Part shown: positions 1 through 64,000 of the stretch, piece after piece | How the letters are laid out: each line of letters opens with the position of its first letter | Position numbering within the stretch: the first letter of the stretch is position 1 | Virus record (IMG/VR): IMGVR_UViG_3300035565_000042 | Span: 1 to 64,000 of that record | Length of the DNA stretch: 64,000 nucleotides | Direction: 5' to 3' (one strand) | Source of the DNA: a virus | The notes under the pieces: generated by a model | Seen by the model: only the letters and a program-made list of their open reading frames with translations | Database searches by the model: none | What the model was told of the DNA's origin: nothing | Translations under genes and position numbers: made by a program

Positions 1-2127
1 GGTGCTGCCGAACTGGCTGTAGAGGGAGTCAAAGCATTACTTAATCATGGCGCAAATAAAAGAGCCCGTGCTGAAGCTGTAGGTAAATGGATGAACACAT
101 GGAATTCAACTGATGAGTCTGCAGTTGAATATTCTGGTTACAAGAGAGGTGGATTCCACACGAAGAAAGGAAGGAACGCTGCAGCAAAACATGACAAACA
201 TAAGATCAAGCCGGTTATTCCTCCGACTGTCAATAATGAAACTGCACAACCTGCCGATGGTAATATTCCGACACAAGGAATGCCGATGCCAGGACAACAG
301 GTTCCACAGATACCCGGTGCAGGTATGAAATCAGGTGGCCCAACAGTTGCAAAAGCAAAAATGATGTTAAGAGATAATTCTGCACAGGGACATCCATTAA
401 CTACTAAACAAAAGAAATTCTTTGGCCTTATTGCAGGTGGAGGGAAACCAACCAAACATGCTACTGGCGGTATTGTAGGTAATCCATTATTTCTTCAACT
501 TCAAAAGACTCCGCAAGGATTCGACAAGGGTGGATTCTCAATATCATTTAAGGATGGTGGTATTCATATAAAGCCAGAGAACAAAGGAAAGTTTACTGCC
601 TATAAAAAAAGGACAGGAAAGACAACCACAGAAGCTTTGCATTCAAGCGATCCTCATGTAAGACAGATGGCAAACTTTGCCAGGAATGCTAAGAAGTTTC
701 ATCATGCTGAAGGCGGTCCAATTATTGATACTACATCAAAAAAGACTACAACAGTAGTTCATAGTATTGAGCCACGCAGTATGCTTCCCGCCGAGATTGC
801 ACCTCAGGCCGTAAAAGATGGTATCTTTAAAGGATCAGTAGAGGATCTCTTGAAACTTCCAGTTGAGGAACAGGCAAAGATTCTGCATAATCCCGATAAA
901 GGATATAATGTTACAAGTAAAGCACCAGGGCAATATGAATTCTGGCGTAATGATACGATCAATGCTCAAAAACCAACAAAAGCAATGGATTTTGCAAGAA
1001 AAAGATTTGCTGAAGCTCAGAAGACTAACATTCTAAAAACCAATATTAAACCAGATCTTGTTGCTGAAAGAGCAAAAGGAGGCAAGATAGAAGGTCCTGG
1101 CGGCCCTAAAGAAGATAAGATCGAGATGAGTGCTAAGGATGGATCATTCATCGTTCCTGCAGAGAATTCTGGTGTTGCTATTGGACTTGGTAAGGAATTC
1201 CTTGGATGGAAAGGCGATGAGAGAGCCAAACGTAAGTATTCATCCGGAGGAATCAAAGTAAGTGATGGGGAAGTATTATTCACACCTCAGGAAGTAAATA
1301 TCCTTAAGTATCATGGTGTTGATCTCAATAAACTTGCTCCCAATGCTGATCCTGGCAATAAACTTGCCAAGGGTGGTTATACATGGAATGAAGATAAAGG
1401 TAACTGGGCATGGGACGAGAATGCTGAAGGTGATGATCCGGAATATGCAGATTATCTCAAGAATCAGAAAGCTTCAGCAAGTAATCCAGCAAAAGATCAG
1501 GCTGGTACAACTGAAGATAAGAAAAAACCAGAAAAGACAGCTTTTGAGAAGATCATGGATATCACCCCGGAAATCGGTGGTGCATTACAAGGAGCTGCAG
1601 CAATATCAGGAATCATTAAGACAGGTCATATTCCTGATGTCAATGTAAGCAATACGCTGAAAACTCTTACCAATAACTTGCGTAAGGAATCACAATATGG
1701 ACTTGCTCCCGGGACTCTTGATGCAATGGATATACAGACCGAAAAATCAAGGAGAGATGCTACCAATGCAATTGTTGCTCGCGGAGGGTCCTCATCAGAA
1801 GTACAGTCAGGTATTCTTGGAACTCTTAGTACTACATTAAGCGAAAAGTACAAGACTCAACTTATGGATCAGCAAGAGAAGACCAGCAAAACAAGTTTAT
1901 ATGCCAATGCTGCCATGGGTGAATCCGGACAGGAAATGGATGCTAAGAAGATTGCTCTTGATGCCTGGCTTCGTAGTCAACAGACAAATGCCGGACTTCT
2001 TAATTCTGCAATAGCAAATATCATAGGAGCCCGGAAATATAAAGAAACACAGGAATTCCTTGACAAGACAGGTACAAGTGCTCCATACATAACGATTGGT
2101 GGCAAAACTATTAAATTAGGCAATTAA
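1..2127 (+). CDS. Virion-associated protein, 5' partial
   Basis: The frame is open from base 1 through the ATG at 91 to a TAA at 2127, so the gene starts upstream of the window. The product is Gly/Lys/Pro-rich and low-complexity in its first half. It contains a 'GGPKEDKI...DGSFIVPAENS' stretch (about nt 1090-1170) and an echo, 'KVSDGEVLFTPQEV'. This G-G-P-x-x-D-x-I...G-x-F-V-P-A signature recurs in tape-measure and internal virion proteins of tailed phages. The C-terminal third is helical and Gln/Ala-rich. It lies 11 nt upstream of the next virion gene, in one + strand run with the giant protein. I infer an internal or tail-tube-associated structural protein; no enzymatic motif is visible. 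Confidence 0.8.
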   Translation, partial: GAAELAVEGVKALLNHGANKRARAEAVGKWMNTWNSTDESAVEYSGYKRGGFHTKKGRNAAAKHDKHKIKPVIPPTVNNETAQPADGNIPTQGMPMPGQQVPQIPGAGMKSGGPTVAKAKMMLRDNSAQGHPLTTKQKKFFGLIAGGGKPTKHATGGIVGNPLFLQLQKTPQGFDKGGFSISFKDGGIHIKPENKGKFTAYKKRTGKTTTEALHSSDPHVRQMANFARNAKKFHHAEGGPIIDTTSKKTTTVVHSIEPRSMLPAEIAPQAVKDGIFKGSVEDLLKLPVEEQAKILHNPDKGYNVTSKAPGQYEFWRNDTINAQKPTKAMDFARKRFAEAQKTNILKTNIKPDLVAERAKGGKIEGPGGPKEDKIEMSAKDGSFIVPAENSGVAIGLGKEFLGWKGDERAKRKYSSGGIKVSDGEVLFTPQEVNILKYHGVDLNKLAPNADPGNKLAKGGYTWNEDKGNWAWDENAEGDDPEYADYLKNQKASASNPAKDQAGTTEDKKKPEKTAFEKIMDITPEIGGALQGAAAISGIIKTGHIPDVNVSNTLKTLTNNLRKESQYGLAPGTLDAMDIQTEKSRRDATNAIVARGGSSSEVQSGILGTLSTTLSEKYKTQLMDQQEKTSKTSLYANAAMGESGQEMDAKKIALDAWLRSQQTNAGLLNSAIANIIGARKYKETQEFLDKTGTSAPYITIGGKTIKLGN

Positions 2128-2138
2128 ATACTATTCAC

Positions 2139-3848
2139 ATGGACGGACAAAATTTAGGAATAAAAGAGGGTATGTCCTTTGTGGAAAACTGGGATAATGA
2201 TATAAATCAGTTATACCAGCGCGAAGAATATAAAGCTCGTATCAATAACGAGCAGGAGAAGAAAGCAGAGTATTATGCAAATCTTCTCAAGCAAGGTCAT
2301 GTAAGTAGTCCTTATGCCGAGTCACGGTTACAAGAGTTCTATAAAGGTCTTAATGGTAAGGTTGCCGACTTTGCTATTAACAATCCTAACTTTACCAATG
2401 ATGTTACTGGTATGCAGAAGTTCAATGAACTTACTGATCAGTTCCTAAATAATCCTATCATACTTGAAGATCAGCAGGTAAAACATGAATTCCAGAAATT
2501 TCAGGATGCAGTTGTTGCTGGAAATATAAGTCCTGATACGTACCATGAAAACATGGAACGGTATAATAATTATATCAATGCAAAACCCGGAGACAATGTA
2601 AGCCCTTATGTATTTCAGAACTTCAAACAACAGGATTTCGATAAGATGACTTCAGAGATTGCCGGAACAATAAAGACAGATCAGTTCGAAAATGTCAAAC
2701 AGGTAGGATATGATTATTACAAGACTACCGATGTGGATAAGCTTTATCCAGTATTACTATCAAGATCGATGGCAGCCGTTCAGGATCCAGAGAAAGCAAT
2801 AGCAATAAACAATCGTTATCAGGCAGCAATAAGTTCCAATCCTGATCTGAAGAACTTGAAGGGATTTGAAAATTCAGTTACCTGGTATGCAAATTATCTT
2901 CAGTCAGCTCTTCCAATAAAAAACATGGAACATGCATGGTCTATGTCAGAATGGATGTCAGGGCAGGGAGAAGGCGCAAATGTAGATTGGTTTGGAGTAA
3001 GTAAACTTCCAAGGATACTTTCATTGTACAATGCTATTGGGCAAAAGAAAAATGCGGATGGTTCTGTAGCACTTGATTCAAATCAGAGACCAATTGTTGG
3101 ATATACAGATCAGGAGATAAGTGCAGATCCTGAAGATATAGCTTTGACTGATTTCGATAAAGATAAAAGGATGTCTATAAATGGTGCAGCTGGTGTTCTT
3201 GTTAAGAATACAAAAACAGGGCAACTTGAACCATTCTCTTTTGCAGGTACTTCAGTAATCGCAGGATGTAATTCTATTGATAAGATTGTTTCCATAAGTG
3301 GAATTCCTTATGCTAAGGTAAATGTATCTTACGGTTCCCCAATAGGAACTGAAGGGATCAATAAAGACAAACCCTTCTATCCAGCCAAAGATGAATGGGG
3401 ATTTCAGACGATGAAAACCCAGATACCTGCCGGCTCGATGTCAGCACTTAACATGACAGGATCAATGTCTGTAGGAACCGGTCAGCAGTATAGTGGTGAC
3501 GTCTATGTCCGGTTAAAAGTAAATCAGAACACAGCCCAGAACTGGAATAAACTTCACAATGGTGAGTCTTATGCAAATAAGGTTTCAACAAGGACCGTTG
3601 AGGATCTTCAGGAAATGGCTAAGGCTAATCCAGCTTCAAGTTATGCTATAAATAAAATTGCTTCCGGAGATATCCCAAACATATCTGGAGTCATGCCGGC
3701 CATAACTGGAAACAATATTGCTAAACGGAATAAATATCTTATTGCCGAACAAACTGATCCAACATCCGGCAAGAAGATAGATATACTTATTGATGCAGAA
3801 ACTGGAATAGTGTGGAAAGATCCTGCAACAGTTAACAAATACAGATAG
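2139..3848 (+). CDS. Structural protein preceding the giant virion protein
   Basis: A 569-residue protein starting at ATG 2139, rich in Asn, Gln, Tyr and Lys, with a helical N-terminal half ('QLYQREEYKARINNEQEKKAEYYANLL') and a more beta-rich C-terminal half. I recognise no catalytic motif. It sits between two virion-type genes, so an internal-core or tail role is inferred from context only. It ends at a lone TAG (3846-3848). The following giant gene is in the same frame, only AAA ATA further on, so readthrough would fuse the two proteins. Confidence 0.8.
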   Translation: MDGQNLGIKEGMSFVENWDNDINQLYQREEYKARINNEQEKKAEYYANLLKQGHVSSPYAESRLQEFYKGLNGKVADFAINNPNFTNDVTGMQKFNELTDQFLNNPIILEDQQVKHEFQKFQDAVVAGNISPDTYHENMERYNNYINAKPGDNVSPYVFQNFKQQDFDKMTSEIAGTIKTDQFENVKQVGYDYYKTTDVDKLYPVLLSRSMAAVQDPEKAIAINNRYQAAISSNPDLKNLKGFENSVTWYANYLQSALPIKNMEHAWSMSEWMSGQGEGANVDWFGVSKLPRILSLYNAIGQKKNADGSVALDSNQRPIVGYTDQEISADPEDIALTDFDKDKRMSINGAAGVLVKNTKTGQLEPFSFAGTSVIAGCNSIDKIVSISGIPYAKVNVSYGSPIGTEGINKDKPFYPAKDEWGFQTMKTQIPAGSMSALNMTGSMSVGTGQQYSGDVYVRLKVNQNTAQNWNKLHNGESYANKVSTRTVEDLQEMAKANPASSYAINKIASGDIPNISGVMPAITGNNIAKRNKYLIAEQTDPTSGKKIDILIDAETGIVWKDPATVNKYR

Positions 3849-3854
3849 AAAATA

Positions 3855-6800
3855 ATGCTTTCAATTGAAGATAAGGGCCCCGATCCAAGCAAAGGTGTCT
3901 CCATAGATTCCTTTAGTTATGGAAATGATATAACAAAGAATGCTCCGGTTGTCTTGAAAAATCAACAGCAACCAGAAACAGACAAGGGCCCTGATCCATC
4001 AAAAGGCGTTCCACTCGATGCACTTCGTCCTGAAAATCCGGAACAATTCCAGTTACCTGATACTGAGGCAAAGACTTCCGTTACTCCTCTTGATCCGAAT
4101 AAAGGATTAAAGGAACGTCAGGATGAACTTGACAAGCAGATTGCAAAACTGAATAATTACAAGGCAGAAATCACAAAGAAACCATTCCTGTCAACAATCA
4201 ATGATGCGTTGTTTGATCATACATTTTCTCTTGGGAATGAAGATGAAAAGAAAAAGAAGATCCAAGATGTAGACGAGACTCTTACAAAACTCACTGCAGA
4301 ACGCCAGACAATAGCAAATAAGATAGCACCTATTACTCCTGAAGTAATGAAGGATATCAATGACAAGACATCCTTTTCCGTCGACAAGAATAATATCTTT
4401 ACTACCAAGTTTTCTGATGCCATTGAGAAATATGGGTTGCCACAGATAAACCGTGCTTATACTGAATACTGGAACCAACAGTTTGAGAAGGATGCCAAGG
4501 ATGATGTGAAGCATTATGAACAGATGGGTGACACCAAACAGATGTTCACTTATAATGCAGTCAAGTATGGAGAAATGCCAACTCTTAATCCTGAAGAGAC
4601 TACAGAAATAAGAACACTTTGGGATAAGATTCGCAACAGTCCGGAATTCAATGGTAAATATTCTACATCTCCGATAACATACGATAACCAGGTTAATGTG
4701 GCAAACCAGATGGTTAAAGAGTTTGTCGATAGTAAACATCTTAATGATGAAAATGTAGATACCAAGCAGAAATCTGATGACTGGATAAAATATTCAAAGG
4801 TCATCAGTTCCATGATGCAATATAATCCTGATAATGGCGCTGTGACAGTTCAGGGACTACAAGCATTTGCCAGGGCCAATACCGGACAGATCAATGACAG
4901 AATATCACAACTTCAGAGCATAGCAAACAATCTCAACACTATTGAGGATAAGTATAACAAGAATCCAGAAAGTAAACCTCCATGGTTTGTAGAGAATGGA
5001 ACACCGGAACAAGCTCAGAAGTCATTCAATAATTACCAGGCTTATAAACAGTATGTCAATACTGAACTTACAACACTACAGAAGACCCAAACACTCAATA
5101 ATGCTATCTATAATTTACCACTCAATAAGAATGCAAAAAAAGAGGTAGGTGCATTTGGGAAGAAGAATGATCCATCGAATATAGATATGCTTGACTTTAA
5201 GGCGGCCGGACTTGATGAATTATCACAAAGTCAGGATATCGTTGACCTTAACAAACGTGTTTATGCCGGAGAACACCTTTCCTGGGGCGAACAGAAGGCC
5301 GTTGAACTTGCGACGATACTCAACACTTCCCTACATGGGAAGACCTTAGAAACGCCTGATTTGACCTTAAAAGGGCCAAGTCTTGGTTTTAAGAATGTAA
5401 CTCCTGCATCACTTACCGGAGATTATCTTTCCGGTATTGATATTCCGCGAGCCAGGGACAATCATGAACTTAAACATCTTTGGCAACTTCCATTTGCAAC
5501 TGCCGGTGAATTAAGTCATGCATATGGATCTATTGCACATATGTTTGACTGGGTTCAAAACAAAATGGAGCAAGGGATAGCAAATATTGCATTCGGAGAT
5601 AAGACAGGAGATAAATGGTATGATCTGAAGAAAAGAGGATTAATACCAAACTATATCGGAATAGGTGGAAATGATGAGACTGGTATGCTCGTTGATATGT
5701 TTAATGAGTTTTCAGAAAAGATGCCAGGACTACCTGTTACATCCGGTTCTCCATTTGCTAATGCCATGTGGTCAGGATATAAATCAACCGTAGATATTAT
5801 TCCTGATATTGGTATGACATTGTTTATGCCTGAAGCTGGAGTACCTAAGATACTTGCTGAACTTGGAGTCAAGTCTTTCGGTAAATGGGCAATGTATCTT
5901 GGTGCTAAAGGGATGATTGAGAAAGCTGAAGAGTCTGAAGAAGGAACTATAAAACAGAAATTAACTGCACCACTCATTGGAGGCCTTGAAGGTGCGGCAC
6001 AAGGATTCATGTACGATGCTCTTGGTATTATGGCATCAAAAGCTGGTTCCTTACTTGCTCGTAAGACCATGCCAAAATTAATGTTTGCTGATGGTTTTGA
6101 AAAGATAGATCCTACCTCAAGAGTATCTGATCTGAAAGGGGAAAACGTACCTATCTTCAAATCTACTGATGAGGCATTGAACTATCAATTAGGTTCCCTT
6201 GGATATTCTACTCTTGTCAATATGGTTTCCTTTGCCGGAATGAATATCATTGATGAATATGCCAGAACAGGAAAGATATCTGCTGAGTCAGGAGTATCAG
6301 GAGCCATGACAGGATTTATGCTTATAGCAAAAGATGCTGGACAGTTACTTACTGCAAAGGCAATGAATATGCTTGTTGTCGCTCCGGATGAGTTTGTATA
6401 CAGACTTTATACAAGCAAGGTTACTTCTGAGCAGATGGCAAAGAAAGCTCAGGATCTTATTCAGGGAGTACACGAAAAAAGGTCAAAGAATGTTAAACAA
6501 GATCTATACCTGGCAAGAGTATGTCAGAACATGGCTGAATTGAAGGGATTACTGGAAGAACATAAGAATGATCCTAAAGCTATCGAATCGATTATACTTC
6601 AGTCTAAACTTGAGAAAGGAACGAAGAAATATATCATCCAGAAGTTAAAAATTGCATCAAAGGAAAAAGCGCAAGAAGGAGCACCATTATTCCCAAAAAA
6701 ACCAAAGATAACTGAAGCTGATGCTGAGTCCATACAGAAACATAATGAAGAGATAAAAGGTAAGTATCCGGACTTATATTCAAATGGATTACTCGAAGTC

Positions 6801-9800
6801 GACAAACAATCCGGAGCTTTTATAGAGCCGGATGCAGCAACACTCTTTGCTATTCATGATCAATTATCAGAGGATATCGACAAGTTAAGCAAACGGAATG
6901 CTCATGATGACTATATCAATCCTGATAAGGATGCCATTGCAAAGATTAATGAACAGTTAAAATCACTTCCAGATACTCCTGAGAACACAAATTCAAGAAA
7001 TGCATTACTCGCGCAGATTGAGACTATCAGGAAGATGCCATCTCCAGAGTTGACAAAGTTATTGAATCAAAGAGTTGCAGTTGAGAACCATCTTAATGAA
7101 ATAGCATCAAATGTAAAACTTCCATTCAACTACAAACTTCCATCTGAGAAACATCAGGAACTTCTCAATCGTGTTGCTACCGGAGAACCGGTTACTGGAA
7201 CCGTAAGTATTCCAGGTCAGGCAATACATAGGATGCTAATTACAATGCCTAATGGAGATCAGGTTAATGCATATCGTGGAACGGCACCCGGCATTGAAGA
7301 AACAAAAGAAGAATTCGAAGAGCGCAATAAACTTGCTCTTGGCGCAGCTCGTTCAAAGACTCCAGTTACTCTAAAGTATATCCCAAAAGCTGAATGGAAC
7401 CCAGATGACAAAGCATTCGAATCATTCGTCAATCCATTTACCGGAGAAGTAGAACACGTACCATACGGAGACAAACTTGATGTCATGGTTGGTGACAAAT
7501 CTATTGGTTCAGTTCAGGTTCATGACTATAGTGAACAACAATTGATGCGATCAAAATTCAACAAGGCAATAGAACTGGCCCAGGCATCAGAGAATGAAAT
7601 AGTGCATAACCTTTCCTTTGATGCAGACGGTAAACCGGAAATGGGAAAGAAGAAAGAGAAGAAGATGCAGAAACTTGTTTCCGACATGGTATCCGGATTA
7701 AGTAATGCATTATCTACAGTCAAGACTGAAGATGTGATACCGTGGCTGAAAGGACAGATCGACAACAATAATAAACTCAAACAACCAGAGAAAGACTTCA
7801 TAAAGAATTTCATTGACAAGAACAAACAGACCATATCAGAAAATGTGATGACAAGAAGGCTCATGGATGCCGGTTTTAAGACTCAGGTTAAAGGTTTTGA
7901 TCCTTCGTCAATGATCCTACCAGAAAATGAGAATCCTGCCTTAAATCAATCCCAGAAGATAGCTGAGAGCCTAAAGACATTCACACCTATATGGAATGAT
8001 ATGTCGAATCGGTATAACCAAAGTCAGGGCCGGCTACAGATGGAGTTTAACCGGATGGCACTTAATGGTGATATCAGTGAGATAACCAACCAGGATACAT
8101 GGAAAGCATGGTTATTAAAACATAGGACTGCTGACGATGTGAATAATGCTATTGTCGATTATCTTATGGATATGCACTTCCCTGTTGCTGTTTCAATGCT
8201 TGACTTTTATCATAGTGTCCGGCCGGTAAGAAAGATTGGTGTATATGTTGAGAAAGGAGTTATCTATACAAAGGATCTTAATCCATCCGAGTCGTATGAA
8301 GATTTCGTAAACAGGTTTGGAAGTACATTGAAAGCAACCGGTATTGATAAGATCAAGGAACTTATTCTTAACCGTAGGAGAGAACAAGAAGAAGCATTCA
8401 AATATGAAAACGCATTAAGTGCTGATGAACTCTACAAAATAAAGACAGAACAATTCGAGAAAGATCTTGACTTACTCTTCAATGTTACTGGAGTTTCAAA
8501 AGATGTGTGGAAACAATATTTCCAGCAGAGAACAAATGAAACAAAGGCTTATGCCAAAGAAGGGGATAAACGTAAAACCGACTATAAGACCTTCGATAAT
8601 CTTATGCGGAACAAAGTATATCGCAGAGGTAAGAAAGGTGATTATCTATGGCGCCAGGGAGACATAATTTTTAATCTTCTCAAAGGTAATGCATCTCCGG
8701 CCGGCAAAGATCCGGAACAGGCAAGTGCTGACATCATAAAGTATTTTACTGAAGGTCGTGATGCAGACGAGGATCATAATGTAGTATTCTCAAATCTTTA
8801 TAAGCTTTCTACAGCTCTTGGCAATCGTGAAGACATAGGAATAGATGGCCGCGATATCAAAGGCGATCATATGACTTCCTTTGAACAGAACAGTAACATA
8901 TTTACCCAGGCAGACAATATACTTGAATCGGCTATAGACAATCCAATAACCAGACTTCACAAAGAGAATGGAGTGCCAATGCAGATCATCATAGTTAATG
9001 GACTGCATAATCTTGATATTAACAAATACAAGAAAGGAACTCCGGCTGAAGATATGAGCATGGAAGATATCTGGGCCACTCAGGTTAGTATGTTTGCAAA
9101 CGGACTTGATACATACCAGCATAGTATCGGTCAGTTTGCTGATAAACCATCTATCTATGTCATAGAGGCACCAAAGGTTACAAATCCTACAGAAGAGCAA
9201 TTCCAGGCATTATATAAGGATCTTCCAAAGAAAGACTTTGATGATGCTGTAGAGTATCTCACCAAAAAATATGCATACTGGCAGGATGATCTATATTCAA
9301 AACTTGCAAAGAATTATGAAGGGGATCATTTTCAGAAGTTGCATAATATGATGAAAGCATTCGTGTACAACTATGCTATGAACACGAAAGCTTCTAATGA
9401 GATATTCTTCGGCGATCTGCATTCATATTCTAATGTTCTAAACCTTGTCAAAAGAGCTGGAAGTTCTAACAGTCCCGGGTGGAATATGAATGAGAATGTA
9501 GAAGGAGGTATTGGTTCTCATGTCAGGGTAATAGTCGTTAATGACAAAGGAATATTCGACGACAAAGGAAATCTTATTACAGACAAGGGAGCTGATGGTG
9601 CAATCTTCATGTCCGGAGCATGGGCAAAGCGGGCCCAGGTATCTCAGGGATCAGTTTACAACAAAGAAGCAGTCTATCCTCAGTTATTATCAATGAAAGC
9701 TGTTGCTTCATGGCTTAGTGATGCAACAAACAAAAGAGGACTTTACAAGGGTAATTTCATTAATGTAGATGCTATATCAGAAGGAACCGGATCTCAAGCA

Positions 9801-12800
9801 TATAAAGAGATTGCTGACTTCATGAAGAAAAATGGTATTGATGTTCTTATACCAAAATCTTCAGCCAAGGTTGTAACAGATAGTGAAGTTGCAAATATCT
9901 ATGATGAGAAAGGTAATTTCAATCCAGACTTTGAAGTTGGAGAACAACACATAAACAATCTCAAGACATCACATATATTCGTTCAGCAGGATCTTCGTCA
10001 TCCAGATGTTCCCAGAACAGCCAAGCAACCGGCCCAGTTCCTTCCAAACATATTGATTCTTCCGGAAGGTGGTCAGATAGCCGGGAATATTTCTGAGATG
10101 CAGAGATTATCAATTGAACAGTTCAAAGATGAATTAAATCAGAAATCATCTGATGAAGCAAAGATCGATTGGCTTAGAGAAAATGTAAATCAGTTCTCGC
10201 AACCAGATCTGTTCAGGCTTCTTGACATGGGACTTACGGTTGATGATCCTTCGTATCGTAAGATGATGCATACAATCCTCTCAGCTGCGATAAATAAAAA
10301 AGTCCTTGAGATACCAATAAACAGGATCGCCACTCAGGAGATACCTGATCTTGACGGATTATCCAGGCCATTACGAAAAACATCTGATGGTAAACACGTC
10401 ATGCTTCCGGATATTGCGACTTCGTATAGGAATGGAAGGGAAGAGGATGAAAGGTTTAAAGGAAAAGTTCAGGACGCAATTGACCACATAAATACTCATG
10501 CAGAAGAATACCGCGATCTCTTTGATGACAATGGTAAACTAATGAAGTGGGAGATTGAAGAGAGAGATGGTATAATACCAGGAGAAGTTATAATATCAAC
10601 AAGAGTTCCGGCTCATGGTCTTCCTTCACATACAGTAGCAAGATTAAGAAAGAATCTTCCCGGGAACTTCACAATGATTGACAGGAAAGGTCAAACAAAC
10701 AGTGGTTCAGACTTTGATGGAGACCAGAGATATAACCAGGTATTTTATAAGCGCAAAGGAAATTCTTTCTTTGATGATACAAAGGAAGGTATAGCAAACC
10801 ATAATATGATGCTAATGGTCTATGCTTATACTCATCCTGATAACTTTGATCTGATAAACCGGAAGATTGACGTAAATGCTTATGATGACATTCTTGAGAA
10901 GATAGGAAAACCATCGGTCAAACTATCCATTGATCCTATGGCTTATGAAGCTGCAAGGCTTAATAACATGGTTGGCGTTACGTCTAAAGGCATCATGACA
11001 GATATGATGACAGTATACAACCTGTTATCAAAACACAACATAAGACTTCGTAATCGCAAGTATATTCCAGTAGGATCAGGTATAGTTGAGGCAGAGAGAT
11101 TTGTTTCCGGAAATATAATGCTTGATCAGATCATCAAGGATCAGTATGGTGCAGTCAGGAATCATCTTGCGAACCTTGAGAATATGTCTTTCGACAATAC
11201 CAAGGATCCAAAGATCGAGGCCCTGGGATGTAATGAAATTACCTTTCCAATGGTTATTCTGTCAGTAATTGCTGATAGTCGTAACAGCAGTGAACATTTC
11301 AAGAGTTTCGAAGAACATTACCAGCATCTGCATGATGCTATAGGTAGGACAATGCAATATATGAATAGTCCTCTTGTAAGAGAGTTTGTATCTATAGCCA
11401 GGAGAAACAATGGTGGCATACGTAATGGAGATATGCAATCTATCTTTGAGAATCTTGAACATACTGCAGAAACTGAAAGCAATGAAAAGACTCCACGGTT
11501 TACAGTAAGAGATGTTAAGGATCTACGATCACTTCATTTCATGTCATCGGAACTTTCCGATATCAGGAATCTTTATCGTCTTACAGAATCAGCACCGACA
11601 ACCTATGTTGACTATATAATGGCACAGAGACTTGTTGATAAGTTTAAGGCAAACAACAGGGAAAACGGTCTTAAGATATTCGATACAAGTTCGTTTTTTA
11701 CAAGCCAGGGAGAGTTTCGCACAGAGTTCCGCGTTATTGACAGGGTGCTTGATATGTGTCGTGATTATGTCTTTGATGATATTCCTGAGACAAGTGAAGT
11801 TGGGAAGCAGATACAGGCATATGTTCTTCAGAAGATGATTGGTAATAATCCGAAGAAACTTCAGTTGACCAAAGATGAACTAAATGATGTATGCGCTTCA
11901 ATAAACAATGCTTTCAATATTCGCGCTATTGGATTGAAACAATCATTTGGCAAGACTTCAAACGAGTTGCTTGAACTACTTCCCAGACTCAAGGCAGAAA
12001 ATCCAGATAATGAGTTTCTGAAATATATCCGTGTAGTTAAAAAGAATGGTGTTGATACTGTAAGTATACTTCCGGAGTACACTCATGGAAAGATTTCAGA
12101 TTTCCAGATGAAAAAGATAGGAGAAGCCTTTGATAAACTTGAATCACATACCAAAGACTTATTTGCCTCCTACGCAATAGAAAAGTATGGTGCCAGCTCT
12201 TTAACTTCTAATGGTGGGTTCTATGCCCTCTTTGGTGACAACTATCGTGTAGAGCTCTCAGAACGCGCCAGAAACGAAATGAACGATTGGTACTTTGGTG
12301 ATGTATCTTCAGCTGACCGTCTTGCAATAGCTGATTGGGTTATCAGAGCAAATAGAAGCCAGGATATTCGTAAACTGAATGACGGGTATACTAATGATCG
12401 TCTTATGGATATGTTTACCGAACCATCCATTGATGTTCCTATTCGTCGGGATGCTCTTGAAGGAATAGGATCTATTGATGATATAACGCAATATCTTGAC
12501 CAGGCAAATCAGTATGAATTTAACAGAACTTTTTCAGACTGGTTAAGACGTGAACTTGGAATACCGGAAGGTACACGCAAAGTGACTCTGAAGGAAGCAA
12601 GAGAGTTTTCTACTCAATATGCAAAAGGACGCCAGGCAATAGCTGACAAGTTCTTTCCACAGACAAAAGAAATGGATGAAGAAGATGTTCGTCAACTTCA
12701 TGCCAATGATGCCGTAGGAACTGCCATGCTTACACATGATCCTGAACTGAATAAATTCATCTATGATCATCTTCAGAAAGTATTCCCAGACATAAAATTC

Positions 12801-15800
12801 TTCAGCAACCGTGATGAATTCTATGAGTTCTGCCGGAAGAACGGAGCTCGGATGATGGACGTTAACATGAATGCCGTTGGTCATGCATTCAAGAAAGCTG
12901 TATTCATTGATCCGAATTTTCCAGTACAAGAAGCATTATTCCATGAATACGGACATATCTATTGGGATGGATTGCCTGATGATGTAAGATCAAAACTTGA
13001 ACTCAGAAAGTTATACAAGGAGATATTCCCACATCTTGATGGTGAAGATCTTGATGAGAAGATTATCATTGATATTGGTCGTGCTGGCACCGATATGGCA
13101 AATACTTTTGCTTATTCTAAGTTTGGCAGATTTACAGAGACTCTTAAAGATTTCTGGAGATCAGTAAAACAGTTCTTTGGAAAATATAACAAAACAGACC
13201 TTGTCAATGATATGGCTTATGACATCTGGAGAAACAAGAATAAGTTTGGGACTCTCTCTTCAAATGTCATCAAGGAAATGCATAACCTGATCGAGTATGA
13301 CAGTTCAATAGAAGGATTTAACAGAGACAAGCCAAACCATACAGTAATTGTAGGTAATGTTCATCTGCCCGGGATTCATTCAGTAATCAACAGGGCCAAA
13401 CAGAATAAGTTTGATCCTGACGATACTATTCAGAAGAACCTTGACAAGTTCACTCAGTTCTACAAAGAAAATAATGCTGGCCGGGAACCAACGGATGATG
13501 AGACTGCATTGTTTATCCACAACACTATGAACCGCTGGAATGCACGTACCGAAGCTGGTAATGCTGCACATATGGTAGCACAGGAGATCTTTGGTGGTGT
13601 ACAGATGGATGAAGAAACAAGCAAACGTTTCGCACCGGGAGTACTTAATCAGATGCGTTCTTCTATGACTCAGATGCGTCAGGAACTTGAACATAAATAT
13701 CCGGAATGCAAGTTCTATACTGAACATGATCTGATATCAATGGATCATAACTATTTTGGTGTTGCAGACCTTATAATGGATATTGGCAATAATCATCTTC
13801 ATGTTTTCGATTTCAAGACTACGGAGAACGAATATAAAGATGCAGATGGTATTATAACTCCATGGTATAAAAAACCATTCGGCCTCATGCTTCCGCCAGT
13901 ATCGAATGTTCAGGAGTCAAGATATTCAGAACATAAGATGCAACTTGCACTTGAGGCTATTGCACTTGAGGAACAGGAAAATCCTGATCATCCCGGAGAG
14001 AAGAATGTCATTGATGGAATGTATATCGTTCCGGTTATCCAGACCATGGGAGATGATGGACTTGTGAAGAGATCATACATATCAAAGATTGTTGAGATTC
14101 CCGGGGAAGACAGATCAAGAGTAATGGATAATATCATTCCTGTAGAAGTCAATGGTAAAGACAGAGAATATGCACAACTGATCCTTAATTCATATAATGA
14201 AACAGTCAAGAACTTAAAAGAGATATATGCTGAGTTTGACAAGAAGTTACAGGATGAGAAAATGCCACAGCATCTTCGTGATATGTATATGGCAATGTAT
14301 TCCTATTTCAGTTCATCGTTTAACCACAAGATGGGAGAACTTGACCATAAGGATCTTGATGGTATAAGACTTGCTGCAGATAAGAATCTATACAATACCT
14401 TACTTGATCTTGGATATGAAGTAAAAGATATTAAGACAATGCCTACAGAAGTTCTTGTCAACGCAATGGCAAGAGGAATATCGAAAGCACAATATCTTGG
14501 TGGTGGCGGTGGCGGAACATTCTATCATCAGGTACCAGTAGACCCAGAGACTGTAGGGTTATATGGATCGACAGAGAAAGTTCCTAATCCAGCATACAAA
14601 CCATTTGATGGATATTATCACAAAGAAATCGGTGGTATTGATGTTTATTTCCATGAAGCCGGCACGCAGACATTAAAGCTAGGAGATCCTGTTCTTCGTC
14701 TTTGGGAGACAACTTATCAGAGTCAGAAATATTCTTCTCATGATTTCAAGACTGTAGTATCAGTAGATGCAAATAAGAAAACTGTTACACTGAAAGATAA
14801 TGATACCGGAGCTACAACAACTGAACCTAATGTTGAAGGCAATAGTGGTATTCTAAAGATTCATGAAGGAGAGATCGATAAACCTATTACTGATAACTAC
14901 GTTCCAAGTACATTGACTCAACAGCGTGATCTTACTCAGACGCATTGGGATTATGGTCAGGAACCATTTCCAGGAGAGAAGAGTCCGAAAGCCATGGAAG
15001 AACAACAGAAATTCTACATGATCCGTAAGCGACTATGGTCATTCTATAATCGGTATGATACCCGTGAGAAACTTCTCGAGCTTCTGGATAATTATCAGCA
15101 AGTAGTTGAGGAATTCAATAAGCTTAATGAACTCAAGAGTGAGGATCCTAATTGGATAGCAAAAGGACTTCACACTTTACTTGGTGAGACATTGATGAAC
15201 CATGATATGGCCCGGCAGTTGAATGATGAAGTTGACAAGGATGGAAAGCCTACTACATTTATGCCATTAGCAATGAATATCTATCATATGCTTACCGGTG
15301 ATAACGCTGCTATAACAATGAGATTTGGAGGATTCCATCGGTTTGCCGAGTACTTTGAACCGGAAAGGATGATCCCAGGGCAGTATATCGGATTCAGTTA
15401 TGCCATGTCAATGAAGAACCAGGCTCTCTTCAAAGTACATGAAGATCAATATGACATGCTTAAGAAACTTGATCCTATTATTGGTAATCTCAACAGAGAT
15501 AATATTACGATCAAGATGGGTAATAAACTCTTCTGGGCAAGTCCTGACCGGAATGGATTAAGTGAAGACGAGAGAAAATTCTTAAGAGAAGTATACAAAA
15601 ACTATTATACCTACACAGAGAAGTTTTTCAGTATTGCTCAACGATATGACAAGATGGGCAAACCGGTTGGTATTAATGAAGAGAATGGAATGTCAATGTA
15701 TCCTCAGCTTATTCCTGTAAACAGGGTAAGTGCAACAACCGGTGAGTTTGAAGATCTGTTAGGAGATGGAAAGAAAGGAAGAAAGTGGGGTTCTGCTATT

Positions 15801-18317
15801 CATGATGTGATGACTGACCCTAAGTTTGATAATGTATCTATAGTTGTCGATCCAAAGAATCCTGGCAAGACTGTTAAATTCGGGGATTTCAAAGATCAGT
15901 TCATGATCGAGAACGCTACAGATGCAGAGATTGAACAATGGATGGGCAAGAAATATCGGTACTGGCTGAAGTCTCATAAGATATTCCCAGATATGTCTAC
16001 AGGAAAACTGTATGATGCTTACATGCAGGCCCAGAAGAAGTACTACGAATCAGATAGGAGTAATACCGGAAGACGTATAACATCAATGGCTGATCAGAAA
16101 TCGAAGTATGCAACAAAACATTTTGTTGAGTCTGAGATTGAGGTCATGAAGTCGAATATCTGGGCTTTTCACATGAAACACGTTCTTGCTTCTACTGACT
16201 ATGTTTTATCGCATTACGCAGGCGTTAAGAATGTCCATGACTATCTTCAACAGTATATGGACTTGATGTTGTTCAAGAAAAGTCCAAGAGAGAATAAGGC
16301 ACTTACCGGATTTGTAAATACCATTATGCAATGGAAGTCATTCTCTACAATGGTATATTCACTCAAGACACAACAGTATAACTTTGCCGTTGGCCAGGCA
16401 ATGGATATCACTCGTGAGCCAGCTGCCTATGCAACTGGGATGAAACGTATGGGCCTCAATCCTGAGAACTTTACAAAGGCATTCAATATTCTTCGCAGGG
16501 AAGGCCTTGGCAATATCGTAGACGAGTCAAGATTCAATGAGATATCCAAGCAACACGGACTTGCTCTTGAATGGTCACAGGGCAAGAAATTCGCTCCCTG
16601 GACACTGGATAAGTTCCTTAACAAAGGATATCTTCCTATGGAATGGGTAGAAAGGATGAACCAGTTCCCGATCTTTACCGGACTCATGACTGATGCAGAA
16701 TGGAATGCTTATGACAAGAATGGTGAGATTGTACCCGGTCATGAACAAGATGCATTATCATTTTCTCGCAAGTATATTCTTTCATCAAGAGTCAAGGATA
16801 TACATGGTGACTATACTCCGGAGAATGCAGCTCCATTCTGGAATACTAATGCCGGGGCATTGTTCATGCAGTTCATCAAGTGGGTACCAGCAAAATTATA
16901 TTCTCAGTTTGTACCTTATCATTTCGATAGGAATTACATGATACGTTCCGGGATATTTCCTACCATAAAGACTTATCTGAATATTGTAAGGTTTAATAAT
17001 ATTGGCGAAGAAAGCAGAAGACTTGAATACAAACAAGCTCTTGAAAGATGGCCAGATGCAGACAAGGCAGAAGAACATAACAAGTGGGTTGCAGAGAAAT
17101 ATGCTGGTAATCCGGATATGATTGCCAAGATGTCCATTGATACTAAGAACCTGAAGAAAAGCACATTCAATCTGCAACAGCAATTTCTGCAAGGAACCAG
17201 GGATTATATGCAGATGCTTGAAGCCGGACGTAATGGAGGGCGGATCAAATATGCAGATCTGGCAGAACAAGATCATCGCAATCTCATGTCAGGAATAATA
17301 GGCCTTGCAATGTTTGGTGGTTTCGCTGCCGGCATAGGTGCATTGATGGAATCAAAGAAAAAACTGAAGGGTTTCTGGCCGACACAGAAAGAATGGTTAC
17401 TTCGCTTCTTCACTCGTTATTCCGGAGATATGTATCTTGCATCGAATATGGGACCAACACTTAACCAGGCATCGTCAGGCAACTTCTTTGAATCAAAGGC
17501 AAAGAATCTTATTCCAGCACTCTCTCTTGGTACTAACCTCATGAAAGGCGTAAGAGACTTTACTGAGTATATACATGGACTTGCCTTGAAAGCTTTCGAT
17601 CCGGACAGTTATAGTGAGAATTTGCTTGATACAGACTTCGGCAGGTATACCAAGATGACGGATTACAATGATGTTGGGGATGCCAAGTGGATCTATGATC
17701 TATTCAATGTACTTCCCGGAGGTGCTGCAATAAAAGCTCTTGAACAACGTCGTATGCAGGTTATTTATGCAAAACCATATAAGGAATATCTTGAGAAGAA
17801 TGAGCATATGAGCCCGGAATTCATTGAGGCTATCAGTAATGTTGTTGATGTAACGAAGTCCACAAAACAGATCATGGATGATGCTAAGCGTGGAGAGACA
17901 TTAAAGAAAGCGCTTCCTATGTCTTTACTATGGGATGCCATGACAAAAGATCAACTCTTCTCGTATCGTGATGCATTACAAGGCAAGGCAGTATTCAATA
18001 AAACAAAATCTCTTTCCCAGGATGCTGCATATCTGTATCAGTGGTTACAGCAGTATCCTTTATCGCAAGAAGATCTTGATTCTATACTTGAGAAGGCTGG
18101 AAAGATGGAAGAATTCCTGAAGAAAGGGGAAGGCCGTTCTGACAAAGAGAAGATGGATAAACTCTACAAAGCAATAGATTTCTACAAAGATGGAAATCCA
18201 GATAGTCTATTCAATGTTGACGATATACTTTCGAAATATAAAAATACTCCTATGAATAAGCGTATTGATTTAACTCGCCCAAAAACTGTTATTGAAAAAT
18301 TAAGAACGGGAAAGTAA
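3855..18317 (+). CDS. Giant virion polyprotein: RNA polymerase core, metallopeptidase, PD-(D/E)XK nuclease
   Basis: A 4,820-residue, uninterrupted protein (over 500 kDa). The N-terminus repeats DKGPDPSKGV (residues about 7-16 and 42-51). Residues 2250-2254 read RVPAH and residues 2283-2291 read SGSDFDGDQ, 36 residues after R2250. This matches the RxP...H plus (N/S)xxDFDGD active-site layout of the beta'-type double-psi barrel in multisubunit, RDR-type and crAss-like RNA polymerases. Lysines K1948 and K1965, downstream of a D-G motif at 1914-1915, are candidates for the partner barrel. HEYGH at 3030-3034 is a zinc-metallopeptidase motif. H3239...E3244, D3305 and D3319-x-K3321 form a RecB/Cas4-like PD-(D/E)XK site. 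A poly-Gly linker lies near 3550 and a hydrophobic segment near 4480-4500. I infer that it is packaged and ejected with the DNA, acts as an early-transcribing polymerase and may be self-processed. Confidence 0.9.
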   Translation: MLSIEDKGPDPSKGVSIDSFSYGNDITKNAPVVLKNQQQPETDKGPDPSKGVPLDALRPENPEQFQLPDTEAKTSVTPLDPNKGLKERQDELDKQIAKLNNYKAEITKKPFLSTINDALFDHTFSLGNEDEKKKKIQDVDETLTKLTAERQTIANKIAPITPEVMKDINDKTSFSVDKNNIFTTKFSDAIEKYGLPQINRAYTEYWNQQFEKDAKDDVKHYEQMGDTKQMFTYNAVKYGEMPTLNPEETTEIRTLWDKIRNSPEFNGKYSTSPITYDNQVNVANQMVKEFVDSKHLNDENVDTKQKSDDWIKYSKVISSMMQYNPDNGAVTVQGLQAFARANTGQINDRISQLQSIANNLNTIEDKYNKNPESKPPWFVENGTPEQAQKSFNNYQAYKQYVNTELTTLQKTQTLNNAIYNLPLNKNAKKEVGAFGKKNDPSNIDMLDFKAAGLDELSQSQDIVDLNKRVYAGEHLSWGEQKAVELATILNTSLHGKTLETPDLTLKGPSLGFKNVTPASLTGDYLSGIDIPRARDNHELKHLWQLPFATAGELSHAYGSIAHMFDWVQNKMEQGIANIAFGDKTGDKWYDLKKRGLIPNYIGIGGNDETGMLVDMFNEFSEKMPGLPVTSGSPFANAMWSGYKSTVDIIPDIGMTLFMPEAGVPKILAELGVKSFGKWAMYLGAKGMIEKAEESEEGTIKQKLTAPLIGGLEGAAQGFMYDALGIMASKAGSLLARKTMPKLMFADGFEKIDPTSRVSDLKGENVPIFKSTDEALNYQLGSLGYSTLVNMVSFAGMNIIDEYARTGKISAESGVSGAMTGFMLIAKDAGQLLTAKAMNMLVVAPDEFVYRLYTSKVTSEQMAKKAQDLIQGVHEKRSKNVKQDLYLARVCQNMAELKGLLEEHKNDPKAIESIILQSKLEKGTKKYIIQKLKIASKEKAQEGAPLFPKKPKITEADAESIQKHNEEIKGKYPDLYSNGLLEVDKQSGAFIEPDAATLFAIHDQLSEDIDKLSKRNAHDDYINPDKDAIAKINEQLKSLPDTPENTNSRNALLAQIETIRKMPSPELTKLLNQRVAVENHLNEIASNVKLPFNYKLPSEKHQELLNRVATGEPVTGTVSIPGQAIHRMLITMPNGDQVNAYRGTAPGIEETKEEFEERNKLALGAARSKTPVTLKYIPKAEWNPDDKAFESFVNPFTGEVEHVPYGDKLDVMVGDKSIGSVQVHDYSEQQLMRSKFNKAIELAQASENEIVHNLSFDADGKPEMGKKKEKKMQKLVSDMVSGLSNALSTVKTEDVIPWLKGQIDNNNKLKQPEKDFIKNFIDKNKQTISENVMTRRLMDAGFKTQVKGFDPSSMILPENENPALNQSQKIAESLKTFTPIWNDMSNRYNQSQGRLQMEFNRMALNGDISEITNQDTWKAWLLKHRTADDVNNAIVDYLMDMHFPVAVSMLDFYHSVRPVRKIGVYVEKGVIYTKDLNPSESYEDFVNRFGSTLKATGIDKIKELILNRRREQEEAFKYENALSADELYKIKTEQFEKDLDLLFNVTGVSKDVWKQYFQQRTNETKAYAKEGDKRKTDYKTFDNLMRNKVYRRGKKGDYLWRQGDIIFNLLKGNASPAGKDPEQASADIIKYFTEGRDADEDHNVVFSNLYKLSTALGNREDIGIDGRDIKGDHMTSFEQNSNIFTQADNILESAIDNPITRLHKENGVPMQIIIVNGLHNLDINKYKKGTPAEDMSMEDIWATQVSMFANGLDTYQHSIGQFADKPSIYVIEAPKVTNPTEEQFQALYKDLPKKDFDDAVEYLTKKYAYWQDDLYSKLAKNYEGDHFQKLHNMMKAFVYNYAMNTKASNEIFFGDLHSYSNVLNLVKRAGSSNSPGWNMNENVEGGIGSHVRVIVVNDKGIFDDKGNLITDKGADGAIFMSGAWAKRAQVSQGSVYNKEAVYPQLLSMKAVASWLSDATNKRGLYKGNFINVDAISEGTGSQAYKEIADFMKKNGIDVLIPKSSAKVVTDSEVANIYDEKGNFNPDFEVGEQHINNLKTSHIFVQQDLRHPDVPRTAKQPAQFLPNILILPEGGQIAGNISEMQRLSIEQFKDELNQKSSDEAKIDWLRENVNQFSQPDLFRLLDMGLTVDDPSYRKMMHTILSAAINKKVLEIPINRIATQEIPDLDGLSRPLRKTSDGKHVMLPDIATSYRNGREEDERFKGKVQDAIDHINTHAEEYRDLFDDNGKLMKWEIEERDGIIPGEVIISTRVPAHGLPSHTVARLRKNLPGNFTMIDRKGQTNSGSDFDGDQRYNQVFYKRKGNSFFDDTKEGIANHNMMLMVYAYTHPDNFDLINRKIDVNAYDDILEKIGKPSVKLSIDPMAYEAARLNNMVGVTSKGIMTDMMTVYNLLSKHNIRLRNRKYIPVGSGIVEAERFVSGNIMLDQIIKDQYGAVRNHLANLENMSFDNTKDPKIEALGCNEITFPMVILSVIADSRNSSEHFKSFEEHYQHLHDAIGRTMQYMNSPLVREFVSIARRNNGGIRNGDMQSIFENLEHTAETESNEKTPRFTVRDVKDLRSLHFMSSELSDIRNLYRLTESAPTTYVDYIMAQRLVDKFKANNRENGLKIFDTSSFFTSQGEFRTEFRVIDRVLDMCRDYVFDDIPETSEVGKQIQAYVLQKMIGNNPKKLQLTKDELNDVCASINNAFNIRAIGLKQSFGKTSNELLELLPRLKAENPDNEFLKYIRVVKKNGVDTVSILPEYTHGKISDFQMKKIGEAFDKLESHTKDLFASYAIEKYGASSLTSNGGFYALFGDNYRVELSERARNEMNDWYFGDVSSADRLAIADWVIRANRSQDIRKLNDGYTNDRLMDMFTEPSIDVPIRRDALEGIGSIDDITQYLDQANQYEFNRTFSDWLRRELGIPEGTRKVTLKEAREFSTQYAKGRQAIADKFFPQTKEMDEEDVRQLHANDAVGTAMLTHDPELNKFIYDHLQKVFPDIKFFSNRDEFYEFCRKNGARMMDVNMNAVGHAFKKAVFIDPNFPVQEALFHEYGHIYWDGLPDDVRSKLELRKLYKEIFPHLDGEDLDEKIIIDIGRAGTDMANTFAYSKFGRFTETLKDFWRSVKQFFGKYNKTDLVNDMAYDIWRNKNKFGTLSSNVIKEMHNLIEYDSSIEGFNRDKPNHTVIVGNVHLPGIHSVINRAKQNKFDPDDTIQKNLDKFTQFYKENNAGREPTDDETALFIHNTMNRWNARTEAGNAAHMVAQEIFGGVQMDEETSKRFAPGVLNQMRSSMTQMRQELEHKYPECKFYTEHDLISMDHNYFGVADLIMDIGNNHLHVFDFKTTENEYKDADGIITPWYKKPFGLMLPPVSNVQESRYSEHKMQLALEAIALEEQENPDHPGEKNVIDGMYIVPVIQTMGDDGLVKRSYISKIVEIPGEDRSRVMDNIIPVEVNGKDREYAQLILNSYNETVKNLKEIYAEFDKKLQDEKMPQHLRDMYMAMYSYFSSSFNHKMGELDHKDLDGIRLAADKNLYNTLLDLGYEVKDIKTMPTEVLVNAMARGISKAQYLGGGGGGTFYHQVPVDPETVGLYGSTEKVPNPAYKPFDGYYHKEIGGIDVYFHEAGTQTLKLGDPVLRLWETTYQSQKYSSHDFKTVVSVDANKKTVTLKDNDTGATTTEPNVEGNSGILKIHEGEIDKPITDNYVPSTLTQQRDLTQTHWDYGQEPFPGEKSPKAMEEQQKFYMIRKRLWSFYNRYDTREKLLELLDNYQQVVEEFNKLNELKSEDPNWIAKGLHTLLGETLMNHDMARQLNDEVDKDGKPTTFMPLAMNIYHMLTGDNAAITMRFGGFHRFAEYFEPERMIPGQYIGFSYAMSMKNQALFKVHEDQYDMLKKLDPIIGNLNRDNITIKMGNKLFWASPDRNGLSEDERKFLREVYKNYYTYTEKFFSIAQRYDKMGKPVGINEENGMSMYPQLIPVNRVSATTGEFEDLLGDGKKGRKWGSAIHDVMTDPKFDNVSIVVDPKNPGKTVKFGDFKDQFMIENATDAEIEQWMGKKYRYWLKSHKIFPDMSTGKLYDAYMQAQKKYYESDRSNTGRRITSMADQKSKYATKHFVESEIEVMKSNIWAFHMKHVLASTDYVLSHYAGVKNVHDYLQQYMDLMLFKKSPRENKALTGFVNTIMQWKSFSTMVYSLKTQQYNFAVGQAMDITREPAAYATGMKRMGLNPENFTKAFNILRREGLGNIVDESRFNEISKQHGLALEWSQGKKFAPWTLDKFLNKGYLPMEWVERMNQFPIFTGLMTDAEWNAYDKNGEIVPGHEQDALSFSRKYILSSRVKDIHGDYTPENAAPFWNTNAGALFMQFIKWVPAKLYSQFVPYHFDRNYMIRSGIFPTIKTYLNIVRFNNIGEESRRLEYKQALERWPDADKAEEHNKWVAEKYAGNPDMIAKMSIDTKNLKKSTFNLQQQFLQGTRDYMQMLEAGRNGGRIKYADLAEQDHRNLMSGIIGLAMFGGFAAGIGALMESKKKLKGFWPTQKEWLLRFFTRYSGDMYLASNMGPTLNQASSGNFFESKAKNLIPALSLGTNLMKGVRDFTEYIHGLALKAFDPDSYSENLLDTDFGRYTKMTDYNDVGDAKWIYDLFNVLPGGAAIKALEQRRMQVIYAKPYKEYLEKNEHMSPEFIEAISNVVDVTKSTKQIMDDAKRGETLKKALPMSLLWDAMTKDQLFSYRDALQGKAVFNKTKSLSQDAAYLYQWLQQYPLSQEDLDSILEKAGKMEEFLKKGEGRSDKEKMDKLYKAIDFYKDGNPDSLFNVDDILSKYKNTPMNKRIDLTRPKTVIEKLRTGK

Positions 18318-18346
18318 AAAAGAATTAACTTTAAAAGAAAAAAGAT

Positions 18347-18958
18347 ATGGCTTTTTCAAATGTAACATTGCTCTCCGTGGTTCAGGAATCACAGGACGCT
18401 ACAGAAATAAGAATTTGGGACGAATCTACCTGGGGAGGACAGTCCGGAAATGTAACTGGTGCTTGCATTGTCATATCTTATTATGACAGTGATGGTGATC
18501 TAAAGTCACTCGATCCATACTACCTGATTGTCGGCCAGACAAAAACCAAATGGGATGAGTATCTTGATAAGCAAAATGGTCATATTATCGACATTGATGA
18601 CCTTACTGTCAGCGGAGTTGCTTTTGGCGACAAGTTTACAGATGGATACTACATTGTCACACTCTATGTCACTGATGGCACATATGGTACTTTCATTGCT
18701 GGTGGATGGCTTAAATATGCCAATTCTCAGGCTTTCCTTGCTAGGGCAAGATTCACATCAAGGAAGTTACCAGCAACACTTACATGGCCTCTTACCGACG
18801 AAGTAAGGGTAGTAAATAAGGATATCTTCCTCTTGCAGATGTATCTCAATGCCGCGGAAGATGCTGCCGACTACGGTCTCCTCACAGAGTTTAATAACAT
18901 CATAACTCTTGTGAATGCAATATTCTCGTATTACAAAATCGAAAATATCTGGTCATGA
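18347..18958 (+). CDS. Small structural (tail/neck) protein
   Basis: A 203-residue, beta-rich acidic protein with many aromatic and Gly residues ('DGYYIVTLYVTDGTYGTFIAGG'), typical of small head-tail or tail proteins. The ATG at 18347 follows an A-rich leader. The stop overlaps the next gene (ATGA at 18955). No specific family is recognised; the role is inferred from its position between the giant virion protein and the tail fibre genes. Confidence 0.85.
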   Translation: MAFSNVTLLSVVQESQDATEIRIWDESTWGGQSGNVTGACIVISYYDSDGDLKSLDPYYLIVGQTKTKWDEYLDKQNGHIIDIDDLTVSGVAFGDKFTDGYYIVTLYVTDGTYGTFIAGGWLKYANSQAFLARARFTSRKLPATLTWPLTDEVRVVNKDIFLLQMYLNAAEDAADYGLLTEFNNIITLVNAIFSYYKIENIWS

Positions 18959-19206
18959 CACAGGACGATCTTGATACTCAGGTAGACCTTCTATGTAGTA
19001 GTGAGGTAAAACTTGCCAGTATTGCAGCGACAATGCGCAGGCAAGGTGATCCGCAGGTTTCATTCAGGGAAGATGATCTCATGCTTCTTCAGAACTGTCT
19101 TGTCACTCTGAAGTTTTATGATGTTACTTCTTTGCTTCTCACCGATGCAGAAATAGAAACTGCAATACAACTTGGTACGTCGACAATACTTAAATGGACA
19201 CGATAA
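18955..19206 (+). CDS. Small protein in the tail operon
   Basis: An 83-residue helical protein translationally coupled on both sides: it starts in an ATGA overlap with the upstream gene and ends in a TAATG overlap with the tail fibre gene. No domain is recognised. The pattern resembles small connector or fibre-assembly proteins, but that is inference only. Confidence 0.8.
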   Translation: MTQDDLDTQVDLLCSSEVKLASIAATMRRQGDPQVSFREDDLMLLQNCLVTLKFYDVTSLLLTDAEIETAIQLGTSTILKWTR

Positions 19207-21473
19207 TGGGCGGAAGTAAACCATTCGGATCAACAAAGGAATTTCCAAAGATGAGCCAGCCTTCCGGAAAGGAAATGCTGCCACATCCGGCATCAAACTC
19301 AATAAACTTTATTGATCTTGCCGATACGTTCCTGAGTTATGCAGGTAAGGCAAACTATTATCTTCGGATAAATGCTGGAGAGAATGGTATTACTGCTGTA
19401 AGTACGGTAAGTCTTGATACTGCATTCCTTGATCTCACAGATACCTTTGCAAGTTATTCCGGGAAAGCTGGCTTTGCTGTTGTTGTTAATTCCGGAGCTA
19501 CAGGACTGGAAGCTACTGCAAAACCATTTCTGCAAGGAGTAAATGCTGATTTTCAACTGCACGAAATAAAGAACATCGTTATTGATCACGTCACATCAAA
19601 TCCAGCAACTCCCTCTGAAGGTCAGTTATGGTACAATACTACAACTCATATACTGAGGTATTATGATGGAACTAACAATATCGATATCACGAATCTTGGC
19701 GGTAACTTTCATTCTCTCTCTTCCTCTTCTTATCTTTCCACTCATGAGATCCCGGTCTATGATACAATAGGTGGTGCTTATCATAAGATAACTCTTGGAG
19801 ATTTACCAACAACTACAGAATTTGCAGAAATAGATGTAGACAGCGGAGATGACATTGTCGCTTCATCTGAAGGGGTTGTAACACTTGCTGGCGATGGAGT
19901 CCTGGCAACATTTGTAGGATCATTAACTCCGGATACTATTACTCTGACATTGTCAACACAGACAATGAATCTTATCTTTGCCGGCCCTCCAAGTGGATCT
20001 GCTGCCAAACCTACATTCAGGGCAATGGTAGATGCTGATCTTCCTTCGAGTTATCATAATGCTGTCTGGGATACTCTCGTATCAACTCCATTGACTTCTC
20101 TTGTACCATATACTGGAGCAACTGCTTCTGTAGATCTTGGTGATCAGACATTGTCAACAACCGGCCGGGCAACGGTTGGTGACATAACGATAGTCAATAC
20201 TCCGGTTGTCTCAACTGATGCCGCCACAGTAGGATATGTAAATCTTATCGTAGCTCTGGGAATATTCTGGGTTGCAGCTGTTGAGGATATTGTTTCATCA
20301 TTACCAGGAGGAACACCTGCTTCCGGGCTTCGCTACATACTTTCCACTAATAAAAAAATATATACTGCCAATGGTTCTGGAGGTTATGATACACCTTCTG
20401 CTACAACAACCGGAACAACTTGTTTCGTTAAGTCAAATGCTGCAGCTCCGACAAATGAAATAGGGCCCTACACATACAATGGATCAGACTGGGTTTATAT
20501 TGGAGCCGGCCAGATACATAATGATCTTTCGTCGATACAAGGAGGAACAACTGCAGAATACTATCATCTTACTTTAGCACAACATGCTGTTGCTATCCAG
20601 GCAGCCACGGATAGTCTTAATGGTTATCTTTCTTCTGCAGACTGGTCATACTTCGATTCAAAGGCTGACTATCCTCATGCTCATGATGATGGTATCTTTG
20701 ACTGGAGTATGAGCGGAAATGGATCCTACGTGGCCTACGCTGCGAAATCCGCGGGTTGTTTTGATAGTGGTGCTGTTGCTCCATCGCATACCAATCGATT
20801 GAATTACGATGGCTATCTGTACGCTACAAAGCTTTATTCAGCCAATACTGAAGTAAGTGTTACCGGACATACTCATGCTGAGTCAACGATAACCTTTACA
20901 GCGATAACTACAAATAACGTATCAATAACAAAACATGGTTACTGTCCTATTCTTCCTAACGATGCAACAAAGTATCTTGATGGTACGGGTGCCTGGACGG
21001 TTCCGGCAGGAAGTGGTGGCGGATCATCATTATGGTCAAGATCTGGTACTGTACTCTCTACATTGAATGCCGGAGATAAGGTTGCCATAGGAAGTACAAC
21101 ACCTGGTACATATATGCTTCACGTTACCGGTAATGGTTATTTTACTGGAGCTGTACAGGTAAACTGCGATATCCGGAATAAGATAGTTCTTGGGCCGGTT
21201 GAAGATGTCCTTGACAATATAATGAATATTGAGACCATAAGATTCATATACAAGGATGACGAGTTCAAAGAAAAAAGATGTGGTTTCTCAGCTCAGAATG
21301 TAAATAAGTTTTTCCCTTGTGTCGCTTCTTATTATGAAGAAACAGATCAGTATGGTATCGATCCTATTGGTGTAGGAGCTATGAATACAAAAGCTATACA
21401 GGAGCTCAGGGCCAGGTTTGAAAGAAGACTTGAGTTGCTTGAAAATGAGTTTGCAGATATCATAAGAAGATAA
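19206..21473 (+). CDS. Tail fibre with C-terminal S74 intramolecular chaperone
   Basis: About 755 residues from ATG 19206, which overlaps the upstream stop as TAATG; an in-frame ATG at 19194 is the alternative. Two near-copies of a 'FLDLTDTF-SYSGKA-' unit near the N-terminus suggest a repetitive trimeric shaft, followed by Gly/Thr/Ser-rich beta sequence. The last ~105 residues carry the peptidase S74 pattern: 'CDIRNK' start, 'CGFSAQNVNKFFP', then 'NTKAIQELRARFERRLELLE' coiled coil. In known family members this domain drives trimer folding and then cuts itself off. The conserved Ser seen in autocleaving members appears replaced at the start of the domain (C-D-I-R instead of S-D-x-R), so cleavage may be altered. 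Likely role: host attachment. Confidence 0.88.
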   Translation: MGGSKPFGSTKEFPKMSQPSGKEMLPHPASNSINFIDLADTFLSYAGKANYYLRINAGENGITAVSTVSLDTAFLDLTDTFASYSGKAGFAVVVNSGATGLEATAKPFLQGVNADFQLHEIKNIVIDHVTSNPATPSEGQLWYNTTTHILRYYDGTNNIDITNLGGNFHSLSSSSYLSTHEIPVYDTIGGAYHKITLGDLPTTTEFAEIDVDSGDDIVASSEGVVTLAGDGVLATFVGSLTPDTITLTLSTQTMNLIFAGPPSGSAAKPTFRAMVDADLPSSYHNAVWDTLVSTPLTSLVPYTGATASVDLGDQTLSTTGRATVGDITIVNTPVVSTDAATVGYVNLIVALGIFWVAAVEDIVSSLPGGTPASGLRYILSTNKKIYTANGSGGYDTPSATTTGTTCFVKSNAAAPTNEIGPYTYNGSDWVYIGAGQIHNDLSSIQGGTTAEYYHLTLAQHAVAIQAATDSLNGYLSSADWSYFDSKADYPHAHDDGIFDWSMSGNGSYVAYAAKSAGCFDSGAVAPSHTNRLNYDGYLYATKLYSANTEVSVTGHTHAESTITFTAITTNNVSITKHGYCPILPNDATKYLDGTGAWTVPAGSGGGSSLWSRSGTVLSTLNAGDKVAIGSTTPGTYMLHVTGNGYFTGAVQVNCDIRNKIVLGPVEDVLDNIMNIETIRFIYKDDEFKEKRCGFSAQNVNKFFPCVASYYEETDQYGIDPIGVGAMNTKAIQELRARFERRLELLENEFADIIRR

Positions 21474-21474
21474 T

Positions 21475-23415
21475 ATGTCAAAACTTGCTACATCTGATCT
21501 TTCTACAGATGATATAAAGATTGCACTTGGATTACAAGGTGTTCAGTCTATCGAAGATTTATGCACAAGTGAGAATGTAAAGCCAGAAGGACTTGATGCT
21601 ACATATTGTCCCGGAGCTCAGTCTTATAATAAACTGATAAATCTTCGAACAGAACCATACGATATCAGTAAGTTTCGTGGTTATGATCCGAGTGATAGAA
21701 TTACTGTTCTTGACAATAGTAATCTGATCCATAAGTTAAATGCCGGAGAATGGGATTCTTCTCTTATTCTTGGGATCGATCATCGTTGTGTTGTTCGTGG
21801 TTCTGATGGTTATACATGGATCGGAGCCGAGACATCTTTATATCCTGGCAATGAAGGATTATACCGATATACCGGTACTGGGATGGGATGGAAAGTTCCT
21901 GCTTCATATCTTTCCGGATCATTTGTATATTCATTACTTGTAGATAACGATGGCAAACTCTGGATTGGCACAAGCAATGGAATAACAATCTACGATCCGA
22001 TTGCTAATACATGGACAAAGTATACTGCATCTTCACCTTATGCTTCTGGTAAGATGACAAATAGTAACGTAAAGTGCATGCTCCTTGATAGTGTGGACGG
22101 TTCTATATGGCTTGGTACTTTGCGAGAACTCATTAATATCAAAGTCTTAAATAGTAGTCTTGGATGGATCCGATATACATATCCGGTACTATCTGACTAT
22201 GCGGTACTATCAATAGCTCAGGATGCAGCCGGTGATCTTTGGATTGGTACTATGTTTGGCGGTGTTACCAAAATGAATCACATAACTCATGCAACTACAT
22301 TTTATAAAGTTGCAGATGGACTTGCAAACAGGCGAGTAAATTCCGTGAAGATTGACAGTAGTGATGTCAAATGGTTTGCAACTGCATCAGGTCTGTCTGT
22401 ATATGATGGTACGTGGACAACGCTAACTACAACTGATGGTCTGGCAAATAATAATGTTCTCTGTCTTGTTGTAGATAATGTAGACTGTAAATGGATTGGC
22501 TGTCATGGAGGATTATCAAAAATATTCAGAAAAACAGGAACGATTCAGACGTGGTATTTTAATGGATTACATGATCCTAATGATGAACCATCACCTGGTA
22601 TTGATAGTATAAATGCCATTTTTGCTGAAGTTGCTCCTGTAGTTCCTGATGCTGTTGTTGCTACCGCAGGGGTAGATATTGATGAGTGGTCATTTACGGC
22701 TCATTGGAATATTTCTGAACTTGCTTTAGGATATTATCTTGATGTTTCAGAGGATCCTGCTTTTGCTACTTTTGTTTCGGGTTTTAATAATCTTAATGTT
22801 GGTAATGTTCTTTTATATGGAGTAACTGGTCTTACTCCAAATATTAACTATTACTACAGATTAAGGGCATACAATAAAAACGGTACAAGCAGTAACTCAA
22901 ATATTATAACATATAATATAGTACATCAATATGATGATTGGTTCTTGCCATCTCTTGATGAGTTACAGGCAATGTATGATCAATTGCAACTACATGGAAT
23001 AGGTAACTTTTCTATTATTAATTCAACCTATTGGTCTTCAAGTGAAGGTTCAGTTCCGGCAACTTCTGCTAAGGCTATTGATTTTTCAAATAGTTCAACA
23101 TGGAATAATGTGAAAAGTAATTCTGCCGGCCCATGTACTAGAGCCTGCAGAGCATTTACGTCTACTAATCATTCATACGCATTAAGAGATACCGGTCCGG
23201 CAGGAGGATGGATATTCTGGAAGTCAGGGAATAATTATCTTGAATGTGCTGTATCAGATTTAAGTAATACCCAGTCATGGAGTAATGTTACAAATCTTGC
23301 TATTGGTACTACTGGAACTGCAATAGGAACCGGTCAGTCAAATACAAATAAAGTAATAGCGCAGGTTGGTCATATAAACAGTGCTGCTAAACTTTGCAAT
23401 GATCTTATAGTATAA
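21475..23415 (+). CDS. Receptor-binding adhesin: propeller repeats, FN3, DUF1566/Lcl-like end
   Basis: 646 residues. Residues about 110-320 contain repeats of the form D-G-x-L-W-I-G-T-x-x-G-(I/V), typical of two-component-regulator beta-propeller blades (for example 'DGKLWIGTSNGITIYDP'). Residues about 388-480 look like a fibronectin type III domain ('GYYLDVSEDPAFATF...LTPNINYYYRLRAYN'). From about 486, 'DDWFLPSLDELQAMYDQL', 'YWSSSE' and 'CTRACRAF' match DUF1566/Lcl C-terminal domains, followed by a 'GPAGGWIFW...TGTAIGTGQSNT' segment. It begins 2 nt after the fibre gene. This modular build fits a tip adhesin contacting glycans or surface protein. Confidence 0.85.
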   Translation: MSKLATSDLSTDDIKIALGLQGVQSIEDLCTSENVKPEGLDATYCPGAQSYNKLINLRTEPYDISKFRGYDPSDRITVLDNSNLIHKLNAGEWDSSLILGIDHRCVVRGSDGYTWIGAETSLYPGNEGLYRYTGTGMGWKVPASYLSGSFVYSLLVDNDGKLWIGTSNGITIYDPIANTWTKYTASSPYASGKMTNSNVKCMLLDSVDGSIWLGTLRELINIKVLNSSLGWIRYTYPVLSDYAVLSIAQDAAGDLWIGTMFGGVTKMNHITHATTFYKVADGLANRRVNSVKIDSSDVKWFATASGLSVYDGTWTTLTTTDGLANNNVLCLVVDNVDCKWIGCHGGLSKIFRKTGTIQTWYFNGLHDPNDEPSPGIDSINAIFAEVAPVVPDAVVATAGVDIDEWSFTAHWNISELALGYYLDVSEDPAFATFVSGFNNLNVGNVLLYGVTGLTPNINYYYRLRAYNKNGTSSNSNIITYNIVHQYDDWFLPSLDELQAMYDQLQLHGIGNFSIINSTYWSSSEGSVPATSAKAIDFSNSSTWNNVKSNSAGPCTRACRAFTSTNHSYALRDTGPAGGWIFWKSGNNYLECAVSDLSNTQSWSNVTNLAIGTTGTAIGTGQSNTNKVIAQVGHINSAAKLCNDLIV

Positions 23416-23439
23416 AAAAAGAGGCCTAAGCCTCTTTTT
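23416..23439. terminator. Bidirectional terminator between convergent operons
   Basis: AAAAAGAGGC, CTAA loop, GCCTCTTTTT: a perfect stem with a T-run on each strand, placed directly after the + strand adhesin stop. It contains the TAG stop of the - strand gene, and so insulates two convergent transcription units. Confidence 0.9.
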
Positions 23440-23989
23440 CATTACCATCGTCAATCTTCTCTGGATCAAACTTACTTATCCCCGCCAGTTCTGTGTAATG
23501 AATAGTCAGAAATACATTACCGGTAACCCAATCAATAACCTTTGGTAATGACCAGTTCAATGCTTCTTCCGGTAGGAATGGATTTACTTCTTTCCCTACA
23601 GCAAGTTTTGCACGGATAGACTCAGGAATATCAACTGTATCCCATGCGACAACAAAGTATCTTTTTATCTCCTGCATTGAGTCATCCTTCTTTGGAGCCA
23701 TGCGTTGCGGAAGAATAAGATTTGCAACCTTTGACTTTATCTGCTTTCCGGGAGCATCAATGACATAGATTCTTCCATTGACCGGTTCGCTTTCGCACTT
23801 TGGTATCTCAATGGATTTATACTCTATTTCTTCTTCGGCTTTTACAAACTTTTGTCGGAAATCTTCTGTAACTAATCCTGGGGATACTACTCCGGATAAT
23901 ACAGGAGACTCACGGTCGCCTTGTTCATCTGACGGATGACCAATGTTATCAGCCATTTCATTTATTTCTTTCTTTCTTTTCTCTTCCAT
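23426..23989 (-). CDS. Hypothetical protein downstream of uracil-DNA glycosylase
   Basis: 187 residues from ATG 23989, 1 nt after the upstream stop; a longer frame exists but would overlap the glycosylase gene. The N-terminus is Lys/Glu-rich, and the body contains 'RYFVVAWDTVDIPESIRAKLAVG' and 'EALNWSLPKVIDWVTGNVFLTIHYTELAGISKF'. I do not recognise a family. It is the last gene of the replication operon and ends inside the terminator hairpin. Confidence 0.8.
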   Translation of the reverse strand: MEEKRKKEINEMADNIGHPSDEQGDRESPVLSGVVSPGLVTEDFRQKFVKAEEEIEYKSIEIPKCESEPVNGRIYVIDAPGKQIKSKVANLILPQRMAPKKDDSMQEIKRYFVVAWDTVDIPESIRAKLAVGKEVNPFLPEEALNWSLPKVIDWVTGNVFLTIHYTELAGISKFDPEKIDDGNEKEA

Positions 23990-23990
23990 T

Positions 23991-24872
23991 TTATGATTGT
24001 TTTTGTGGTTTAGTTGAAAATGCTGCTTCAATTTCGTGAAGATAGTTAAAATAATTGTCACGATTTACAGGAATATGCAAAATCAGATCTTTGTCGATGT
24101 AGTTGCATATCTTGTCTGCCTCGATAGGATAGTGTTCGCGAACTATTGCCTTGGCTTTAGCCTTATCAAAGCATGAGTCAAGATCAACCTGGTTATAGAT
24201 GTTCGACTTATTGATCATTGGAAGTATGTCCCTGACAATACTGAAGTGCCGGCATCCGGTAAACTTATCGGTACCGTTGGAGTCTTTATATAGTTCAGCA
24301 GCTGGGTGTGGCGCTGTAAGGACTACATGCTTGGGATTCTTGATGTATTGCTGGTATTCCTGAGCATCCCGGCCCCAGAGAAGATATATGACCTGATGTT
24401 CTTTTTTGTCAAGAGCCTTGAAAACTTCTTCTATAACCAATTCCCATCCTTTTCCTTTATGAGATCCTGACTTGTTCTCTTCGACGGTAAGAACTACGTT
24501 TAACAAGAGAATGCCAAGTTTCGTCCAGTTTGTAAGATCAGCTGTAGGAAAGAACTCTTCAATGGTTACGTTGTGGAAATATTGAATGTTTAGATCTTGG
24601 TATATCTCCTTGAAGATAACCTCAAGAGATTTGGGCCACTCTTTCTTTCGTGAAGAGAATGCCAGACCATCAGCGACTCCTTCCCACGGATATGGATCCT
24701 GACCGAGTATTACTACTTTAGTTTGCTCGTAAGTACAGAGATCGAATGCCCTGAATACATCTTTGCCTTCCGGATAGATCTTCTTGTTCTGGCGCTCAGA
24801 CTTCAGAAATGCCTGTAACTCTCGCATCCTTGGAGTTGAGAGAACCGGTGTTAGTATTTCATTCCAAGTCAT
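23991..24872 (-). CDS. ung: Uracil-DNA glycosylase, family 1
   Basis: 293 residues. It carries both signature blocks of family-1 uracil-DNA glycosylases: GQDPYP at 57-62 (D59 the expected water-activating Asp) followed by 'GVADGLAFSS', and the HPxxxx leucine-loop region 'APHPAAELY' (H189). Family members are usually about 220-230 residues, so the last ~75 residues are an extra C-terminal domain. It removes uracil from DNA; in phages it may protect the genome or target uracil-containing DNA. The start overlaps the upstream gene as ATGA (24869-24872). Confidence 0.93.
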   Translation of the reverse strand: MTWNEILTPVLSTPRMRELQAFLKSERQNKKIYPEGKDVFRAFDLCTYEQTKVVILGQDPYPWEGVADGLAFSSRKKEWPKSLEVIFKEIYQDLNIQYFHNVTIEEFFPTADLTNWTKLGILLLNVVLTVEENKSGSHKGKGWELVIEEVFKALDKKEHQVIYLLWGRDAQEYQQYIKNPKHVVLTAPHPAAELYKDSNGTDKFTGCRHFSIVRDILPMINKSNIYNQVDLDSCFDKAKAKAIVREHYPIEADKICNYIDKDLILHIPVNRDNYFNYLHEIEAAFSTKPQKQS

Positions 24873-25030
24873 GATTCGTCTTTTAGATTATCAAGGATAC
24901 TCTTAAGTTGATCCCATGTACGATACAATGGATTAATGAAATAGTCTGTTCTCCATGAATATGCTGACAGATTACCATTGAAACATCTTTTGATAAAATA
25001 TCCTCTATACATTAATGGATGTTTTGTCAT
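24869..25030 (-). CDS. Small hypothetical protein (53 aa)
   Basis: A short frame coupled at both ends: ATGA overlap with the upstream gene (25027-25030) and with the glycosylase start (24869-24872). The product is basic and aromatic ('YRGYFIKRCFNGNLSAYSWRTDYFINP'). The double overlap is the main support that it is translated. No family recognised. Confidence 0.75.
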   Translation of the reverse strand: MTKHPLMYRGYFIKRCFNGNLSAYSWRTDYFINPLYRTWDQLKSILDNLKDES

Positions 25031-25503
25031 GTATAATGTTTTAGATCGATTTGAAATTTGTTGTACTTATAGTGTTCGGCCGGCTTAGGATTGATGTCAC
25101 ATTCCATAACAAGCCACATGATGACTTCATTTATGTATTTAGCCATCTCTGTCTTACTTCTCACTATTTCATTGAAATCAGGAACTGTTTCAACAACTTT
25201 AAGACTTCCGTCTTTCATTGTTATGTTTCTCATAGTTCCACGGACTTCCTGAAGAAGAATAGAATGAATTTCTTTTTCTTTCATTCCTCCAAAGGTATTT
25301 GAGTTCATGCATTCCTTCCGGATGATACCACCGAAGTAATATGCCAGTTGGTTCCGGGAAGCTCCGGGAGTATCTTCTTCAATGATAGCATACCCCCGTT
25401 TGCCTTCCAGATTTCTTTTGCAGAGCTCAAACATATCCGGACTTTCCCAGTTGAACTTCCCATCGGTTACGGTGAAGAAGTGCTTATATGCAAGCTCTCT
25501 CAT
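25027..25503 (-). CDS. Hypothetical protein
   Basis: 158 residues, charged, mixed alpha/beta ('YAIIEEDTPGASRNQLAYYFGGIIRKECM'). It lies 2 nt downstream of the ssDNA-binding-like gene and is coupled to the next by ATGA, so it is probably part of the replication/recombination set. A phage replication or NinB-like recombination protein is possible, but I cannot support it from motifs. Confidence 0.8.
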   Translation of the reverse strand: MRELAYKHFFTVTDGKFNWESPDMFELCKRNLEGKRGYAIIEEDTPGASRNQLAYYFGGIIRKECMNSNTFGGMKEKEIHSILLQEVRGTMRNITMKDGSLKVVETVPDFNEIVRSKTEMAKYINEVIMWLVMECDINPKPAEHYKYNKFQIDLKHYT

Positions 25504-25505
25504 TT

Positions 25506-26219
25506 CTACCAGTTACCTTCAACGGTCTTTCCTGTTGCTGGCTGATCAGATGATGGTTCTGGTCCTAATGAATCAGGTTCATCAGATCCTTCGATCTTAT
25601 ATCCGCCTGCATATTTTCTGAACTCATCAGATGTAGCCGCTTTTTTCTGCAACCATTTTGGCATCTTTTCAAAAAGATCCTTATCGAAGCCATTGGTTGC
25701 AATCTTGTCCCAATCCCAGTTGTAGTAAGCATTGACGACAGGAAGTGCTTCGACATTCTTTGGTACCGGCATGATACCATTGAATTTAAGGTTTGTGTTG
25801 GCATTGGTTGCTACAGAAACTTCTTTGCCGATGTAGTCCTTCTTGCGTTTATGTATAAATGATATGAAACATGGTTTGCCGATCATTACTGCCGGGTCGA
25901 ATGACTCTTCCTCTTTTTCATCAAGAGGCCTGTTTCTCCATGAGGAAACGAGTTTTGACAGATTGGACTTGTCACCTGTTACGGCTGTCAGTTCCATGCC
26001 AATAACGAATGGCTGTTCGCCCTTGTCGGGATTGAATGTTGCAAGTAATCCTGGGAATTCCCACGTGATGTAGATCTTTCTCTGCTTGCCTTTTGCTTCT
26101 CCTTTGAAAAATACCGGAACTGTTCCGATATCGATTACTGAATAACATCTTGCGAATGCGGTTTGAGGTTCGGGCAGCGGTACTGAATTAAAGTTACCGC
26201 CTTTTGTGGCTTGTGTCAT
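25506..26219 (-). CDS. Probable phage ssDNA-binding/replication-associated protein
   Basis: 237 residues. The pattern 'TAFARCYSVIDIGT...VFFKGEAKGKQRKIYITWEF', 'LSKLVSSWRNRP', 'MIGKPCFISFIHKRKKDYIG' and the 'MPKWLQKKAATSDEF' end matches a widespread phage family usually found in replication operons and often annotated as ssDNA-binding. The first half is beta-rich, consistent with an OB-like fold; the end is acidic and Ser/Asp-rich, as in SSB tails. Family recognition is from memory of the pattern; DNA binding is inference. Confidence 0.75.
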   Translation of the reverse strand: MTQATKGGNFNSVPLPEPQTAFARCYSVIDIGTVPVFFKGEAKGKQRKIYITWEFPGLLATFNPDKGEQPFVIGMELTAVTGDKSNLSKLVSSWRNRPLDEKEEESFDPAVMIGKPCFISFIHKRKKDYIGKEVSVATNANTNLKFNGIMPVPKNVEALPVVNAYYNWDWDKIATNGFDKDLFEKMPKWLQKKAATSDEFRKYAGGYKIEGSDEPDSLGPEPSSDQPATGKTVEGNW

Positions 26220-26318
26220 AATTAATAAAGATTTAGTGTAACAATAAGTGAAGATTAATTTAATGATAATTTTCTTTCCAACGTATGTGTATCAAATGTA
26301 AGTTGTTATAGCGAGATA

Positions 26319-26813
26319 TCAAAGTTTGCGTCCTATTATTTTCATCCATTGTTCATAACTCCAAACTTCCAATCCTTTGCTCTTTCGATACTCCATGAGT
26401 TCCCGCCATCTTATTTTGAATCGTTCCCGATGCCATAGTTTTTTCAGATATGCACGTTTCTTATTGCATCGTCTTATATGTGCGGCCAGTTCTGCATCCC
26501 AGCGTCTTTGTCGTTCCTGCATGGTCATTCCAAGGAACCCGAGTTCGTCTATCTTGACATAAACACCAAGTCGCATCCGGTTTACTATTCTTGTGAAAAA
26601 AAGTCTTATAACCCGTTCTACCAAGTTATAAGACAAATCCATTCCCTGTTCTTTGCCATCTTCAACGATTTGTCTGATGATCAGGTTCCATCCATGGGGG
26701 CCATCAAAAGGAACTTTACCTGACGACGTACTGGTCGTCGATATAGAATTTAATGCCCGGTAAGGTCTCTCGTCCTGAATGCAAATCCTCTTTGATTTTC
26801 TCTCTGTTTTCAT
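26319..26813 (-). CDS. HU-like small DNA-binding protein (tentative)
   Basis: 164 residues. 'WNLIIRQIVEDGKEQGMDLSYNLVERVIRLFFTRIVNRMRLGVYVKIDELGFLGM' resembles the two helices and beta turn of HU/IHF proteins, followed by a strongly basic, Arg/Trp-rich tail. The ATG at 26813 lies 98 nt inside the upstream gene; the next in-frame ATG (26642) would delete part of the HU-like helix, so the long overlap may be real. A ~100-nt gap follows before the next gene. The nucleoid-like role is inference. Confidence 0.65.
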   Translation of the reverse strand: MKTERKSKRICIQDERPYRALNSISTTSTSSGKVPFDGPHGWNLIIRQIVEDGKEQGMDLSYNLVERVIRLFFTRIVNRMRLGVYVKIDELGFLGMTMQERQRRWDAELAAHIRRCNKKRAYLKKLWHRERFKIRWRELMEYRKSKGLEVWSYEQWMKIIGRKL

Positions 26814-27768
26814 TTATAAAAGAATATATCTTTGATTCATCAACACTAAGAAGATCTCTGGTTACTGATAATTCATCAACAACAGTATACTTCAGCTGAC
26901 CTCTTATTCCTTTCCCTGCATCAGCAACTACAGCTTCATTAGCTTTATCTTCTTTCTTTATCGCTCTTCCAATCTTCTTATCTGTTGTTTCAAAGTTCTC
27001 CTTACTCTCAACTTCGGCTGCAGCACGTTTCTCGGATATCTTCTCAAGAGCCTTTGTTCTCTGATATGGTTCCAGGTGTTCAGCTTCGATGATCAGAAGG
27101 CTTGCCTTGTGTTCAGCCAGGCGTTTGCGTATCTTGCGTACCATTTCGCTGTAAAGCTCGGAAAAATATTTGAATGTCTCTTCTTTGGGAAGACTTCCGT
27201 CAAGCCATGTGGAAAGATCATCACAGTCAGAAGATTTGATACAGCCGGAACTTTGTTTGTTCTCCCCATTCTTGTTCTGCCAGTTGCCACCATATATCCT
27301 GGCATTAAGCTGGACTTCAATCCTGTTGATCTTGGCATTTTCTTCAGTCATCTCTGCCTGTTTGACCTCAAGTTCCTTGTCCTTTGCTTCTTTCTCAACT
27401 CTGGCTGCAGCTTCCTGGACGACCTTATAGTTAGCGATCTCTGAAGTGATACGGACCTTGATCCGTGTAAGCATATCGGTGACAGTCTTGAAATAACTGT
27501 CAATAGCTTTTGATGTGGCCAGATATGGTTCTTTCAGTATTACGCGAGTATTCTCAACTTCCTTGAGATAACCAACTACGTTTGCCGCATTGTTTTCGGC
27601 TATTGTCAGGATCTCCGGAGTGGTGATCTTCAGTTCAAGACTCATCTTGTCAAGTTCAGGAAGTTTATCCTGGATGATCTTGACCTTAGATGCCATTGTT
27701 TCTACCGGCATCAGTGATTCAGTTTTCTTTACTGCCTTGGTTGTTTCTTTGTCTTTAGTTGCTTTCAT
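26716..27768 (-). CDS. Coiled-coil replication/recombination-associated protein
   Basis: 350 residues, Lys/Glu-rich, with long helices at residues about 30-170 and 200-290, and an annealase-operon-like N-terminus ('ILTIAENNAANVVGYLKEVENTRVILKEPYLATSKAIDSYFKTV') of the DUF1351 type seen beside phage recombinases. It ends with a compact 'GIKFYIDDQYVVR' segment. It lies upstream of the ssDNA-binding-like gene in the same operon. Role inferred. Confidence 0.75.
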   Translation of the reverse strand: MKATKDKETTKAVKKTESLMPVETMASKVKIIQDKLPELDKMSLELKITTPEILTIAENNAANVVGYLKEVENTRVILKEPYLATSKAIDSYFKTVTDMLTRIKVRITSEIANYKVVQEAAARVEKEAKDKELEVKQAEMTEENAKINRIEVQLNARIYGGNWQNKNGENKQSSGCIKSSDCDDLSTWLDGSLPKEETFKYFSELYSEMVRKIRKRLAEHKASLLIIEAEHLEPYQRTKALEKISEKRAAAEVESKENFETTDKKIGRAIKKEDKANEAVVADAGKGIRGQLKYTVVDELSVTRDLLSVDESKIYSFINENREKIKEDLHSGRETLPGIKFYIDDQYVVR

Positions 27769-27777
27769 GATTATTAC

Positions 27778-27948
27778 TTATTGTACATTATAGTTTAATT
27801 GTTTCGATTTGTGCAGGTATGTAGACAATAACGGGGTCGGATTATGGAATAATTTATCTTCAATCTCTATCAGTCTTGCCTTTGGATGCACTGTTGCTCC
27901 ATAATGACGTAGTTTTCGATGAAGATAATACCTACTTGCATTACTCAT
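27778..27948 (-). CDS. Small basic protein (56 aa)
   Basis: MSNASRYYLHRKLRHYGATV at the start, with an overall basic, His/Tyr-rich composition. The start overlaps the upstream stop by 8 nt (ATGAGTAA) and it ends 9 nt before the next gene, so it fills an otherwise empty operon gap exactly. No family recognised. Confidence 0.7.
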   Translation of the reverse strand: MSNASRYYLHRKLRHYGATVHPKARLIEIEDKLFHNPTPLLSTYLHKSKQLNYNVQ

Positions 27949-28825
27949 CTGTATTTATATTTTGTACAATTTTCTTGAGTGACGATCTGTATTCCTTCGT
28001 TTCTTCTCTTTCTTGAATGAGAAGTTCTGTGAATCTACCCTGGTCAAATATACTATTGATGGCGTCGGTACACATCTGCTGGAGTTGTTCCGGTTTTATA
28101 GCGTCCAGTTCGACCTGTCCAAGTCCTGTCCACTTTGCGGTCCTCACATCAGATTCTTTTGCTGGTGCCGGTGGAAGGTTCCATTCGATAACCTGATCTT
28201 CCATTAAAGCTATTCTTCTTACTTCAACTTCAACACCAAACTTCATGAAGTTCTCATAGATACTTCTCGGAATATCTTCCCCGGAAGGATCGTAATCACC
28301 GAAGTATATTATTATTGGCTTCTTTCCTTCTTCCACTGCATTCTCAAATCTTTTTGATGCTTCATGAAGGAATGTCAATGAAGGATATCCCTTGCATGCA
28401 CCAAGTGTCACACCTTGTCTTGTAGTAACTGGATTGAATACTCCTTGGAGTGCTTTCTTTTCGATGAATACTTCGGGATAATATTCCTGATTTTCCCATC
28501 TGTTCTTTGAATAATATTGCATCCAACTTTTGATAGCATCTTCGGCATCAAGGATCGCTTCATTAACATTTGTCTGTTTGAACTTCGTTTCACCTATCAT
28601 GACACGGTCCAGATCAGAGAATTGGTCAAAGTCAATATCATTATTCCATCTGGCATCAATCATTGCTGTAACTACACGTTTGTAGTGATTGATATCATTG
28701 GTCATGCCAATACCTACCAGTTGGTAATGTAAGGATCTCAAAGTAAGAACTCCAAATGCATACCTACTACAGATCTCAATAGAATGTTCTATGATCCACT
28801 GTTTTGTAAAAATATCTTTTTCCAT
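27941..28825 (-). CDS. Spo11/Topo VI-A-like TOPRIM protein
   Basis: 294 residues. The N-terminus has 'VLTLRSLHYQLVG' (Y34), reminiscent of the winged-helix region that holds the catalytic Tyr of Topo VI-A/Spo11. The C-terminal half has a TOPRIM-type set: E122 in 'EVFIEKKAL' and D177-x-D179 in 'IIYFGDYDPSGEDIP'. Topo VI-A, Spo11 and some defence nucleases share this D-x-D-P-S-G turn. It sits between the primase-helicase and recombination-like genes, so a nicking, topoisomerase or origin-processing role is plausible; a catalytically silent DNA-binding role cannot be excluded. Confidence 0.72.
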   Translation of the reverse strand: MEKDIFTKQWIIEHSIEICSRYAFGVLTLRSLHYQLVGIGMTNDINHYKRVVTAMIDARWNNDIDFDQFSDLDRVMIGETKFKQTNVNEAILDAEDAIKSWMQYYSKNRWENQEYYPEVFIEKKALQGVFNPVTTRQGVTLGACKGYPSLTFLHEASKRFENAVEEGKKPIIIYFGDYDPSGEDIPRSIYENFMKFGVEVEVRRIALMEDQVIEWNLPPAPAKESDVRTAKWTGLGQVELDAIKPEQLQQMCTDAINSIFDQGRFTELLIQEREETKEYRSSLKKIVQNINTDE

Positions 28826-28827
28826 GA

Positions 28828-30744
28828 TTAAAATCCTTCAAAGTTAATTTGTTTCTCTGCCTCGTAATTTGTGAACGGATATACCGTATAAGCACTACTG
28901 AGATTGCTTATATCCTCTCTCTCAAGAAATCTGTTCGATCTCCTGTCAAATTTAAGCAATACCGGATTGGCCCTGTCGGTAGGAAATCCTGCCAGCTTAT
29001 GTTCCTTGTTCTTTTGGATATGGATCTCTGCCAGAGTATTCTGCCATGACGTGCGATCATGCTTGTGAATGCACATCATTGAGTAAGTTGTTGATGACCA
29101 TACCTGGCCGCCAATGAGATCAAACTGACTTGGAGCCGGATAGTTCTTATCCTTATCCCTTGGCGGAGTAGGTGGATGATGACATATCAGGTTGATCAGA
29201 TCATTCTTTATTGCGATCCTTACTTCAGCTGCCAACTCTTCCTGAAGATACATATCGATGGATTTGTTCCCAAGGTCATGTTTCAGGTTTTTCCATGGAT
29301 CAGTAAGGAATCCATTTATGCCATGTTGCCGAATAAGGTTCTTTTTAACGCGTCTAAGCTCACTTGGTGTGTAGCCTTCCTCATTGTCCACAAAGAAGAA
29401 ATGCTTGTCTATATGCCTCTGGATTGCGTCCTGGTAGCGTTTTTTACTCATCCTGTCTCCAAAAGAAATGTCTGCAGTATCTCCTACAAGTATTTCAGTC
29501 AGGGTATCAATGATATTTTCCGGTGGATAGTTCTCAGGACAATACATTCCCCACTTCCAGTCGTATAGAACAGTTGATATCACTATCAGATTGAAAAGAA
29601 GACTTGACTTACCTTCCCCGGGATAACCATTGCCAAGGACTAACCAGCCAGGCATCCAATTGAAATGCGGATCCAGTGATTTGTATCCTGTTGAATAACC
29701 TTTCTGCCTGCCATTGTCAAAGATTCTTTCCATTTTATCCCAGTACTGGGAAGCTGTTGTCACTCCAGATATCGGATACGGATGTGCATATTCATTGGAA
29801 AGACTGTTTGCCAGGTATTCCTTTCCCTTAGATACAAGAAGATCATTGGCATCTTTGCATGGAGTACCATCTTGTTTCGTATATTCTGAGAACTTAATGT
29901 ACCGGCATCTGTCCTTGCCAAGTCTCCGGGCCAGCTCCTCACGAAGTTTCAATCCGGGAATATCATCATCGGTAGCAAGATAGATTGTTTCTATTTCTTT
30001 GAAGTATTCAATGCAGATGTCAAGATAATTGAGGTTGAGGTTCTCCCTGAATCTTCCGGTTCTTTTGAACTCTTCAATCTCCTGCGGTGATATTGCTGAT
30101 CCATTTGGTACGCTTATGACATTCGTGATGCCGGCTTCATGATATGCAAGAACGTCCATCTCTCCTTCAACAATGACAACCGATTTCTGTCCTTTCATTG
30201 CATCAAGATTATAAAATATCTTGGTAGCTCCGGATATCAGTTTGAAATTCTTGTCTTCATCCCTGTACTTTATATCAATGAGTATACCGTCTTTCTTGTA
30301 CTTGAAGTTGATGCATTTCCTATTTACATAGGTACCTCGGACACTCTCGTTTCCTTCCTTGACCTTATTCTGAAGTATCGGTTCGGTACTCATCGAAATA
30401 TCAAGATTCAGCAATGTCTGTTTTGAGATTTTCCTTTCTTCCCAAAACCATTTAACCAGACTATCACTTACCGGAAGTGTCTTCTTGGCTTCAAGGATAG
30501 GTTTAATCGTCATCCTGTTATAATAATCCTCATCGACAATATAACCACCTTCATTACAATGGTTACAGCGCCAGGGCCGCGGTATCTTGTTCACGTTAAT
30601 AGCAAGCTTCTTTTCTTTCTGGTGAGCCGGTTCCCGGGTTGGAGAACATATAGGGCATACTATATAAACTTCTCCTGTTGCCGGCATCTTGTCTTTCGGA
30701 ATAGTGATATCGAATATGCCTTTGCTTGTTATTATCTTTTCCAT
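28828..30744 (-). CDS. Bifunctional DNA primase-helicase (T7 gp4/Twinkle-like)
   Basis: 638 residues in the order zinc finger, TOPRIM primase, RecA-type helicase. C30-x2-C33 and C60-x2-C63 form the zinc ribbon. IVEGEMD (191-197) and ATDDD (257-261) are the TOPRIM acidic residues. GNGYPGEGKSS (371-381) is the Walker A P-loop of the DnaB/T7-type hexameric helicase. It unwinds the fork and makes primers. The start abuts the stop of the upstream gene (30745), which may be its loader. Confidence 0.9.
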   Translation of the reverse strand: MEKIITSKGIFDITIPKDKMPATGEVYIVCPICSPTREPAHQKEKKLAINVNKIPRPWRCNHCNEGGYIVDEDYYNRMTIKPILEAKKTLPVSDSLVKWFWEERKISKQTLLNLDISMSTEPILQNKVKEGNESVRGTYVNRKCINFKYKKDGILIDIKYRDEDKNFKLISGATKIFYNLDAMKGQKSVVIVEGEMDVLAYHEAGITNVISVPNGSAISPQEIEEFKRTGRFRENLNLNYLDICIEYFKEIETIYLATDDDIPGLKLREELARRLGKDRCRYIKFSEYTKQDGTPCKDANDLLVSKGKEYLANSLSNEYAHPYPISGVTTASQYWDKMERIFDNGRQKGYSTGYKSLDPHFNWMPGWLVLGNGYPGEGKSSLLFNLIVISTVLYDWKWGMYCPENYPPENIIDTLTEILVGDTADISFGDRMSKKRYQDAIQRHIDKHFFFVDNEEGYTPSELRRVKKNLIRQHGINGFLTDPWKNLKHDLGNKSIDMYLQEELAAEVRIAIKNDLINLICHHPPTPPRDKDKNYPAPSQFDLIGGQVWSSTTYSMMCIHKHDRTSWQNTLAEIHIQKNKEHKLAGFPTDRANPVLLKFDRRSNRFLEREDISNLSSAYTVYPFTNYEAEKQINFEGF

Positions 30745-31407
30745 CTATTTGCTTGCCTCCTTTGCATAAGCTTTGTTAACTTCTTCTCTTGTTACTGGCT
30801 TGACAGCATTTTCTGCCGGCCGATTCATTCCAAGTTTCTCTTTGAGGTCATTACGATATTTCTGCCAGTCCTCAAGATACCGTTCATTTTCAGGATTAAG
30901 AAATACCTGAGCCATCAACTTCTGTCTGGCAAAACCATTCTTATGTTCCAAAATAAGATATTCAAAATAATATCTGCGCTGATCAGATAGGAAATCTCTG
31001 GAATACTTTCTGCGAACCTTAATATAATATTCAAGAGCTTTCTTTCTTACACCTGGCCATGCAACCTTGCCATCCTCTTTCCAAAAGAATTCATCAAACT
31101 CTTTTTCGATGTCTGCGAATCCATCCATCCACTTTGAAGTGACAATACATTCATCGCCTTTGATGATAATGAATCCTTTCAGAATAAGTCCTTTTAGGAT
31201 CTGTTGCTGGTTATCCGGAGAGAAACCTGTTTGTATATATGTCGATAATGTATCAGCGACTTCACCCTTGTCTTGTTTTCGGGCCATATGATCAAGGAAC
31301 GCATATTCACTGCAGTTAAGTCCAAGACTTACTCTTGCAGCATGATTGATCGTAGTACTGCCGACTATAGCCGGAGCCTTCGATTTATAACTATCAAGAC
31401 TTGCCAT
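30745..31407 (-). CDS. Possible helicase loader or initiator (winged-helix-like N-terminus)
   Basis: 220 residues. Residues about 30-80 ('SEYAFLDHMARKQDKGEVADTLSTYIQTGFSPDNQQQILKGLILKGFIII') have the helix-turn-helix-wing rhythm of initiator/DnaD-like proteins. The middle is Trp/Arg/Tyr-rich and the tail charged. Directly adjacent to the primase-helicase, so a loader role is inferred. Its first residues (SYKSKAP) echo the N-termini of the two paralogous proteins near 51 and 53.7 kb. A promoter-like element lies at 31420-31435. Confidence 0.7.
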   Translation of the reverse strand: MASLDSYKSKAPAIVGSTTINHAARVSLGLNCSEYAFLDHMARKQDKGEVADTLSTYIQTGFSPDNQQQILKGLILKGFIIIKGDECIVTSKWMDGFADIEKEFDEFFWKEDGKVAWPGVRKKALEYYIKVRRKYSRDFLSDQRRYYFEYLILEHKNGFARQKLMAQVFLNPENERYLEDWQKYRNDLKEKLGMNRPAENAVKPVTREEVNKAYAKEASK

Positions 31408-31419
31408 AAATAATTGTTT

Positions 31420-31435
31420 GAAAGTGGAATAACTA
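31420..31435 (-). promoter_or_regulatory. Phage promoter-like element
   Basis: On the - strand it reads TAGTTATTCCACTTTC, 13 nt before the start at 31407, matching the recurrent ATTATT-nYA-yyTTyG pattern of this genome. It overlaps the stop of the upstream gene. Confidence 0.5.
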
Positions 31436-31858
31436 CTTTTTTTTGTCAGAAGGTTTTATTGATAGATCGCCTTCCGTATCTTTCTCCAGCTTGACAATCC
31501 GCGGTGTGCCGGGTATTGCTGTTGGCGTAATCCATTTGATGAATGACAAAAACCTTGCGTTCCAGCGGATGATCTCTTCCTTGGACTCAGCATCACGCAT
31601 GACAACAAAGACTCTGTATCCATCCGATGAGGCTTCCAGATATGGTACAAGTTGTTTATCGGGGCTTGCTGACGTGACATATGCCTGACCATTGGCAATC
31701 TTGGTAAACGATGCGATTGTATGACCTTTCGTTATATGCATCATCCAATCTGTCTTCTCAACGGGATCACCAATATCCGGCGGATTTGGTCCTTTGTTCT
31801 TCAATTTCTTCTTTTCAGCTTTACGCTGATCCAATGTTTTCTGACTTGTTATACTCAT
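31433..31858 (-). CDS. Hypothetical protein
   Basis: 141 residues with a Lys-rich N-terminus ('RKAEKKKLKNKGPNPPDIGDP') and Lys-rich tail around a globular core ('YRVFVVMRDAESKEEIIRWNARFLSFIKWITP'). It starts in an ATGA overlap with the SF2 helicase stop. Not recognised; the context suggests an accessory replication protein. Confidence 0.78.
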   Translation of the reverse strand: MSITSQKTLDQRKAEKKKLKNKGPNPPDIGDPVEKTDWMMHITKGHTIASFTKIANGQAYVTSASPDKQLVPYLEASSDGYRVFVVMRDAESKEEIIRWNARFLSFIKWITPTAIPGTPRIVKLEKDTEGDLSIKPSDKKK

Positions 31859-33375
31859 GACTTCAATTTGTTAATTATGTTTTCTCTTGTCTTATCATCA
31901 ATAACGAATTTTTCCTTGATGTCAATAGCCTGTTTTACTCTCTGGTACTGACCTACGGTAGCTCCATGAGTAACATCATATCCTTTGACAGCAAGATAAC
32001 GTATCTGCCATTCCTGGCATGGTAGGTTGCTTATTAGTTCTGAGGCCTGCATCTTTGTATACTCGGTATCCTCAACCCATATCTGAGCTCTTTTAAGCCA
32101 GTCGATTTGTTTCTCGGTAGCCGGTTCAAGCATTTTCTCACTACTCCATACTTTGACTTGTGGAAGCTTTAGCAGGTCTATCTTCTTATCTTTGCCATAA
32201 CTAAGCTGAACATATCTCTCTCTGCGCTTACGTTCTTCTTCCAGAAGTTTCTCTTTATGTTCTTTTGGAAGGAACAACTTATCAGCAATAGGTACATCTT
32301 TCTCGAGCTCGTAAGCATTGATCAGTGATAACCGGCCGGTATTGTCTACGAAGTCAAGAACAATACATGCATCGGAACTATATTTCTGAACAAATGTCTG
32401 AGATTTCAACCTTGTCCCCCTGCCAAGACATTGAATATACAAAGTCTCTGATTGTGTGGGCCGGCACATCATAATACATCCGATATCATTGTAGTCAAAT
32501 CCTTCGGTTAGGATCTCGCAGTTTGTGAGAACTGTTATCGATCCATCTTTAAATCCTTTGATCAGTTCTGAACGGTTATCACAACGATCCTTGTCTGAAG
32601 ATACTGTCTCACATATGATACCATTCTTCCGGAATTCATCACGAAGATGATAAGCATGATTAATGTCCACACAATAGGCTATGCCTTGCCGGCCGGGTGT
32701 GTATTGCTTGTATTTCTGAACGATGAGATTATTTCTCAGTTCACTGTCGACCACTTCGCTTAATTGCTTCTGATTGAAATCTCCGGCCACTCTCTTGACC
32801 TTACTGATGTCTGCCTGAGTCTTTACCTGATATGCCTCTACAGTGGCTAAAAACCCGTCTTTGATGCCATCAGCGATGTTATACTCAAATACAAGTTTGT
32901 CAAACAGATTTGACAATGATAATCCATCAAGACGTTTTGGTGTAGCTGTCCATCCTGTCATCAGCTTTGGAGTCCAATGCCTGGCTGTCTCAAGAAAAGT
33001 TCGGCTGGCATAATGATGACATTCATCTATGACAATGAGCTGGAATGTATCAGGATTAATTTTATCAAGACGATTAAATAGAGTCTGTACTGAGGCAACA
33101 ACTATCTTTTTGTCGATCTCAAAAGATTTCTGTTTGACTATGCCTACATTTAAAGGATAGTATTTCTCAATCTCATCATATGCCTGTTGCATGAGTTCTT
33201 CACGATGAACAATGAAAAGACTTCTTGGGAAGTGTTGCATTAGATCTACAGCAGCGAGTCTTTTGCCCGTCCCTGTTGCGGCAACGATTAGTTGTTTGGT
33301 AACGCCCTTATCATAATTCTCCTTGATTGCTTTTTTGCATTCGACCTGGTATGGCCGCCAGTTAATATCTACCAT
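31855..33375 (-). CDS. SF2 DNA helicase (DEAD/DEAH, RecG/UvsW/SSL2-like)
   Basis: 506 residues. Motif I ATGTGK at 33-38, motif Ia near 'IVHREEL', motif II DECHH at 117-121, motif III 'TATP', motif V/VI '[33 protein letters not shown]'. The N-terminal 'WRPYQ' Q-like motif and overall length match phage UvsW/type III restriction-like helicases. It remodels branched DNA or starts replication. The C-terminus carries an extra ~100 residues of charged helices. It overlaps the DnaA-like gene by 14 nt. Confidence 0.9.
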
Positions 33376-33778
33376 TGATATGCTCTTTGATCATTTCCAT
33401 TAGTTCTGCATTCTGATGTTCAGGACTCGTTTCTATATGTCGTTCCTTTATCAGTTCTCTTGCTCTTGTAAGCCAGTTAATGACTATGAAGTCTTTTGTG
33501 TCTATCATGTCATTTACAGTCTTGATAGCATGAAGAACTGTAGCATGATCTCTTCCTCCATGCCGGGCCCCGATTGTAGCCAGACTTTGTTTTGTTAGTT
33601 CCTTGCAAAGAGACATCGATATCTGCCTGGCAACGACATATTCCCTTTTCCTTGCTCCCTTTGTCTTGTCGGGCATAAGCATTTCTTCCTTGCTTATCTC
33701 TGCAGCTGAGGCAGCACAGTCGATAATATCGCTTATAGCGAAGTAATCGGTTTGTGGTAAACTATTATTTCCTTCCAT
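33362..33778 (-). CDS. DnaA domain IV-only protein (DnaA-box reader without ATPase)
   Basis: 138 residues. Residues about 45-95 ('[26 protein letters not shown]' followed by [11 protein letters not shown] at 74-84) are the C-terminal DNA-binding domain of DnaA, including the signature G-G-R-D-H-x-T-V. Domains I-III (AAA+ ATPase) are absent. Known DnaA domain IV binds TTATCCACA-type boxes. The phage may use it as an origin-recognition adaptor or repressor. TTATCTACT and TGATCTACTC lie about 45-75 nt upstream of its start, and three AGTYATCTACTC copies lie in the likely origin at 52.5 kb. Confidence 0.9.
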
Positions 33779-33797
33779 CTGTTTTTGTGTTGGTTGT

Positions 33798-33814
33798 CAA
33801 TAATAAGATAATTA
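33798..33814 (-). promoter_or_regulatory. Promoter-like element of the DnaA-like gene
   Basis: The - strand reads TAATTATCTTATTATTG, about 20 nt before the ATG at 33778, followed by an A-rich leader containing ACCAACACAAAAAC, a weak version of the common leader motif. Fits the genome-wide promoter pattern. Confidence 0.55.
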
Positions 33815-33820
33815 TTTTTA

Positions 33821-34408
33821 TTAAGTAGATAACTTCGGATTTATGAGTAGATCACTCCGGATTGATTCAAGGTATTCTTTTATGAGTACTTTCTTGAACT
33901 TGATTTTTCGTGGTTTGCCGGTGTTATCAGTGAACTGGTATGCTTTAGGAATGAATGTTTCAGCGAATAACTGGACAGGGATTATCTTCTGTACATAGAT
34001 ATGATATTTCTGATATACCCACTTCATATTCAACGGGAATGTTATCGCAGACGTATTGTGAGGCCCTATGAAAGTTCCTTTGACATCTATTACTGAAAAG
34101 TTGGTTTTTCCCTGAGCAACGAAGATGGCATCTTTGACATTGCACTTCTGGTTGAGATTAAGAAATATCTTTCCTATCCATTCCGGGTTCCAGTGTATCA
34201 GGAAGTCAGCCTGGTACTGATGATCATTGATAATTACCGAGTCTTTGGAAACAGTCTTTGTTTTGAGTATCTTGTCGTAGACATGGACTATTCGATCACT
34301 AAGGATGAAAGGCTTTGGATGGTAGTGCCAATCTGTTATCACTCTATTTTCGCGTAACTCTTCCAGATACCACGAGAAGTAGAGTTCTTCTGAACTATCA
34401 TACTGCAT
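33821..34408 (-). CDS. PD-(D/E)XK nuclease (TnsA/DUF1064-like)
   Basis: 195 residues. Typical single-domain layout: E7/E8 in 'SSEELYFSWYLEEL', D68 in 'HQYQADFLIHW', then D108-x-K110 in 'SVIDVKG'. This resembles phage DUF1064/VSR/TnsA-type endonucleases. Likely cuts DNA during recombination or repair, or attacks host DNA. Its last codons (TTA TCT ACT TAA) coincide with a DnaA-box-like motif upstream of the next gene. Confidence 0.78.
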   Translation of the reverse strand: MQYDSSEELYFSWYLEELRENRVITDWHYHPKPFILSDRIVHVYDKILKTKTVSKDSVIINDHQYQADFLIHWNPEWIGKIFLNLNQKCNVKDAIFVAQGKTNFSVIDVKGTFIGPHNTSAITFPLNMKWVYQKYHIYVQKIIPVQLFAETFIPKAYQFTDNTGKPRKIKFKKVLIKEYLESIRSDLLINPKLST

Positions 34409-34443
34409 AAATGAAAATGTTAACGTATCTCGCGATAAAGATA

Positions 34444-34476
34444 TAAAAAAAGACCGATACGTTTTCCATATCGACC
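34444..34476 (-). terminator. Intrinsic terminator
   Basis: The - strand reads GGTCGATATG, GAAAA loop, CGTATCGGTC, then TTTTTTTAT. The 10-bp stem includes three G-U pairs. It lies 8 nt after the stop of the gene ending at 34485. Confidence 0.8.
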
Positions 34477-34484
34477 CTAATTAA

Positions 34485-34967
34485 TTACTTTATTTTTAAA
34501 ACAAGTTCTTTGACTAATTTGTCAAGAAGTTCGGTAATTTCCTTGCTTCCTTTTGTTAGCTGAGCAATGCTGAGTTGATGGCAAAGGTATTCCTGTACAG
34601 AAGTTGTTCTCCATCCTTTCATGTTTTCAAATCCTTCAGGGACGAGAGCATTAATAGAAGGCATTGGAAATTTACTTGACTTGTACCAGGAAAGGAATGA
34701 ACACTGAGTAGATTCGATATCCCTCTGAACTCTCGAATAATACTTGTCAGGTTTTTCTACGGTTATCGCTTTATCGACATCTTTTGCAAGTGCAATAAGA
34801 CATGAGAAATTCTGACCGAGAGTTGTTCTGGCAAAATCTTTCTCAAAGTTCAAATACTCTTTCGATTTCAGGATCTTGTCTATTCGCTCCTGTACGATAG
34901 TGTTGATTCGGTTTGCACCTTCTGTTGCAAGGGTCTTCAGTTCTGTTGGCGTTAATTGTCTGTTCAT
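34485..34967 (-). CDS. Hypothetical helical protein
   Basis: 160 residues, mostly helical ('NRINTIVQERIDKILKSKEYLNFEKDFARTTLGQNFSCLIALAKDV'), with a Trp-rich middle ('FLSWYKSSKFPMP'). The leader contains AUAACCAAAG, related to the common leader motif, and a terminator follows. No family recognised. Confidence 0.8.
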   Translation of the reverse strand: MNRQLTPTELKTLATEGANRINTIVQERIDKILKSKEYLNFEKDFARTTLGQNFSCLIALAKDVDKAITVEKPDKYYSRVQRDIESTQCSFLSWYKSSKFPMPSINALVPEGFENMKGWRTTSVQEYLCHQLSIAQLTKGSKEITELLDKLVKELVLKIK

Positions 34968-35001
34968 TTTTTAAGTTTTACTTTGGTTATGAAATTGGCT
35001 T

Positions 35002-35655
35002 TTATAAGATTCCGTTATCTGCAAAAGAATAGTATTCCTTCTCTGAAACAATGATATGATCCAGAAGCTGAACATCAAATATATTTCCGGCTTCTTTTAC
35101 TTTTTGTGTTATCCTGGTATCGGATTCACTCGGGTTAAGATTGCCCGATGGATGGTTATGACAGATTATCAGTCCGGATGCTTTGTATTCAAGGGCAACA
35201 CGAAGTATTATCCTGATATCAGTTACTGTCCCATTGATTCCTCCTTGGCTCATTTTTTCTCTGTGAAGAATTTTATTGCTCCTATTTAGGTAAACAACCC
35301 AGAATTCTTCATGATCGAGATCCTGCAGATATGGTGTAAATAGATCGGCCATGTCTTTAGAACATTTGATCTGGAACCTATCAGGAAATGCCTGAATGGA
35401 TCTTCTTTTCATAAATTCTCCGGTTGCGATTAACCTTGTTGCCTGGGAATGAGATAAACCATTCTTTACCATGTCTGCATAACTCAACTTTGTAACCATG
35501 TTAAAATTGAATTCGCAATGGCTATAGATTATTCTGGCGCGTTCAATGGAATTCGTACCTGCCATTATGATAGAAAGAGTTTCAACATCAGATAGGGTAT
35601 TCACTCCTTTGTCTATGATCTTGTAGTTAGGATCATCAAGTCTTTTTTGTTTCAT
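35002..35655 (-). CDS. radC: RadC/UPF0758 JAMM-domain protein
   Basis: 217 residues, full family length. HNHPSGNLNPSESD at 166-179 is the JAMM zinc motif (H-x-H-P-S-G-x3-P-S-x2-D) and the catalytic Glu is expected near 116-117 ('HEEFWVVYLN'). The N-terminal HhH-like segment is present. RadC proteins are frequent on Bacteroidota mobile elements; their biochemical role in DNA repair or anti-restriction is not settled. Coupled to the upstream small gene by ATGA. Confidence 0.92.
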   Translation of the reverse strand: MKQKRLDDPNYKIIDKGVNTLSDVETLSIIMAGTNSIERARIIYSHCEFNFNMVTKLSYADMVKNGLSHSQATRLIATGEFMKRRSIQAFPDRFQIKCSKDMADLFTPYLQDLDHEEFWVVYLNRSNKILHREKMSQGGINGTVTDIRIILRVALEYKASGLIICHNHPSGNLNPSESDTRITQKVKEAGNIFDVQLLDHIIVSEKEYYSFADNGIL

Positions 35656-35822
35656 ACGTCTTCCTCCGTTAATATTCCATGTTCGATAAGTTTTGCATTG
35701 AATTCCTTTTCAAGTTCCTTACGAAGAGTAAACATTGCATTCAGAGCTATCTGCTCGTAGGTACTGATGTTTGCTGAGGCTTTCTTTTCGGCCTCATAGA
35801 TTTCTTTATTTGTCCTCGCCAT
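35652..35822 (-). CDS. Small helical protein (56 aa)
   Basis: MARTNKEIYEAEKKASANIS at the start, a single amphipathic-helix type protein. Its TGA overlaps the RadC ATG (ATGA) and its start overlaps the upstream gene by 17 nt, so coupling supports translation. Unknown function. Confidence 0.75.
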   Translation of the reverse strand: MARTNKEIYEAEKKASANISTYEQIALNAMFTLRKELEKEFNAKLIEHGILTEEDV

Positions 35823-36108
35823 ATACTTTCTTAATTATGGAAAGTGAATGTTCAGCAACCATCTCGTTTATATCAATGATGTTCTTTGATGAAGCGTCAA
35901 TGCCAAGATATCTCTCGACATACAGTTCGGCAAGATTTAGCGGAGAACCTACTATTTTGTTCTCCATGTATGACCAGACGAAATATCCTCTTGGATCAAC
36001 ATTAAGAAGATTGATACAGTCATCCACGAAGTTCTGTGGCAGGGCCGTATCAATACTTCTCTTTTCGTCATCAGCCAATACCAGGTCTATGAGTTGTCCT
36101 TTTGTCAT
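35806..36108 (-). CDS. Hypothetical protein (100 aa)
   Basis: Acidic, helical ('MTKGQLIDLVLADDEKRSIDTALPQNFVDDCINLLN', 'NMVAEHSLSIIKKVYGED'-type ends). Starts 5 nt after the upstream TAG. Not recognised; an accessory gene in the RadC cluster. Confidence 0.78.
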   Translation of the reverse strand: MTKGQLIDLVLADDEKRSIDTALPQNFVDDCINLLNVDPRGYFVWSYMENKIVGSPLNLAELYVERYLGIDASSKNIIDINEMVAEHSLSIIKKVYGEDK

Positions 36109-36113
36109 GGTAT

Positions 36114-36305
36114 CTATATTACAAGTTCAAGCGTTTCTTTATCTCCGTATGCTGATAAATGAAGTTGGGCACAGAATTCCAGAAGCTTGTCGTAAACATA
36201 TTCATCCTCACAGATTACCTTTCGGCTCCATATAGTCTCAATAAAATCTTTATCAGACTTTATAGAGTCGACCATTTTTCTTGTTACAAGAAGTTGTTCT
36301 GGCAT
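36114..36305 (-). CDS. Small hypothetical protein (63 aa)
   Basis: Starts 1 nt after the KTSC gene's stop and ends with TAG. Sequence 'VDSIKSDKDFIETIWSRKVICEDEYVYDKLLEFCAQLH' is helical with three Cys/His. No family recognised. Confidence 0.72.
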   Translation of the reverse strand: MPEQLLVTRKMVDSIKSDKDFIETIWSRKVICEDEYVYDKLLEFCAQLHLSAYGDKETLELVI

Positions 36306-36306
36306 C

Positions 36307-36564
36307 TCAGATCTGCTTTAATTGTCCTAATACAACTCTGTACGGAACTTTAGTATAGAGTCTGTCCGGAGTCTTTACTTCTTCATTGAAGTACTTACCG
36401 ACATGTAAAGTCGGAACGAGCATCTTGTTGAACTTCTCAATAGGAACATTGTCATAAGCATAGACATTTCCATTAAGGAACTCAACATAAAGTTTCCTTG
36501 TGTCCGGATCGTATCCTACGGATCTGATCATCTTGGACGATACTGGGTGCATTGTGATATTCAT
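36307..36564 (-). CDS. KTSC domain protein
   Basis: 85 residues. 'SSKMIRSVGYDPDTRKLYVEFLNGNVYAYDNVPIEKFNKML...GKYFNEEVK' matches the KTSC domain (S...I...GYd...L.v.F.nG..Y.Y.nVP...G.yFn), a small fold common in phages and next to lysyl-tRNA synthetase-like genes; function unknown. The start overlaps the preceding stop (ATGA, 36561-36564). Confidence 0.85.
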   Translation of the reverse strand: MNITMHPVSSKMIRSVGYDPDTRKLYVEFLNGNVYAYDNVPIEKFNKMLVPTLHVGKYFNEEVKTPDRLYTKVPYRVVLGQLKQI

Positions 36565-36710
36565 TGGTCGTTCTTTTGGGATTCATACTTTGCCTCTCCT
36601 TCCTGTTCACGAAGGTCATCCTTCTCATCTTCTGACAAAGGATTTTCTTCTTCGTTCCATGGAGCTCGCGGATCATTGTCTGAACCGATTGGTAAATAAC
36701 CGTCACTCAT
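36561..36710 (-). CDS. Small acidic protein (49 aa)
   Basis: MSDGYLPIGSDNDPRAPWNE at the start, then a Glu/Asp-rich helix. ATG at 36710 follows a promoter-like element; the stop is coupled to the KTSC gene. Acidity suggests a protein-binding or DNA-mimic peptide, but that is speculation. Confidence 0.7.
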   Translation of the reverse strand: MSDGYLPIGSDNDPRAPWNEEENPLSEDEKDDLREQEGEAKYESQKNDQ

Positions 36711-36724
36711 TTTATTTAAAGTTT

Positions 36725-36740
36725 GTGAATGGAATAATTG
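36725..36740 (-). promoter_or_regulatory. Phage promoter-like element
   Basis: The - strand reads CAATTATTCCATTCAC, followed by a 14-nt A/T-rich leader to ATG 36710. It lies directly after the PcfJ-like gene's stop. Confidence 0.5.
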
Positions 36741-38054
36741 CTATGCCACTTCTTTCACGCGTTTCCGCGACTTACTGGCTTTCTCGATGGCAGGTATGCA
36801 ACTCTGGGCGAGCTTTACAATTTTTCTATGATACTTTGAATCTTTGTTGCAGGCACCTCTTGCCTGAATAAGCTTCATACTTACCAGCGATACTTCTATA
36901 GTCTCAAGGAATTTGTTGTTTTTTCTGGCTGAGAGAATAAGAGTATCTGGCTTTTTGTGATAATCATTCGAGTACACGCAATGGTGAAGTGCTTTGCCTT
37001 CCATGTAGATTTCCTTTACGTGTCTTGGGACAACAATCTTTATTTCTCCATCTGCAAATGCCAATCCTATGAATTTGCCTTTGAGTTTCTGGTACTCAAT
37101 ATTTGCCTTTTCAAGTTCTGCTTCAATCCGGGCCAGTTCTTCCTTGTTACGTATCTTCTGTCTCCTGTCTATAAGTTTCTGATGTTCCTTGTTAAGATTT
37201 GCCGGGCAGATGAACTTTGGATTGTGTGTATCCTTATGGAAATATTCAAGTAGTTCAAGATGATCGAGCCACATACTCGTATCACGGATGATATAACCAT
37301 TGCGGATACATATCTTGATCTGTTGCCAGTATTTCGTCCAAAGCTTATCCTTTGGCTCGAATGCCTTCAGAAGACTTATCTGACCAGTTTTAAGCAAAGT
37401 TTCAGCTATCGGATATGCAAGGATAATATGGAAGAACCAAGACTGGTTAAACTCATGGAAATTGCCTTTAAATCCATTCCTACGGATAATAGGCAATATC
37501 TTCCTTCCAGGGAAAGTAGGAATTTTGTTTATGAAATATGTATCGTTATCATTTCGTCTTACCTCCATTGGTGTATCGTAACACCATGCAGTCTGTCCTG
37601 ATCTCCAGCCACCCATTGAATTTTTCTTTATCGCAAGGACAGTAAACCTACCATCAGGTGCTATCCAGTGCTGGTACACCTCGATACATGAGTAACTGGC
37701 TTTATATCCTTTCTTGTAATACTGCATTAAAAAGAACATTCTTACTATCTGAAATCCATGAAAGGTAGTCATGATCTGGAAATATCCCCATTCCTGTTTG
37801 CTCCAAGCCTTACTATCAGTTACCTTCAGTTTGTTCTTACACTTAGGGCAATCACAACCAAGCAATGAACTAATGAGATTGGTTTCAACATTCCAGGCAT
37901 GACCACACTCAAAACATACAGTGGTGTGTTTTGTCTTGTATGCCCATCTTGTGAATACTTTCTTCCATGCCCATTCCTTATGCTTGTTTGTGATCTTCGG
38001 AAGCTTGGCACTCAGTTTTATTACTTCATGATGAAGTTTTGTCTGTGGTTTCAT
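36741..38054 (-). CDS. PcfJ-like protein
   Basis: 437 residues from ATG 38054, coupled to the upstream stop as ATGA. An N-terminal zinc ribbon is visible ('CFECGHAW...CDCPKCKNKL'). The C-terminal part carries the PcfJ signature: 'GKALHHCVYSNDYHKKPDTLILSAR', then 'ETIEVSLVSMKLIQARGACN'. PcfJ is named from the conjugative plasmid pCF10 and occurs across Bacteroidota mobile elements and phages; its function is unknown. Here it is separated from PcfK by one small gene, the usual pairing. Confidence 0.88.
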   Translation of the reverse strand: MKPQTKLHHEVIKLSAKLPKITNKHKEWAWKKVFTRWAYKTKHTTVCFECGHAWNVETNLISSLLGCDCPKCKNKLKVTDSKAWSKQEWGYFQIMTTFHGFQIVRMFFLMQYYKKGYKASYSCIEVYQHWIAPDGRFTVLAIKKNSMGGWRSGQTAWCYDTPMEVRRNDNDTYFINKIPTFPGRKILPIIRRNGFKGNFHEFNQSWFFHIILAYPIAETLLKTGQISLLKAFEPKDKLWTKYWQQIKICIRNGYIIRDTSMWLDHLELLEYFHKDTHNPKFICPANLNKEHQKLIDRRQKIRNKEELARIEAELEKANIEYQKLKGKFIGLAFADGEIKIVVPRHVKEIYMEGKALHHCVYSNDYHKKPDTLILSARKNNKFLETIEVSLVSMKLIQARGACNKDSKYHRKIVKLAQSCIPAIEKASKSRKRVKEVA

Positions 38055-38296
38055 TTTACTTTTATTAGCTGATATGATCCCCATCCTTTCTCAAAATGAG
38101 TACATTTTTCCTGCTTTGCAAGTTGTTTAGCGCGAGTTATAGCTGCAGTTTTGCTGGAAGCATAGAATGTGATGCATCCTGGATTTGCAAGTATTTCGCA
38201 ACTAAGATCATCTACAGATAAGCATAACTGAGCTATTTTCTGATTATCGGAGTAATCCTTATATACCCCGAAATAATACTTGAGTGTTTTCATCAA
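38051..38296 (-). CDS. Small protein between PcfK and PcfJ (81 aa)
   Basis: 'YYFGVYKDYSDNQKIAQLCLSVDDL' and 'YASSKTAAITRAKQLAKQEKCTHFEKGWGSYQL' give a small alpha/beta protein. Four-base overlaps at both ends place it inside the pcfK-pcfJ unit. Not recognised; a third partner of that pair by context. Confidence 0.75.
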   Translation of the reverse strand: MMKTLKYYFGVYKDYSDNQKIAQLCLSVDDLSCEILANPGCITFYASSKTAAITRAKQLAKQEKCTHFEKGWGSYQLIKVK

Positions 38297-38730
38297 AATA
38301 AGGATTGTTCAACCGGTTTTGTTTCAGTAACGATCTTCTTATCATCCTCTTTCTTCTCTACGGTAGTTGAGGTAGGCTTGGCTCTCATCTTCTTCTTGAT
38401 CTCATTCTTGAGTTCTTCGATAGCCTTGACTTTCGCTTCAGCTTTCTCTTCTTCGGTGAGATGCACGGTATGGTTTACAACGACCTGGCAATCCATTTTA
38501 GAACCTACATTGATATTGTCCTCATCGAAGTAATGGATTGCCATGTTATAGACTTCATCATCAGTAAAGCCACTGCAACCACTATTCTTGACGGTATTCA
38601 AGATGTATGTAATGCAATCATCCATATTCTTGCCAGGCTTCTGAACTATCTTTGCAAAGAGCGGATCCTTCATGGCACGGCTGACCAGATAATCTCTGAT
38701 TGTCTGCTTAAATGCTGGTGTTGTTTTCAT
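38293..38730 (-). CDS. PcfK-like protein
   Basis: 145 residues from ATG 38730, inside an ATGA overlap with the upstream gene; a longer start at 38775 would overlap it by 46 nt. 'AFKQTIRDYLVSRAMKDPLFAKIVQKPGKNMDDCITYILNTV' then 'SGCSGFTDDEVYNMAIHYFDEDNINVG...VVVNHTVHLTEEEKAEAK' is a near-textbook PcfK family pattern. The tail is Lys/Glu/Thr-rich and disordered. Function unknown; conserved partner of PcfJ. Confidence 0.9.
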   Translation of the reverse strand: MKTTPAFKQTIRDYLVSRAMKDPLFAKIVQKPGKNMDDCITYILNTVKNSGCSGFTDDEVYNMAIHYFDEDNINVGSKMDCQVVVNHTVHLTEEEKAEAKVKAIEELKNEIKKKMRAKPTSTTVEKKEDDKKIVTETKPVEQSLF

Positions 38731-39098
38731 TATCTGTTTGGTATTATTTTTCTGAAAATGATTTGATCTGAACAATACTCTTTCTCAAGATTATTAAAGT
38801 AATACATCGATCCTTTCGGAATAATAAATTCACCAATGACAGATACATCTGAGTATGATCTGTCAGGTTTGTAAGAATAAGAGTGAAATCCTGCTTCAAC
38901 TGTTTGTCGATGATCAGGGCTGTAGCCAAGAGAAAGTACTTGTTTATAAACAACATTAGCAATATACAGGAATCGGAATAGTGAAGATACAAATTGTGTA
39001 TCATTGCAATATAACCATCTTCCTGTCGTTTTATAGCAAATGATATCAGCTTTTGCTTTTCTTGGCTTCGACCAATTGTGCAATATTATTAAACACAT
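38730..39098 (-). CDS. Hypothetical protein (122 aa)
   Basis: 'SYSYKPDRSYSDVSVIGEFIIPKGSMYYFNNLEKEYCSDQIIF' resembles a small beta-rich phage family found near replication accessory genes; no function known to me. Its first 17 codons overlap the 3' end of the frame-shifted gene at 39046-39204. Confidence 0.72.
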   Translation of the reverse strand: MCLIILHNWSKPRKAKADIICYKTTGRWLYCNDTQFVSSLFRFLYIANVVYKQVLSLGYSPDHRQTVEAGFHSYSYKPDRSYSDVSVIGEFIIPKGSMYYFNNLEKEYCSDQIIFRKIIPNR

Positions 39099-39204
39099 CT
39101 TTTTCTTCTGGATTTAATTCAAGATAACCGTAAGGAATAACAACAGGAACACCATTATTTTAGTGCTCAGATTATTTAGCTCTTTTAGTTGTTCTTGTGT
39201 CATC
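39046..39204 (-). pseudogene. Small gene with apparent -1 frameshift
   Basis: From ATG 39204 the frame reads MTQEQLKELNNLSTK and then, without shift, a 29-aa hydrophobic end. One base back in the A4 run (about 39158-39161), the frame continues NNGVPVVIPYGYLELNPEEK...VEAKKSKS to a TGA at 39046. The second half has good codon-like sequence. Either the A-run lost a base (mutation or sequencing error), or a programmed -1 shift occurs, or the short hydrophobic peptide is the true product. Confidence 0.5.
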
Positions 39205-39216
39205 TTATTTCTGTTA

Positions 39217-39480
39217 TTAATCTAATATTGAGTTTAAGAAATTTAATGCTTCTTCTCCGAATTTTGTTCTGACGTATTCCTGCATGGCAATACCTTCTTG
39301 TCCTTTGTATGTACAATTCTCAGGATCGTAATCAGAATCATGTTGAGCAAATTTTTCGTCAAGTTTTATGATGTCTACCTGAGCTTTATTTGGGCCAGAT
39401 AGTACTGTTAAGAGCATATCAATAGGCGGATCCATATTGAAATACCTTCGAAACGATCTTTGAAGCTGTGGTATAGTCAT
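39217..39480 (-). CDS. Hypothetical protein (87 aa)
   Basis: Starts at ATG 39480, 1 nt after the upstream TAA. 'TIPQLQRSFRRYFNMDPPIDMLLTVLSG' and 'QEYVRTKFGEEALNFLNSIL'. Helical, unknown. Confidence 0.75.
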   Translation of the reverse strand: MTIPQLQRSFRRYFNMDPPIDMLLTVLSGPNKAQVDIIKLDEKFAQHDSDYDPENCTYKGQEGIAMQEYVRTKFGEEALNFLNSILD

Positions 39481-39481
39481 C

Positions 39482-39760
39482 TTATTTCTTTTTATAGAAT
39501 TCAATCACTTCTTTTATCTCTTCAATGGAAAACATTGGCATCCTGCCAAGAATATCACCAGTTTTTGGCTTCCATCGGACGAGTTCGACCTCACGAGTCT
39601 CACTATCCCATGTAAGATATATTCCCTTTGCAAGTTTCATCTCCACAAGAAACCATTCATAACCATGTTGATCAAGAAAGACATTGTCGTATTGTTGTTT
39701 CTGGACAAATCCGAGATCGATCATGTCTTTGTACCTGAATTTTACAGGTCCTGTTGCCAT
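39482..39760 (-). CDS. Hypothetical protein (92 aa)
   Basis: Starts at ATG 39760 in a TAATG overlap. Beta-rich: 'KFRYKDMIDLGFVQKQQYDNVFLDQHGYEWFLVEMKLAKGIYLTWD', then 'FSIEEIKEVIEFYKKK'. It looks like a small phage protein family seen in many Bacteroidota phages; function unknown. Confidence 0.78.
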   Translation of the reverse strand: MATGPVKFRYKDMIDLGFVQKQQYDNVFLDQHGYEWFLVEMKLAKGIYLTWDSETREVELVRWKPKTGDILGRMPMFSIEEIKEVIEFYKKK

Positions 39761-40350
39761 TACCATTCTTCCCCTCCAAGTGTTAGTTCTTTCTTAACTT
39801 CAGGTTTTGGATCGGCAAGTTCTTTCTTCTCCTGAGCTATAAGATCAGTAACTTTAGCTTTGCCTTCGTTTATATCCTGAGCTGTGATCTTATGTGGTTT
39901 TACTTCAGGCGATGCTTCAGGGGCCGTTCCTGACATTATCTGTTCACGGGTAAGGGGAACGTCTGGCTCGACCTTTGCCTCGCTTACAGGCTCGCTTTTG
40001 ACTTCTGCGGCCGGTTCTATAACTTCCCCGGTTTCTTCATCAATATCGGGATCCTCTTCATCATTGTCCAGCTCTTCATTTGGTTCTTCAATTACCGATT
40101 CTGGTTTGGCTGGCTTATGAGTTGCCTTGCCTGGCTTTTTTGTCTCTGTAGTTACTGGCTTAACAGGTTCCGGCTTCTTATCCGGAATGACTATTGCTTC
40201 GGCCGGCTTGACAACTTCCAATATCTCTTTGTAGGCAAGAGTATCGACGTTGAATGACAAAGCACCTACTTCTTTGCCATCAACCATGATTACGAGTGTC
40301 AGCACCTTTCCGGGTGCAATGAACTTCTCAAGTTCTTTCCAGTTTATCAT
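39760..40350 (-). CDS. Acidic, proline-rich protein with short globular head
   Basis: 196 residues from ATG 40350. Residues 1-50 ('INWKELEKFIAPGKVLTLVIMVDGKEVGALSFNVDTLAYKEILEVV') look folded; the remainder is a long Pro/Glu/Lys/Asp linker, largely disordered. Partly reminiscent of PRTRC-type accessory proteins, but not enough to assign. Unknown role. Confidence 0.7.
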   Translation of the reverse strand: MINWKELEKFIAPGKVLTLVIMVDGKEVGALSFNVDTLAYKEILEVVKPAEAIVIPDKKPEPVKPVTTETKKPGKATHKPAKPESVIEEPNEELDNDEEDPDIDEETGEVIEPAAEVKSEPVSEAKVEPDVPLTREQIMSGTAPEASPEVKPHKITAQDINEGKAKVTDLIAQEKKELADPKPEVKKELTLGGEEW

Positions 40351-40354
40351 TTTT

Positions 40355-40597
40355 TTAATTTTCAAGTTTTTCTACTTCTTCAACAAACGCTCTTATTGTA
40401 GTACCAAGATATGTATGTCCAAAAAGAAAGTAATTATAATTAGTTCCTTTTTTCATTGTTACTGGTGGTAATGATTCAACAATAAATTCTGCACCAATAG
40501 GAACAACAACATAAGATGTCTTACCTTCTCCTTTGATATTTACTTTAAGCTTTACCTTATCGCCAATCTGTATCCGGTTTGAATCTTTCCTTCCCAT
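40355..40597 (-). CDS. Small beta-rich (SH3-like) protein (80 aa)
   Basis: 'RIQIGDKVKLKVNIKGEGKTSYVVVPIGAEFIVESLPPV' resembles small SH3-like/KOW barrels. It lies between the GHKL-type ATPase and the acidic protein in one operon. Function unknown. Confidence 0.75.
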   Translation of the reverse strand: MGRKDSNRIQIGDKVKLKVNIKGEGKTSYVVVPIGAEFIVESLPPVTMKKGTNYNYFLFGHTYLGTTIRAFVEEVEKLEN

Positions 40598-40608
40598 AAC
40601 TACGATTG

Positions 40609-41919
40609 TTATATTGAATATGCGTTGATTGTTTTCATGTACGTTACAAACTCATCAAACAAGGCATTCTGAAATGCCCGGGTCATATCACTCTTCCCGC
40701 TCTTGATATGAAGATACTCCTCAATCAATGCACATACAACCTGATGCACGCCTTGATTCAGTACTGTAAGAGATATCAGAATATCCTTGTTCTCAATGGA
40801 TGCAAGAACATCTTTCTTCTCGAACTCAACAAATCTAACCTTGTTATAGATTTGGTATTTGCATTCTTTCAGAAATGTCATTGCCTGATCATATACTTGC
40901 ATCTGTGTAGCACTTGGAATAGCTTCAACACAAAATCCACTTTCAGAGACTATCGAGAAGCATGATGCCGGTTTTGCTTTTGAACACCGCGATGTTATGG
41001 CATTATACAGTCGTTGTGGCAGGAACAATGTTTTTATCCTCTCTTCTTCATTGACGTATCCTCCCATATTTTCTGGTGCAAGGAATTTATCTTCTATGAC
41101 ATCATTCCAGACCTCTGCAGCCATTTTATCACTCTGGTCATCATATCCCCACTCATTGATATTTCCTTCAAGCAATCCTTCTTTAGTTACATTATCAAGT
41201 ACTTGCCTTACAATAGTTGGATTATCACATTTAAAGATGATCTTCCACATTTCATTGGATACCTGCCAGGCATAACGAATTTGCCTTGACTCGTTCACAT
41301 CAATATTGAACAAATTATAATCGAATATCGATCCTTTCTTATTGACCTGGCAAAGAACACCCTTGTGATATACTCTGCCTTCCATCCCATGTTTGCGAAG
41401 TATCTGCCCTTCAGCACAACTGAAGATTACTTCCTTCTTGTAGCTTAGATAATCATTAATGTTGAACATGATATCCTCAATGGCATCATCAGCTTTCAAG
41501 ATAATCTGTGTGTTTTCGTTCCCACAAAACAGTTTATCCGGAAGCTCATCTTCGGTAACGATCTTAAAGGTCATCAATCCTTCATCCATGGCATTGCAGT
41601 ATAATTCCCGGATTGCACCCCATAGATCCCATTGAAGTCCGAAATCCGTGGTTATACTGGTCCTGACATCATTGATAGTCATTACTTCAAATTCTTTGTC
41701 ACGAAGCATAGCTTTCTCTGTAGACAGTTTTATCTCAGCACCTCCGGTAAGTATCCTTATTCCGATACCGTTGCGTAACAGGTATGCCAAAGCATACTTA
41801 TTGCCACTGCCAAACATTCCTATCTTGGAATGGTCTTCACGCTTGGTAGATGCTCCGAGTAATGTCAATGCTTCTACCTGGAGAACGCCTTTGTTCTCAA
41901 TCAATAGATATTTATTCAT
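40609..41919 (-). CDS. GHKL-type (HSP90/histidine-kinase fold) ATPase
   Basis: 436 residues. The N-terminal half has 'KIGMFGSGNKYALAYLLRNGI' (glycine-rich lid) and 'AIRELYCNAMDEGL' (N-box-like E-x2-x-N-A-x-D-E), the ATP-binding signature of the Bergerat fold. The C-terminal half includes 'SLTVLNQGVHQVVCALIEEYLHIKSG', resembling an H-E-x2-H-like helix without a clear metal set. Such proteins occur in large phages; the role is unknown (conformational switch, MORC-like, or counter-defence). It heads its own promoter and leader (41934-41972). Confidence 0.75.
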   Translation of the reverse strand: MNKYLLIENKGVLQVEALTLLGASTKREDHSKIGMFGSGNKYALAYLLRNGIGIRILTGGAEIKLSTEKAMLRDKEFEVMTINDVRTSITTDFGLQWDLWGAIRELYCNAMDEGLMTFKIVTEDELPDKLFCGNENTQIILKADDAIEDIMFNINDYLSYKKEVIFSCAEGQILRKHGMEGRVYHKGVLCQVNKKGSIFDYNLFNIDVNESRQIRYAWQVSNEMWKIIFKCDNPTIVRQVLDNVTKEGLLEGNINEWGYDDQSDKMAAEVWNDVIEDKFLAPENMGGYVNEEERIKTLFLPQRLYNAITSRCSKAKPASCFSIVSESGFCVEAIPSATQMQVYDQAMTFLKECKYQIYNKVRFVEFEKKDVLASIENKDILISLTVLNQGVHQVVCALIEEYLHIKSGKSDMTRAFQNALFDEFVTYMKTINAYSI

Positions 41920-41933
41920 CTTATGAAATTATG

Positions 41934-41972
41934 TTGGTTAGACGATCAGAAAATACAGAAATAGAATAATTT
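41934..41972 (-). promoter_or_regulatory. Promoter plus common leader motif
   Basis: The - strand promoter-like AATTATTCTATTTCTG (41956-41972) is followed 12 nt later by the leader GTCTAACCAA (41934-41943) upstream of the GHKL ATPase ATG. Same architecture as at 51.4 and 52.45 kb. Confidence 0.6.
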
Positions 41973-41975
41973 TAT

Positions 41976-42377
41976 TTATCTATGCCCTTGATTCTTGCGC
42001 TGCAATAGACCACGATTATCTCTCCAGTCTGCCATCTTCTCTCTGTTATGTTGTCTATGACCTTGTACTTTCTTATTTCTCATCTTCACTTTGAGATATT
42101 TGTATGGATCTATGGCTTTCAGACCACCATAGCGACATTTCTCGTAGTGGATACACATATCATGGTTTATTCCCGGCTTTGATATTCTGTACTTTTCATA
42201 GAGTTTTAGTTCATCGAATACTTCCGGAGAGAATGATATTCCTTCGACATGGAAATAAATCCATATCAGGTAGAGCCCTTTTTGCATATCAATAATTTGG
42301 CCAACACTCATTTCTGAGTATTGACCAAATCCAATGATACTTTTTCTTGTCAGAGTTCTAAGAAGAACGACATCCAT
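41976..42377 (-). CDS. Basic hypothetical protein (133 aa)
   Basis: An N-terminal hydrophobic segment, then 'GINHDMCIHYEKCRYGGLKAIDPYKYLK' (possible C/H metal cluster) and a very basic tail ('KMRNKKVQGHRQHNREKMADWRDNRG'). Suggests nucleic-acid binding; not recognised. It ends 3 nt before the promoter of the next operon. Confidence 0.72.
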   Translation of the reverse strand: MDVVLLRTLTRKSIIGFGQYSEMSVGQIIDMQKGLYLIWIYFHVEGISFSPEVFDELKLYEKYRISKPGINHDMCIHYEKCRYGGLKAIDPYKYLKVKMRNKKVQGHRQHNREKMADWRDNRGLLQRKNQGHR

Positions 42378-42381
42378 ATTT

Positions 42382-42678
42382 CTACATTATAAGATGAACT
42401 ACCCATCCGAACAATAGAAAGATACCACCAATAGTTAATGATTCGATAAATCCATGTACCACTATGTCATAAAGATCATCTTCAACTTTTGATGGTTTTC
42501 TATAATTTACATAGAGAATGAATAACGATAGACCTATGGCTTCGATTAAAGTTATTGGCCGTATATCGAATATCTGAACGATGAACCAAGCCCATAACTT
42601 AACAATGACAAATCCCTGAACAATTGTTGAAAGGACTGTCAGAATTATTCCTGCAACTATCTTGCCGAATGTTTCCAT
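42382..42678 (-). CDS. Membrane protein, three predicted helices (98 aa)
   Basis: Hydrophobic stretches at about residues 5-28, 40-58 and 74-96, with a charged loop between the second and third. It starts in a 1-nt overlap with the DUF932-like gene. A holin or superinfection-exclusion role is possible from topology only. Confidence 0.72.
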   Translation of the reverse strand: METFGKIVAGIILTVLSTIVQGFVIVKLWAWFIVQIFDIRPITLIEAIGLSLFILYVNYRKPSKVEDDLYDIVVHGFIESLTIGGIFLLFGWVVHLIM

Positions 42679-43613
42679 TAGTTCTTGTTTAACTCAAAGC
42701 TTTCAAGAAGATATTCAGCAAAAAGTGCGCTGGATGACTGTATACCAGCAATGTCCATAATTTCCGGTTTCATTACTGATGTTCCGTAATTGTAGAGATC
42801 CCAGACTGTATTGAGATCAACAGGACGATTGAACTCATGAGCTCCTACGTCTTTCTTCTTCATGAGCATTTTTTGCACGAAGTTACTCATGCCTGCAGTA
42901 TCGAATGGTGCCGGCTGTTTTGATATGTATGCCTGGTCTATTGCTTTCCTGTATAGATCACCAATGGTGAATTCCAATGCTCCGGCACTTATTGGTGCAT
43001 TCTGCATCCTTGCCATGATATCCATCTCGACCTTCATTTTCTGATCAAGAGATGCAGTCCATTCTTTCAGCTGATATTCGATAGACTCCCAGCTTTGTCC
43101 TTCACGGCCGTTCTGCTTGAACGTATGCAGAAGAGATCCTCCCATGATAGCGAAGTTACTGCATGTCCTTACGTTAAGGCCAAATGCTGTTTCAATACCT
43201 TCTTCACTGAACCTCATTCCAATCCTTGCACATACCAGGTCATTACCAAGGTTAGGAATCTGGATAGTTGCCAGGACTTTATCGAACATCCATTTTCTGA
43301 TCGGGCAATTGCTACGATCATAACCCAGCTTCTTCTCATCATCTGTGAGCATAGGGAATGAATTCCTTTTCTGCACATACAGAGACTCAAGGTTATAATT
43401 TACTTCCTGAGCTTCAAGCAAGCCAAGGATGAATGCAACTACAGTCCATGATTGAACAGGACGGGTAGCAAGAACTCTTCCATGTTTTCCTTCAACCCTG
43501 ATGGATTGCTCAAGCATGGTGAGTGGAATTGTCTTTGTCGATTCATCTTCGACAAATCCAAAGATTTCTGGAGCCTGCAGGACTTCCTCTTTCGATGTGA
43601 TGATGTCTTCCAT
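42678..43613 (-). CDS. DUF932-like phage protein
   Basis: 311 residues. 'GLNVRTCSNFAIMGG' and 'DLNTVWDLYNYGTSVMKPEIMD' match the conserved R-x2-C-x-N and W-x-L-Y-N segments of DUF932 proteins, abundant in phages and plasmids, function unknown. A promoter-like element lies 32-47 nt upstream. Confidence 0.68.
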   Translation of the reverse strand: MEDIITSKEEVLQAPEIFGFVEDESTKTIPLTMLEQSIRVEGKHGRVLATRPVQSWTVVAFILGLLEAQEVNYNLESLYVQKRNSFPMLTDDEKKLGYDRSNCPIRKWMFDKVLATIQIPNLGNDLVCARIGMRFSEEGIETAFGLNVRTCSNFAIMGGSLLHTFKQNGREGQSWESIEYQLKEWTASLDQKMKVEMDIMARMQNAPISAGALEFTIGDLYRKAIDQAYISKQPAPFDTAGMSNFVQKMLMKKKDVGAHEFNRPVDLNTVWDLYNYGTSVMKPEIMDIAGIQSSSALFAEYLLESFELNKN

Positions 43614-43630
43614 TTTTAGATAATTATTAA

Positions 43631-43804
43631 TTAATAATATATAACTGAAAGTAAAATAAGTCTTTTGCTAAGATATAATAAAAAAGCCCCCGGGACATTC
43701 CCAGGGGCCATAACAACAACTCTTTTATTCCGGATTTCCTTCAATAGAAGGCCTTCGATCGCTATGAGTCGATCTACTGGTGAGTTGCCAAAGCATCCGG
43801 CCAT
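43631..43804 (-). CDS. Possible small protein running through a terminator (57 aa)
   Basis: ATG 43804, 1 nt after the upstream TAA, reads MAGCFGNSPVDRLIAIEGLL and continues through the terminator hairpin at 43679-43708 and the next promoter. The first 34 codons look natural; the end is forced by the hairpin. It may be a real gene with a terminator in its 3' end, or chance. Confidence 0.4.
   Translation of the reverse strand: MAGCFGNSPVDRLIAIEGLLLKEIRNKRVVVMAPGNVPGAFLLYLSKRLILLSVIYY
43645..43660 (-). promoter_or_regulatory. Promoter-like element of the DUF932-like gene
   Basis: The - strand reads CTTATTTTACTTTCAG, followed by an A/T-rich leader of about 30 nt to ATG 43613. Directly downstream of a terminator, as expected for a new unit. 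Confidence 0.6.
43679..43708 (-). terminator. Intrinsic terminator
   Basis: The - strand reads GCCCCTGGG, AATGT loop, CCCGGGGGC, then TTTTTTATT. A strong GC stem closing the small-membrane-peptide operon. Confidence 0.9.
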
Positions 43805-43805
43805 G

Positions 43806-43952
43806 TTATTCCTCCTCGCTTTTGTTCATTTCACGAATAGTATTCCGTATGACTCTTCTGCGATTTTCTTTCCAGAGTCTTCGATATTTGTACCATTGGC
43901 AGAACCAGCCTATTGAGGCCAGTATTGCCCATATTAACAGTATTGTTTTCAT
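43806..43952 (-). CDS. Small membrane protein (48 aa)
   Basis: MKTILLIWAILASIGWFCQW at the start (one transmembrane or signal-anchor helix), then a strongly basic cytoplasmic-type tail ('KYRRLWKENRRRVIRNTIREM'). Preceded by a gap of about 45 nt. Could be a spanin/holin-like or exclusion peptide. Confidence 0.65.
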   Translation of the reverse strand: MKTILLIWAILASIGWFCQWYKYRRLWKENRRRVIRNTIREMNKSEEE

Positions 43953-43997
43953 ATCTCAGGATGTTGTTTAGCAAAATCTAATTCCATAACTATTGGA

Positions 43998-44138
43998 TTA
44001 TTTTTTAAGTCTTAAATTACATCTCAGTATCCACAATTCCAAATTGCACCACCTGATAAACTTCCTGAAAATAGACTCCTCGTTTATCTCCTTAATCAAT
44101 TCCTCAATAACTTTACTGTGATACTCATTTGCTTTCAT
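43998..44138 (-). CDS. Small basic protein (46 aa)
   Basis: MKANEYHSKVIEELIKEINE at the start, then 'FRKFIRWCNLELWILRCNLRLKK', an amphipathic helix with a hydrophobic Trp-rich end. It follows the upstream gene by 24 nt. Unknown. Confidence 0.6.
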   Translation of the reverse strand: MKANEYHSKVIEELIKEINEESIFRKFIRWCNLELWILRCNLRLKK

Positions 44139-44162
44139 TGCCTTCTCTTTATTGATGAGGGG

Positions 44163-44393
44163 CTAAACAAGTGTTATCTTAAATTTTTTCAACACCTTCC
44201 TTCTGATGTTTCTTTCAGACATTCCCAGTTTCCGATGGCGGTCAATAAAAATATCAATTTCGGTTCGCTTGTCAATAGGTATTGGGCGTTCACTTTTCAT
44301 GACTTCGGCTTTGGTCGGCTTTTGATTTAAGGACAAATCTGCCCACTTTGCGGGTTTCCCGTCCATTAAATTATCAAATTCTCTTTCTTGCAT
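44163..44393 (-). CDS. Basic hypothetical protein (76 aa)
   Basis: 'EIDIFIDRHRKLGMSERNIRRKVLKKFKITLV' resembles a helix-turn-helix-like basic end. Leader A-rich, no Shine-Dalgarno. Possible small DNA-binding protein. Confidence 0.68.
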   Translation of the reverse strand: MQEREFDNLMDGKPAKWADLSLNQKPTKAEVMKSERPIPIDKRTEIDIFIDRHRKLGMSERNIRRKVLKKFKITLV

Positions 44394-44432
44394 TTCTCGT
44401 TTCTTTTAGTTTAACTATTCAATACTCTGTAA

Positions 44433-44696
44433 TTATTCTCCATCGGGCTTGGTAACTTCTCTTTCTTTCATCAGTTTGTTGATGACAAAAAGAACTTCAG
44501 TCAGGCAGGAATTATTCCAGACAGTATCAAATTCGAGGGAAGGAAAGAAGCAGTATTGCCTCCATGCTCCATACCATTCGATTGTTGCAATTACGTACCC
44601 TGACGACTTATTAACCACTTCGACAAGTTTTGTCTTTCTACCGGGGATGTCCTGAGAATTGAAGTATAAATACTTTGTTACGTGAATCGTTTCCAT
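44433..44696 (-). CDS. Small phage protein (87 aa)
   Basis: Start chosen at ATG 44696; a GTG at 44750 would overlap the upstream gene by 14 nt. 'VIATIEWYGAWRQYCFFPS...TVWNNSCLTEVLFVINKLMKERE' matches a common small phage family (I-x-W-Y-x2-W-R-x-Y-x-F) with unknown function. Confidence 0.75.
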   Translation of the reverse strand: METIHVTKYLYFNSQDIPGRKTKLVEVVNKSSGYVIATIEWYGAWRQYCFFPSLEFDTVWNNSCLTEVLFVINKLMKEREVTKPDGE

Positions 44697-44736
44697 CTCT
44701 CTATAATTTAGTTTAACACTATTGTTCACTCGGAAA

Positions 44737-45213
44737 TCACTCGGCTTCACCTTTATATTTTTTGTAACTGAAAATCTGTGGCTTAATGCCTTCTCGCCTT
44801 AATATAGAATACATGAGGCGTTGCTCCTCGTAGGCACTATGCTCTTGCTGTTTTGCTGGTATAATCTCTTTGATAACTCCCGATGCGCTTATGTAAAGCA
44901 ACCCCCAATCTTTAGGTAGTTCAGATTCTTTTATCATGCCTTCGGGACATAAATAACTCCGATATTTACCCAATCCAAATTCAGGGCGCCTTCTCCAGTA
45001 TTTCTTTTTATCTGAAAGAAAGTCTGCTCTCGAAATCTTTACCTCGATTAATTGAGTTGACCCCCAGCTAAAGCCAAAAGCATCGGGACTTTCACCAACC
45101 CTTTCCAACTCACAAACCACATACGGACAAGTGTGGAATGGTTGAATGCCTTGTTTCCGCAAGTAGGATGCAGCCTTAAAACAAAGTTCCCTATGTGTAA
45201 ATGATTTATTCAT
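44737..45213 (-). CDS. MmcB-like PD-(D/E)XK family protein
   Basis: 158 residues from ATG 45213. 'HRELCFKAASYLRK', then D44 in 'ESPDAFGF' and E57-x-K59 in 'TQLIEVKISRADFLSDKKKYWR', then 'GLGKYRSYLCPEGMI...ELPKDWGLLYI', the pattern of MmcB/phage adenine-rich repair-like nucleases. Probably a DNA-repair or restriction-evasion nuclease fold; catalysis not shown. Confidence 0.8.
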   Translation of the reverse strand: MNKSFTHRELCFKAASYLRKQGIQPFHTCPYVVCELERVGESPDAFGFSWGSTQLIEVKISRADFLSDKKKYWRRRPEFGLGKYRSYLCPEGMIKESELPKDWGLLYISASGVIKEIIPAKQQEHSAYEEQRLMYSILRREGIKPQIFSYKKYKGEAE

Positions 45214-45218
45214 TTTGT

Positions 45219-45902
45219 TCACTCGGAAATCAAACCGTCTCTCATTGCCTTTGCACCGAGCATCTTAAAGTAATTAGCGTATTTTGTTTCAAACATCATC
45301 GGAGGGCATTCGTTCGGATAAAACTTCTCAATCTGCTCGTCACCCACCTTCTCATCACTAATCTTATGGCTCTGGAGGGAGGAAAGACGATCACGATACC
45401 ATTCAAAACAATGATTGAAACCGAGAGTATAAATATGCTTCTCTTCGTTTGTATAACCATCCCAAATGTTATTGGCACACTCATCCCTTGCTTCGACATC
45501 CTCTATTATCGCCTTGTCCGGTGTCTCAACCTTATCTGTCATTGTGAAATCTCTCCAACTGGTAGGATGCTTTGGTTCTTCATCGTCCGCCTGATCTATT
45601 AATGGAACAAGTTTATATCTGAACGTTTCCCCTTTTGGCGGTGTTATCACTATATCAAAATCACCCGTTGGATCTTGCTCTTCATTCATTCTGTCAATCA
45701 TCTGATCGGAATGACTCTCTTGCTTAATCCCGTCAATAAAGTCAGCAATACAATCTTTTGCCTTTGCAAGCAAAATAACTGCCTCGGTCAACCTTTCGTC
45801 TGCGCCCGCCTTCTCAACTTCCTGTATGGCGTTATGGATAGCGAGTTCTGCCGGAGTATTTAAGTCCAATCTGTTTCTCCTTGGAATTTCATTGTTTTTC
45901 AT
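45219..45902 (-). CDS. Protein with Acb2/Tad1-like helical hairpin (tentative counter-defence)
   Basis: 227 residues. Residues about 15-57 ('NTPAELAIHNAIQEVEKAGADERLTEAVILLAKAKDCIADFID') form a two-helix hairpin of the sort annotated in phages as the Acb2/Tad1 hairpin. Acb2 and Tad1 sponge cyclic nucleotide signals of CBASS and Thoeris. The remainder (Trp/Cys-rich, 'IYTLGFNHCFEWYRDRL...YANYFKMLGAKAMRDGLI') is a common phage C-terminal module. Assignment is from pattern memory only. Confidence 0.55.
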   Translation of the reverse strand: MKNNEIPRRNRLDLNTPAELAIHNAIQEVEKAGADERLTEAVILLAKAKDCIADFIDGIKQESHSDQMIDRMNEEQDPTGDFDIVITPPKGETFRYKLVPLIDQADDEEPKHPTSWRDFTMTDKVETPDKAIIEDVEARDECANNIWDGYTNEEKHIYTLGFNHCFEWYRDRLSSLQSHKISDEKVGDEQIEKFYPNECPPMMFETKYANYFKMLGAKAMRDGLISE

Positions 45903-46350
45903 ATTCTTCTTTTGTTATTTCAATATATTTGGTTTTGCACATTTTATGATCGTTTGGCGAAACATGACCCTCAGCGATAGGAAGCCAATAAGGGAATCCG
46001 TTAAACTCAAACTTTGTCCCACAATCAACACATTTGAAATATCTTAATGGTTTTGTCTCTGGCTTATCAGGTGCGGATAACTCTGCAATAGCATCTAACC
46101 TTTCTCTTAAATGGTCAATAAAATTATGACTCAAATCGGTAGTCTCAAGACTTCGAGGAGTGCTACAAAATGTTAACCATTCAATTAATTCATCACATAA
46201 TTTCCGTCTCTCTTTCGAGGGGATAGACTGAGAGGCAAATTCTTCCATTGCCTCAATCGCCTCTTGTTGTGTGAATTTCAATGTATGACCAAAATTAGAG
46301 TCACTTTTTTGATAAATTTTATCAAGTATTTCTTCTTCTGTCTTTTCCAT
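45889..46350 (-). CDS. Zinc-ribbon-containing phage protein (153 aa)
   Basis: N-terminal helices ('FTQQEAIEAMEEFASQSI'), then 'FKCVDCGTKFEF...HKMCKTKYIEITKEEYEKQ', with C-x2-C and a later H/C that could form a zinc site. Overlaps the following gene by 14 nt. Unknown. Confidence 0.72.
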   Translation of the reverse strand: MEKTEEEILDKIYQKSDSNFGHTLKFTQQEAIEAMEEFASQSIPSKERRKLCDELIEWLTFCSTPRSLETTDLSHNFIDHLRERLDAIAELSAPDKPETKPLRYFKCVDCGTKFEFNGFPYWLPIAEGHVSPNDHKMCKTKYIEITKEEYEKQ

Positions 46351-46354
46351 GATA

Positions 46355-47326
46355 TTAGTTTATTTTAATTCCTGTGATCTCCTCAAATACATTAGCATCA
46401 AAGTTTGGAAGTGCCTTGAGCAGTTTTATATCTTCTTTAGATGCGTCTTTATAGGCTATTGCCCATGCTTCTTTATAACTGACAGTTTTTAAATAACCAT
46501 CAGTCACAAAAGCATCTTTGTTTGACTTCTTCTCATCATCTGTCATATTGCTCCACGAAACCCATGTATCAATATTGATATTATAAATGAAATTAGGCTT
46601 TGGTGCATTATCCCAAACTTCTCTTTCGCATTCCTTATTGAATACTAAAATAGTATTAGGGGTAATTGAATTAAAGTTCCCTGAGTTTCCGTCCCCTGAG
46701 TTTCCGTTCCCTGAGTTTCCGTTCCCTGAGTTTCTGTACCCTGAGTTTCCGTACCCTGAGTTTCCGTCCCCTGAGTTTCCGTCCCCTGAGTTTCCGTCCC
46801 CTGAGTTTCTGTACCCTGAGTTTCTGTACCCTGAGTTTCTGTTCCCTGAGTTTCCGTTCCCTGAGTTTCTGTACCCTGAGTTTCTGTCCCCTGAGTTTCC
46901 GTACCCTGAGTTTCCGTCCCCTGAGTTTCCGTCCCCTGAGTTTCCGTCCCCTGAGTTTCTGTACCCTGAGTTTCTGTTCCCTGAGTTTCCGTCCCCTGAG
47001 TTTCTGTACCCTGAGTTTCCTATGCCAGAATTAGCAAGAGTTAACATCTCTTCCCACGTCACTTCCCTCACAATGGTTATCTTCTGAGCGCATTGCTTAT
47101 CGCTGTCAAGACCTAATATAATACCCGACAGTATAACTTCAGCAACTTTGTTTTTGGGGTCAAAAGAATAATATGTAAAGCAATCGGATACCTTCTGACA
47201 GGCATGAAATCCACGCTCACACATAGACGGCTCTTCTTTGATTGAATAAGTCTTTCCGGTTTCATATTGAAATCCCCTGTACTTCCAATCAGGGTCAAAT
47301 ACTTTGTACGCTTTTACTGTTTTCAT
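46355..47326 (-). CDS. DUF7666-type head with degenerate pentapeptide repeats
   Basis: 323 residues. The N-terminus ('YKVFDPDWKYRGFQYETGKTYSIKEEPSMCERGFHACQKVSDCFTYY') matches a small phage domain seen in front of pentapeptide-like repeats. Residues about 102-222 contain some 24 copies of a five-residue (N-S-G-x-x) repeat; the C-terminus is a charged helical tail. Pentapeptide solenoids mimic DNA or bind gyrase in some cases; here the motif is N-S-G rather than A-(D/N)-L-x-x, so the fold is uncertain. Confidence 0.78.
   Translation of the reverse strand: MKTVKAYKVFDPDWKYRGFQYETGKTYSIKEEPSMCERGFHACQKVSDCFTYYSFDPKNKVAEVILSGIILGLDSDKQCAQKITIVREVTWEEMLTLANSGIGNSGYRNSGDGNSGNRNSGYRNSGDGNSGDGNSGDGNSGYGNSGDRNSGYRNSGNGNSGNRNSGYRNSGYRNSGDGNSGDGNSGDGNSGYGNSGYRNSGNGNSGNGNSGDGNSGNFNSITPNTILVFNKECEREVWDNAPKPNFIYNINIDTWVSWSNMTDDEKKSNKDAFVTDGYLKTVSYKEAWAIAYKDASKEDIKLLKALPNFDANVFEEITGIKIN
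46679..47026 (-). repeat. 15-bp tandem repeat tract inside the repeat protein
   Basis: About 23 tandem copies of a 15-bp unit (+ strand CCTGAGTTTCNGTNC) with variation mainly at two positions. It codes the N-S-G-x-x repeats. Such tracts change copy number by slippage or recombination. Confidence 0.95.
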
Positions 47327-47346
47327 ATAGTTAGTTTTTAGTTTGT

Positions 47347-47580
47347 TTATTTGACCTCGGTGATTTCGCTGTTAACAATCAAATTCCTTGTAACTTTTGT
47401 AGGCTTTAATGCACCCGCCATTTGACTCATTATTTCGAGTTGAATATGTTCCAGCCATCCTAACAACTCCTGAGCTGTAAACCCGTCATTAGTGCGTTCA
47501 ACGTGTAGTCCTTCTTCAAAGTCACTGACCTTAATGGTGTAGACTTTTACTGATCTTGGTTTTTTAGTTTCTTTTTCCAT
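47347..47580 (-). CDS. Small hypothetical protein (77 aa)
   Basis: ATG 47580; a TTG farther upstream is less likely. 'KPRSVKVYTIKVSDFEEGLHVERTNDGFTAQELLGWLEHIQLEIMSQM' is a common small phage protein type; unknown function. Confidence 0.7.
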   Translation of the reverse strand: MEKETKKPRSVKVYTIKVSDFEEGLHVERTNDGFTAQELLGWLEHIQLEIMSQMAGALKPTKVTRNLIVNSEITEVK

Positions 47581-47634
47581 ATCTTCAATTTGTGCAATGT
47601 ATCTTATATCCCATAAAAGGCATGAAGCCAACAG

Positions 47635-48054
47635 TCATTTGAATGTTACCATTCCACTTTCATTATGGACAAACCCTCTATACATGAAATCAGCATCGCT
47701 GATATACGGAGAGATCTTTTCCATATCCACATCATTAAACACTATGTTTCTTAGATGAAGTTCATAGCCAACATATCTTAGAGCTACAGCTGCAACAACA
47801 GCTTCATCGATTGCTCTTCTCATTAAAGCTTTCGAAGTAAACATTCCATCACATTTATTGTAAGTCTCAATGATGTCATGTAAGATCTTGCATATATTCA
47901 ATAAATGCGAGTCTTGAAGAAGATAGATAAACTCTTCAGTTCCGTCCCTGGATGTCCAGGTCTTTATATCATGATCCTGCAATGGTATTCTGCAATATAC
48001 CGGAGTTGTCACGCGCTTGGAGCGATACTGTGCTAATCTGCTGTTTGGTTCCAT
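47635..48054 (-). CDS. Hypothetical protein (139 aa)
   Basis: 'RIPLQDHDIKTWTSRDGTEEFIYLLQDSHLLNICKILHDIIETYNKCDGMF...LMRRAIDEAVVAAVALRYVGYELHLRNIVF'. Mixed alpha/beta, no family recognised. A 54-nt gap follows. Confidence 0.75.
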   Translation of the reverse strand: MEPNSRLAQYRSKRVTTPVYCRIPLQDHDIKTWTSRDGTEEFIYLLQDSHLLNICKILHDIIETYNKCDGMFTSKALMRRAIDEAVVAAVALRYVGYELHLRNIVFNDVDMEKISPYISDADFMYRGFVHNESGMVTFK

Positions 48055-48073
48055 TTCTTGTTATTTAGTATAA

Positions 48074-48562
48074 TCAAGAAAATGATAACTCTTTTGGATA
48101 TATGAGCCAGGCAAAGATAATCCGTTTCTTCAAATAGTTCGGATAGTTACAATTGGCATATGCTTCACGGAAAAATGGATTTTCCTGCATGAACCACGCA
48201 ACAAGGAATGGCAGTAAGAACTTGTTAAGAATGCTTACTTTCTTTTTAAAGCTTCGGAATCCGCTTATGAGTATGATAAGTGGATATACCAAGAGCAATA
48301 ACAATGAAAACCATCCTACAAGGTAGGAAAGGCCTATCATAGCTATTATCTCTGCCTGTAATATCTCTTCCTGTTGCTTGAGCATAATAGCGTCCATATT
48401 GCCCTGCAAATCGCTTGTAGTGAGTTTTGTCATATGCTTTGATCCGTAGAATATGAATGGATAGATCACCACCGATGTAAAATCTTCATATATCTTTCGC
48501 CTGAGCAACCATGGCCAGGCAACCTTGAACCCTTTGAGGATATTAAAATGGTACGACTTCAT
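48074..48562 (-). CDS. Membrane-associated protein (162 aa)
   Basis: A strong hydrophobic double segment near residues 72-100 ('MIGLSYLVGWFSLLLLLVYPLIILISG') and a further hydrophobic stretch ('LLPFLVAWFM'). It overlaps the upstream gene by 20 nt. Possible holin or membrane-remodelling protein. Confidence 0.72.
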   Translation of the reverse strand: MKSYHFNILKGFKVAWPWLLRRKIYEDFTSVVIYPFIFYGSKHMTKLTTSDLQGNMDAIMLKQQEEILQAEIIAMIGLSYLVGWFSLLLLLVYPLIILISGFRSFKKKVSILNKFLLPFLVAWFMQENPFFREAYANCNYPNYLKKRIIFAWLIYPKELSFS

Positions 48563-49079
48563 TTTTTCTGTGTTTAGTTTTTATTTCTTCCCAGAATGTG
48601 TCCAGAATCATTTCATGGAACATTTTCTTTGGTTTGTATATTACAACAACTCTCTTATCTGCCGGCAACTCTGCAAGAGAGTCTTTAAGTGATGTTCTTA
48701 CAGGGCGTGTCTTAACCAATGCATGATGCAGACATATCAATATTCGATCAAATATCTTCGATTCAAGGAAATGATCATGCTCAATATTTGACATTCCTTT
48801 TACAACTGATAATGGATCGGGCCGGCCACTTATATCTTTGACAAGGAATTGCTCGTATTCAGCGAATAATTGTTTAATGTCTGCTCTGATATCGCTTTCA
48901 CGCATAGTATCAGGGAATACAATGGAATAGCCAAAATATTCCCTGACTATCTGGTAACGATCTTTAAGCGGAAGGCTTTCATAGTGATCAACAGTCAAGG
49001 CTCCTTCTTCCATGATATACGAAACAAACTTGCGCGTGGTATTCGGAGCCAATGACTGCAAGGACTCTATCATTCTCAT
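48543..49079 (-). CDS. Hypothetical protein (178 aa)
   Basis: Helical, with 'VVVIYKPKKMFHEMILDTFWEEIKTKHRK' at the end. Starts 19 nt after a promoter-like element and near the upstream gene's stop. Unknown. Confidence 0.76.
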   Translation of the reverse strand: MRMIESLQSLAPNTTRKFVSYIMEEGALTVDHYESLPLKDRYQIVREYFGYSIVFPDTMRESDIRADIKQLFAEYEQFLVKDISGRPDPLSVVKGMSNIEHDHFLESKIFDRILICLHHALVKTRPVRTSLKDSLAELPADKRVVVIYKPKKMFHEMILDTFWEEIKTKHRKNEVVPF

Positions 49080-49097
49080 GTTTACATGAATCTTATA

Positions 49098-49112
49098 AAA
49101 ATGGAATAATTT
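49098..49112 (-). promoter_or_regulatory. Phage promoter-like element
   Basis: The - strand reads AAATTATTCCATTTT, 19 nt before ATG 49079, immediately downstream of the stop at 49113. Fits the shared pattern. Confidence 0.5.
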
Positions 49113-49976
49113 TTACTCCTTGTATATCTTCAGAAGCGTGGTAATGGCATCGAGTTCAGTATTTGCATCATCAATCCTGGTCTCGAGTTCACGTATCTCT
49201 GCCTGAAGCAATTTCTTCCTGAGGGTAAGATCAATGATCTTATGCTGTTCGGCAGGCTTTTCGATCTTCTCGACATTATCTTTAAAGCTGAACTTCCTGT
49301 CCTTTATTCTTTTGATGTCCGGAGAGTCTATTGTCTCTGTTGAATTCAGATCTTCCATTTCTGCAAGAGTCTTGAGAGGACTCTGCGTTATATTCTCCGG
49401 GGAATGTTCATTCATGCCATTAGCCTCTGGATCTTTTATTTCAGCAGGTTGTGATGCGTTCTGAATTTCTTCATGAAAACCACCTTTCTTTTCTATCATT
49501 TTCAGAAGAGAGTCTTCATATATCATTCCGGCCAGTTCAGAAGTATCACTTTCATTGGCAAATTCTCTCCAATCGAATGTGTCAGTCTTGATCATGAATG
49601 ATACTGCCATGTCCTTCACTACAGTGTCGGAAAGCAAACTATAGCTCTTTGTTTTCACAAAAGAGATGTATGCCTGGTTTACTTTTATCTTGTCTGCCAT
49701 CTCTCTTTGTTTGCATTTCAGGTCATCGACAATCGCAATGATCATCTCAGCCATCATGTCAACAAGTTGTTTCTTTGTCTCAGCATTCTCAAAAACGAAT
49801 CTTTCAGTTGTCATAATATTGTGTTTAATTGGTTCCTGTTTTTCAGTCATATCAGTTGCCGGCACCAGTTCATCACTCACACGCCTAACAATGGGCGCAT
49901 GGGATGTGTCTGGTGCATATTTACCAAGAAAAGTATTGTAATCCATTACACATGGATCGGTTTCGTCTGGCATCAT
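49113..49976 (-). CDS. HTH protein with C-terminal coiled coil
   Basis: 287 residues. 'KCKQREMADKIKVNQAYISFVKTKSYSLLSD' (about residues 87-117) resembles a Cro/C1-type helix-turn-helix; the last ~50 residues form a coiled coil ('KKLLQAEIRELETRIDDANTELDAITTLL'). A disordered Pro/Ser/Glu-rich linker joins them. Likely transcription or DNA-binding regulator. Confidence 0.72.
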   Translation of the reverse strand: MMPDETDPCVMDYNTFLGKYAPDTSHAPIVRRVSDELVPATDMTEKQEPIKHNIMTTERFVFENAETKKQLVDMMAEMIIAIVDDLKCKQREMADKIKVNQAYISFVKTKSYSLLSDTVVKDMAVSFMIKTDTFDWREFANESDTSELAGMIYEDSLLKMIEKKGGFHEEIQNASQPAEIKDPEANGMNEHSPENITQSPLKTLAEMEDLNSTETIDSPDIKRIKDRKFSFKDNVEKIEKPAEQHKIIDLTLRKKLLQAEIRELETRIDDANTELDAITTLLKIYKE

Positions 49977-49986
49977 AGCAATATTG

Positions 49987-50187
49987 TTAGTTGTTTTCTG
50001 TAAGCAGAAGATCTGCAGCCTTCAGAAATGTTTCATCTGAATATTCTTTATCACCAGTACGGTCAAGAAGCTCAAATACCTGATTATTTTTCTTCAGTGC
50101 ATCTTCAAAGATATGATCAGATAATGATTCTCTGTCTTTAAAGTTTTCTAATAGCCATTTGTGGTAAGCGGTCAGATTTGTTTTCAT
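49987..50187 (-). CDS. Small acidic protein (66 aa)
   Basis: 'HIFEDALKKNNQVFELLDRTGDKEYSDETFLKAADLLLTENN', helical. It begins 50 nt inside the 3' end of the lysin gene. Not recognised. Confidence 0.65.
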   Translation of the reverse strand: MKTNLTAYHKWLLENFKDRESLSDHIFEDALKKNNQVFELLDRTGDKEYSDETFLKAADLLLTENN

Positions 50188-50593
50188 AAAGATATGTTTT
50201 TACTTTTTTCCAATAATCCTTTGTCTTTGGGCCAGAACCATTCCATTTCCTGGCTATTGTCTCCATATCATTCGGCCCTATCTCATTAGCGTAATATAGA
50301 AACACTTTCTCCGCTTTATGATAATCTCTCATCTCCCAGAGAGTATATCGTATGCCTGTTCGTTTGTAGTAGTCGTTGAGGCGAACCTGTCTTATTTGAA
50401 AATAACCGAATGCATATTCATTCCAGTTTATCTTCAGAGTATCAAGATTCGTTTCAACTTTACCAATCGCATATATGATTTTCTTATATGGATCTATTGC
50501 CTTTGCTTTCTCAATATATAGCGTGGTATATCCTGGTGCAAACAGGATCTTGGCTAACATTAGAAAAGCAATGATTAATAGTGCTTGTTTCAT
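50138..50593 (-). CDS. Lytic transglycosylase-type endolysin with N-terminal anchor
   Basis: 151 residues. An N-terminal hydrophobic segment (about 3-22) suggests a signal-arrest/anchor. 'IIYAIGKVETNLDTLKINWNEYAFGYFQIRQVRLNDYY' has E47 in the SLT/lysozyme-type position followed by the A-F-G-Y-F-Q-I motif, and 'METIARKWNGSGPKTKDYW' is the usual end block. It cleaves peptidoglycan, probably for lysis. Confidence 0.85.
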   Translation of the reverse strand: MKQALLIIAFLMLAKILFAPGYTTLYIEKAKAIDPYKKIIYAIGKVETNLDTLKINWNEYAFGYFQIRQVRLNDYYKRTGIRYTLWEMRDYHKAEKVFLYYANEIGPNDMETIARKWNGSGPKTKDYWKKVKTYLYENKSDRLPQMAIRKL

Positions 50594-50624
50594 TCTTTCT
50601 CTTTTTGGTTTATACTCAAAATTT

Positions 50625-50640
50625 CAAAGATGAAATGACT
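50625..50640 (-). promoter_or_regulatory. Promoter and leader of the lysin gene
   Basis: The - strand reads AGTCATTTCATCTTTG, followed 10 nt later by TATAAACCAAAAAGAG before ATG 50593. Both promoter and leader match the shared patterns, with substitutions. Confidence 0.55.
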
Positions 50641-50671
50641 GTAGATATGATAATTTTCGTGAATTGATTTC

Positions 50672-50687
50672 CTATCATTTGACAGGG
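50672..50687 (+). repeat. Isolated iteron-like copy
   Basis: CTATCATTTGACAGGG, identical to the first of three tandem copies at 53165-53180, here in the lysin upstream region. Confidence 0.6.
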
Positions 50688-50741
50688 CATATATGTGAAT
50701 ATGTTTCACACAAAGAACTGTATACGGAACAACAAAGATAC

Positions 50742-50780
50742 AAAAAAAATGATCCCCCGGTACTAATGACCAGGGAATCA
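50742..50780 (-). terminator. Intrinsic terminator
   Basis: The - strand reads TGATTCCCTGGT, CATTAGT loop, ACCGGGGGATCA, then TTTTTTTT. It closes the unit of the paralogue ending at 50809. Confidence 0.88.
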
Positions 50781-50808
50781 CTCTTTCATCATTTCACTTG
50801 TTTGGTGA

Positions 50809-51381
50809 TTAGCCGTCGATATCTGATGTCTCAACAACTGCAACTGCAGCTTTCTTGAACTGGGATATCCTCAGCTGATCCTTGCCTTCATAGGGCTCAT
50901 TGGTGACGTTCACAATGAATTCCTTCTTCTCGGCAATGATTGCATCCAGATCTTCGATACCGGAACCTTCTGCCATTCCCAGTGCAGCAAACAGCTGGTC
51001 CATGATGCCTTCGCATACGGCTGTGTTTGCAGGATCAGGAATTCTGTTCAGTTCCTTGGATTTCGGGTTGACAGCGCAGGCATAGCCTGATACGTCTGTG
51101 AACTTTCCGCTTTCGATCTCTGCAGCTGAGAGCTTGCTGAATGGTACATAACCTTCCAGGTTGAGCCTGTGGGTTAATCCACCTTTACCTTCAGTGCTGA
51201 CAACTGTTATTGCAAGCTGTTCGCAAGGGTTGGTGTAGTCCGGAAGAGTCTCTTTGAGGGTTCCGTCATAGTTGTGAAACGAATCAGTCGGCCTGAATGA
51301 TACGAGCCTGACTTTGTTGGCACCGGTAGGCAGTTTTGCGAATACCGGGGTCTTGCTCTTGTAAGAAGCGATTTTTGTCAT
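50809..51381 (-). CDS. Paralogue A of an abundant-type phage protein (ssDNA-binding-like?)
   Basis: 190 residues, ungapped-alignable to the gene at 53402-53974 with about 70% identity by eye. 'NKVRLVSFRPTDSFHNYDGTLKE' and 'LTHRLNLEGYVPFSKLSAAEIESGKF', ending in an acidic 'ETSDIDG'. The fold is unknown; beta-rich core with an acidic tail resembles ssDNA-binding proteins. It has its own promoter, leader and terminator, the usual sign of strong independent expression. Confidence 0.82.
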   Translation of the reverse strand: MTKIASYKSKTPVFAKLPTGANKVRLVSFRPTDSFHNYDGTLKETLPDYTNPCEQLAITVVSTEGKGGLTHRLNLEGYVPFSKLSAAEIESGKFTDVSGYACAVNPKSKELNRIPDPANTAVCEGIMDQLFAALGMAEGSGIEDLDAIIAEKKEFIVNVTNEPYEGKDQLRISQFKKAAVAVVETSDIDG

Positions 51382-51389
51382 TTTCTTTC

Positions 51390-51433
51390 TTTTTGGTTAG
51401 ACAATTTGAAAATACTCATGATAAAATAATTTA
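51390..51433 (-). promoter_or_regulatory. Promoter and leader of paralogue A
   Basis: The - strand promoter AATTATTTTATCATGA (51416-51433) is followed 12 nt on by TGTCTAACCAAAAA (51390-51403), 9 nt before the ATG. The 14-nt leader is the perfect complement of a segment of the + strand RNA at 56140-56153. Confidence 0.65.
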
Positions 51434-51449
51434 CTGGCACATATATCAA

Positions 51450-51504
51450 AAAAGACGCGGGGGGATCATTGAGAAGGTTAACTCAATAATCGACAACCCG
51501 CGTC
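51450..51504 (-). terminator. Two-part hairpin terminator
   Basis: The - strand outer stem GACGCGGG / CCCGCGTC, inner hairpin ATTATTGAG / CTCAATGAT, then TTTTTT. It ends the short transcript that begins near 51770. Confidence 0.85.
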
Positions 51505-51513
51505 TAAAATAAG

Positions 51514-51750
51514 TCATTGTCTCTGGTCCTCAGGAACGTCTTTCTGGCATTGTTCAGATACCACATCGGACGTGACCTGTCTCACCATTGTGCATAACAC
51601 TTCCTCTGCATTGAATTTATGTACCGTTAACGTTAACGGAACTGCCGTTAAATCTTTATCGGTTGACCGTGTCTTGGTCTATTCCGGTATTTCACCGGTG
51701 TGAAAGTCTAAACAGGCAATTAAACCTGAAATTATGCGACAATAACTCAT
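51514..51750 (-). pseudogene. Small ORF interrupted by one TAG
   Basis: From ATG 51750: MSYCRIISGLIACLDFHTGE plus IPE, a TAG (51679-51681), then 54 further in-frame codons (TKTRSTDKDL... to ...DVPEDQRQ) to a TGA at 51514. Either a readthrough or pseudogene frame, two unrelated peptides, or a non-coding leader. It lies inside a promoter-terminator unit, so the RNA itself may be functional. Confidence 0.45.
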
Positions 51751-51769
51751 CGGTTAATTAACCAATAAT

Positions 51770-51786
51770 CGGGAATAAAATAATTT
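51770..51786 (-). promoter_or_regulatory. Promoter-like element of the 51.5-kb transcript
   Basis: The - strand reads AATTATTTTATTCCCG, followed by an 18-nt near-palindrome with core GGTTAATTAACC (about 51748-51765), which may be an operator. Confidence 0.55.
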
Positions 51787-51794
51787 CTTTGCTA

Positions 51795-51956
51795 TTACTT
51801 TCCTCTCTTTTTATGAGGAAACCTGGCACGCATGTTATTTTCTCTTTTACTCTCCTGAGCTGTCATATACTCATGAAGGTCTTTAGCGCCAGATGGCGTG
51901 AATATATGTCTGCTTTTCAGAAAAGCAAACGTATCCTTGTTACTGAGCTTTGCCAT
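51795..51956 (-). CDS. Small basic protein (53 aa)
   Basis: MAKLSNKDTFAFLKSRHIFT at the start; basic end ('MRARFPHKKRGK'). Starts 4 nt after the upstream gene and ends with TAA-TAG. Probable small DNA/RNA-binding protein; no family known. Confidence 0.7.
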   Translation of the reverse strand: MAKLSNKDTFAFLKSRHIFTPSGAKDLHEYMTAQESKRENNMRARFPHKKRGK

Positions 51957-51960
51957 GATA

Positions 51961-52302
51961 TTATTTGTCTTTTATTAAAAGTTTACAAACTGGTGAATTC
52001 ACATACCCTGTCCTCACATACCTGACAGGATCCGATATTATCCCTGCCTCAACAAGTACTGCCAGCATCCCTTCATTCTCACTGTAGTCCTTGATGATTA
52101 CTTCATCATCTGTCATCATCTCTGCCGGCAGGTTTATAGTTGCCACAGCTATATCCTCCATTCCCGGATATGCTATATAGTCATCCTCCCGTATGGTATT
52201 GGCATTTACCAGGACTATTGCCTTCCTTCCATTGCCATACTCCCTGAGCTGTACATTACACAGCCACTGCCTGAACTGTACCTTCTTCCCTGTTTCCACC
52301 AT
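51961..52302 (-). CDS. Hypothetical protein (113 aa)
   Basis: Beta-rich: 'QWLCNVQLREYGNGRKAIVLVNANTIREDDYIAYPGMEDIAVATINLPAEMM', 'IIKDYSENEGMLAVLVEAGIIS'. Begins 3 nt after the small membrane protein's stop. Not recognised. Confidence 0.78.
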   Translation of the reverse strand: MVETGKKVQFRQWLCNVQLREYGNGRKAIVLVNANTIREDDYIAYPGMEDIAVATINLPAEMMTDDEVIIKDYSENEGMLAVLVEAGIISDPVRYVRTGYVNSPVCKLLIKDK

Positions 52303-52305
52303 GAC

Positions 52306-52431
52306 TCAGACCCTCGCATGTTTGTTACTGTTCCTTACATACTTCACTACTGTTATAACAAAGTATGCCACTATCAGTACTGCAGAAGTGATCTCAATCA
52401 CTCCCCCTGCATTGCAAGCTATTGTTTCCAT
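52306..52431 (-). CDS. Small membrane protein (41 aa)
   Basis: METIACNAGGVIEITSAVLI at the start, then 'VAYFVITVVKYVRNSNKHARV': one transmembrane helix with a basic tail. First gene of a three-gene operon behind the promoter and leader at 52444-52498. Function unknown. Confidence 0.72.
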   Translation of the reverse strand: METIACNAGGVIEITSAVLIVAYFVITVVKYVRNSNKHARV

Positions 52432-52443
52432 CTTTTTCTTCTC

Positions 52444-52498
52444 TTTGGTTAGACTTTATTATTACTCTATTCATCAATTAACAAAGATAAAATAATTA
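52444..52498 (-). promoter_or_regulatory. Promoter and leader of the 52.4-kb operon
   Basis: The - strand promoter TAATTATTTTATCTTTG (52482-52498), an exact TAnnTTTG with the ATTATT extension, and the leader GTCTAACCAAA (52444-52454), 27 nt later. The best-defined copy of the promoter pattern. Confidence 0.7.
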
Positions 52499-52513
52499 CT
52501 CTGATATCCTCCC

Positions 52514-52563
52514 AGTTATCTACTCATAGAGTTATCTACTCCATCCACCTGAGTCATCTACTC
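52514..52563 (+). repeat. Three DnaA-box-like direct repeats
   Basis: AGTTATCTACTC at 52514-52525 and 52530-52541, and AGTCATCTACTC at 52552-52563. TTATCTACT differs from the DnaA box TTATCCACA at two positions. A fourth copy (AGTTATCTACTT) is at 54659-54670. Confidence 0.75.
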
Positions 52564-52592
52564 GATAAAAAAGGGTTCTCTCTGCACTCTTT

Positions 52593-52671
52593 CCTTATAT
52601 TGTATATAATATATATAATCTTTAAAGAATAATATATATAATATTATAAAAAGAAAAGAAAGATAAAGAAT
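52593..52671. other. AT-rich tract, possible DNA-unwinding element
   Basis: Almost pure A/T with alternating TATA runs, placed about 30 bp from the DnaA-box-like repeats, the classic order of box cluster then unwinding element at bacterial origins. Inference; intergenic. Confidence 0.6.
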
Positions 52672-52850
52672 ATACCTAACCTTCCTTCAATCTTTATATC
52701 CCCTTTCAGTAATATTCCATCAATATCCAATCAGTATGTCCCTCAATGACTCCCTTATTACCTCATATACTATCCATTGTTATCCTTTACTATCAGTAGT
52801 CATCCATAGTCACCCATACCAATCAATCCCCAATACCCCCTCTATCGAAC
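52672..52850. other. G-poor strand, possible origin or primase region
   Basis: On the + strand G is scarce for about 180 bp while C/T/A are abundant, with short recurrent ATCCA/ATCAAT words. No gene fits. Such strand asymmetry occurs at single-strand initiation or primer sites. Confidence 0.45.
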
Positions 52851-52869
52851 TACTGTCATGGCCACGGGC

Positions 52870-52895
52870 TTGTTAACATTGAATGTTTATAACAA
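52870..52895. repeat. Inverted repeat in the origin region
   Basis: TTGTTAACATT, G, AATGTT-TA-TAACAA: nested arms TTGTTA/TAACAA and AACATT/AATGTT with a 2-nt bulge. Could form a cruciform or bind a dimer. Confidence 0.7.
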
Positions 52896-52920
52896 TGGAA
52901 TAGTAATATGTGATGAATGA

Positions 52921-53022
52921 TTATCTTTGTAGTCACTCAGATTCATTCTACGAATCATTTCTAACGTATCTGTCCCTGGTAGGAAGTGGCATGCAAGGCA
53001 AGGCTTATGGAATACCAGGGAC
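52921..53022 (+). ncRNA. Candidate structured + strand RNA
   Basis: TTATCTTTG (52921-52929), a good TAnnTTTG element, leads into a GATTC/GAATC hairpin (52940-52956) and a perfect 10-bp stem GTCCCTGGTA / TACCAGGGAC (52972-53022). No terminator follows, so the 3' end is unclear. No ORF. Confidence 0.4.
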
Positions 53023-53124
53023 TCTTCATTTCATCCCACAGCTATTCTCAGAGGGTTTCAGGGCATTTTGATATGAGAGTGGTATGTAGAGATGTCTGTA
53101 TGGTTATCGTGTCTTAAACACCCT

Positions 53125-53159
53125 CCGTTAACGTACACGATTTAACGGAACATTAACGG
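53125..53159. repeat. CCGTTAAC-type repeats
   Basis: CCGTTAACG (53125-53133), TTAACGG (53142-53148) and TTAACGG (53153-53159). The same word forms a 16-bp palindrome at 51624-51639, suggesting a common binding site. Confidence 0.6.
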
Positions 53160-53164
53160 TAAAA

Positions 53165-53223
53165 CTATCATTTGACAGGGTAAATACCATTTGACGGGCA
53201 GGCAACGCTATCATATGACAGGG
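53165..53223 (+). repeat. Three tandem iterons
   Basis: CTATCATTTGACAGGG (53165-53180), ATACCATTTGACGGGC (53184-53199), CTATCATATGACAGGG (53208-53223). Related copies at 50672 and 55111. Directly repeated 16-mers at about two-turn spacing are typical initiator sites. Confidence 0.8.
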
Positions 53224-53231
53224 TGAATATT

Positions 53232-53342
53232 AAAAAAAGAGAGATCATCCAGGGATACGGAATACTTCTTACCGTACCAGCTATCTTTCGCACCCATTCT
53301 CATAGGTAGATAGACTAATGATCTCTCAAAAATATAATAACT
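53232..53342 (-). ncRNA. Small structured RNA, promoter to terminator
   Basis: The - strand promoter AGTTATTATATTTTTG (53327-53342) leads directly into a closing stem GAGAGATCAT / ATGATCTCTC (10 bp) enclosing arms CTATCT/AGATAG with an inner ACC/GGT and TACGG/CCGTA, and ends in TTTTTTT. About 95 nt, no ORF: a free-standing small RNA or a three-way-junction attenuator. Confidence 0.6.
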
Positions 53343-53346
53343 GTAT

Positions 53347-53375
53347 TAAAAAAAGAAAGAGGCTTTATTACCTCT
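53347..53375 (-). terminator. Terminator of paralogue B
   Basis: The - strand reads AGAGG, TAATAAAG, CCTCT, then TTTCTTTTTTT. Short but T-rich, 27 nt after the stop at 53402. Confidence 0.7.
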
Positions 53376-53401
53376 CTCTTAAACTGATTACCCTTCGGCG
53401 A

Positions 53402-53974
53402 TTAGCTATCGATGTCTGAAGTCTCGGCTTTCTTGACTGCGACCTTGCCAAACCTCGAGATACGAAGCTGATCACGTCCCTCGAATGGTTCATTGGTCAC
53501 ATTGACCGTGAAAGCTTTCTTTTCAGCGATGGCATTGTCGAGTGCCTCGATGCCACTGCCCTCAGGCATTCCGAGTGCTGAAAAGAACTGGTCGAGAATA
53601 CCCTCGCAAACCTCGGTGTTCTTGTTATCGATGAGCCTGACCAGCTTGTTGGTTTTGCTGTTGAGCATGCAGGCATAGCCATTGACGTCGATGTACTCAC
53701 CGGACTCAATCTGCTTTGCAGACAGTTTTGAGAACGGAACATAACCCTCGAGATTCAGCCTGTGTGTCAGACCGCCGTTGCCGGCAACACTGACGACTGT
53801 GATAGCGAGTTGTTCGCATGGGTTCTCAAACTCCGGAAGGTTTTCTTTCACCGTGCCGTCGTAGTTGTGAAAGCTGTCTGTGTCCTTGTAGGAAACAAGA
53901 CGAACTTCATTCTGACCGAGTGGAAGTTTCATGAAGACCGGAGTCTTCGACTTGTAAGAACTGATTTTTGACAT
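53402..53974 (-). CDS. Paralogue B of the 190-aa protein
   Basis: 190 residues, same length as the copy at 50809-51381 and about 70% identical, with the block 'TSDID' at the acidic end and SYKSKTP near the start. Codon use is more GC-rich than in neighbours (many GAG, GTC, CTC codons), as for highly expressed genes. It has its own promoter, an unusual AGGAGG ribosome site inside a small hairpin (53980-53996), and a terminator. Confidence 0.83.
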   Translation of the reverse strand: MSKISSYKSKTPVFMKLPLGQNEVRLVSYKDTDSFHNYDGTVKENLPEFENPCEQLAITVVSVAGNGGLTHRLNLEGYVPFSKLSAKQIESGEYIDVNGYACMLNSKTNKLVRLIDNKNTEVCEGILDQFFSALGMPEGSGIEALDNAIAEKKAFTVNVTNEPFEGRDQLRISRFGKVAVKKAETSDIDS

Positions 53975-53979
53975 TGTGT

Positions 53980-54043
53980 CAGCCCTCCTAAGGCTGTGTT
54001 TTTGGTTAGTACTAAAGAAAAAATGTCAAGTACAAAATAACTT
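53980..54043 (-). promoter_or_regulatory. Promoter, common leader and hairpin-held SD of paralogue B
   Basis: The - strand promoter AGTTATTTTGTACTTG (54028-54043), leader CTAACCAAAAACA (53997-54009), then CAGCCTTAGGAGGGCTG (53980-53996), a hairpin whose loop/3' arm holds AGGAGG, 6-11 nt before the ATG. Strong Shine-Dalgarno sites are rare here, so this hairpin may control translation. Confidence 0.6.
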
Positions 54044-54051
54044 CTGTACAA

Positions 54052-54096
54052 TATCAAAAAATAAGTTGAGAAGGGTTCGATACCCTTTCTCAACTT
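54052..54096 (-). terminator. Hairpin terminator
   Basis: AAGTTGAGAAGGG / CCCTTTCTCAACTT with a 7-nt loop and one bulged base; - strand T-run at 54052-54060. It closes the two small genes above. Confidence 0.85.
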
Positions 54097-54106
54097 ATAA
54101 TTCATC

Positions 54107-54319
54107 TCATGATGTCTTATCATTCATCATCGATACCAGGCATAGTCTTCCCTTTGCATACTGGCTGTCATTCCTGTGCTCTCTTAGCCACCATTGGCAA
54201 AGACGTTTGGGCTTATCATACATCTCAACTACATTCTCGCTGTATGTACCATAAACCCAAACTACCTTGTAGTTGCTGTTAACAACTACTTGGCTCTTGA
54301 TCTTCCCAGTGGAAACCAT
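54107..54319 (-). CDS. Small hypothetical protein (70 aa)
   Basis: 'SQVVVNSNYKVVWVYGTYSENVVEMYDKPKRLCQWWLREHRNDSQYAKG', basic, aromatic. It overlaps the upstream gene by 34 nt and is followed by a terminator. Unknown. Confidence 0.7.
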   Translation of the reverse strand: MVSTGKIKSQVVVNSNYKVVWVYGTYSENVVEMYDKPKRLCQWWLREHRNDSQYAKGRLCLVSMMNDKTS

Positions 54320-54477
54320 AATGAGTGAAGATCAGAGATGTGCTTGTCTATTCTCTCTTCTACCATCTTCTTGTCTTCGTAGTTGCGAAGAATCTTAACG
54401 GTAGCAACGATGTCCTTGCGTTGCGCTCTGCGCTTGGCAATAGGACTGTGAACTGCATAAATGTGTGTCATAATCAT
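54286..54477 (-). CDS. Small basic protein (63 aa)
   Basis: 'IYAVHSPIAKRRAQRKDIVATVKILRNYEDKKMVEERIDKH', Arg/Lys-rich helix. Leader GTTAACCAATAA and promoter AGTTATTATATCTCTG (54494-54509) directly upstream; an in-frame ATG at 54471 is an alternative start. Confidence 0.68.
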   Translation of the reverse strand: MIMTHIYAVHSPIAKRRAQRKDIVATVKILRNYEDKKMVEERIDKHISDLHSLWFPLGRSRAK

Positions 54478-54723
54478 GATTATTATTGGTTAACAGAGAT
54501 ATAATAACTTTCATCCTGTAAGCATTCTTTTTTGGGGCCCCCTTTTGGCAATCAAACACGCCCCCCTGGTCGGTTTCTGTCATAACCACATCAAAAATGC
54601 CAATATTAGGTCAGGGATGCGTTTTTACACAAAAAAAATAATAGGGATGTTAATAAGTAGTTATCTACTTGTGATTGCGGAGTGGATAACTTGTAATATA
54701 TTCGCGAGAAGAAAAGGAAGACA
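54478..54723. promoter_or_regulatory. Divergent control region between the two strands
   Basis: No ORF of note. It contains the - strand promoter (54494-54509), a G-run/C-run stretch near 54535-54570, AGTTATCTACTT (54659-54670) and AGTGGATAA (54681-54689), a DnaA-box-like site. Transcription diverges from here: - strand to the left, + strand to the right. Confidence 0.6.
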
Positions 54724-55110
54724 ATGGAAGAGAAGGAAAGGAAGTTTGTATATCCAGCAGTAAGGATCAATCAGGTATGGTTGGACAGGGACCACATGAT
54801 ACTAAGAATGGAGACATGGTTAAGGAAGAAAGAGAGAGGGTTCTTGGGTATTTGGAAAGGGAAGTGGTATCTTCAGAGGTTTTGGAGTGAGTATATCATA
54901 ACTGATGGTACAGATGGGATAATAGCAAGTATGAGTCAGTTTCATGCTACGGTATATAAGTCTGTCATATGTGGGAGAGTTGACAGGAAGATAGTATTCC
55001 CGGGGATTGATGGTCCGGCAAGGAGATTGTTTGAAGATGATCCGGAGCAGATAGATGAGAGGGAAAGGATTGGTGATGGTTTAAGCGGGAGGAAACATGG
55101 CAACAAATAA
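54724..55110 (+). CDS. Hypothetical protein (128 aa)
   Basis: Basic and Trp/Arg-rich: 'WLDRDHMILRMETWLRKKERGFLGIWKGKWYLQRFWSEYIIT'. First gene of the rightward unit; overlaps the next gene by 14 nt. Unknown. Confidence 0.75.
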   Translation: MEEKERKFVYPAVRINQVWLDRDHMILRMETWLRKKERGFLGIWKGKWYLQRFWSEYIITDGTDGIIASMSQFHATVYKSVICGRVDRKIVFPGIDGPARRLFEDDPEQIDERERIGDGLSGRKHGNK

Positions 55111-55351
55111 GTATCATTTGACGGTATATATTAGGCCTGACATACAGAAGAAGTTGAGGTACCTGTGGTTACTGAGCAGGAAGGATGGTCTGGGGAATGG
55201 TGTTGTAGGTAGGAAGAAACTCAAGTTTGGTGAGTTTATTGAGACGGTGATGGAGGAATACCTGGCGAAGAGAAAGGGGATACTGGACAAGTTGCTTAGT
55301 GTGGAGCATGAGGTACTGAGTAGGGAAGAGGAAACTACAAAAGTAGAATAA
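55097..55351 (+). CDS. Ribbon-helix-helix-like regulator (84 aa)
   Basis: 'YHLTVYIRPDIQKKLRYLWLLSRKDG...KLKFGEFIETVMEEYLAKRKG' has the strand-helix-helix pattern of ribbon-helix-helix repressors (beta strand T-V-x-I, then a helix with a conserved G-E-F turn). An iteron-like GTATCATTTGACGG lies within its first codons (55111-55124), suggesting autoregulation. Tentative. Confidence 0.62.
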   Translation: MATNKYHLTVYIRPDIQKKLRYLWLLSRKDGLGNGVVGRKKLKFGEFIETVMEEYLAKRKGILDKLLSVEHEVLSREEETTKVE

Positions 55352-55352
55352 A

Positions 55353-55368
55353 AATTATTTTACTTTCG
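55353..55368 (+). promoter_or_regulatory. + strand promoter-like element
   Basis: AATTATTTTACTTTCG, then an A-rich leader of about 30 nt to ATG 55399. Confidence 0.6.
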
Positions 55369-55398
55369 TGGATATTAAAACTGAAAAAAGATTTGTTT

Positions 55399-55758
55399 AT
55401 GGGAATAGATAATCAACAGATGGGAAGTAAGAAGGCAGAGTTATATTATGTAAAGACCAGGGGGATCAGGTATACCGAGCAGGAAGCATCAGATCATGGC
55501 ATCAAGAGAGTGTACAACTACACCAGCGAACTTGAGTTCATGAATGATGAAGACATAGATGGCTGGGTAAAGGGATTGTATGATCCGCGGCATAGTGAAG
55601 CTGTACTGGTAGAGAGCGCCATAAAGACGATCAATGGAGTTCCCTTGTACATTATGACCTGTATAGTATTCATGTCCATTGAGGGATGTAATCTGTATTA
55701 TCTGAGATACCAGAGTGATTTCAAGGAGAACAAGGGATTTGCACATTTACTGAACTAA
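55399..55758 (+). CDS. Hypothetical protein (119 aa)
   Basis: ATG 55399 chosen over an upstream TTG. 'YTEQEASDHGIKRVYNYTSELEFMNDEDIDGWVKGLYDPRHSEAVLVESAIKTINGVPLYIMTCIVFMSIEGC', mixed alpha/beta, no family recognised. Confidence 0.75.
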   Translation: MGIDNQQMGSKKAELYYVKTRGIRYTEQEASDHGIKRVYNYTSELEFMNDEDIDGWVKGLYDPRHSEAVLVESAIKTINGVPLYIMTCIVFMSIEGCNLYYLRYQSDFKENKGFAHLLN

Positions 55759-55787
55759 TTTTTTATATAAACTTAACAATTGTAGTT

Positions 55788-56081
55788 ATGAGTGAAGAGA
55801 AGGAAATTGCACCAAGTAAACCGATATTATTGGAACTGGACTCTATTCGTAAGGATCTGTACGAACTTTCAGATTGCAGATCATCTTTGGAACAGATACT
55901 TGATCGTTTGCAATCGAATGATAATTTAAACAATCAGTTAAAAGAGGTACCTGACACTGCTAAAGAGAAGGACTGGGATCAGATGTCTATAAACGAGAAA
56001 GTAACATCTCTCAGAAAAATTTCATCCATACTCTCTCATAAGTTTGGTGAGCTTCACCAGCGGATAGATAGCGCGATTTGA
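55788..56081 (+). CDS. Small coiled-coil protein (97 aa)
   Basis: Glu/Asp/Leu-rich heptads ('LLELDSIRKDLYELSDCRSSLEQILDRLQSN') and a second helix. Ends 14 nt before the promoter of the structured RNA. Unknown; may be an adaptor. Confidence 0.72.
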   Translation: MSEEKEIAPSKPILLELDSIRKDLYELSDCRSSLEQILDRLQSNDNLNNQLKEVPDTAKEKDWDQMSINEKVTSLRKISSILSHKFGELHQRIDSAI

Positions 56082-56094
56082 TCAGTAGCAAGAA

Positions 56095-56240
56095 AATTAT
56101 TATTCTTTCGGGATATATCGAATTTGATAAAGCATACTGTTTTTGGTTAGACAGCAGTCAGGGGCCCGGCACTAAGGTAGCGAAGTGAGACATTGGTTGA
56201 CGACAACATATTAAAGTCCGGGCCACTGACATATTTTTTG
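56095..56240 (+). ncRNA. Structured antisense-type RNA with anti-leader segment
   Basis: Promoter AATTATTATTCTTTCG (56095-56110), then TTTTTGGTTAGACA (56140-56153), the exact complement of the leader of paralogue A, then a strong closing stem GTCAGGGGCCCGG / CCGGGCCACTGAC (56157-56230) holding hairpins CACT/AGTG and GTTG/CAAC, then TTTTTT. No ORF. About 125 nt. It could pair with several - strand mRNAs; a DNA operator reading is the alternative. Confidence 0.6.
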
Positions 56241-56255
56241 ATTACAAGAAAAAAA

Positions 56256-56291
56256 GTTTAACTTTGATCCTCGATTGATCGATCGTTAAAC
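56256..56291 (+). promoter_or_regulatory. Promoter with inverted repeat
   Basis: TTTAACTTTG (56257-56266) matches TAnnTTTG. Arms GTTTAAC (56256-56262) and GTTAAAC (56285-56291) flank the start region, an operator-like layout for the small gene at 56306. Confidence 0.5.
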
Positions 56292-56305
56292 TAAACTTAA
56301 GCGTC

Positions 56306-56482
56306 ATGACAAAGAAAAAAGATCCAGGCGAACTAAAGAGGAAACCGAAAGGTTCAGTAGTTCCGGTGCCAAAGAAAGAAACCAGTGCTTCTAAAACAAA
56401 GAAAGTTTCAGTATCAGCACCTAATCCTGATGGTATCCTTACGCCAAAGAACAAGGCTCATGTACATACCTTGAGTGAGTAG
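56306..56482 (+). CDS. Small Lys-rich protein (58 aa)
   Basis: MTKKKDPGELKRKPKGSVVP then 'VPKKETSASKTKKVSVSAPN': basic, disordered, like packaged DNA-condensing or head peptides. Ends in TAG, 13 nt before a terminator. Confidence 0.65.
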   Translation: MTKKKDPGELKRKPKGSVVPVPKKETSASKTKKVSVSAPNPDGILTPKNKAHVHTLSE

Positions 56483-56495
56483 CAATGCGTTGAAC

Positions 56496-56540
56496 AGCCC
56501 GGAAAGAGTATATTCTGCCGGGCTTATTTTTTTATTTTTT
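56496..56540 (+). terminator. Intrinsic terminator
   Basis: AGCCCGG, 15-nt loop, CCGGGCT, then TTATTTTTTTATTTTTT. It separates the small Lys-rich gene from the nuclease/terminase unit. Confidence 0.88.
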
Positions 56541-56561
56541 GAACCATTAATTGTTATTGTT

Positions 56562-57587
56562 ATGCATATCAGTAAATTTAAACTCATCCGCGGTGGATTG
56601 GATGGAGTAGTAATCTCCGCAATCGAACCGATACCTTGCAAGGGTAACATGCTTATTCTTGATGAGGTACAAAGAACACGCAAGGTGACCCTGTCATCAG
56701 AACTTCGCGAGAAAATCCAGAACCTGAAGTACTTTTATCTCAACCTGACGAGCCACTGGATCCCGCCTTACAACAAGTATTTTGATCTGAACAAGTATGT
56801 GCCAAACATCGTCGACACTACTGCAGAGATGCCTCAGGGCCAGACATTGCTTCATGACATCTGGAACCATACCGAGATAACCGGAGTATCAGTTACCGAT
56901 CATGGTTTCGTTATAACCGGTGCAATAGAGACTGTTGAACTCAAGAAGATCGGTATCGTGACTCCGTATATCACGGAAGAAGATGATGTATCATTCTTCA
57001 TCACGGCCATGGATAAGATCAATGAGATCATGAAAGACCTGGTATTCAATCTTGAGAACAATATGCTTCCGGCACATGAAAGCAAGGAGACTCTCATGGC
57101 CCTGAATATTCCTACTGAGGAAAAGATGACCGAAGATGAAGTTCTTGAGAAAGTCATCAACCGGCTTATGGATCGTGGGGCTGTCATTCTCATGGATGAT
57201 AGTGGTTCTCCACAGAAAGAGATACAGGAAAAATCTGAAGGAAAGAGTGAGAAAAAGACCAAGGTTCATACCAACACTAAAAGTATCGACTCTCATAATA
57301 TGCCTGACGCTGTCGAAACAACTGAGAAGACAACGGAAGAAGCTAACGAAGAAAAGAATGGAACACCAACTCCTGAAGTTATCAGGAAACCATCCAGTTC
57401 AACGCTTGCATCAGAGAAAGGATTTCCAGATCTGTCAGGAGACCGACCCTCACCAAATGAAGGCAGCCAGGAGTTTATTCCTGATGGTGGTTCTCTTGAG
57501 CATCTTGAGTTCTCAGACAACATGGGAATATCTCAGGAAGTAGGGCCGGATGATTATCCGAGTTCTCCGGAAGATCTTGATGAATAA
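56562..57587 (+). CDS. Hypothetical protein upstream of the nuclease
   Basis: 341 residues from ATG 56562; an upstream in-frame extension would cross the terminator. N-terminal ~230 residues look folded ('KFKLIRGGLDGVVISAIEPIPC', 'YFYLNLTSHWIPPYNKYFDLN'); the last ~100 are a Ser/Pro/Glu/Asp-rich disordered tail. Its position beside the PD-(D/E)XK nuclease suggests a recombination partner, but no family is recognised. Confidence 0.78.
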   Translation: MHISKFKLIRGGLDGVVISAIEPIPCKGNMLILDEVQRTRKVTLSSELREKIQNLKYFYLNLTSHWIPPYNKYFDLNKYVPNIVDTTAEMPQGQTLLHDIWNHTEITGVSVTDHGFVITGAIETVELKKIGIVTPYITEEDDVSFFITAMDKINEIMKDLVFNLENNMLPAHESKETLMALNIPTEEKMTEDEVLEKVINRLMDRGAVILMDDSGSPQKEIQEKSEGKSEKKTKVHTNTKSIDSHNMPDAVETTEKTTEEANEEKNGTPTPEVIRKPSSSTLASEKGFPDLSGDRPSPNEGSQEFIPDGGSLEHLEFSDNMGISQEVGPDDYPSSPEDLDE

Positions 57588-57594
57588 TTAAACC

Positions 57595-58479
57595 ATGGAT
57601 AACGATATTTTCATCCAGTCTGAAGTTGACTTCGATCCAAAGAAACATACATATACATCAGTACAGGAAGGATTCGAATATACCAGTGTCACGCGTCTTT
57701 TAAGCAGTATACAGGTTCCGTTTGATCGGGAAGCAACTGCAAGACGCATGGCAACTGGTATTGCTGCAGAAGAAGGAGGTAGTGCAGAGGATGCTTATAA
57801 TGATATCATCAAGGGATGGAATGATTCTCTGAAAGGATCTATTGATAAAGGAGATTATCTGCATGATGGACTCGAGAAGTTTGTGAAGACTGGAATGGTT
57901 GCTGAAGAGGAACTGAAGAAACCGGTAACATTTCTTTCGCCAATATTGAAAGAGTATTACAGGTTCTATCCGGAAGTCACGCTTCATTCTAATGATCACA
58001 AAGTAGCCGGCAGGACTGATCTGATCTTGCAAAGGCAGAAGACAAAGAATTCAGTGTTTGACTTCATTGATTACAAAACAAATATGTCAAAAGGAATTGT
58101 CTATGACTCGATCAAAAGAAACACAACTCCAATTAAGCATTATAACCGGTTCCTGCTTCCACCATTCGATTATCTTGAGGACTGCAACTATGTAATCGAT
58201 TCACTTCAACTGAGTATCTACGCATTCATGGCAATGACCAGGTTAAACCTAAGAGTTGGCAAACTCAGGATCATTTTCTTTGATAACAATTTTGATGGTC
58301 ATATCATTCCGGTGCCATTTATGTACCAGGAAGCAAAGATGCTTTGTGAACTCAATGTATCGAGAAAGCAACTTCCGGAATTTAATTTGATGCCCAAACT
58401 TATTCCGGACAATGTAATCCATGATATTCCGAAACCATATGAACCATTTGATCCAGCAAATGTAAGGGAGAATTGGTAA
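57595..58479 (+). CDS. PD-(D/E)XK nuclease (Cas4/RecB-like, Exo-type)
   Basis: 294 residues. H90 and E94 in 'GDYLHDGLEKFV', D142 in 'VAGRTDLIL', D159-x-K161 in 'DFIDYKT' give the complete RecB-family set. Phage exonucleases of this kind work with annealases or process packaging intermediates. Ends in a TAATG overlap with the next gene. Confidence 0.85.
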   Translation: MDNDIFIQSEVDFDPKKHTYTSVQEGFEYTSVTRLLSSIQVPFDREATARRMATGIAAEEGGSAEDAYNDIIKGWNDSLKGSIDKGDYLHDGLEKFVKTGMVAEEELKKPVTFLSPILKEYYRFYPEVTLHSNDHKVAGRTDLILQRQKTKNSVFDFIDYKTNMSKGIVYDSIKRNTTPIKHYNRFLLPPFDYLEDCNYVIDSLQLSIYAFMAMTRLNLRVGKLRIIFFDNNFDGHIIPVPFMYQEAKMLCELNVSRKQLPEFNLMPKLIPDNVIHDIPKPYEPFDPANVRENW

Positions 58480-59009
58480 TGAGTGTATTTAAAATAAATA
58501 AGGAATATACGGCAGTCCTCAACCCAGAGGCTGCCAAACTTGTTCCTGAGCTATCAGGACTCAGTCCGGATGAACTTCTGTATGTCATCCTTGTTGCAGA
58601 CTATGCTGATGGTCCATACCGTAAGAGACCACCAGAGGAAAGACGTACACTTGCCCTAAAGCATGTTTTTGGAGCCAAGCAAGTCAATCTGGATAATCAA
58701 AGGATCTATGATGCTCTTGATGCTTACAAGAGTCTTGTATTTGATATCCGGAGAGAAACACTTGATATTCTCAAACAAAAAGCACAACTATATCATAAGG
58801 AACTTCTGAATCCAAATATTGAATTCAAAAGGATGAAGGAACTTGACCAGGCAATTCAGTACATTGAGGATCGCATTGAGAAGATTGAGACAAGTCTTTC
58901 AACTGATGATATCACTGAGATGGAACTCAAAGGGCAAAAGAAACTTTCATTCCTTGAAATCTGGCAGAGAAGACAGAAAGAGTATAAGAAATTCAAAGAG
59001 ACAACATGA
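58479..59009 (+). CDS. Candidate small terminase subunit
   Basis: 176 residues from ATG 58479 (TAATG coupling). Mainly helical ('ALDAYKSLVFDIRRETLDILKQKAQLYHKELLNP') with an R-R-K tail. It is directly upstream of and overlaps (ATGA) the large terminase gene, the normal place of the small subunit. Motif evidence is weak, so position carries the call. Confidence 0.6.
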   Translation: MSVFKINKEYTAVLNPEAAKLVPELSGLSPDELLYVILVADYADGPYRKRPPEERRTLALKHVFGAKQVNLDNQRIYDALDAYKSLVFDIRRETLDILKQKAQLYHKELLNPNIEFKRMKELDQAIQYIEDRIEKIETSLSTDDITEMELKGQKKLSFLEIWQRRQKEYKKFKETT

Positions 59010-61153
59010 TAGGAAATGTTTATGTTCCAGAGATTAAGAAGCATGGGTTCTGTCCGAATCCTGTTGCTGGCAACATACCTATTTATGCTGACTCGATAAC
59101 GAATCCGAAATGCATAGGCACACTTGCTTATGAAGAGTTTTGGAACGAACAGATAAACCGTTGCATTAATGGTTATGATACCGCAGGAGTTCATATCTCT
59201 GGGCGGTATTATTTTTTTCTGAACTTTAAGATACTTCCAGGACTTAAAGGGCCCCAATACCCTTTCTTCGTAGATATGCAGAAAGAATACTTTGATCTGA
59301 TCGAATGGGTTAAAAAAAACAGAAAACCGGGCATAGTAGGCCTGAAAGCTCGTAGGAAAGGACTATCTGAGATTGAGGAAACCATCCTTGCTCATGGTAT
59401 CCGGTTTATAGAGGACTATAGAGCTGCGGTAACTGCTGGCATGGAAACCTATGTGACAGGTATCAAAAATAAGTTTGAATATACCCAGAAAACGATTATT
59501 CAAGATCTCAGACTTTCGGTTCTTGAAAATAACGATAAGACATACAAGATTGGTTATGCAGTTCGTAACCCAATCGGAGGATTTGTCGAGGAAGGTTATG
59601 GAGGATTCCTATCATTTGAAACTATGTTCGACAATCCTACTAAACTTGAAGGTGAATATTTCCACGATGTCCTTTGTGAAGAGAGTGGCCGGTACAAGTA
59701 TCTTGGAAAGGTAATAACAAGTATTCAACCGGCTCTGGAGTTTGGTAGCCAGATGCTCGGAACATTCTATATCTATGGAACCGGAGGCAATATCCTGTCA
59801 ACATCAAAGGACTTCAAAGAAATCTGGGATCATGCAGAGGCAATGGGATTCGTTAAGTTCTGGGTTCCGGGAAGCAGAATGTATTATCCATTCTTTGGCA
59901 ATAATAAGGAAGAATTTTTTATAGATCCTGACAACGGAAGTAAAGTTGACTCAATGCCAAACCTTCGAAAGTTCTCAAAAGAACAGAGAATAGGAATGGA
60001 AGACACAAAGGCAGCTGAAGAATATATCATTCGTAAGCGCGTAGAATATGCCAAACTTCCAAACAAGAAAAAACTTAAGGAACATAACCAGGCATATCCT
60101 TTGACTATTGAAGAAGCTTTTACCTCAGGTGGATCTAATAACTTCAATGATGAAAAGATATATAACCAACTATTCGATATAGAGGGAGACCCTAATGCAT
60201 TCACTCCAGTAGTTCTTGAATGGGTAACTGATTCAACTGGGCAGAGACTCGAAGGTGAAGAAATGGTTGTAAAACACCGTCCAGCAACGGCAAATGATCC
60301 TGACTGGAAAATTGTATGGGTTTACCAGTTTCCAAAGAAAGAGATGCTTGATCTTGATATTGGAGGTATTGATGGTTATAACCAGGACCAGACGCAGACA
60401 TCTTCTTCACAGGGAGCCATGACTGTTGTCAGGCAGGGAAATAAAGTAAACATGGTTGGCGATGGTATTCATAAAGCTATTTATCCAGTTTGTCTTTATT
60501 ACAAACGGCCCCCGCGAAAGGAAGAGTTCTATGATGTCTGTTTGAAGATCTCAGTATGGTACCGGCTTATTCGAAATACAATGGCCAATGCTGAACAGGA
60601 TTTCGTCATAGACTACTTCATGAAGAATGGTGGAGCTCGTTATCTTTCTCCGCGTCCAAAAGCTTTTGACTCTCCAAAATCACAGCAAGTTCATAAACTT
60701 GGTGCAAAGATGACCGGATATTCGAAAGAAATTATCCTTGGTATTGTTCAGACATATGTTGAAAACTATATCGAACTTAACCGGTTTCCGGCAATGCTCA
60801 GAGATCTTCTTGCTTATGATGAGGAATATATCGGTACAGACTGGGACTCTGTAGATGCACTTGCATATGCTCTCATGCGTATAGAAGATATGAAGACAAG
60901 GCCGCGCAAGGCAGATGATGATGATAATTCTGATATCGAACCAGAATGGGGCAAAGACGAAGCCGGGAATCTTGTTATCAAGAATAAGGAAGTACTCATG
61001 GAAAAACCAAAAGAGAGAAAGAGTGACAAGGATGAAGAGACAAAAAACCTTGAGTATACAGGAAGATGGAAAGCGCAAGAATATAAAGAGAGAAAGAGAC
61101 AAGATGACAATGAGAGAAAACCTTTCGATTACGACGAGCATGAAGACAAATAA
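59006..61153 (+). CDS. terL: Terminase large subunit
   Basis: 715 residues. ATPase: 'GLKARRKGLSEIE' (112-124) is a deviant Walker A as in many TerL, and DVLCEE (221-226) the Walker B with catalytic Glu. Nuclease: 'DIGGIDGYNQD' (about 451-461), then 'QDFVIDYF', and D612...D617 in 'TDWDSVDALAYAL' are the RNase H-like metal residues. The C-terminus is a Lys/Glu-rich tail. It packages DNA into proheads through the portal. Confidence 0.92.
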   Translation: MIGNVYVPEIKKHGFCPNPVAGNIPIYADSITNPKCIGTLAYEEFWNEQINRCINGYDTAGVHISGRYYFFLNFKILPGLKGPQYPFFVDMQKEYFDLIEWVKKNRKPGIVGLKARRKGLSEIEETILAHGIRFIEDYRAAVTAGMETYVTGIKNKFEYTQKTIIQDLRLSVLENNDKTYKIGYAVRNPIGGFVEEGYGGFLSFETMFDNPTKLEGEYFHDVLCEESGRYKYLGKVITSIQPALEFGSQMLGTFYIYGTGGNILSTSKDFKEIWDHAEAMGFVKFWVPGSRMYYPFFGNNKEEFFIDPDNGSKVDSMPNLRKFSKEQRIGMEDTKAAEEYIIRKRVEYAKLPNKKKLKEHNQAYPLTIEEAFTSGGSNNFNDEKIYNQLFDIEGDPNAFTPVVLEWVTDSTGQRLEGEEMVVKHRPATANDPDWKIVWVYQFPKKEMLDLDIGGIDGYNQDQTQTSSSQGAMTVVRQGNKVNMVGDGIHKAIYPVCLYYKRPPRKEEFYDVCLKISVWYRLIRNTMANAEQDFVIDYFMKNGGARYLSPRPKAFDSPKSQQVHKLGAKMTGYSKEIILGIVQTYVENYIELNRFPAMLRDLLAYDEEYIGTDWDSVDALAYALMRIEDMKTRPRKADDDDNSDIEPEWGKDEAGNLVIKNKEVLMEKPKERKSDKDEETKNLEYTGRWKAQEYKERKRQDDNERKPFDYDEHEDK

Positions 61154-61187
61154 AATATTTATTAACAATTGATAGTTATATGTCAGA

Positions 61188-61204
61188 ATTTATTATTATC
61201 TTTG
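61188..61204 (+). promoter_or_regulatory. Promoter-like element before the portal gene
   Basis: ATTTATTATTATCTTTG, 16 nt before ATG 61221, with an exact TATCTTTG. Suggests late head genes can start here. Confidence 0.55.
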
Positions 61205-61220
61205 ATCAAATTTTGCATAG

Positions 61221-63419
61221 ATGTTATTCCCGGATGTAACAAACATAGACTTCTCAGTCGATGGGAGTAAGAACAAGCACCTTCATCAAATGCTTGACTA
61301 TGCTGTCATGAGATGGTATGCCCGAGATGTCCGGTTACAGAAGATCGCTAAACTTTATGATGCTCACAATGGACTCATTGACTCCAGAGAAACTGAAGCG
61401 ATAACAAAACCATTCGGGAAAGAATCAAAAACCAAATATGTCAAGTACCGGTTGGGAAGGACAAAGCTCAAGCAACTCCATGGAGAATTTCTTGAGATCT
61501 CCTTAACTCCCACTGTTTCAACAGTTAACCGCGATGCTATCAACAAAAAAATGGCCAAGTACAAAGAGATACTTGGCCTTTCTCTTAGCAAACCATTCAT
61601 CGAAAGAGTTCGTCAGTTGGGATATAACGTATTCCCTGGAATGAAGTTACCGGACTATGATGACAAGAGTACCTGGAATATAAATAACTTCAAACTTGCC
61701 AATGAACTCATCATGCAAAAAATTCTTGATGATAAGATGGCAAACGAGAGACTGAAGACAATCTTCTATCAGAATTTCATTGATCTTACAATAACAGCTG
61801 AAATATTCGGAAAAGTTGAACGCAATGTCAATGGAGTCGATACATACCGGTTCATTCCGATGAAATATGCCATGTATGAAGAAAGTATCAATGATCCATT
61901 CCTTACACAGTCTCCATATCTTGGTGAAGTAAAACCAATGTTCTATCATGAGATAGCAACAAATAAGGAATTCAATCTTACTCCGGCCCAACTTGAAGAA
62001 CTTCGTCAGTCGTCACTTGCATATCATACAGACAATATCGGCCAGCGAGATATACAGACTCAGAAAGGAACTTATCTTATAAATACTTACAATATTCAGT
62101 GGAAAGGACTTGAGAAGGTAAGAGTTAAGATATCTCCGGTTGATGGATCAGATGAACCATTCAGATTGATCATAAGTGACGAATATTATAACGAACACCA
62201 GAAACAGATTGAGAAGGATGTTCGCAATGGAAAGTACACTATCGAAACTTATGAACGCGAAATACTCTGGGAAGCTACTCGCATAGGGCCGACTCTTTAT
62301 ACCCCTGCACGCAAGACAAAGAATCTTATTCAGCGCCTTAATGACAATAACAAATACAATGTCGATTATGACTTTTGTGGTATGTTATTCTGCACGATTG
62401 ATGGCACCAGAGTATCTCTTCAGGAAGTGATATATGAACTTGAAAAGATCTATGATGATCTTCGGTTCTATATCAACCGGGAGATGAAGAAACTGAAAGG
62501 CAATCTTGCTTACTTTGATGAAGCTTTCCGGCCCAAAGGAATGCGTTTCATTGATGTCATGAATTCTATTACCGAGGATGGTGTTATTCGGTTTAACTCG
62601 TCAGCTGAAGGAAATACATCAGGAACTGCATCCGATAGTGACAAGGTAGGTATCGGAGCAATCAATCTTGGTCAGAATCAAAATTTGATGGTTCTTCTTA
62701 ACCAGGCAATGGATGTCGAGAGAGTCATGGATCGCATTACAGGAATGAATGATAATCGCCAGGGACTATCAAGACCTACAACAACTGCAACAGCAAACGT
62801 CAACAGTATTGACGCCTCAAGATCGATGACATACGATCTTTTTTACTTTATGCAGGAATATGTAGAAAGAACACTTACCAAACTTGTTGAGAAGACAAAA
62901 ATCAATAAGACTTATTATGGAGAGGATAACCGTCAGTTCATTATGGATGATGGCGAGCTCCTGTACATGATGTCAACAAAAGACCTGACATTTGATAACT
63001 ATGGAGTAACGATAACAGATGGACGCAAAGAGAAAGATATTCTTGCCAAGATCGAAACGTTATTCCCTCAGGAGATCAATGCCAGAAATATCCGGACAAC
63101 CGATATTGCCAAGTTCTGGATGGAGAGTTCCTATTCTGCAGCTATTCGTGTTCTTGATAATGCTCATGATGAAATGGCCAAGATCCGTGAGAAAGAGATC
63201 AATCTCAAACAGCAAAGCGCAATGGCTAATATCCAGTCTCAGGAACAACAGCAACAGCAAATGCTCGCTTCTGAACAGGAACATGATAAGGATATGGCAT
63301 TACTCCGTGGTGAGATTGACAAGGAAGAGATACAGCTTGAAGAAGGATTAAAATCGAACAGGGATACAGCTAATATAGCCGGTAAGTCGGCACTACAGGC
63401 AACAAAACCTGTTAAGTAG
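61221..63419 (+). CDS. Portal protein
   Basis: 732 residues, right size and place for a portal (after TerL). 'VERVMDRITGMNDNRQGLSRPTTTATANVNSIDASRSMT' resembles the conserved region of crAss-like portals (G-x-N-x-x-R-x-G). The C-terminal 120 residues form a Gln/Glu-rich coiled coil. It forms the dodecameric entry ring. Confidence 0.85.
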   Translation: MLFPDVTNIDFSVDGSKNKHLHQMLDYAVMRWYARDVRLQKIAKLYDAHNGLIDSRETEAITKPFGKESKTKYVKYRLGRTKLKQLHGEFLEISLTPTVSTVNRDAINKKMAKYKEILGLSLSKPFIERVRQLGYNVFPGMKLPDYDDKSTWNINNFKLANELIMQKILDDKMANERLKTIFYQNFIDLTITAEIFGKVERNVNGVDTYRFIPMKYAMYEESINDPFLTQSPYLGEVKPMFYHEIATNKEFNLTPAQLEELRQSSLAYHTDNIGQRDIQTQKGTYLINTYNIQWKGLEKVRVKISPVDGSDEPFRLIISDEYYNEHQKQIEKDVRNGKYTIETYEREILWEATRIGPTLYTPARKTKNLIQRLNDNNKYNVDYDFCGMLFCTIDGTRVSLQEVIYELEKIYDDLRFYINREMKKLKGNLAYFDEAFRPKGMRFIDVMNSITEDGVIRFNSSAEGNTSGTASDSDKVGIGAINLGQNQNLMVLLNQAMDVERVMDRITGMNDNRQGLSRPTTTATANVNSIDASRSMTYDLFYFMQEYVERTLTKLVEKTKINKTYYGEDNRQFIMDDGELLYMMSTKDLTFDNYGVTITDGRKEKDILAKIETLFPQEINARNIRTTDIAKFWMESSYSAAIRVLDNAHDEMAKIREKEINLKQQSAMANIQSQEQQQQQMLASEQEHDKDMALLRGEIDKEEIQLEEGLKSNRDTANIAGKSALQATKPVK

Positions 63420-63451
63420 TTTTATTTATTTTTTTTAAACTAATAGTTGTT

Positions 63452-64000
63452 ATGGCAGAGAAAGACGATAAAATGTCTATGACCGATGAAGATGATTTCG
63501 ACATAGGCGCCCTGAAGACGGGTAAGAAAGAAGAAGAACTTGAAAAGAGTGATGAAAAAGAAAAAGTCGACGAAGAGAAGAAAGATGAAGGGAAGGAAAA
63601 GGTAGACGAAGGAAAAGAAAAAGTCGATGAAGGAAAGAAATCATCAGACAAGGAAGACAAAGACGATAAAAGCAAAGAGAAGAAAGACGAAAAAAAGAAT
63701 GAAGAACCTGAGGATCTCTTTGTAGACAAGGATGACAAGAAAGAAGGAAAACGCAAGACTTTAAAGGAAATAGGAAAGAAACTTGACGTTGACCTTGAAA
63801 AAGACGATGATGATGAAGAATTCGAAAGGAAGATCGCAGAGAAACTCGCAAAGAGCCGCCAGGATGTTAATCTTGATGGTTATTCTGATGATGCGAAGGC
63901 CCTCATCAAACACCTAAATGAGAATGGTGGTGATGTCGAATCATTTTTCACAAACAAGAATATAATTGGATTACAAAGCGTTCTTTCACTTGATGCAGAA
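63452..64000 (+). CDS. Scaffold-like acidic protein, 3' partial
   Basis: ATG 63452 starts a Lys/Glu/Asp-rich, low-complexity protein ('KEKVDEEKKDEGKEKVDEGKEKVDEG') followed by a more folded part ('LKEIGKKLDVDLEKDDDD...AEKLAKSRQDVNLDGYSDDAKALIKHLNE') and still open at the window end. Position after the portal and composition fit a head scaffold. Confidence 0.75.
   Translation, partial: MAEKDDKMSMTDEDDFDIGALKTGKKEEELEKSDEKEKVDEEKKDEGKEKVDEGKEKVDEGKKSSDKEDKDDKSKEKKDEKKNEEPEDLFVDKDDKKEGKRKTLKEIGKKLDVDLEKDDDDEEFERKIAEKLAKSRQDVNLDGYSDDAKALIKHLNENGGDVESFFTNKNIIGLQSVLSLDAE

Follow-up and report, generated by a model that had tools for sequence, protein, structure and literature searches.

The virion-associated RNA polymerases (vRNAPs) of crAss-like phages transcribe the early genes (PMC10136315). 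For instance, the polymerase of phi14:2 carries out early-gene transcription that is resistant to rifampicin (PMC10136315). The virion of crAss001 contains the RNAP-associated proteins gp47, gp49 and gp50, probably located in a zone of the capsid near the portal, and this cargo is thought to exit ahead of the genome while partly unfolded (PMC10172136). Giant RNAPs of up to ~6,000 aa have been described in a review as a hallmark of the group (PMC10136315), and PD-(D/E)XK nucleases have been noted inside the large transcription proteins (PMC10136315; PMC7886860). For the peptidases of polyvalent proteins, three possible times of processing have been proposed: ahead of packaging, inside the head, and following injection (PMC5512222).

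The gene under study is a single open frame of 4,820 codons at 3855..18317 (+), running from ATG to stop with zero internal stops. It lies in the window, by which we mean the whole stretch of DNA analysed (64,000 nt); the virus contig from which the window is taken, starting at its first base, measures 83,393 bp. Judged from the sequence and from homologous giant frames in other contigs, the gene very probably encodes a fusion of virion RNAP and RNAP-associated cargo protein, in a crAss-like phage that branches deeply. The phage is assigned to the order Crassvirales through its predicted terminase large subunit (TerL), portal, MCP and tail proteins. A crass-type TerL is encoded at 59006..61153 (+) (phrog_6681), PHROG matches identify MCP, portal and tail proteins, and the tail ring protein CrAss_Ring_2 is recognised by Pfam at 1.3e-10. 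Among the matches listed, TerL hit crass-like or unclassified faecal phage records in tblastn with ~24% identity, and a tblastn search with MCP gave no match in INPHARED. These two results, together with a long stem of the RNAP in the window clade (2.9 changes per column), point to a deep lineage. The RNAP tree is firm on the monophyly of the clade; its placement of the clade is unreliable, as long branches meet there.

The gene order tail stabilisation, 678 aa, 569 aa and giant mirrors that of cr10_1, where gp35-gp34-gp33-gp32 measure 1,338, 699, 594 and 4,460 aa, and that of Flavobacterium phage Fpv3. The 678-aa ORF (91..2127, +) takes the position of the crass ejection/cargo protein C1 in the cr10_1 order and has a weak match to a tape-measure PHROG, while the 569-aa ORF (2139..3848, +) is assigned by gene order to the position of cargo protein C2. 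An almost complete genome in circular permutation is suggested by the two ends of the contig: the gene for tail stabilisation stops close to one (G000:C1 82925-83393) and the cargo genes begin at the other (window 1-91). In the first 20 kb of the window, sites resembling promoters or terminators were no more frequent than in shuffled sequence. Three further ORFs were noted in passing. Just past the window end, a 303-aa ORF (L002:9625-10536, +) resembles by eye a tyrosine recombinase/integrase, which is unexpected for a presumed lytic crass-like phage, and a 148-aa ORF (L002:11044-11490, +) resembles, also by eye, an endolysin of peptidase M15 type. The protein encoded at window 46355-47326 (-) combines DUF7666 with four stretches of pentapeptide repeats.

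Relatives were located by a capsid-protein search (capsid identity 73-85%), and three such contigs carry homologous giant frames, of 4,720 aa (G001), 4,533 aa (G008) and at least 4,611 aa (G007). A profile scan added a fifth clade member, L039, whose frame ends at the contig end. Over the RNAP region, the four homologues are roughly 33-47% identical to the window protein. Homologues of the individual domains are separate proteins in other crassviruses, and it could therefore be asked whether an error of assembly or reading frame has joined separate genes in the window. This explanation is refuted in practice and deserves next to no credence, because the relatives carry uninterrupted frames of 4,533-4,720 aa in independent contigs from other metagenomes.

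The homologues also single out the residues that matter. All five giants, the window protein included, have R-x-P, SD-x-DGD and HExxHIYWD-x-LP without variation, and all four that reach the nuclease likewise have H3239, E3290, D3305, D3319, K3321 and Q3363. By chance, a shuffled window protein holds D-x-D-G-D 0.13 times, HExxH 0.13 times and R-x-P..D-x-D-x-D 0.05 times. The original prediction had read the motifs from the letters of the window, and its positions for R2250-V-P2252, S2283-GSDFDGDQ-2291 (D2286, D2288, D2290), HEYGH 3030-3034, H3239, D3305 and D3319-x-K3321 are correct. It had also counted H2254 in the motif, a residue that the other homologues do not conserve. A second HExxH at residue 537 was rejected as chance because it is absent from the homologues. 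Direct searches were of little help: Pfam and PHROGs over the whole 4,820-aa chain and phmmer of the protein against solved structures returned nothing useful, blastn and tblastn found no match among INPHARED phages, and none of the bacterial genomes scanned held a relative. The proposed union of polymerase, peptidase and nuclease in one chain stands, and profile matches now specify its parts as a crAss-like RNAP core, a zincin and a RecB/Cas4-type nuclease. The original prediction further proposed that the chain is packaged and processes itself, and that its nuclease acts on DNA ends. The great length is not a novelty, since crass RNAPs of 4,070-4,551 aa are already in public records and the review speaks of up to ~6,000 aa (PMC10136315).

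The RNAP core is predicted at residues ~1830-2540 (9342..11474, +). A query profile of residues 1540-2560 from the five homologues was aligned by hhalign with a target of ten crass-type RNAP cores, giving a probability of 99.6 and an E of 1.6e-23 over 647 columns. The alignment pairs the window DFDGD with DFDID and RVP with RIP. Removal of the 120 columns around DFDxD still left an E of 1.8e-21, and reversed and column-shuffled targets, used as controls, gave E >= 0.25. The homologue that the first reading had expected from profile searches is thus found among the crass RNAPs. Group by group, Steigviridae matched best (the phi14:2 gp66 group, 1.5e-10), followed by ProJPt-Bp1, Intestiviridae and Suoliviridae; the Fpv3 core alone had no detectable similarity to the window core in hhalign. 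Searches with single sequences of the polymerase region gave no match, and neither Pfam nor PHROGs reported a T7-type single-subunit polymerase domain. Homology in the catalytic loop and beyond the motif places the predicted core among the single-chain virion RNAPs of Crassvirales.

AlphaFold2 on residues 1540-2560 yielded an unusable model with a mean pLDDT of 48.7, and the Foldseek list drawn from it (norovirus P domains, adenovirus knobs) was discarded as noise. For this reason, it is from sequence-profile homology that we infer two double-psi barrels in the region. The invariant lysines K1948 and K1965 (9696..9749, +), shared by the five homologues, lie in a stretch aligning with the first barrel (DPBB-B) in a provisional register. 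The R2250-x-P2252 ... SGSDFDGD catalytic loop (10602..10724, +), assigned to the second barrel (DPBB-A), is in register with the RxP...GSDFDxD of crass RNAPs. The spacing from R to D is 36 in the window and 37 in G001, G007 and G008; all six of the other crass-type RNAPs that were measured have 39. In G008 (the L028 homologue), SGSDADGD replaces SGSDFDGD at residue 2136, so that the phenylalanine of the loop is lost and the aspartates are kept. This replacement would suit a protein that is mainly a polyvalent effector or a tape-measure-like ejection protein with an inactive polymerase-like region, as would the ART-PolyVal domain (5.9e-10) of cr55_1 gp71, which is related to the second half of the giant. 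Nevertheless, none of the five homologues departs from R-x-P or from the three catalytic aspartates, and no second RNAP was recognised in a non-exhaustive examination of the genes of this genome. We regard an inactive polymerase as very unlikely and take the core to be probably active.

Downstream of the core, residues ~3013-3127 (12891..13235, +) are predicted to form a zincin-type metallopeptidase with HEYGH at 3030-3034, D3038 and the candidate third ligand E3068, all invariant in the five homologues. HExxH and E3068 both fall inside predicted helices, the helix of E3068 following that of HExxH, as is expected for a third ligand. Pfam and PHROGs gave no match for the region. Comparison by hhalign with ten zincin segments from crass phages gave an E of 2.9e-7 (controls >= 0.037), a test that favours a match because the targets were cut around HExxH. 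Against whole cargo proteins, the match was weak until the crass zincin segments were aligned together.

The next domain, residues ~3232-3402 (13548..14066, +), is a predicted RecB/Cas4-like PD-(D/E)XK nuclease, the core of which carries H3239, E3290, D3305, D3319-x-K3321 and Q3363. Evidence comes from Pfam, PHROGs, fold and profile. PDDEXK_1 was found by Pfam in the G008 homologue at 5.2e-5, above its cut-off; the PHROG exonuclease phrog_298 matched four clade members with values up to 2.3e-16; and hhalign against crass nucleases gave 2.5e-10. The structural model has an alpha-beta3-alpha-beta fold with blocks of pLDDT 80-89. It bears out the nuclease of the original prediction by matching Cas4-like folds: Foldseek returned Cas4-like ACE1, MGME1, AdnA and EXO5, with probabilities of 0.96-1.00 for the first three and a best E of 3.3e-3.

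Crass phages are known to carry two or three PD-(D/E)XK genes. In the window, a stand-alone exonuclease at 57595-58479 (+) belongs to the same phrog_298 (2.8e-16) as the nuclease domain of the giant, and BLASTP between the two gave 1e-5; they are possibly paralogues. An additional exonuclease-like ORF lies in the replication block at 26716-27768 (-) (phrog_10477, 1.5e-6).

A last conserved region, residues ~4124-4371 (16224..16967, +), is a C-terminal domain common to the RNAP-associated cargo proteins of gp49/gp65 type. It matched the C-terminal part of these proteins in hhalign at E 3.5e-8 (controls >= 0.3). A profile built of cr4_1 gp27, cr108_1 gp52 and cr55_1 gp71 recognised the nuclease at E 1.8e-9, the C-domain at 1.2e-7 and the whole second half at 8.7e-8. 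Against a viral structure library, the peptidase-nuclease model ranked a cr4_1 exonuclease protein first, over about 500 columns, and a cr108_1 protein second, over about 550. By comparison, the N-terminal region (residues 1-1540; 3855..8474, +) is mostly poorly conserved, with 0-11 invariant residues per 60, and residues 1-1500, compared by hhalign with every crass protein tried, gave E >= 0.028 and no detectable relative outside the clade. The predicted domain order is N-terminal region, two-barrel-type RNAP core, zincin, RecB/Cas4-type PD-(D/E)XK nuclease and gp49/gp65-type C-domain.

The relatives of the second half are themselves linked to giant RNAPs. In cr4_1, gp27 begins one base after the RNAP giant gp26 and consists of HExxH (342) and PDDEXK (~530-690). 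Similarly, cr55_1 gp71 adjoins the 4,551-aa gp70 and runs ART-PolyVal (291-399), HExxH (517), PDDEXK (741-903) and C-domain (~1774). Each of them lies directly downstream of its giant RNAP gene. Since the order zincin, nuclease and C-domain is that of the separate gene in cr55_1, the giant is best read as a fusion of the RNAP with its associated cargo protein. Most simply, the RNAP and cargo genes which other sampled phages have kept apart were joined in the window lineage; an ancestral fusion may instead have been split in the other phages.

That cr4_1, cr55_1 and the Steigviridae encode these parts in genes of their own can also be turned towards a different function for the fusion. The chain could be a precursor. 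Cleavage by the zincin, or by some other protease of phage or host, would then yield, ahead of packaging or in the course of it, the RNAP and associated cargo proteins that other crassviruses make separately, and fusion would be only a means of expressing them. In phage P1, the metallopeptidase domain of DdrB is believed to cleave DdrB itself, yet the N4 virion RNAP also has a metallopeptidase and is packaged uncut (PMC5512222). We consider the precursor somewhat unlikely. Its counterpart, in which an uncut ~550-kDa chain carries polymerase, peptidase, nuclease and an ejection-type C-domain through the tail and the peptidase frees the enzymes only inside the host, appears improbable.

Because of its homology and gene order, the giant is expected to act like the crAss001 and phi14:2 proteins, in the form of one chain. 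By analogy with these relatives, it would be made late and packaged in the capsid beside the portal, ejected ahead of the DNA in a partly unfolded form, and refolded inside the cell, where it would transcribe the early genes without the host RNAP. More tentatively, the peptidase might cut its own chain or a host protein around the time of ejection, and the nuclease might trim phage DNA or attack the DNA of the host or of a competitor.

Giant crAss RNAPs, zincin fusions and PD-(D/E)XK domains in large transcription proteins are already published. A sample of about a dozen phages showed no other chain with all four modules in the order of the window. What is new is a deep lineage with predicted RNAP, zincin, nuclease and C-domain in one chain. 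The transcription cargo of crAss-like virions, two or three proteins in cultured members, would be one covalent unit in this lineage. This fixes which parts travel together there and gives the RNAP-associated proteins, which are poorly understood, a clear order of domains. It also puts the peptidase and nuclease of the cargo on the same chain as the polymerase; nothing known is overturned.

Among more distant systems, the N4 virion RNAP and the polyvalent proteins join a packaged polymerase to an HExxH peptidase in a multi-enzyme injected chain (PMC5512222), as is predicted for the window protein. The N4 polymerase is of T7 type, unlike the DxDxD type of the window. Thermus phage P23-45 gp96 (5,002 aa) is likewise a giant virion protein with a DFDGD polymerase and a metallopeptidase, likened here by its description (PMC10770324). 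However, it is fused to the tape measure of a long-tailed phage and has its RNAP near the N terminus (PMC10770324).

Closer comparisons are found within the crass phages. The vRNAPs phi14:2 gp66 and crAss001 gp50 have an RNAP core homologous over ~650 columns, the RxP...GSDFDxD loop, and genes beside the tail and cargo genes, as in the window. The window protein differs from them in its fusion to the associated protein, in a very divergent core, in a spacing from RxP to DxD of 36-37 in its clade versus 39, and in D-Q-R after the catalytic loop in place of D-K. Single chains of more than 4,000 aa are shared with the Suoliviridae and Intestiviridae giants (cr4_1 gp26; cr55_1 gp70, 4,551 aa; cr10_1 gp32, 4,460 aa) and with the 4,070-aa 'RNAP catalytic subunit/RNAP subunit fusion' of LMMB. 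HExxH is present in the RNAP chains of cr55_1 and cr10_1 before the core, whereas the zincin of the window follows it, and the PD-(D/E)XK nuclease resides in the next protein in cr55_1 and cr4_1 but on the same chain, after the RNAP, in the window. Residues 2930-3480 repeat the HExxH-PDDEXK order of cr4_1 gp27 (annotated as an exonuclease) and cr55_1 gp71, and residues 4124-4371 correspond to the C-domain of the latter. Both are separate genes, unlike the window region, and gp71 has an ART-PolyVal domain, none being seen in the window protein. In Flavobacterium phage Fpv3, gp33, with a weak match to the C-domain, is also a separate gene, while gp32 (4,287 aa, 'virion structural protein') resembles the window protein in its crass-type RNAP core, an HExxH downstream of the core and the same gene neighbourhood.
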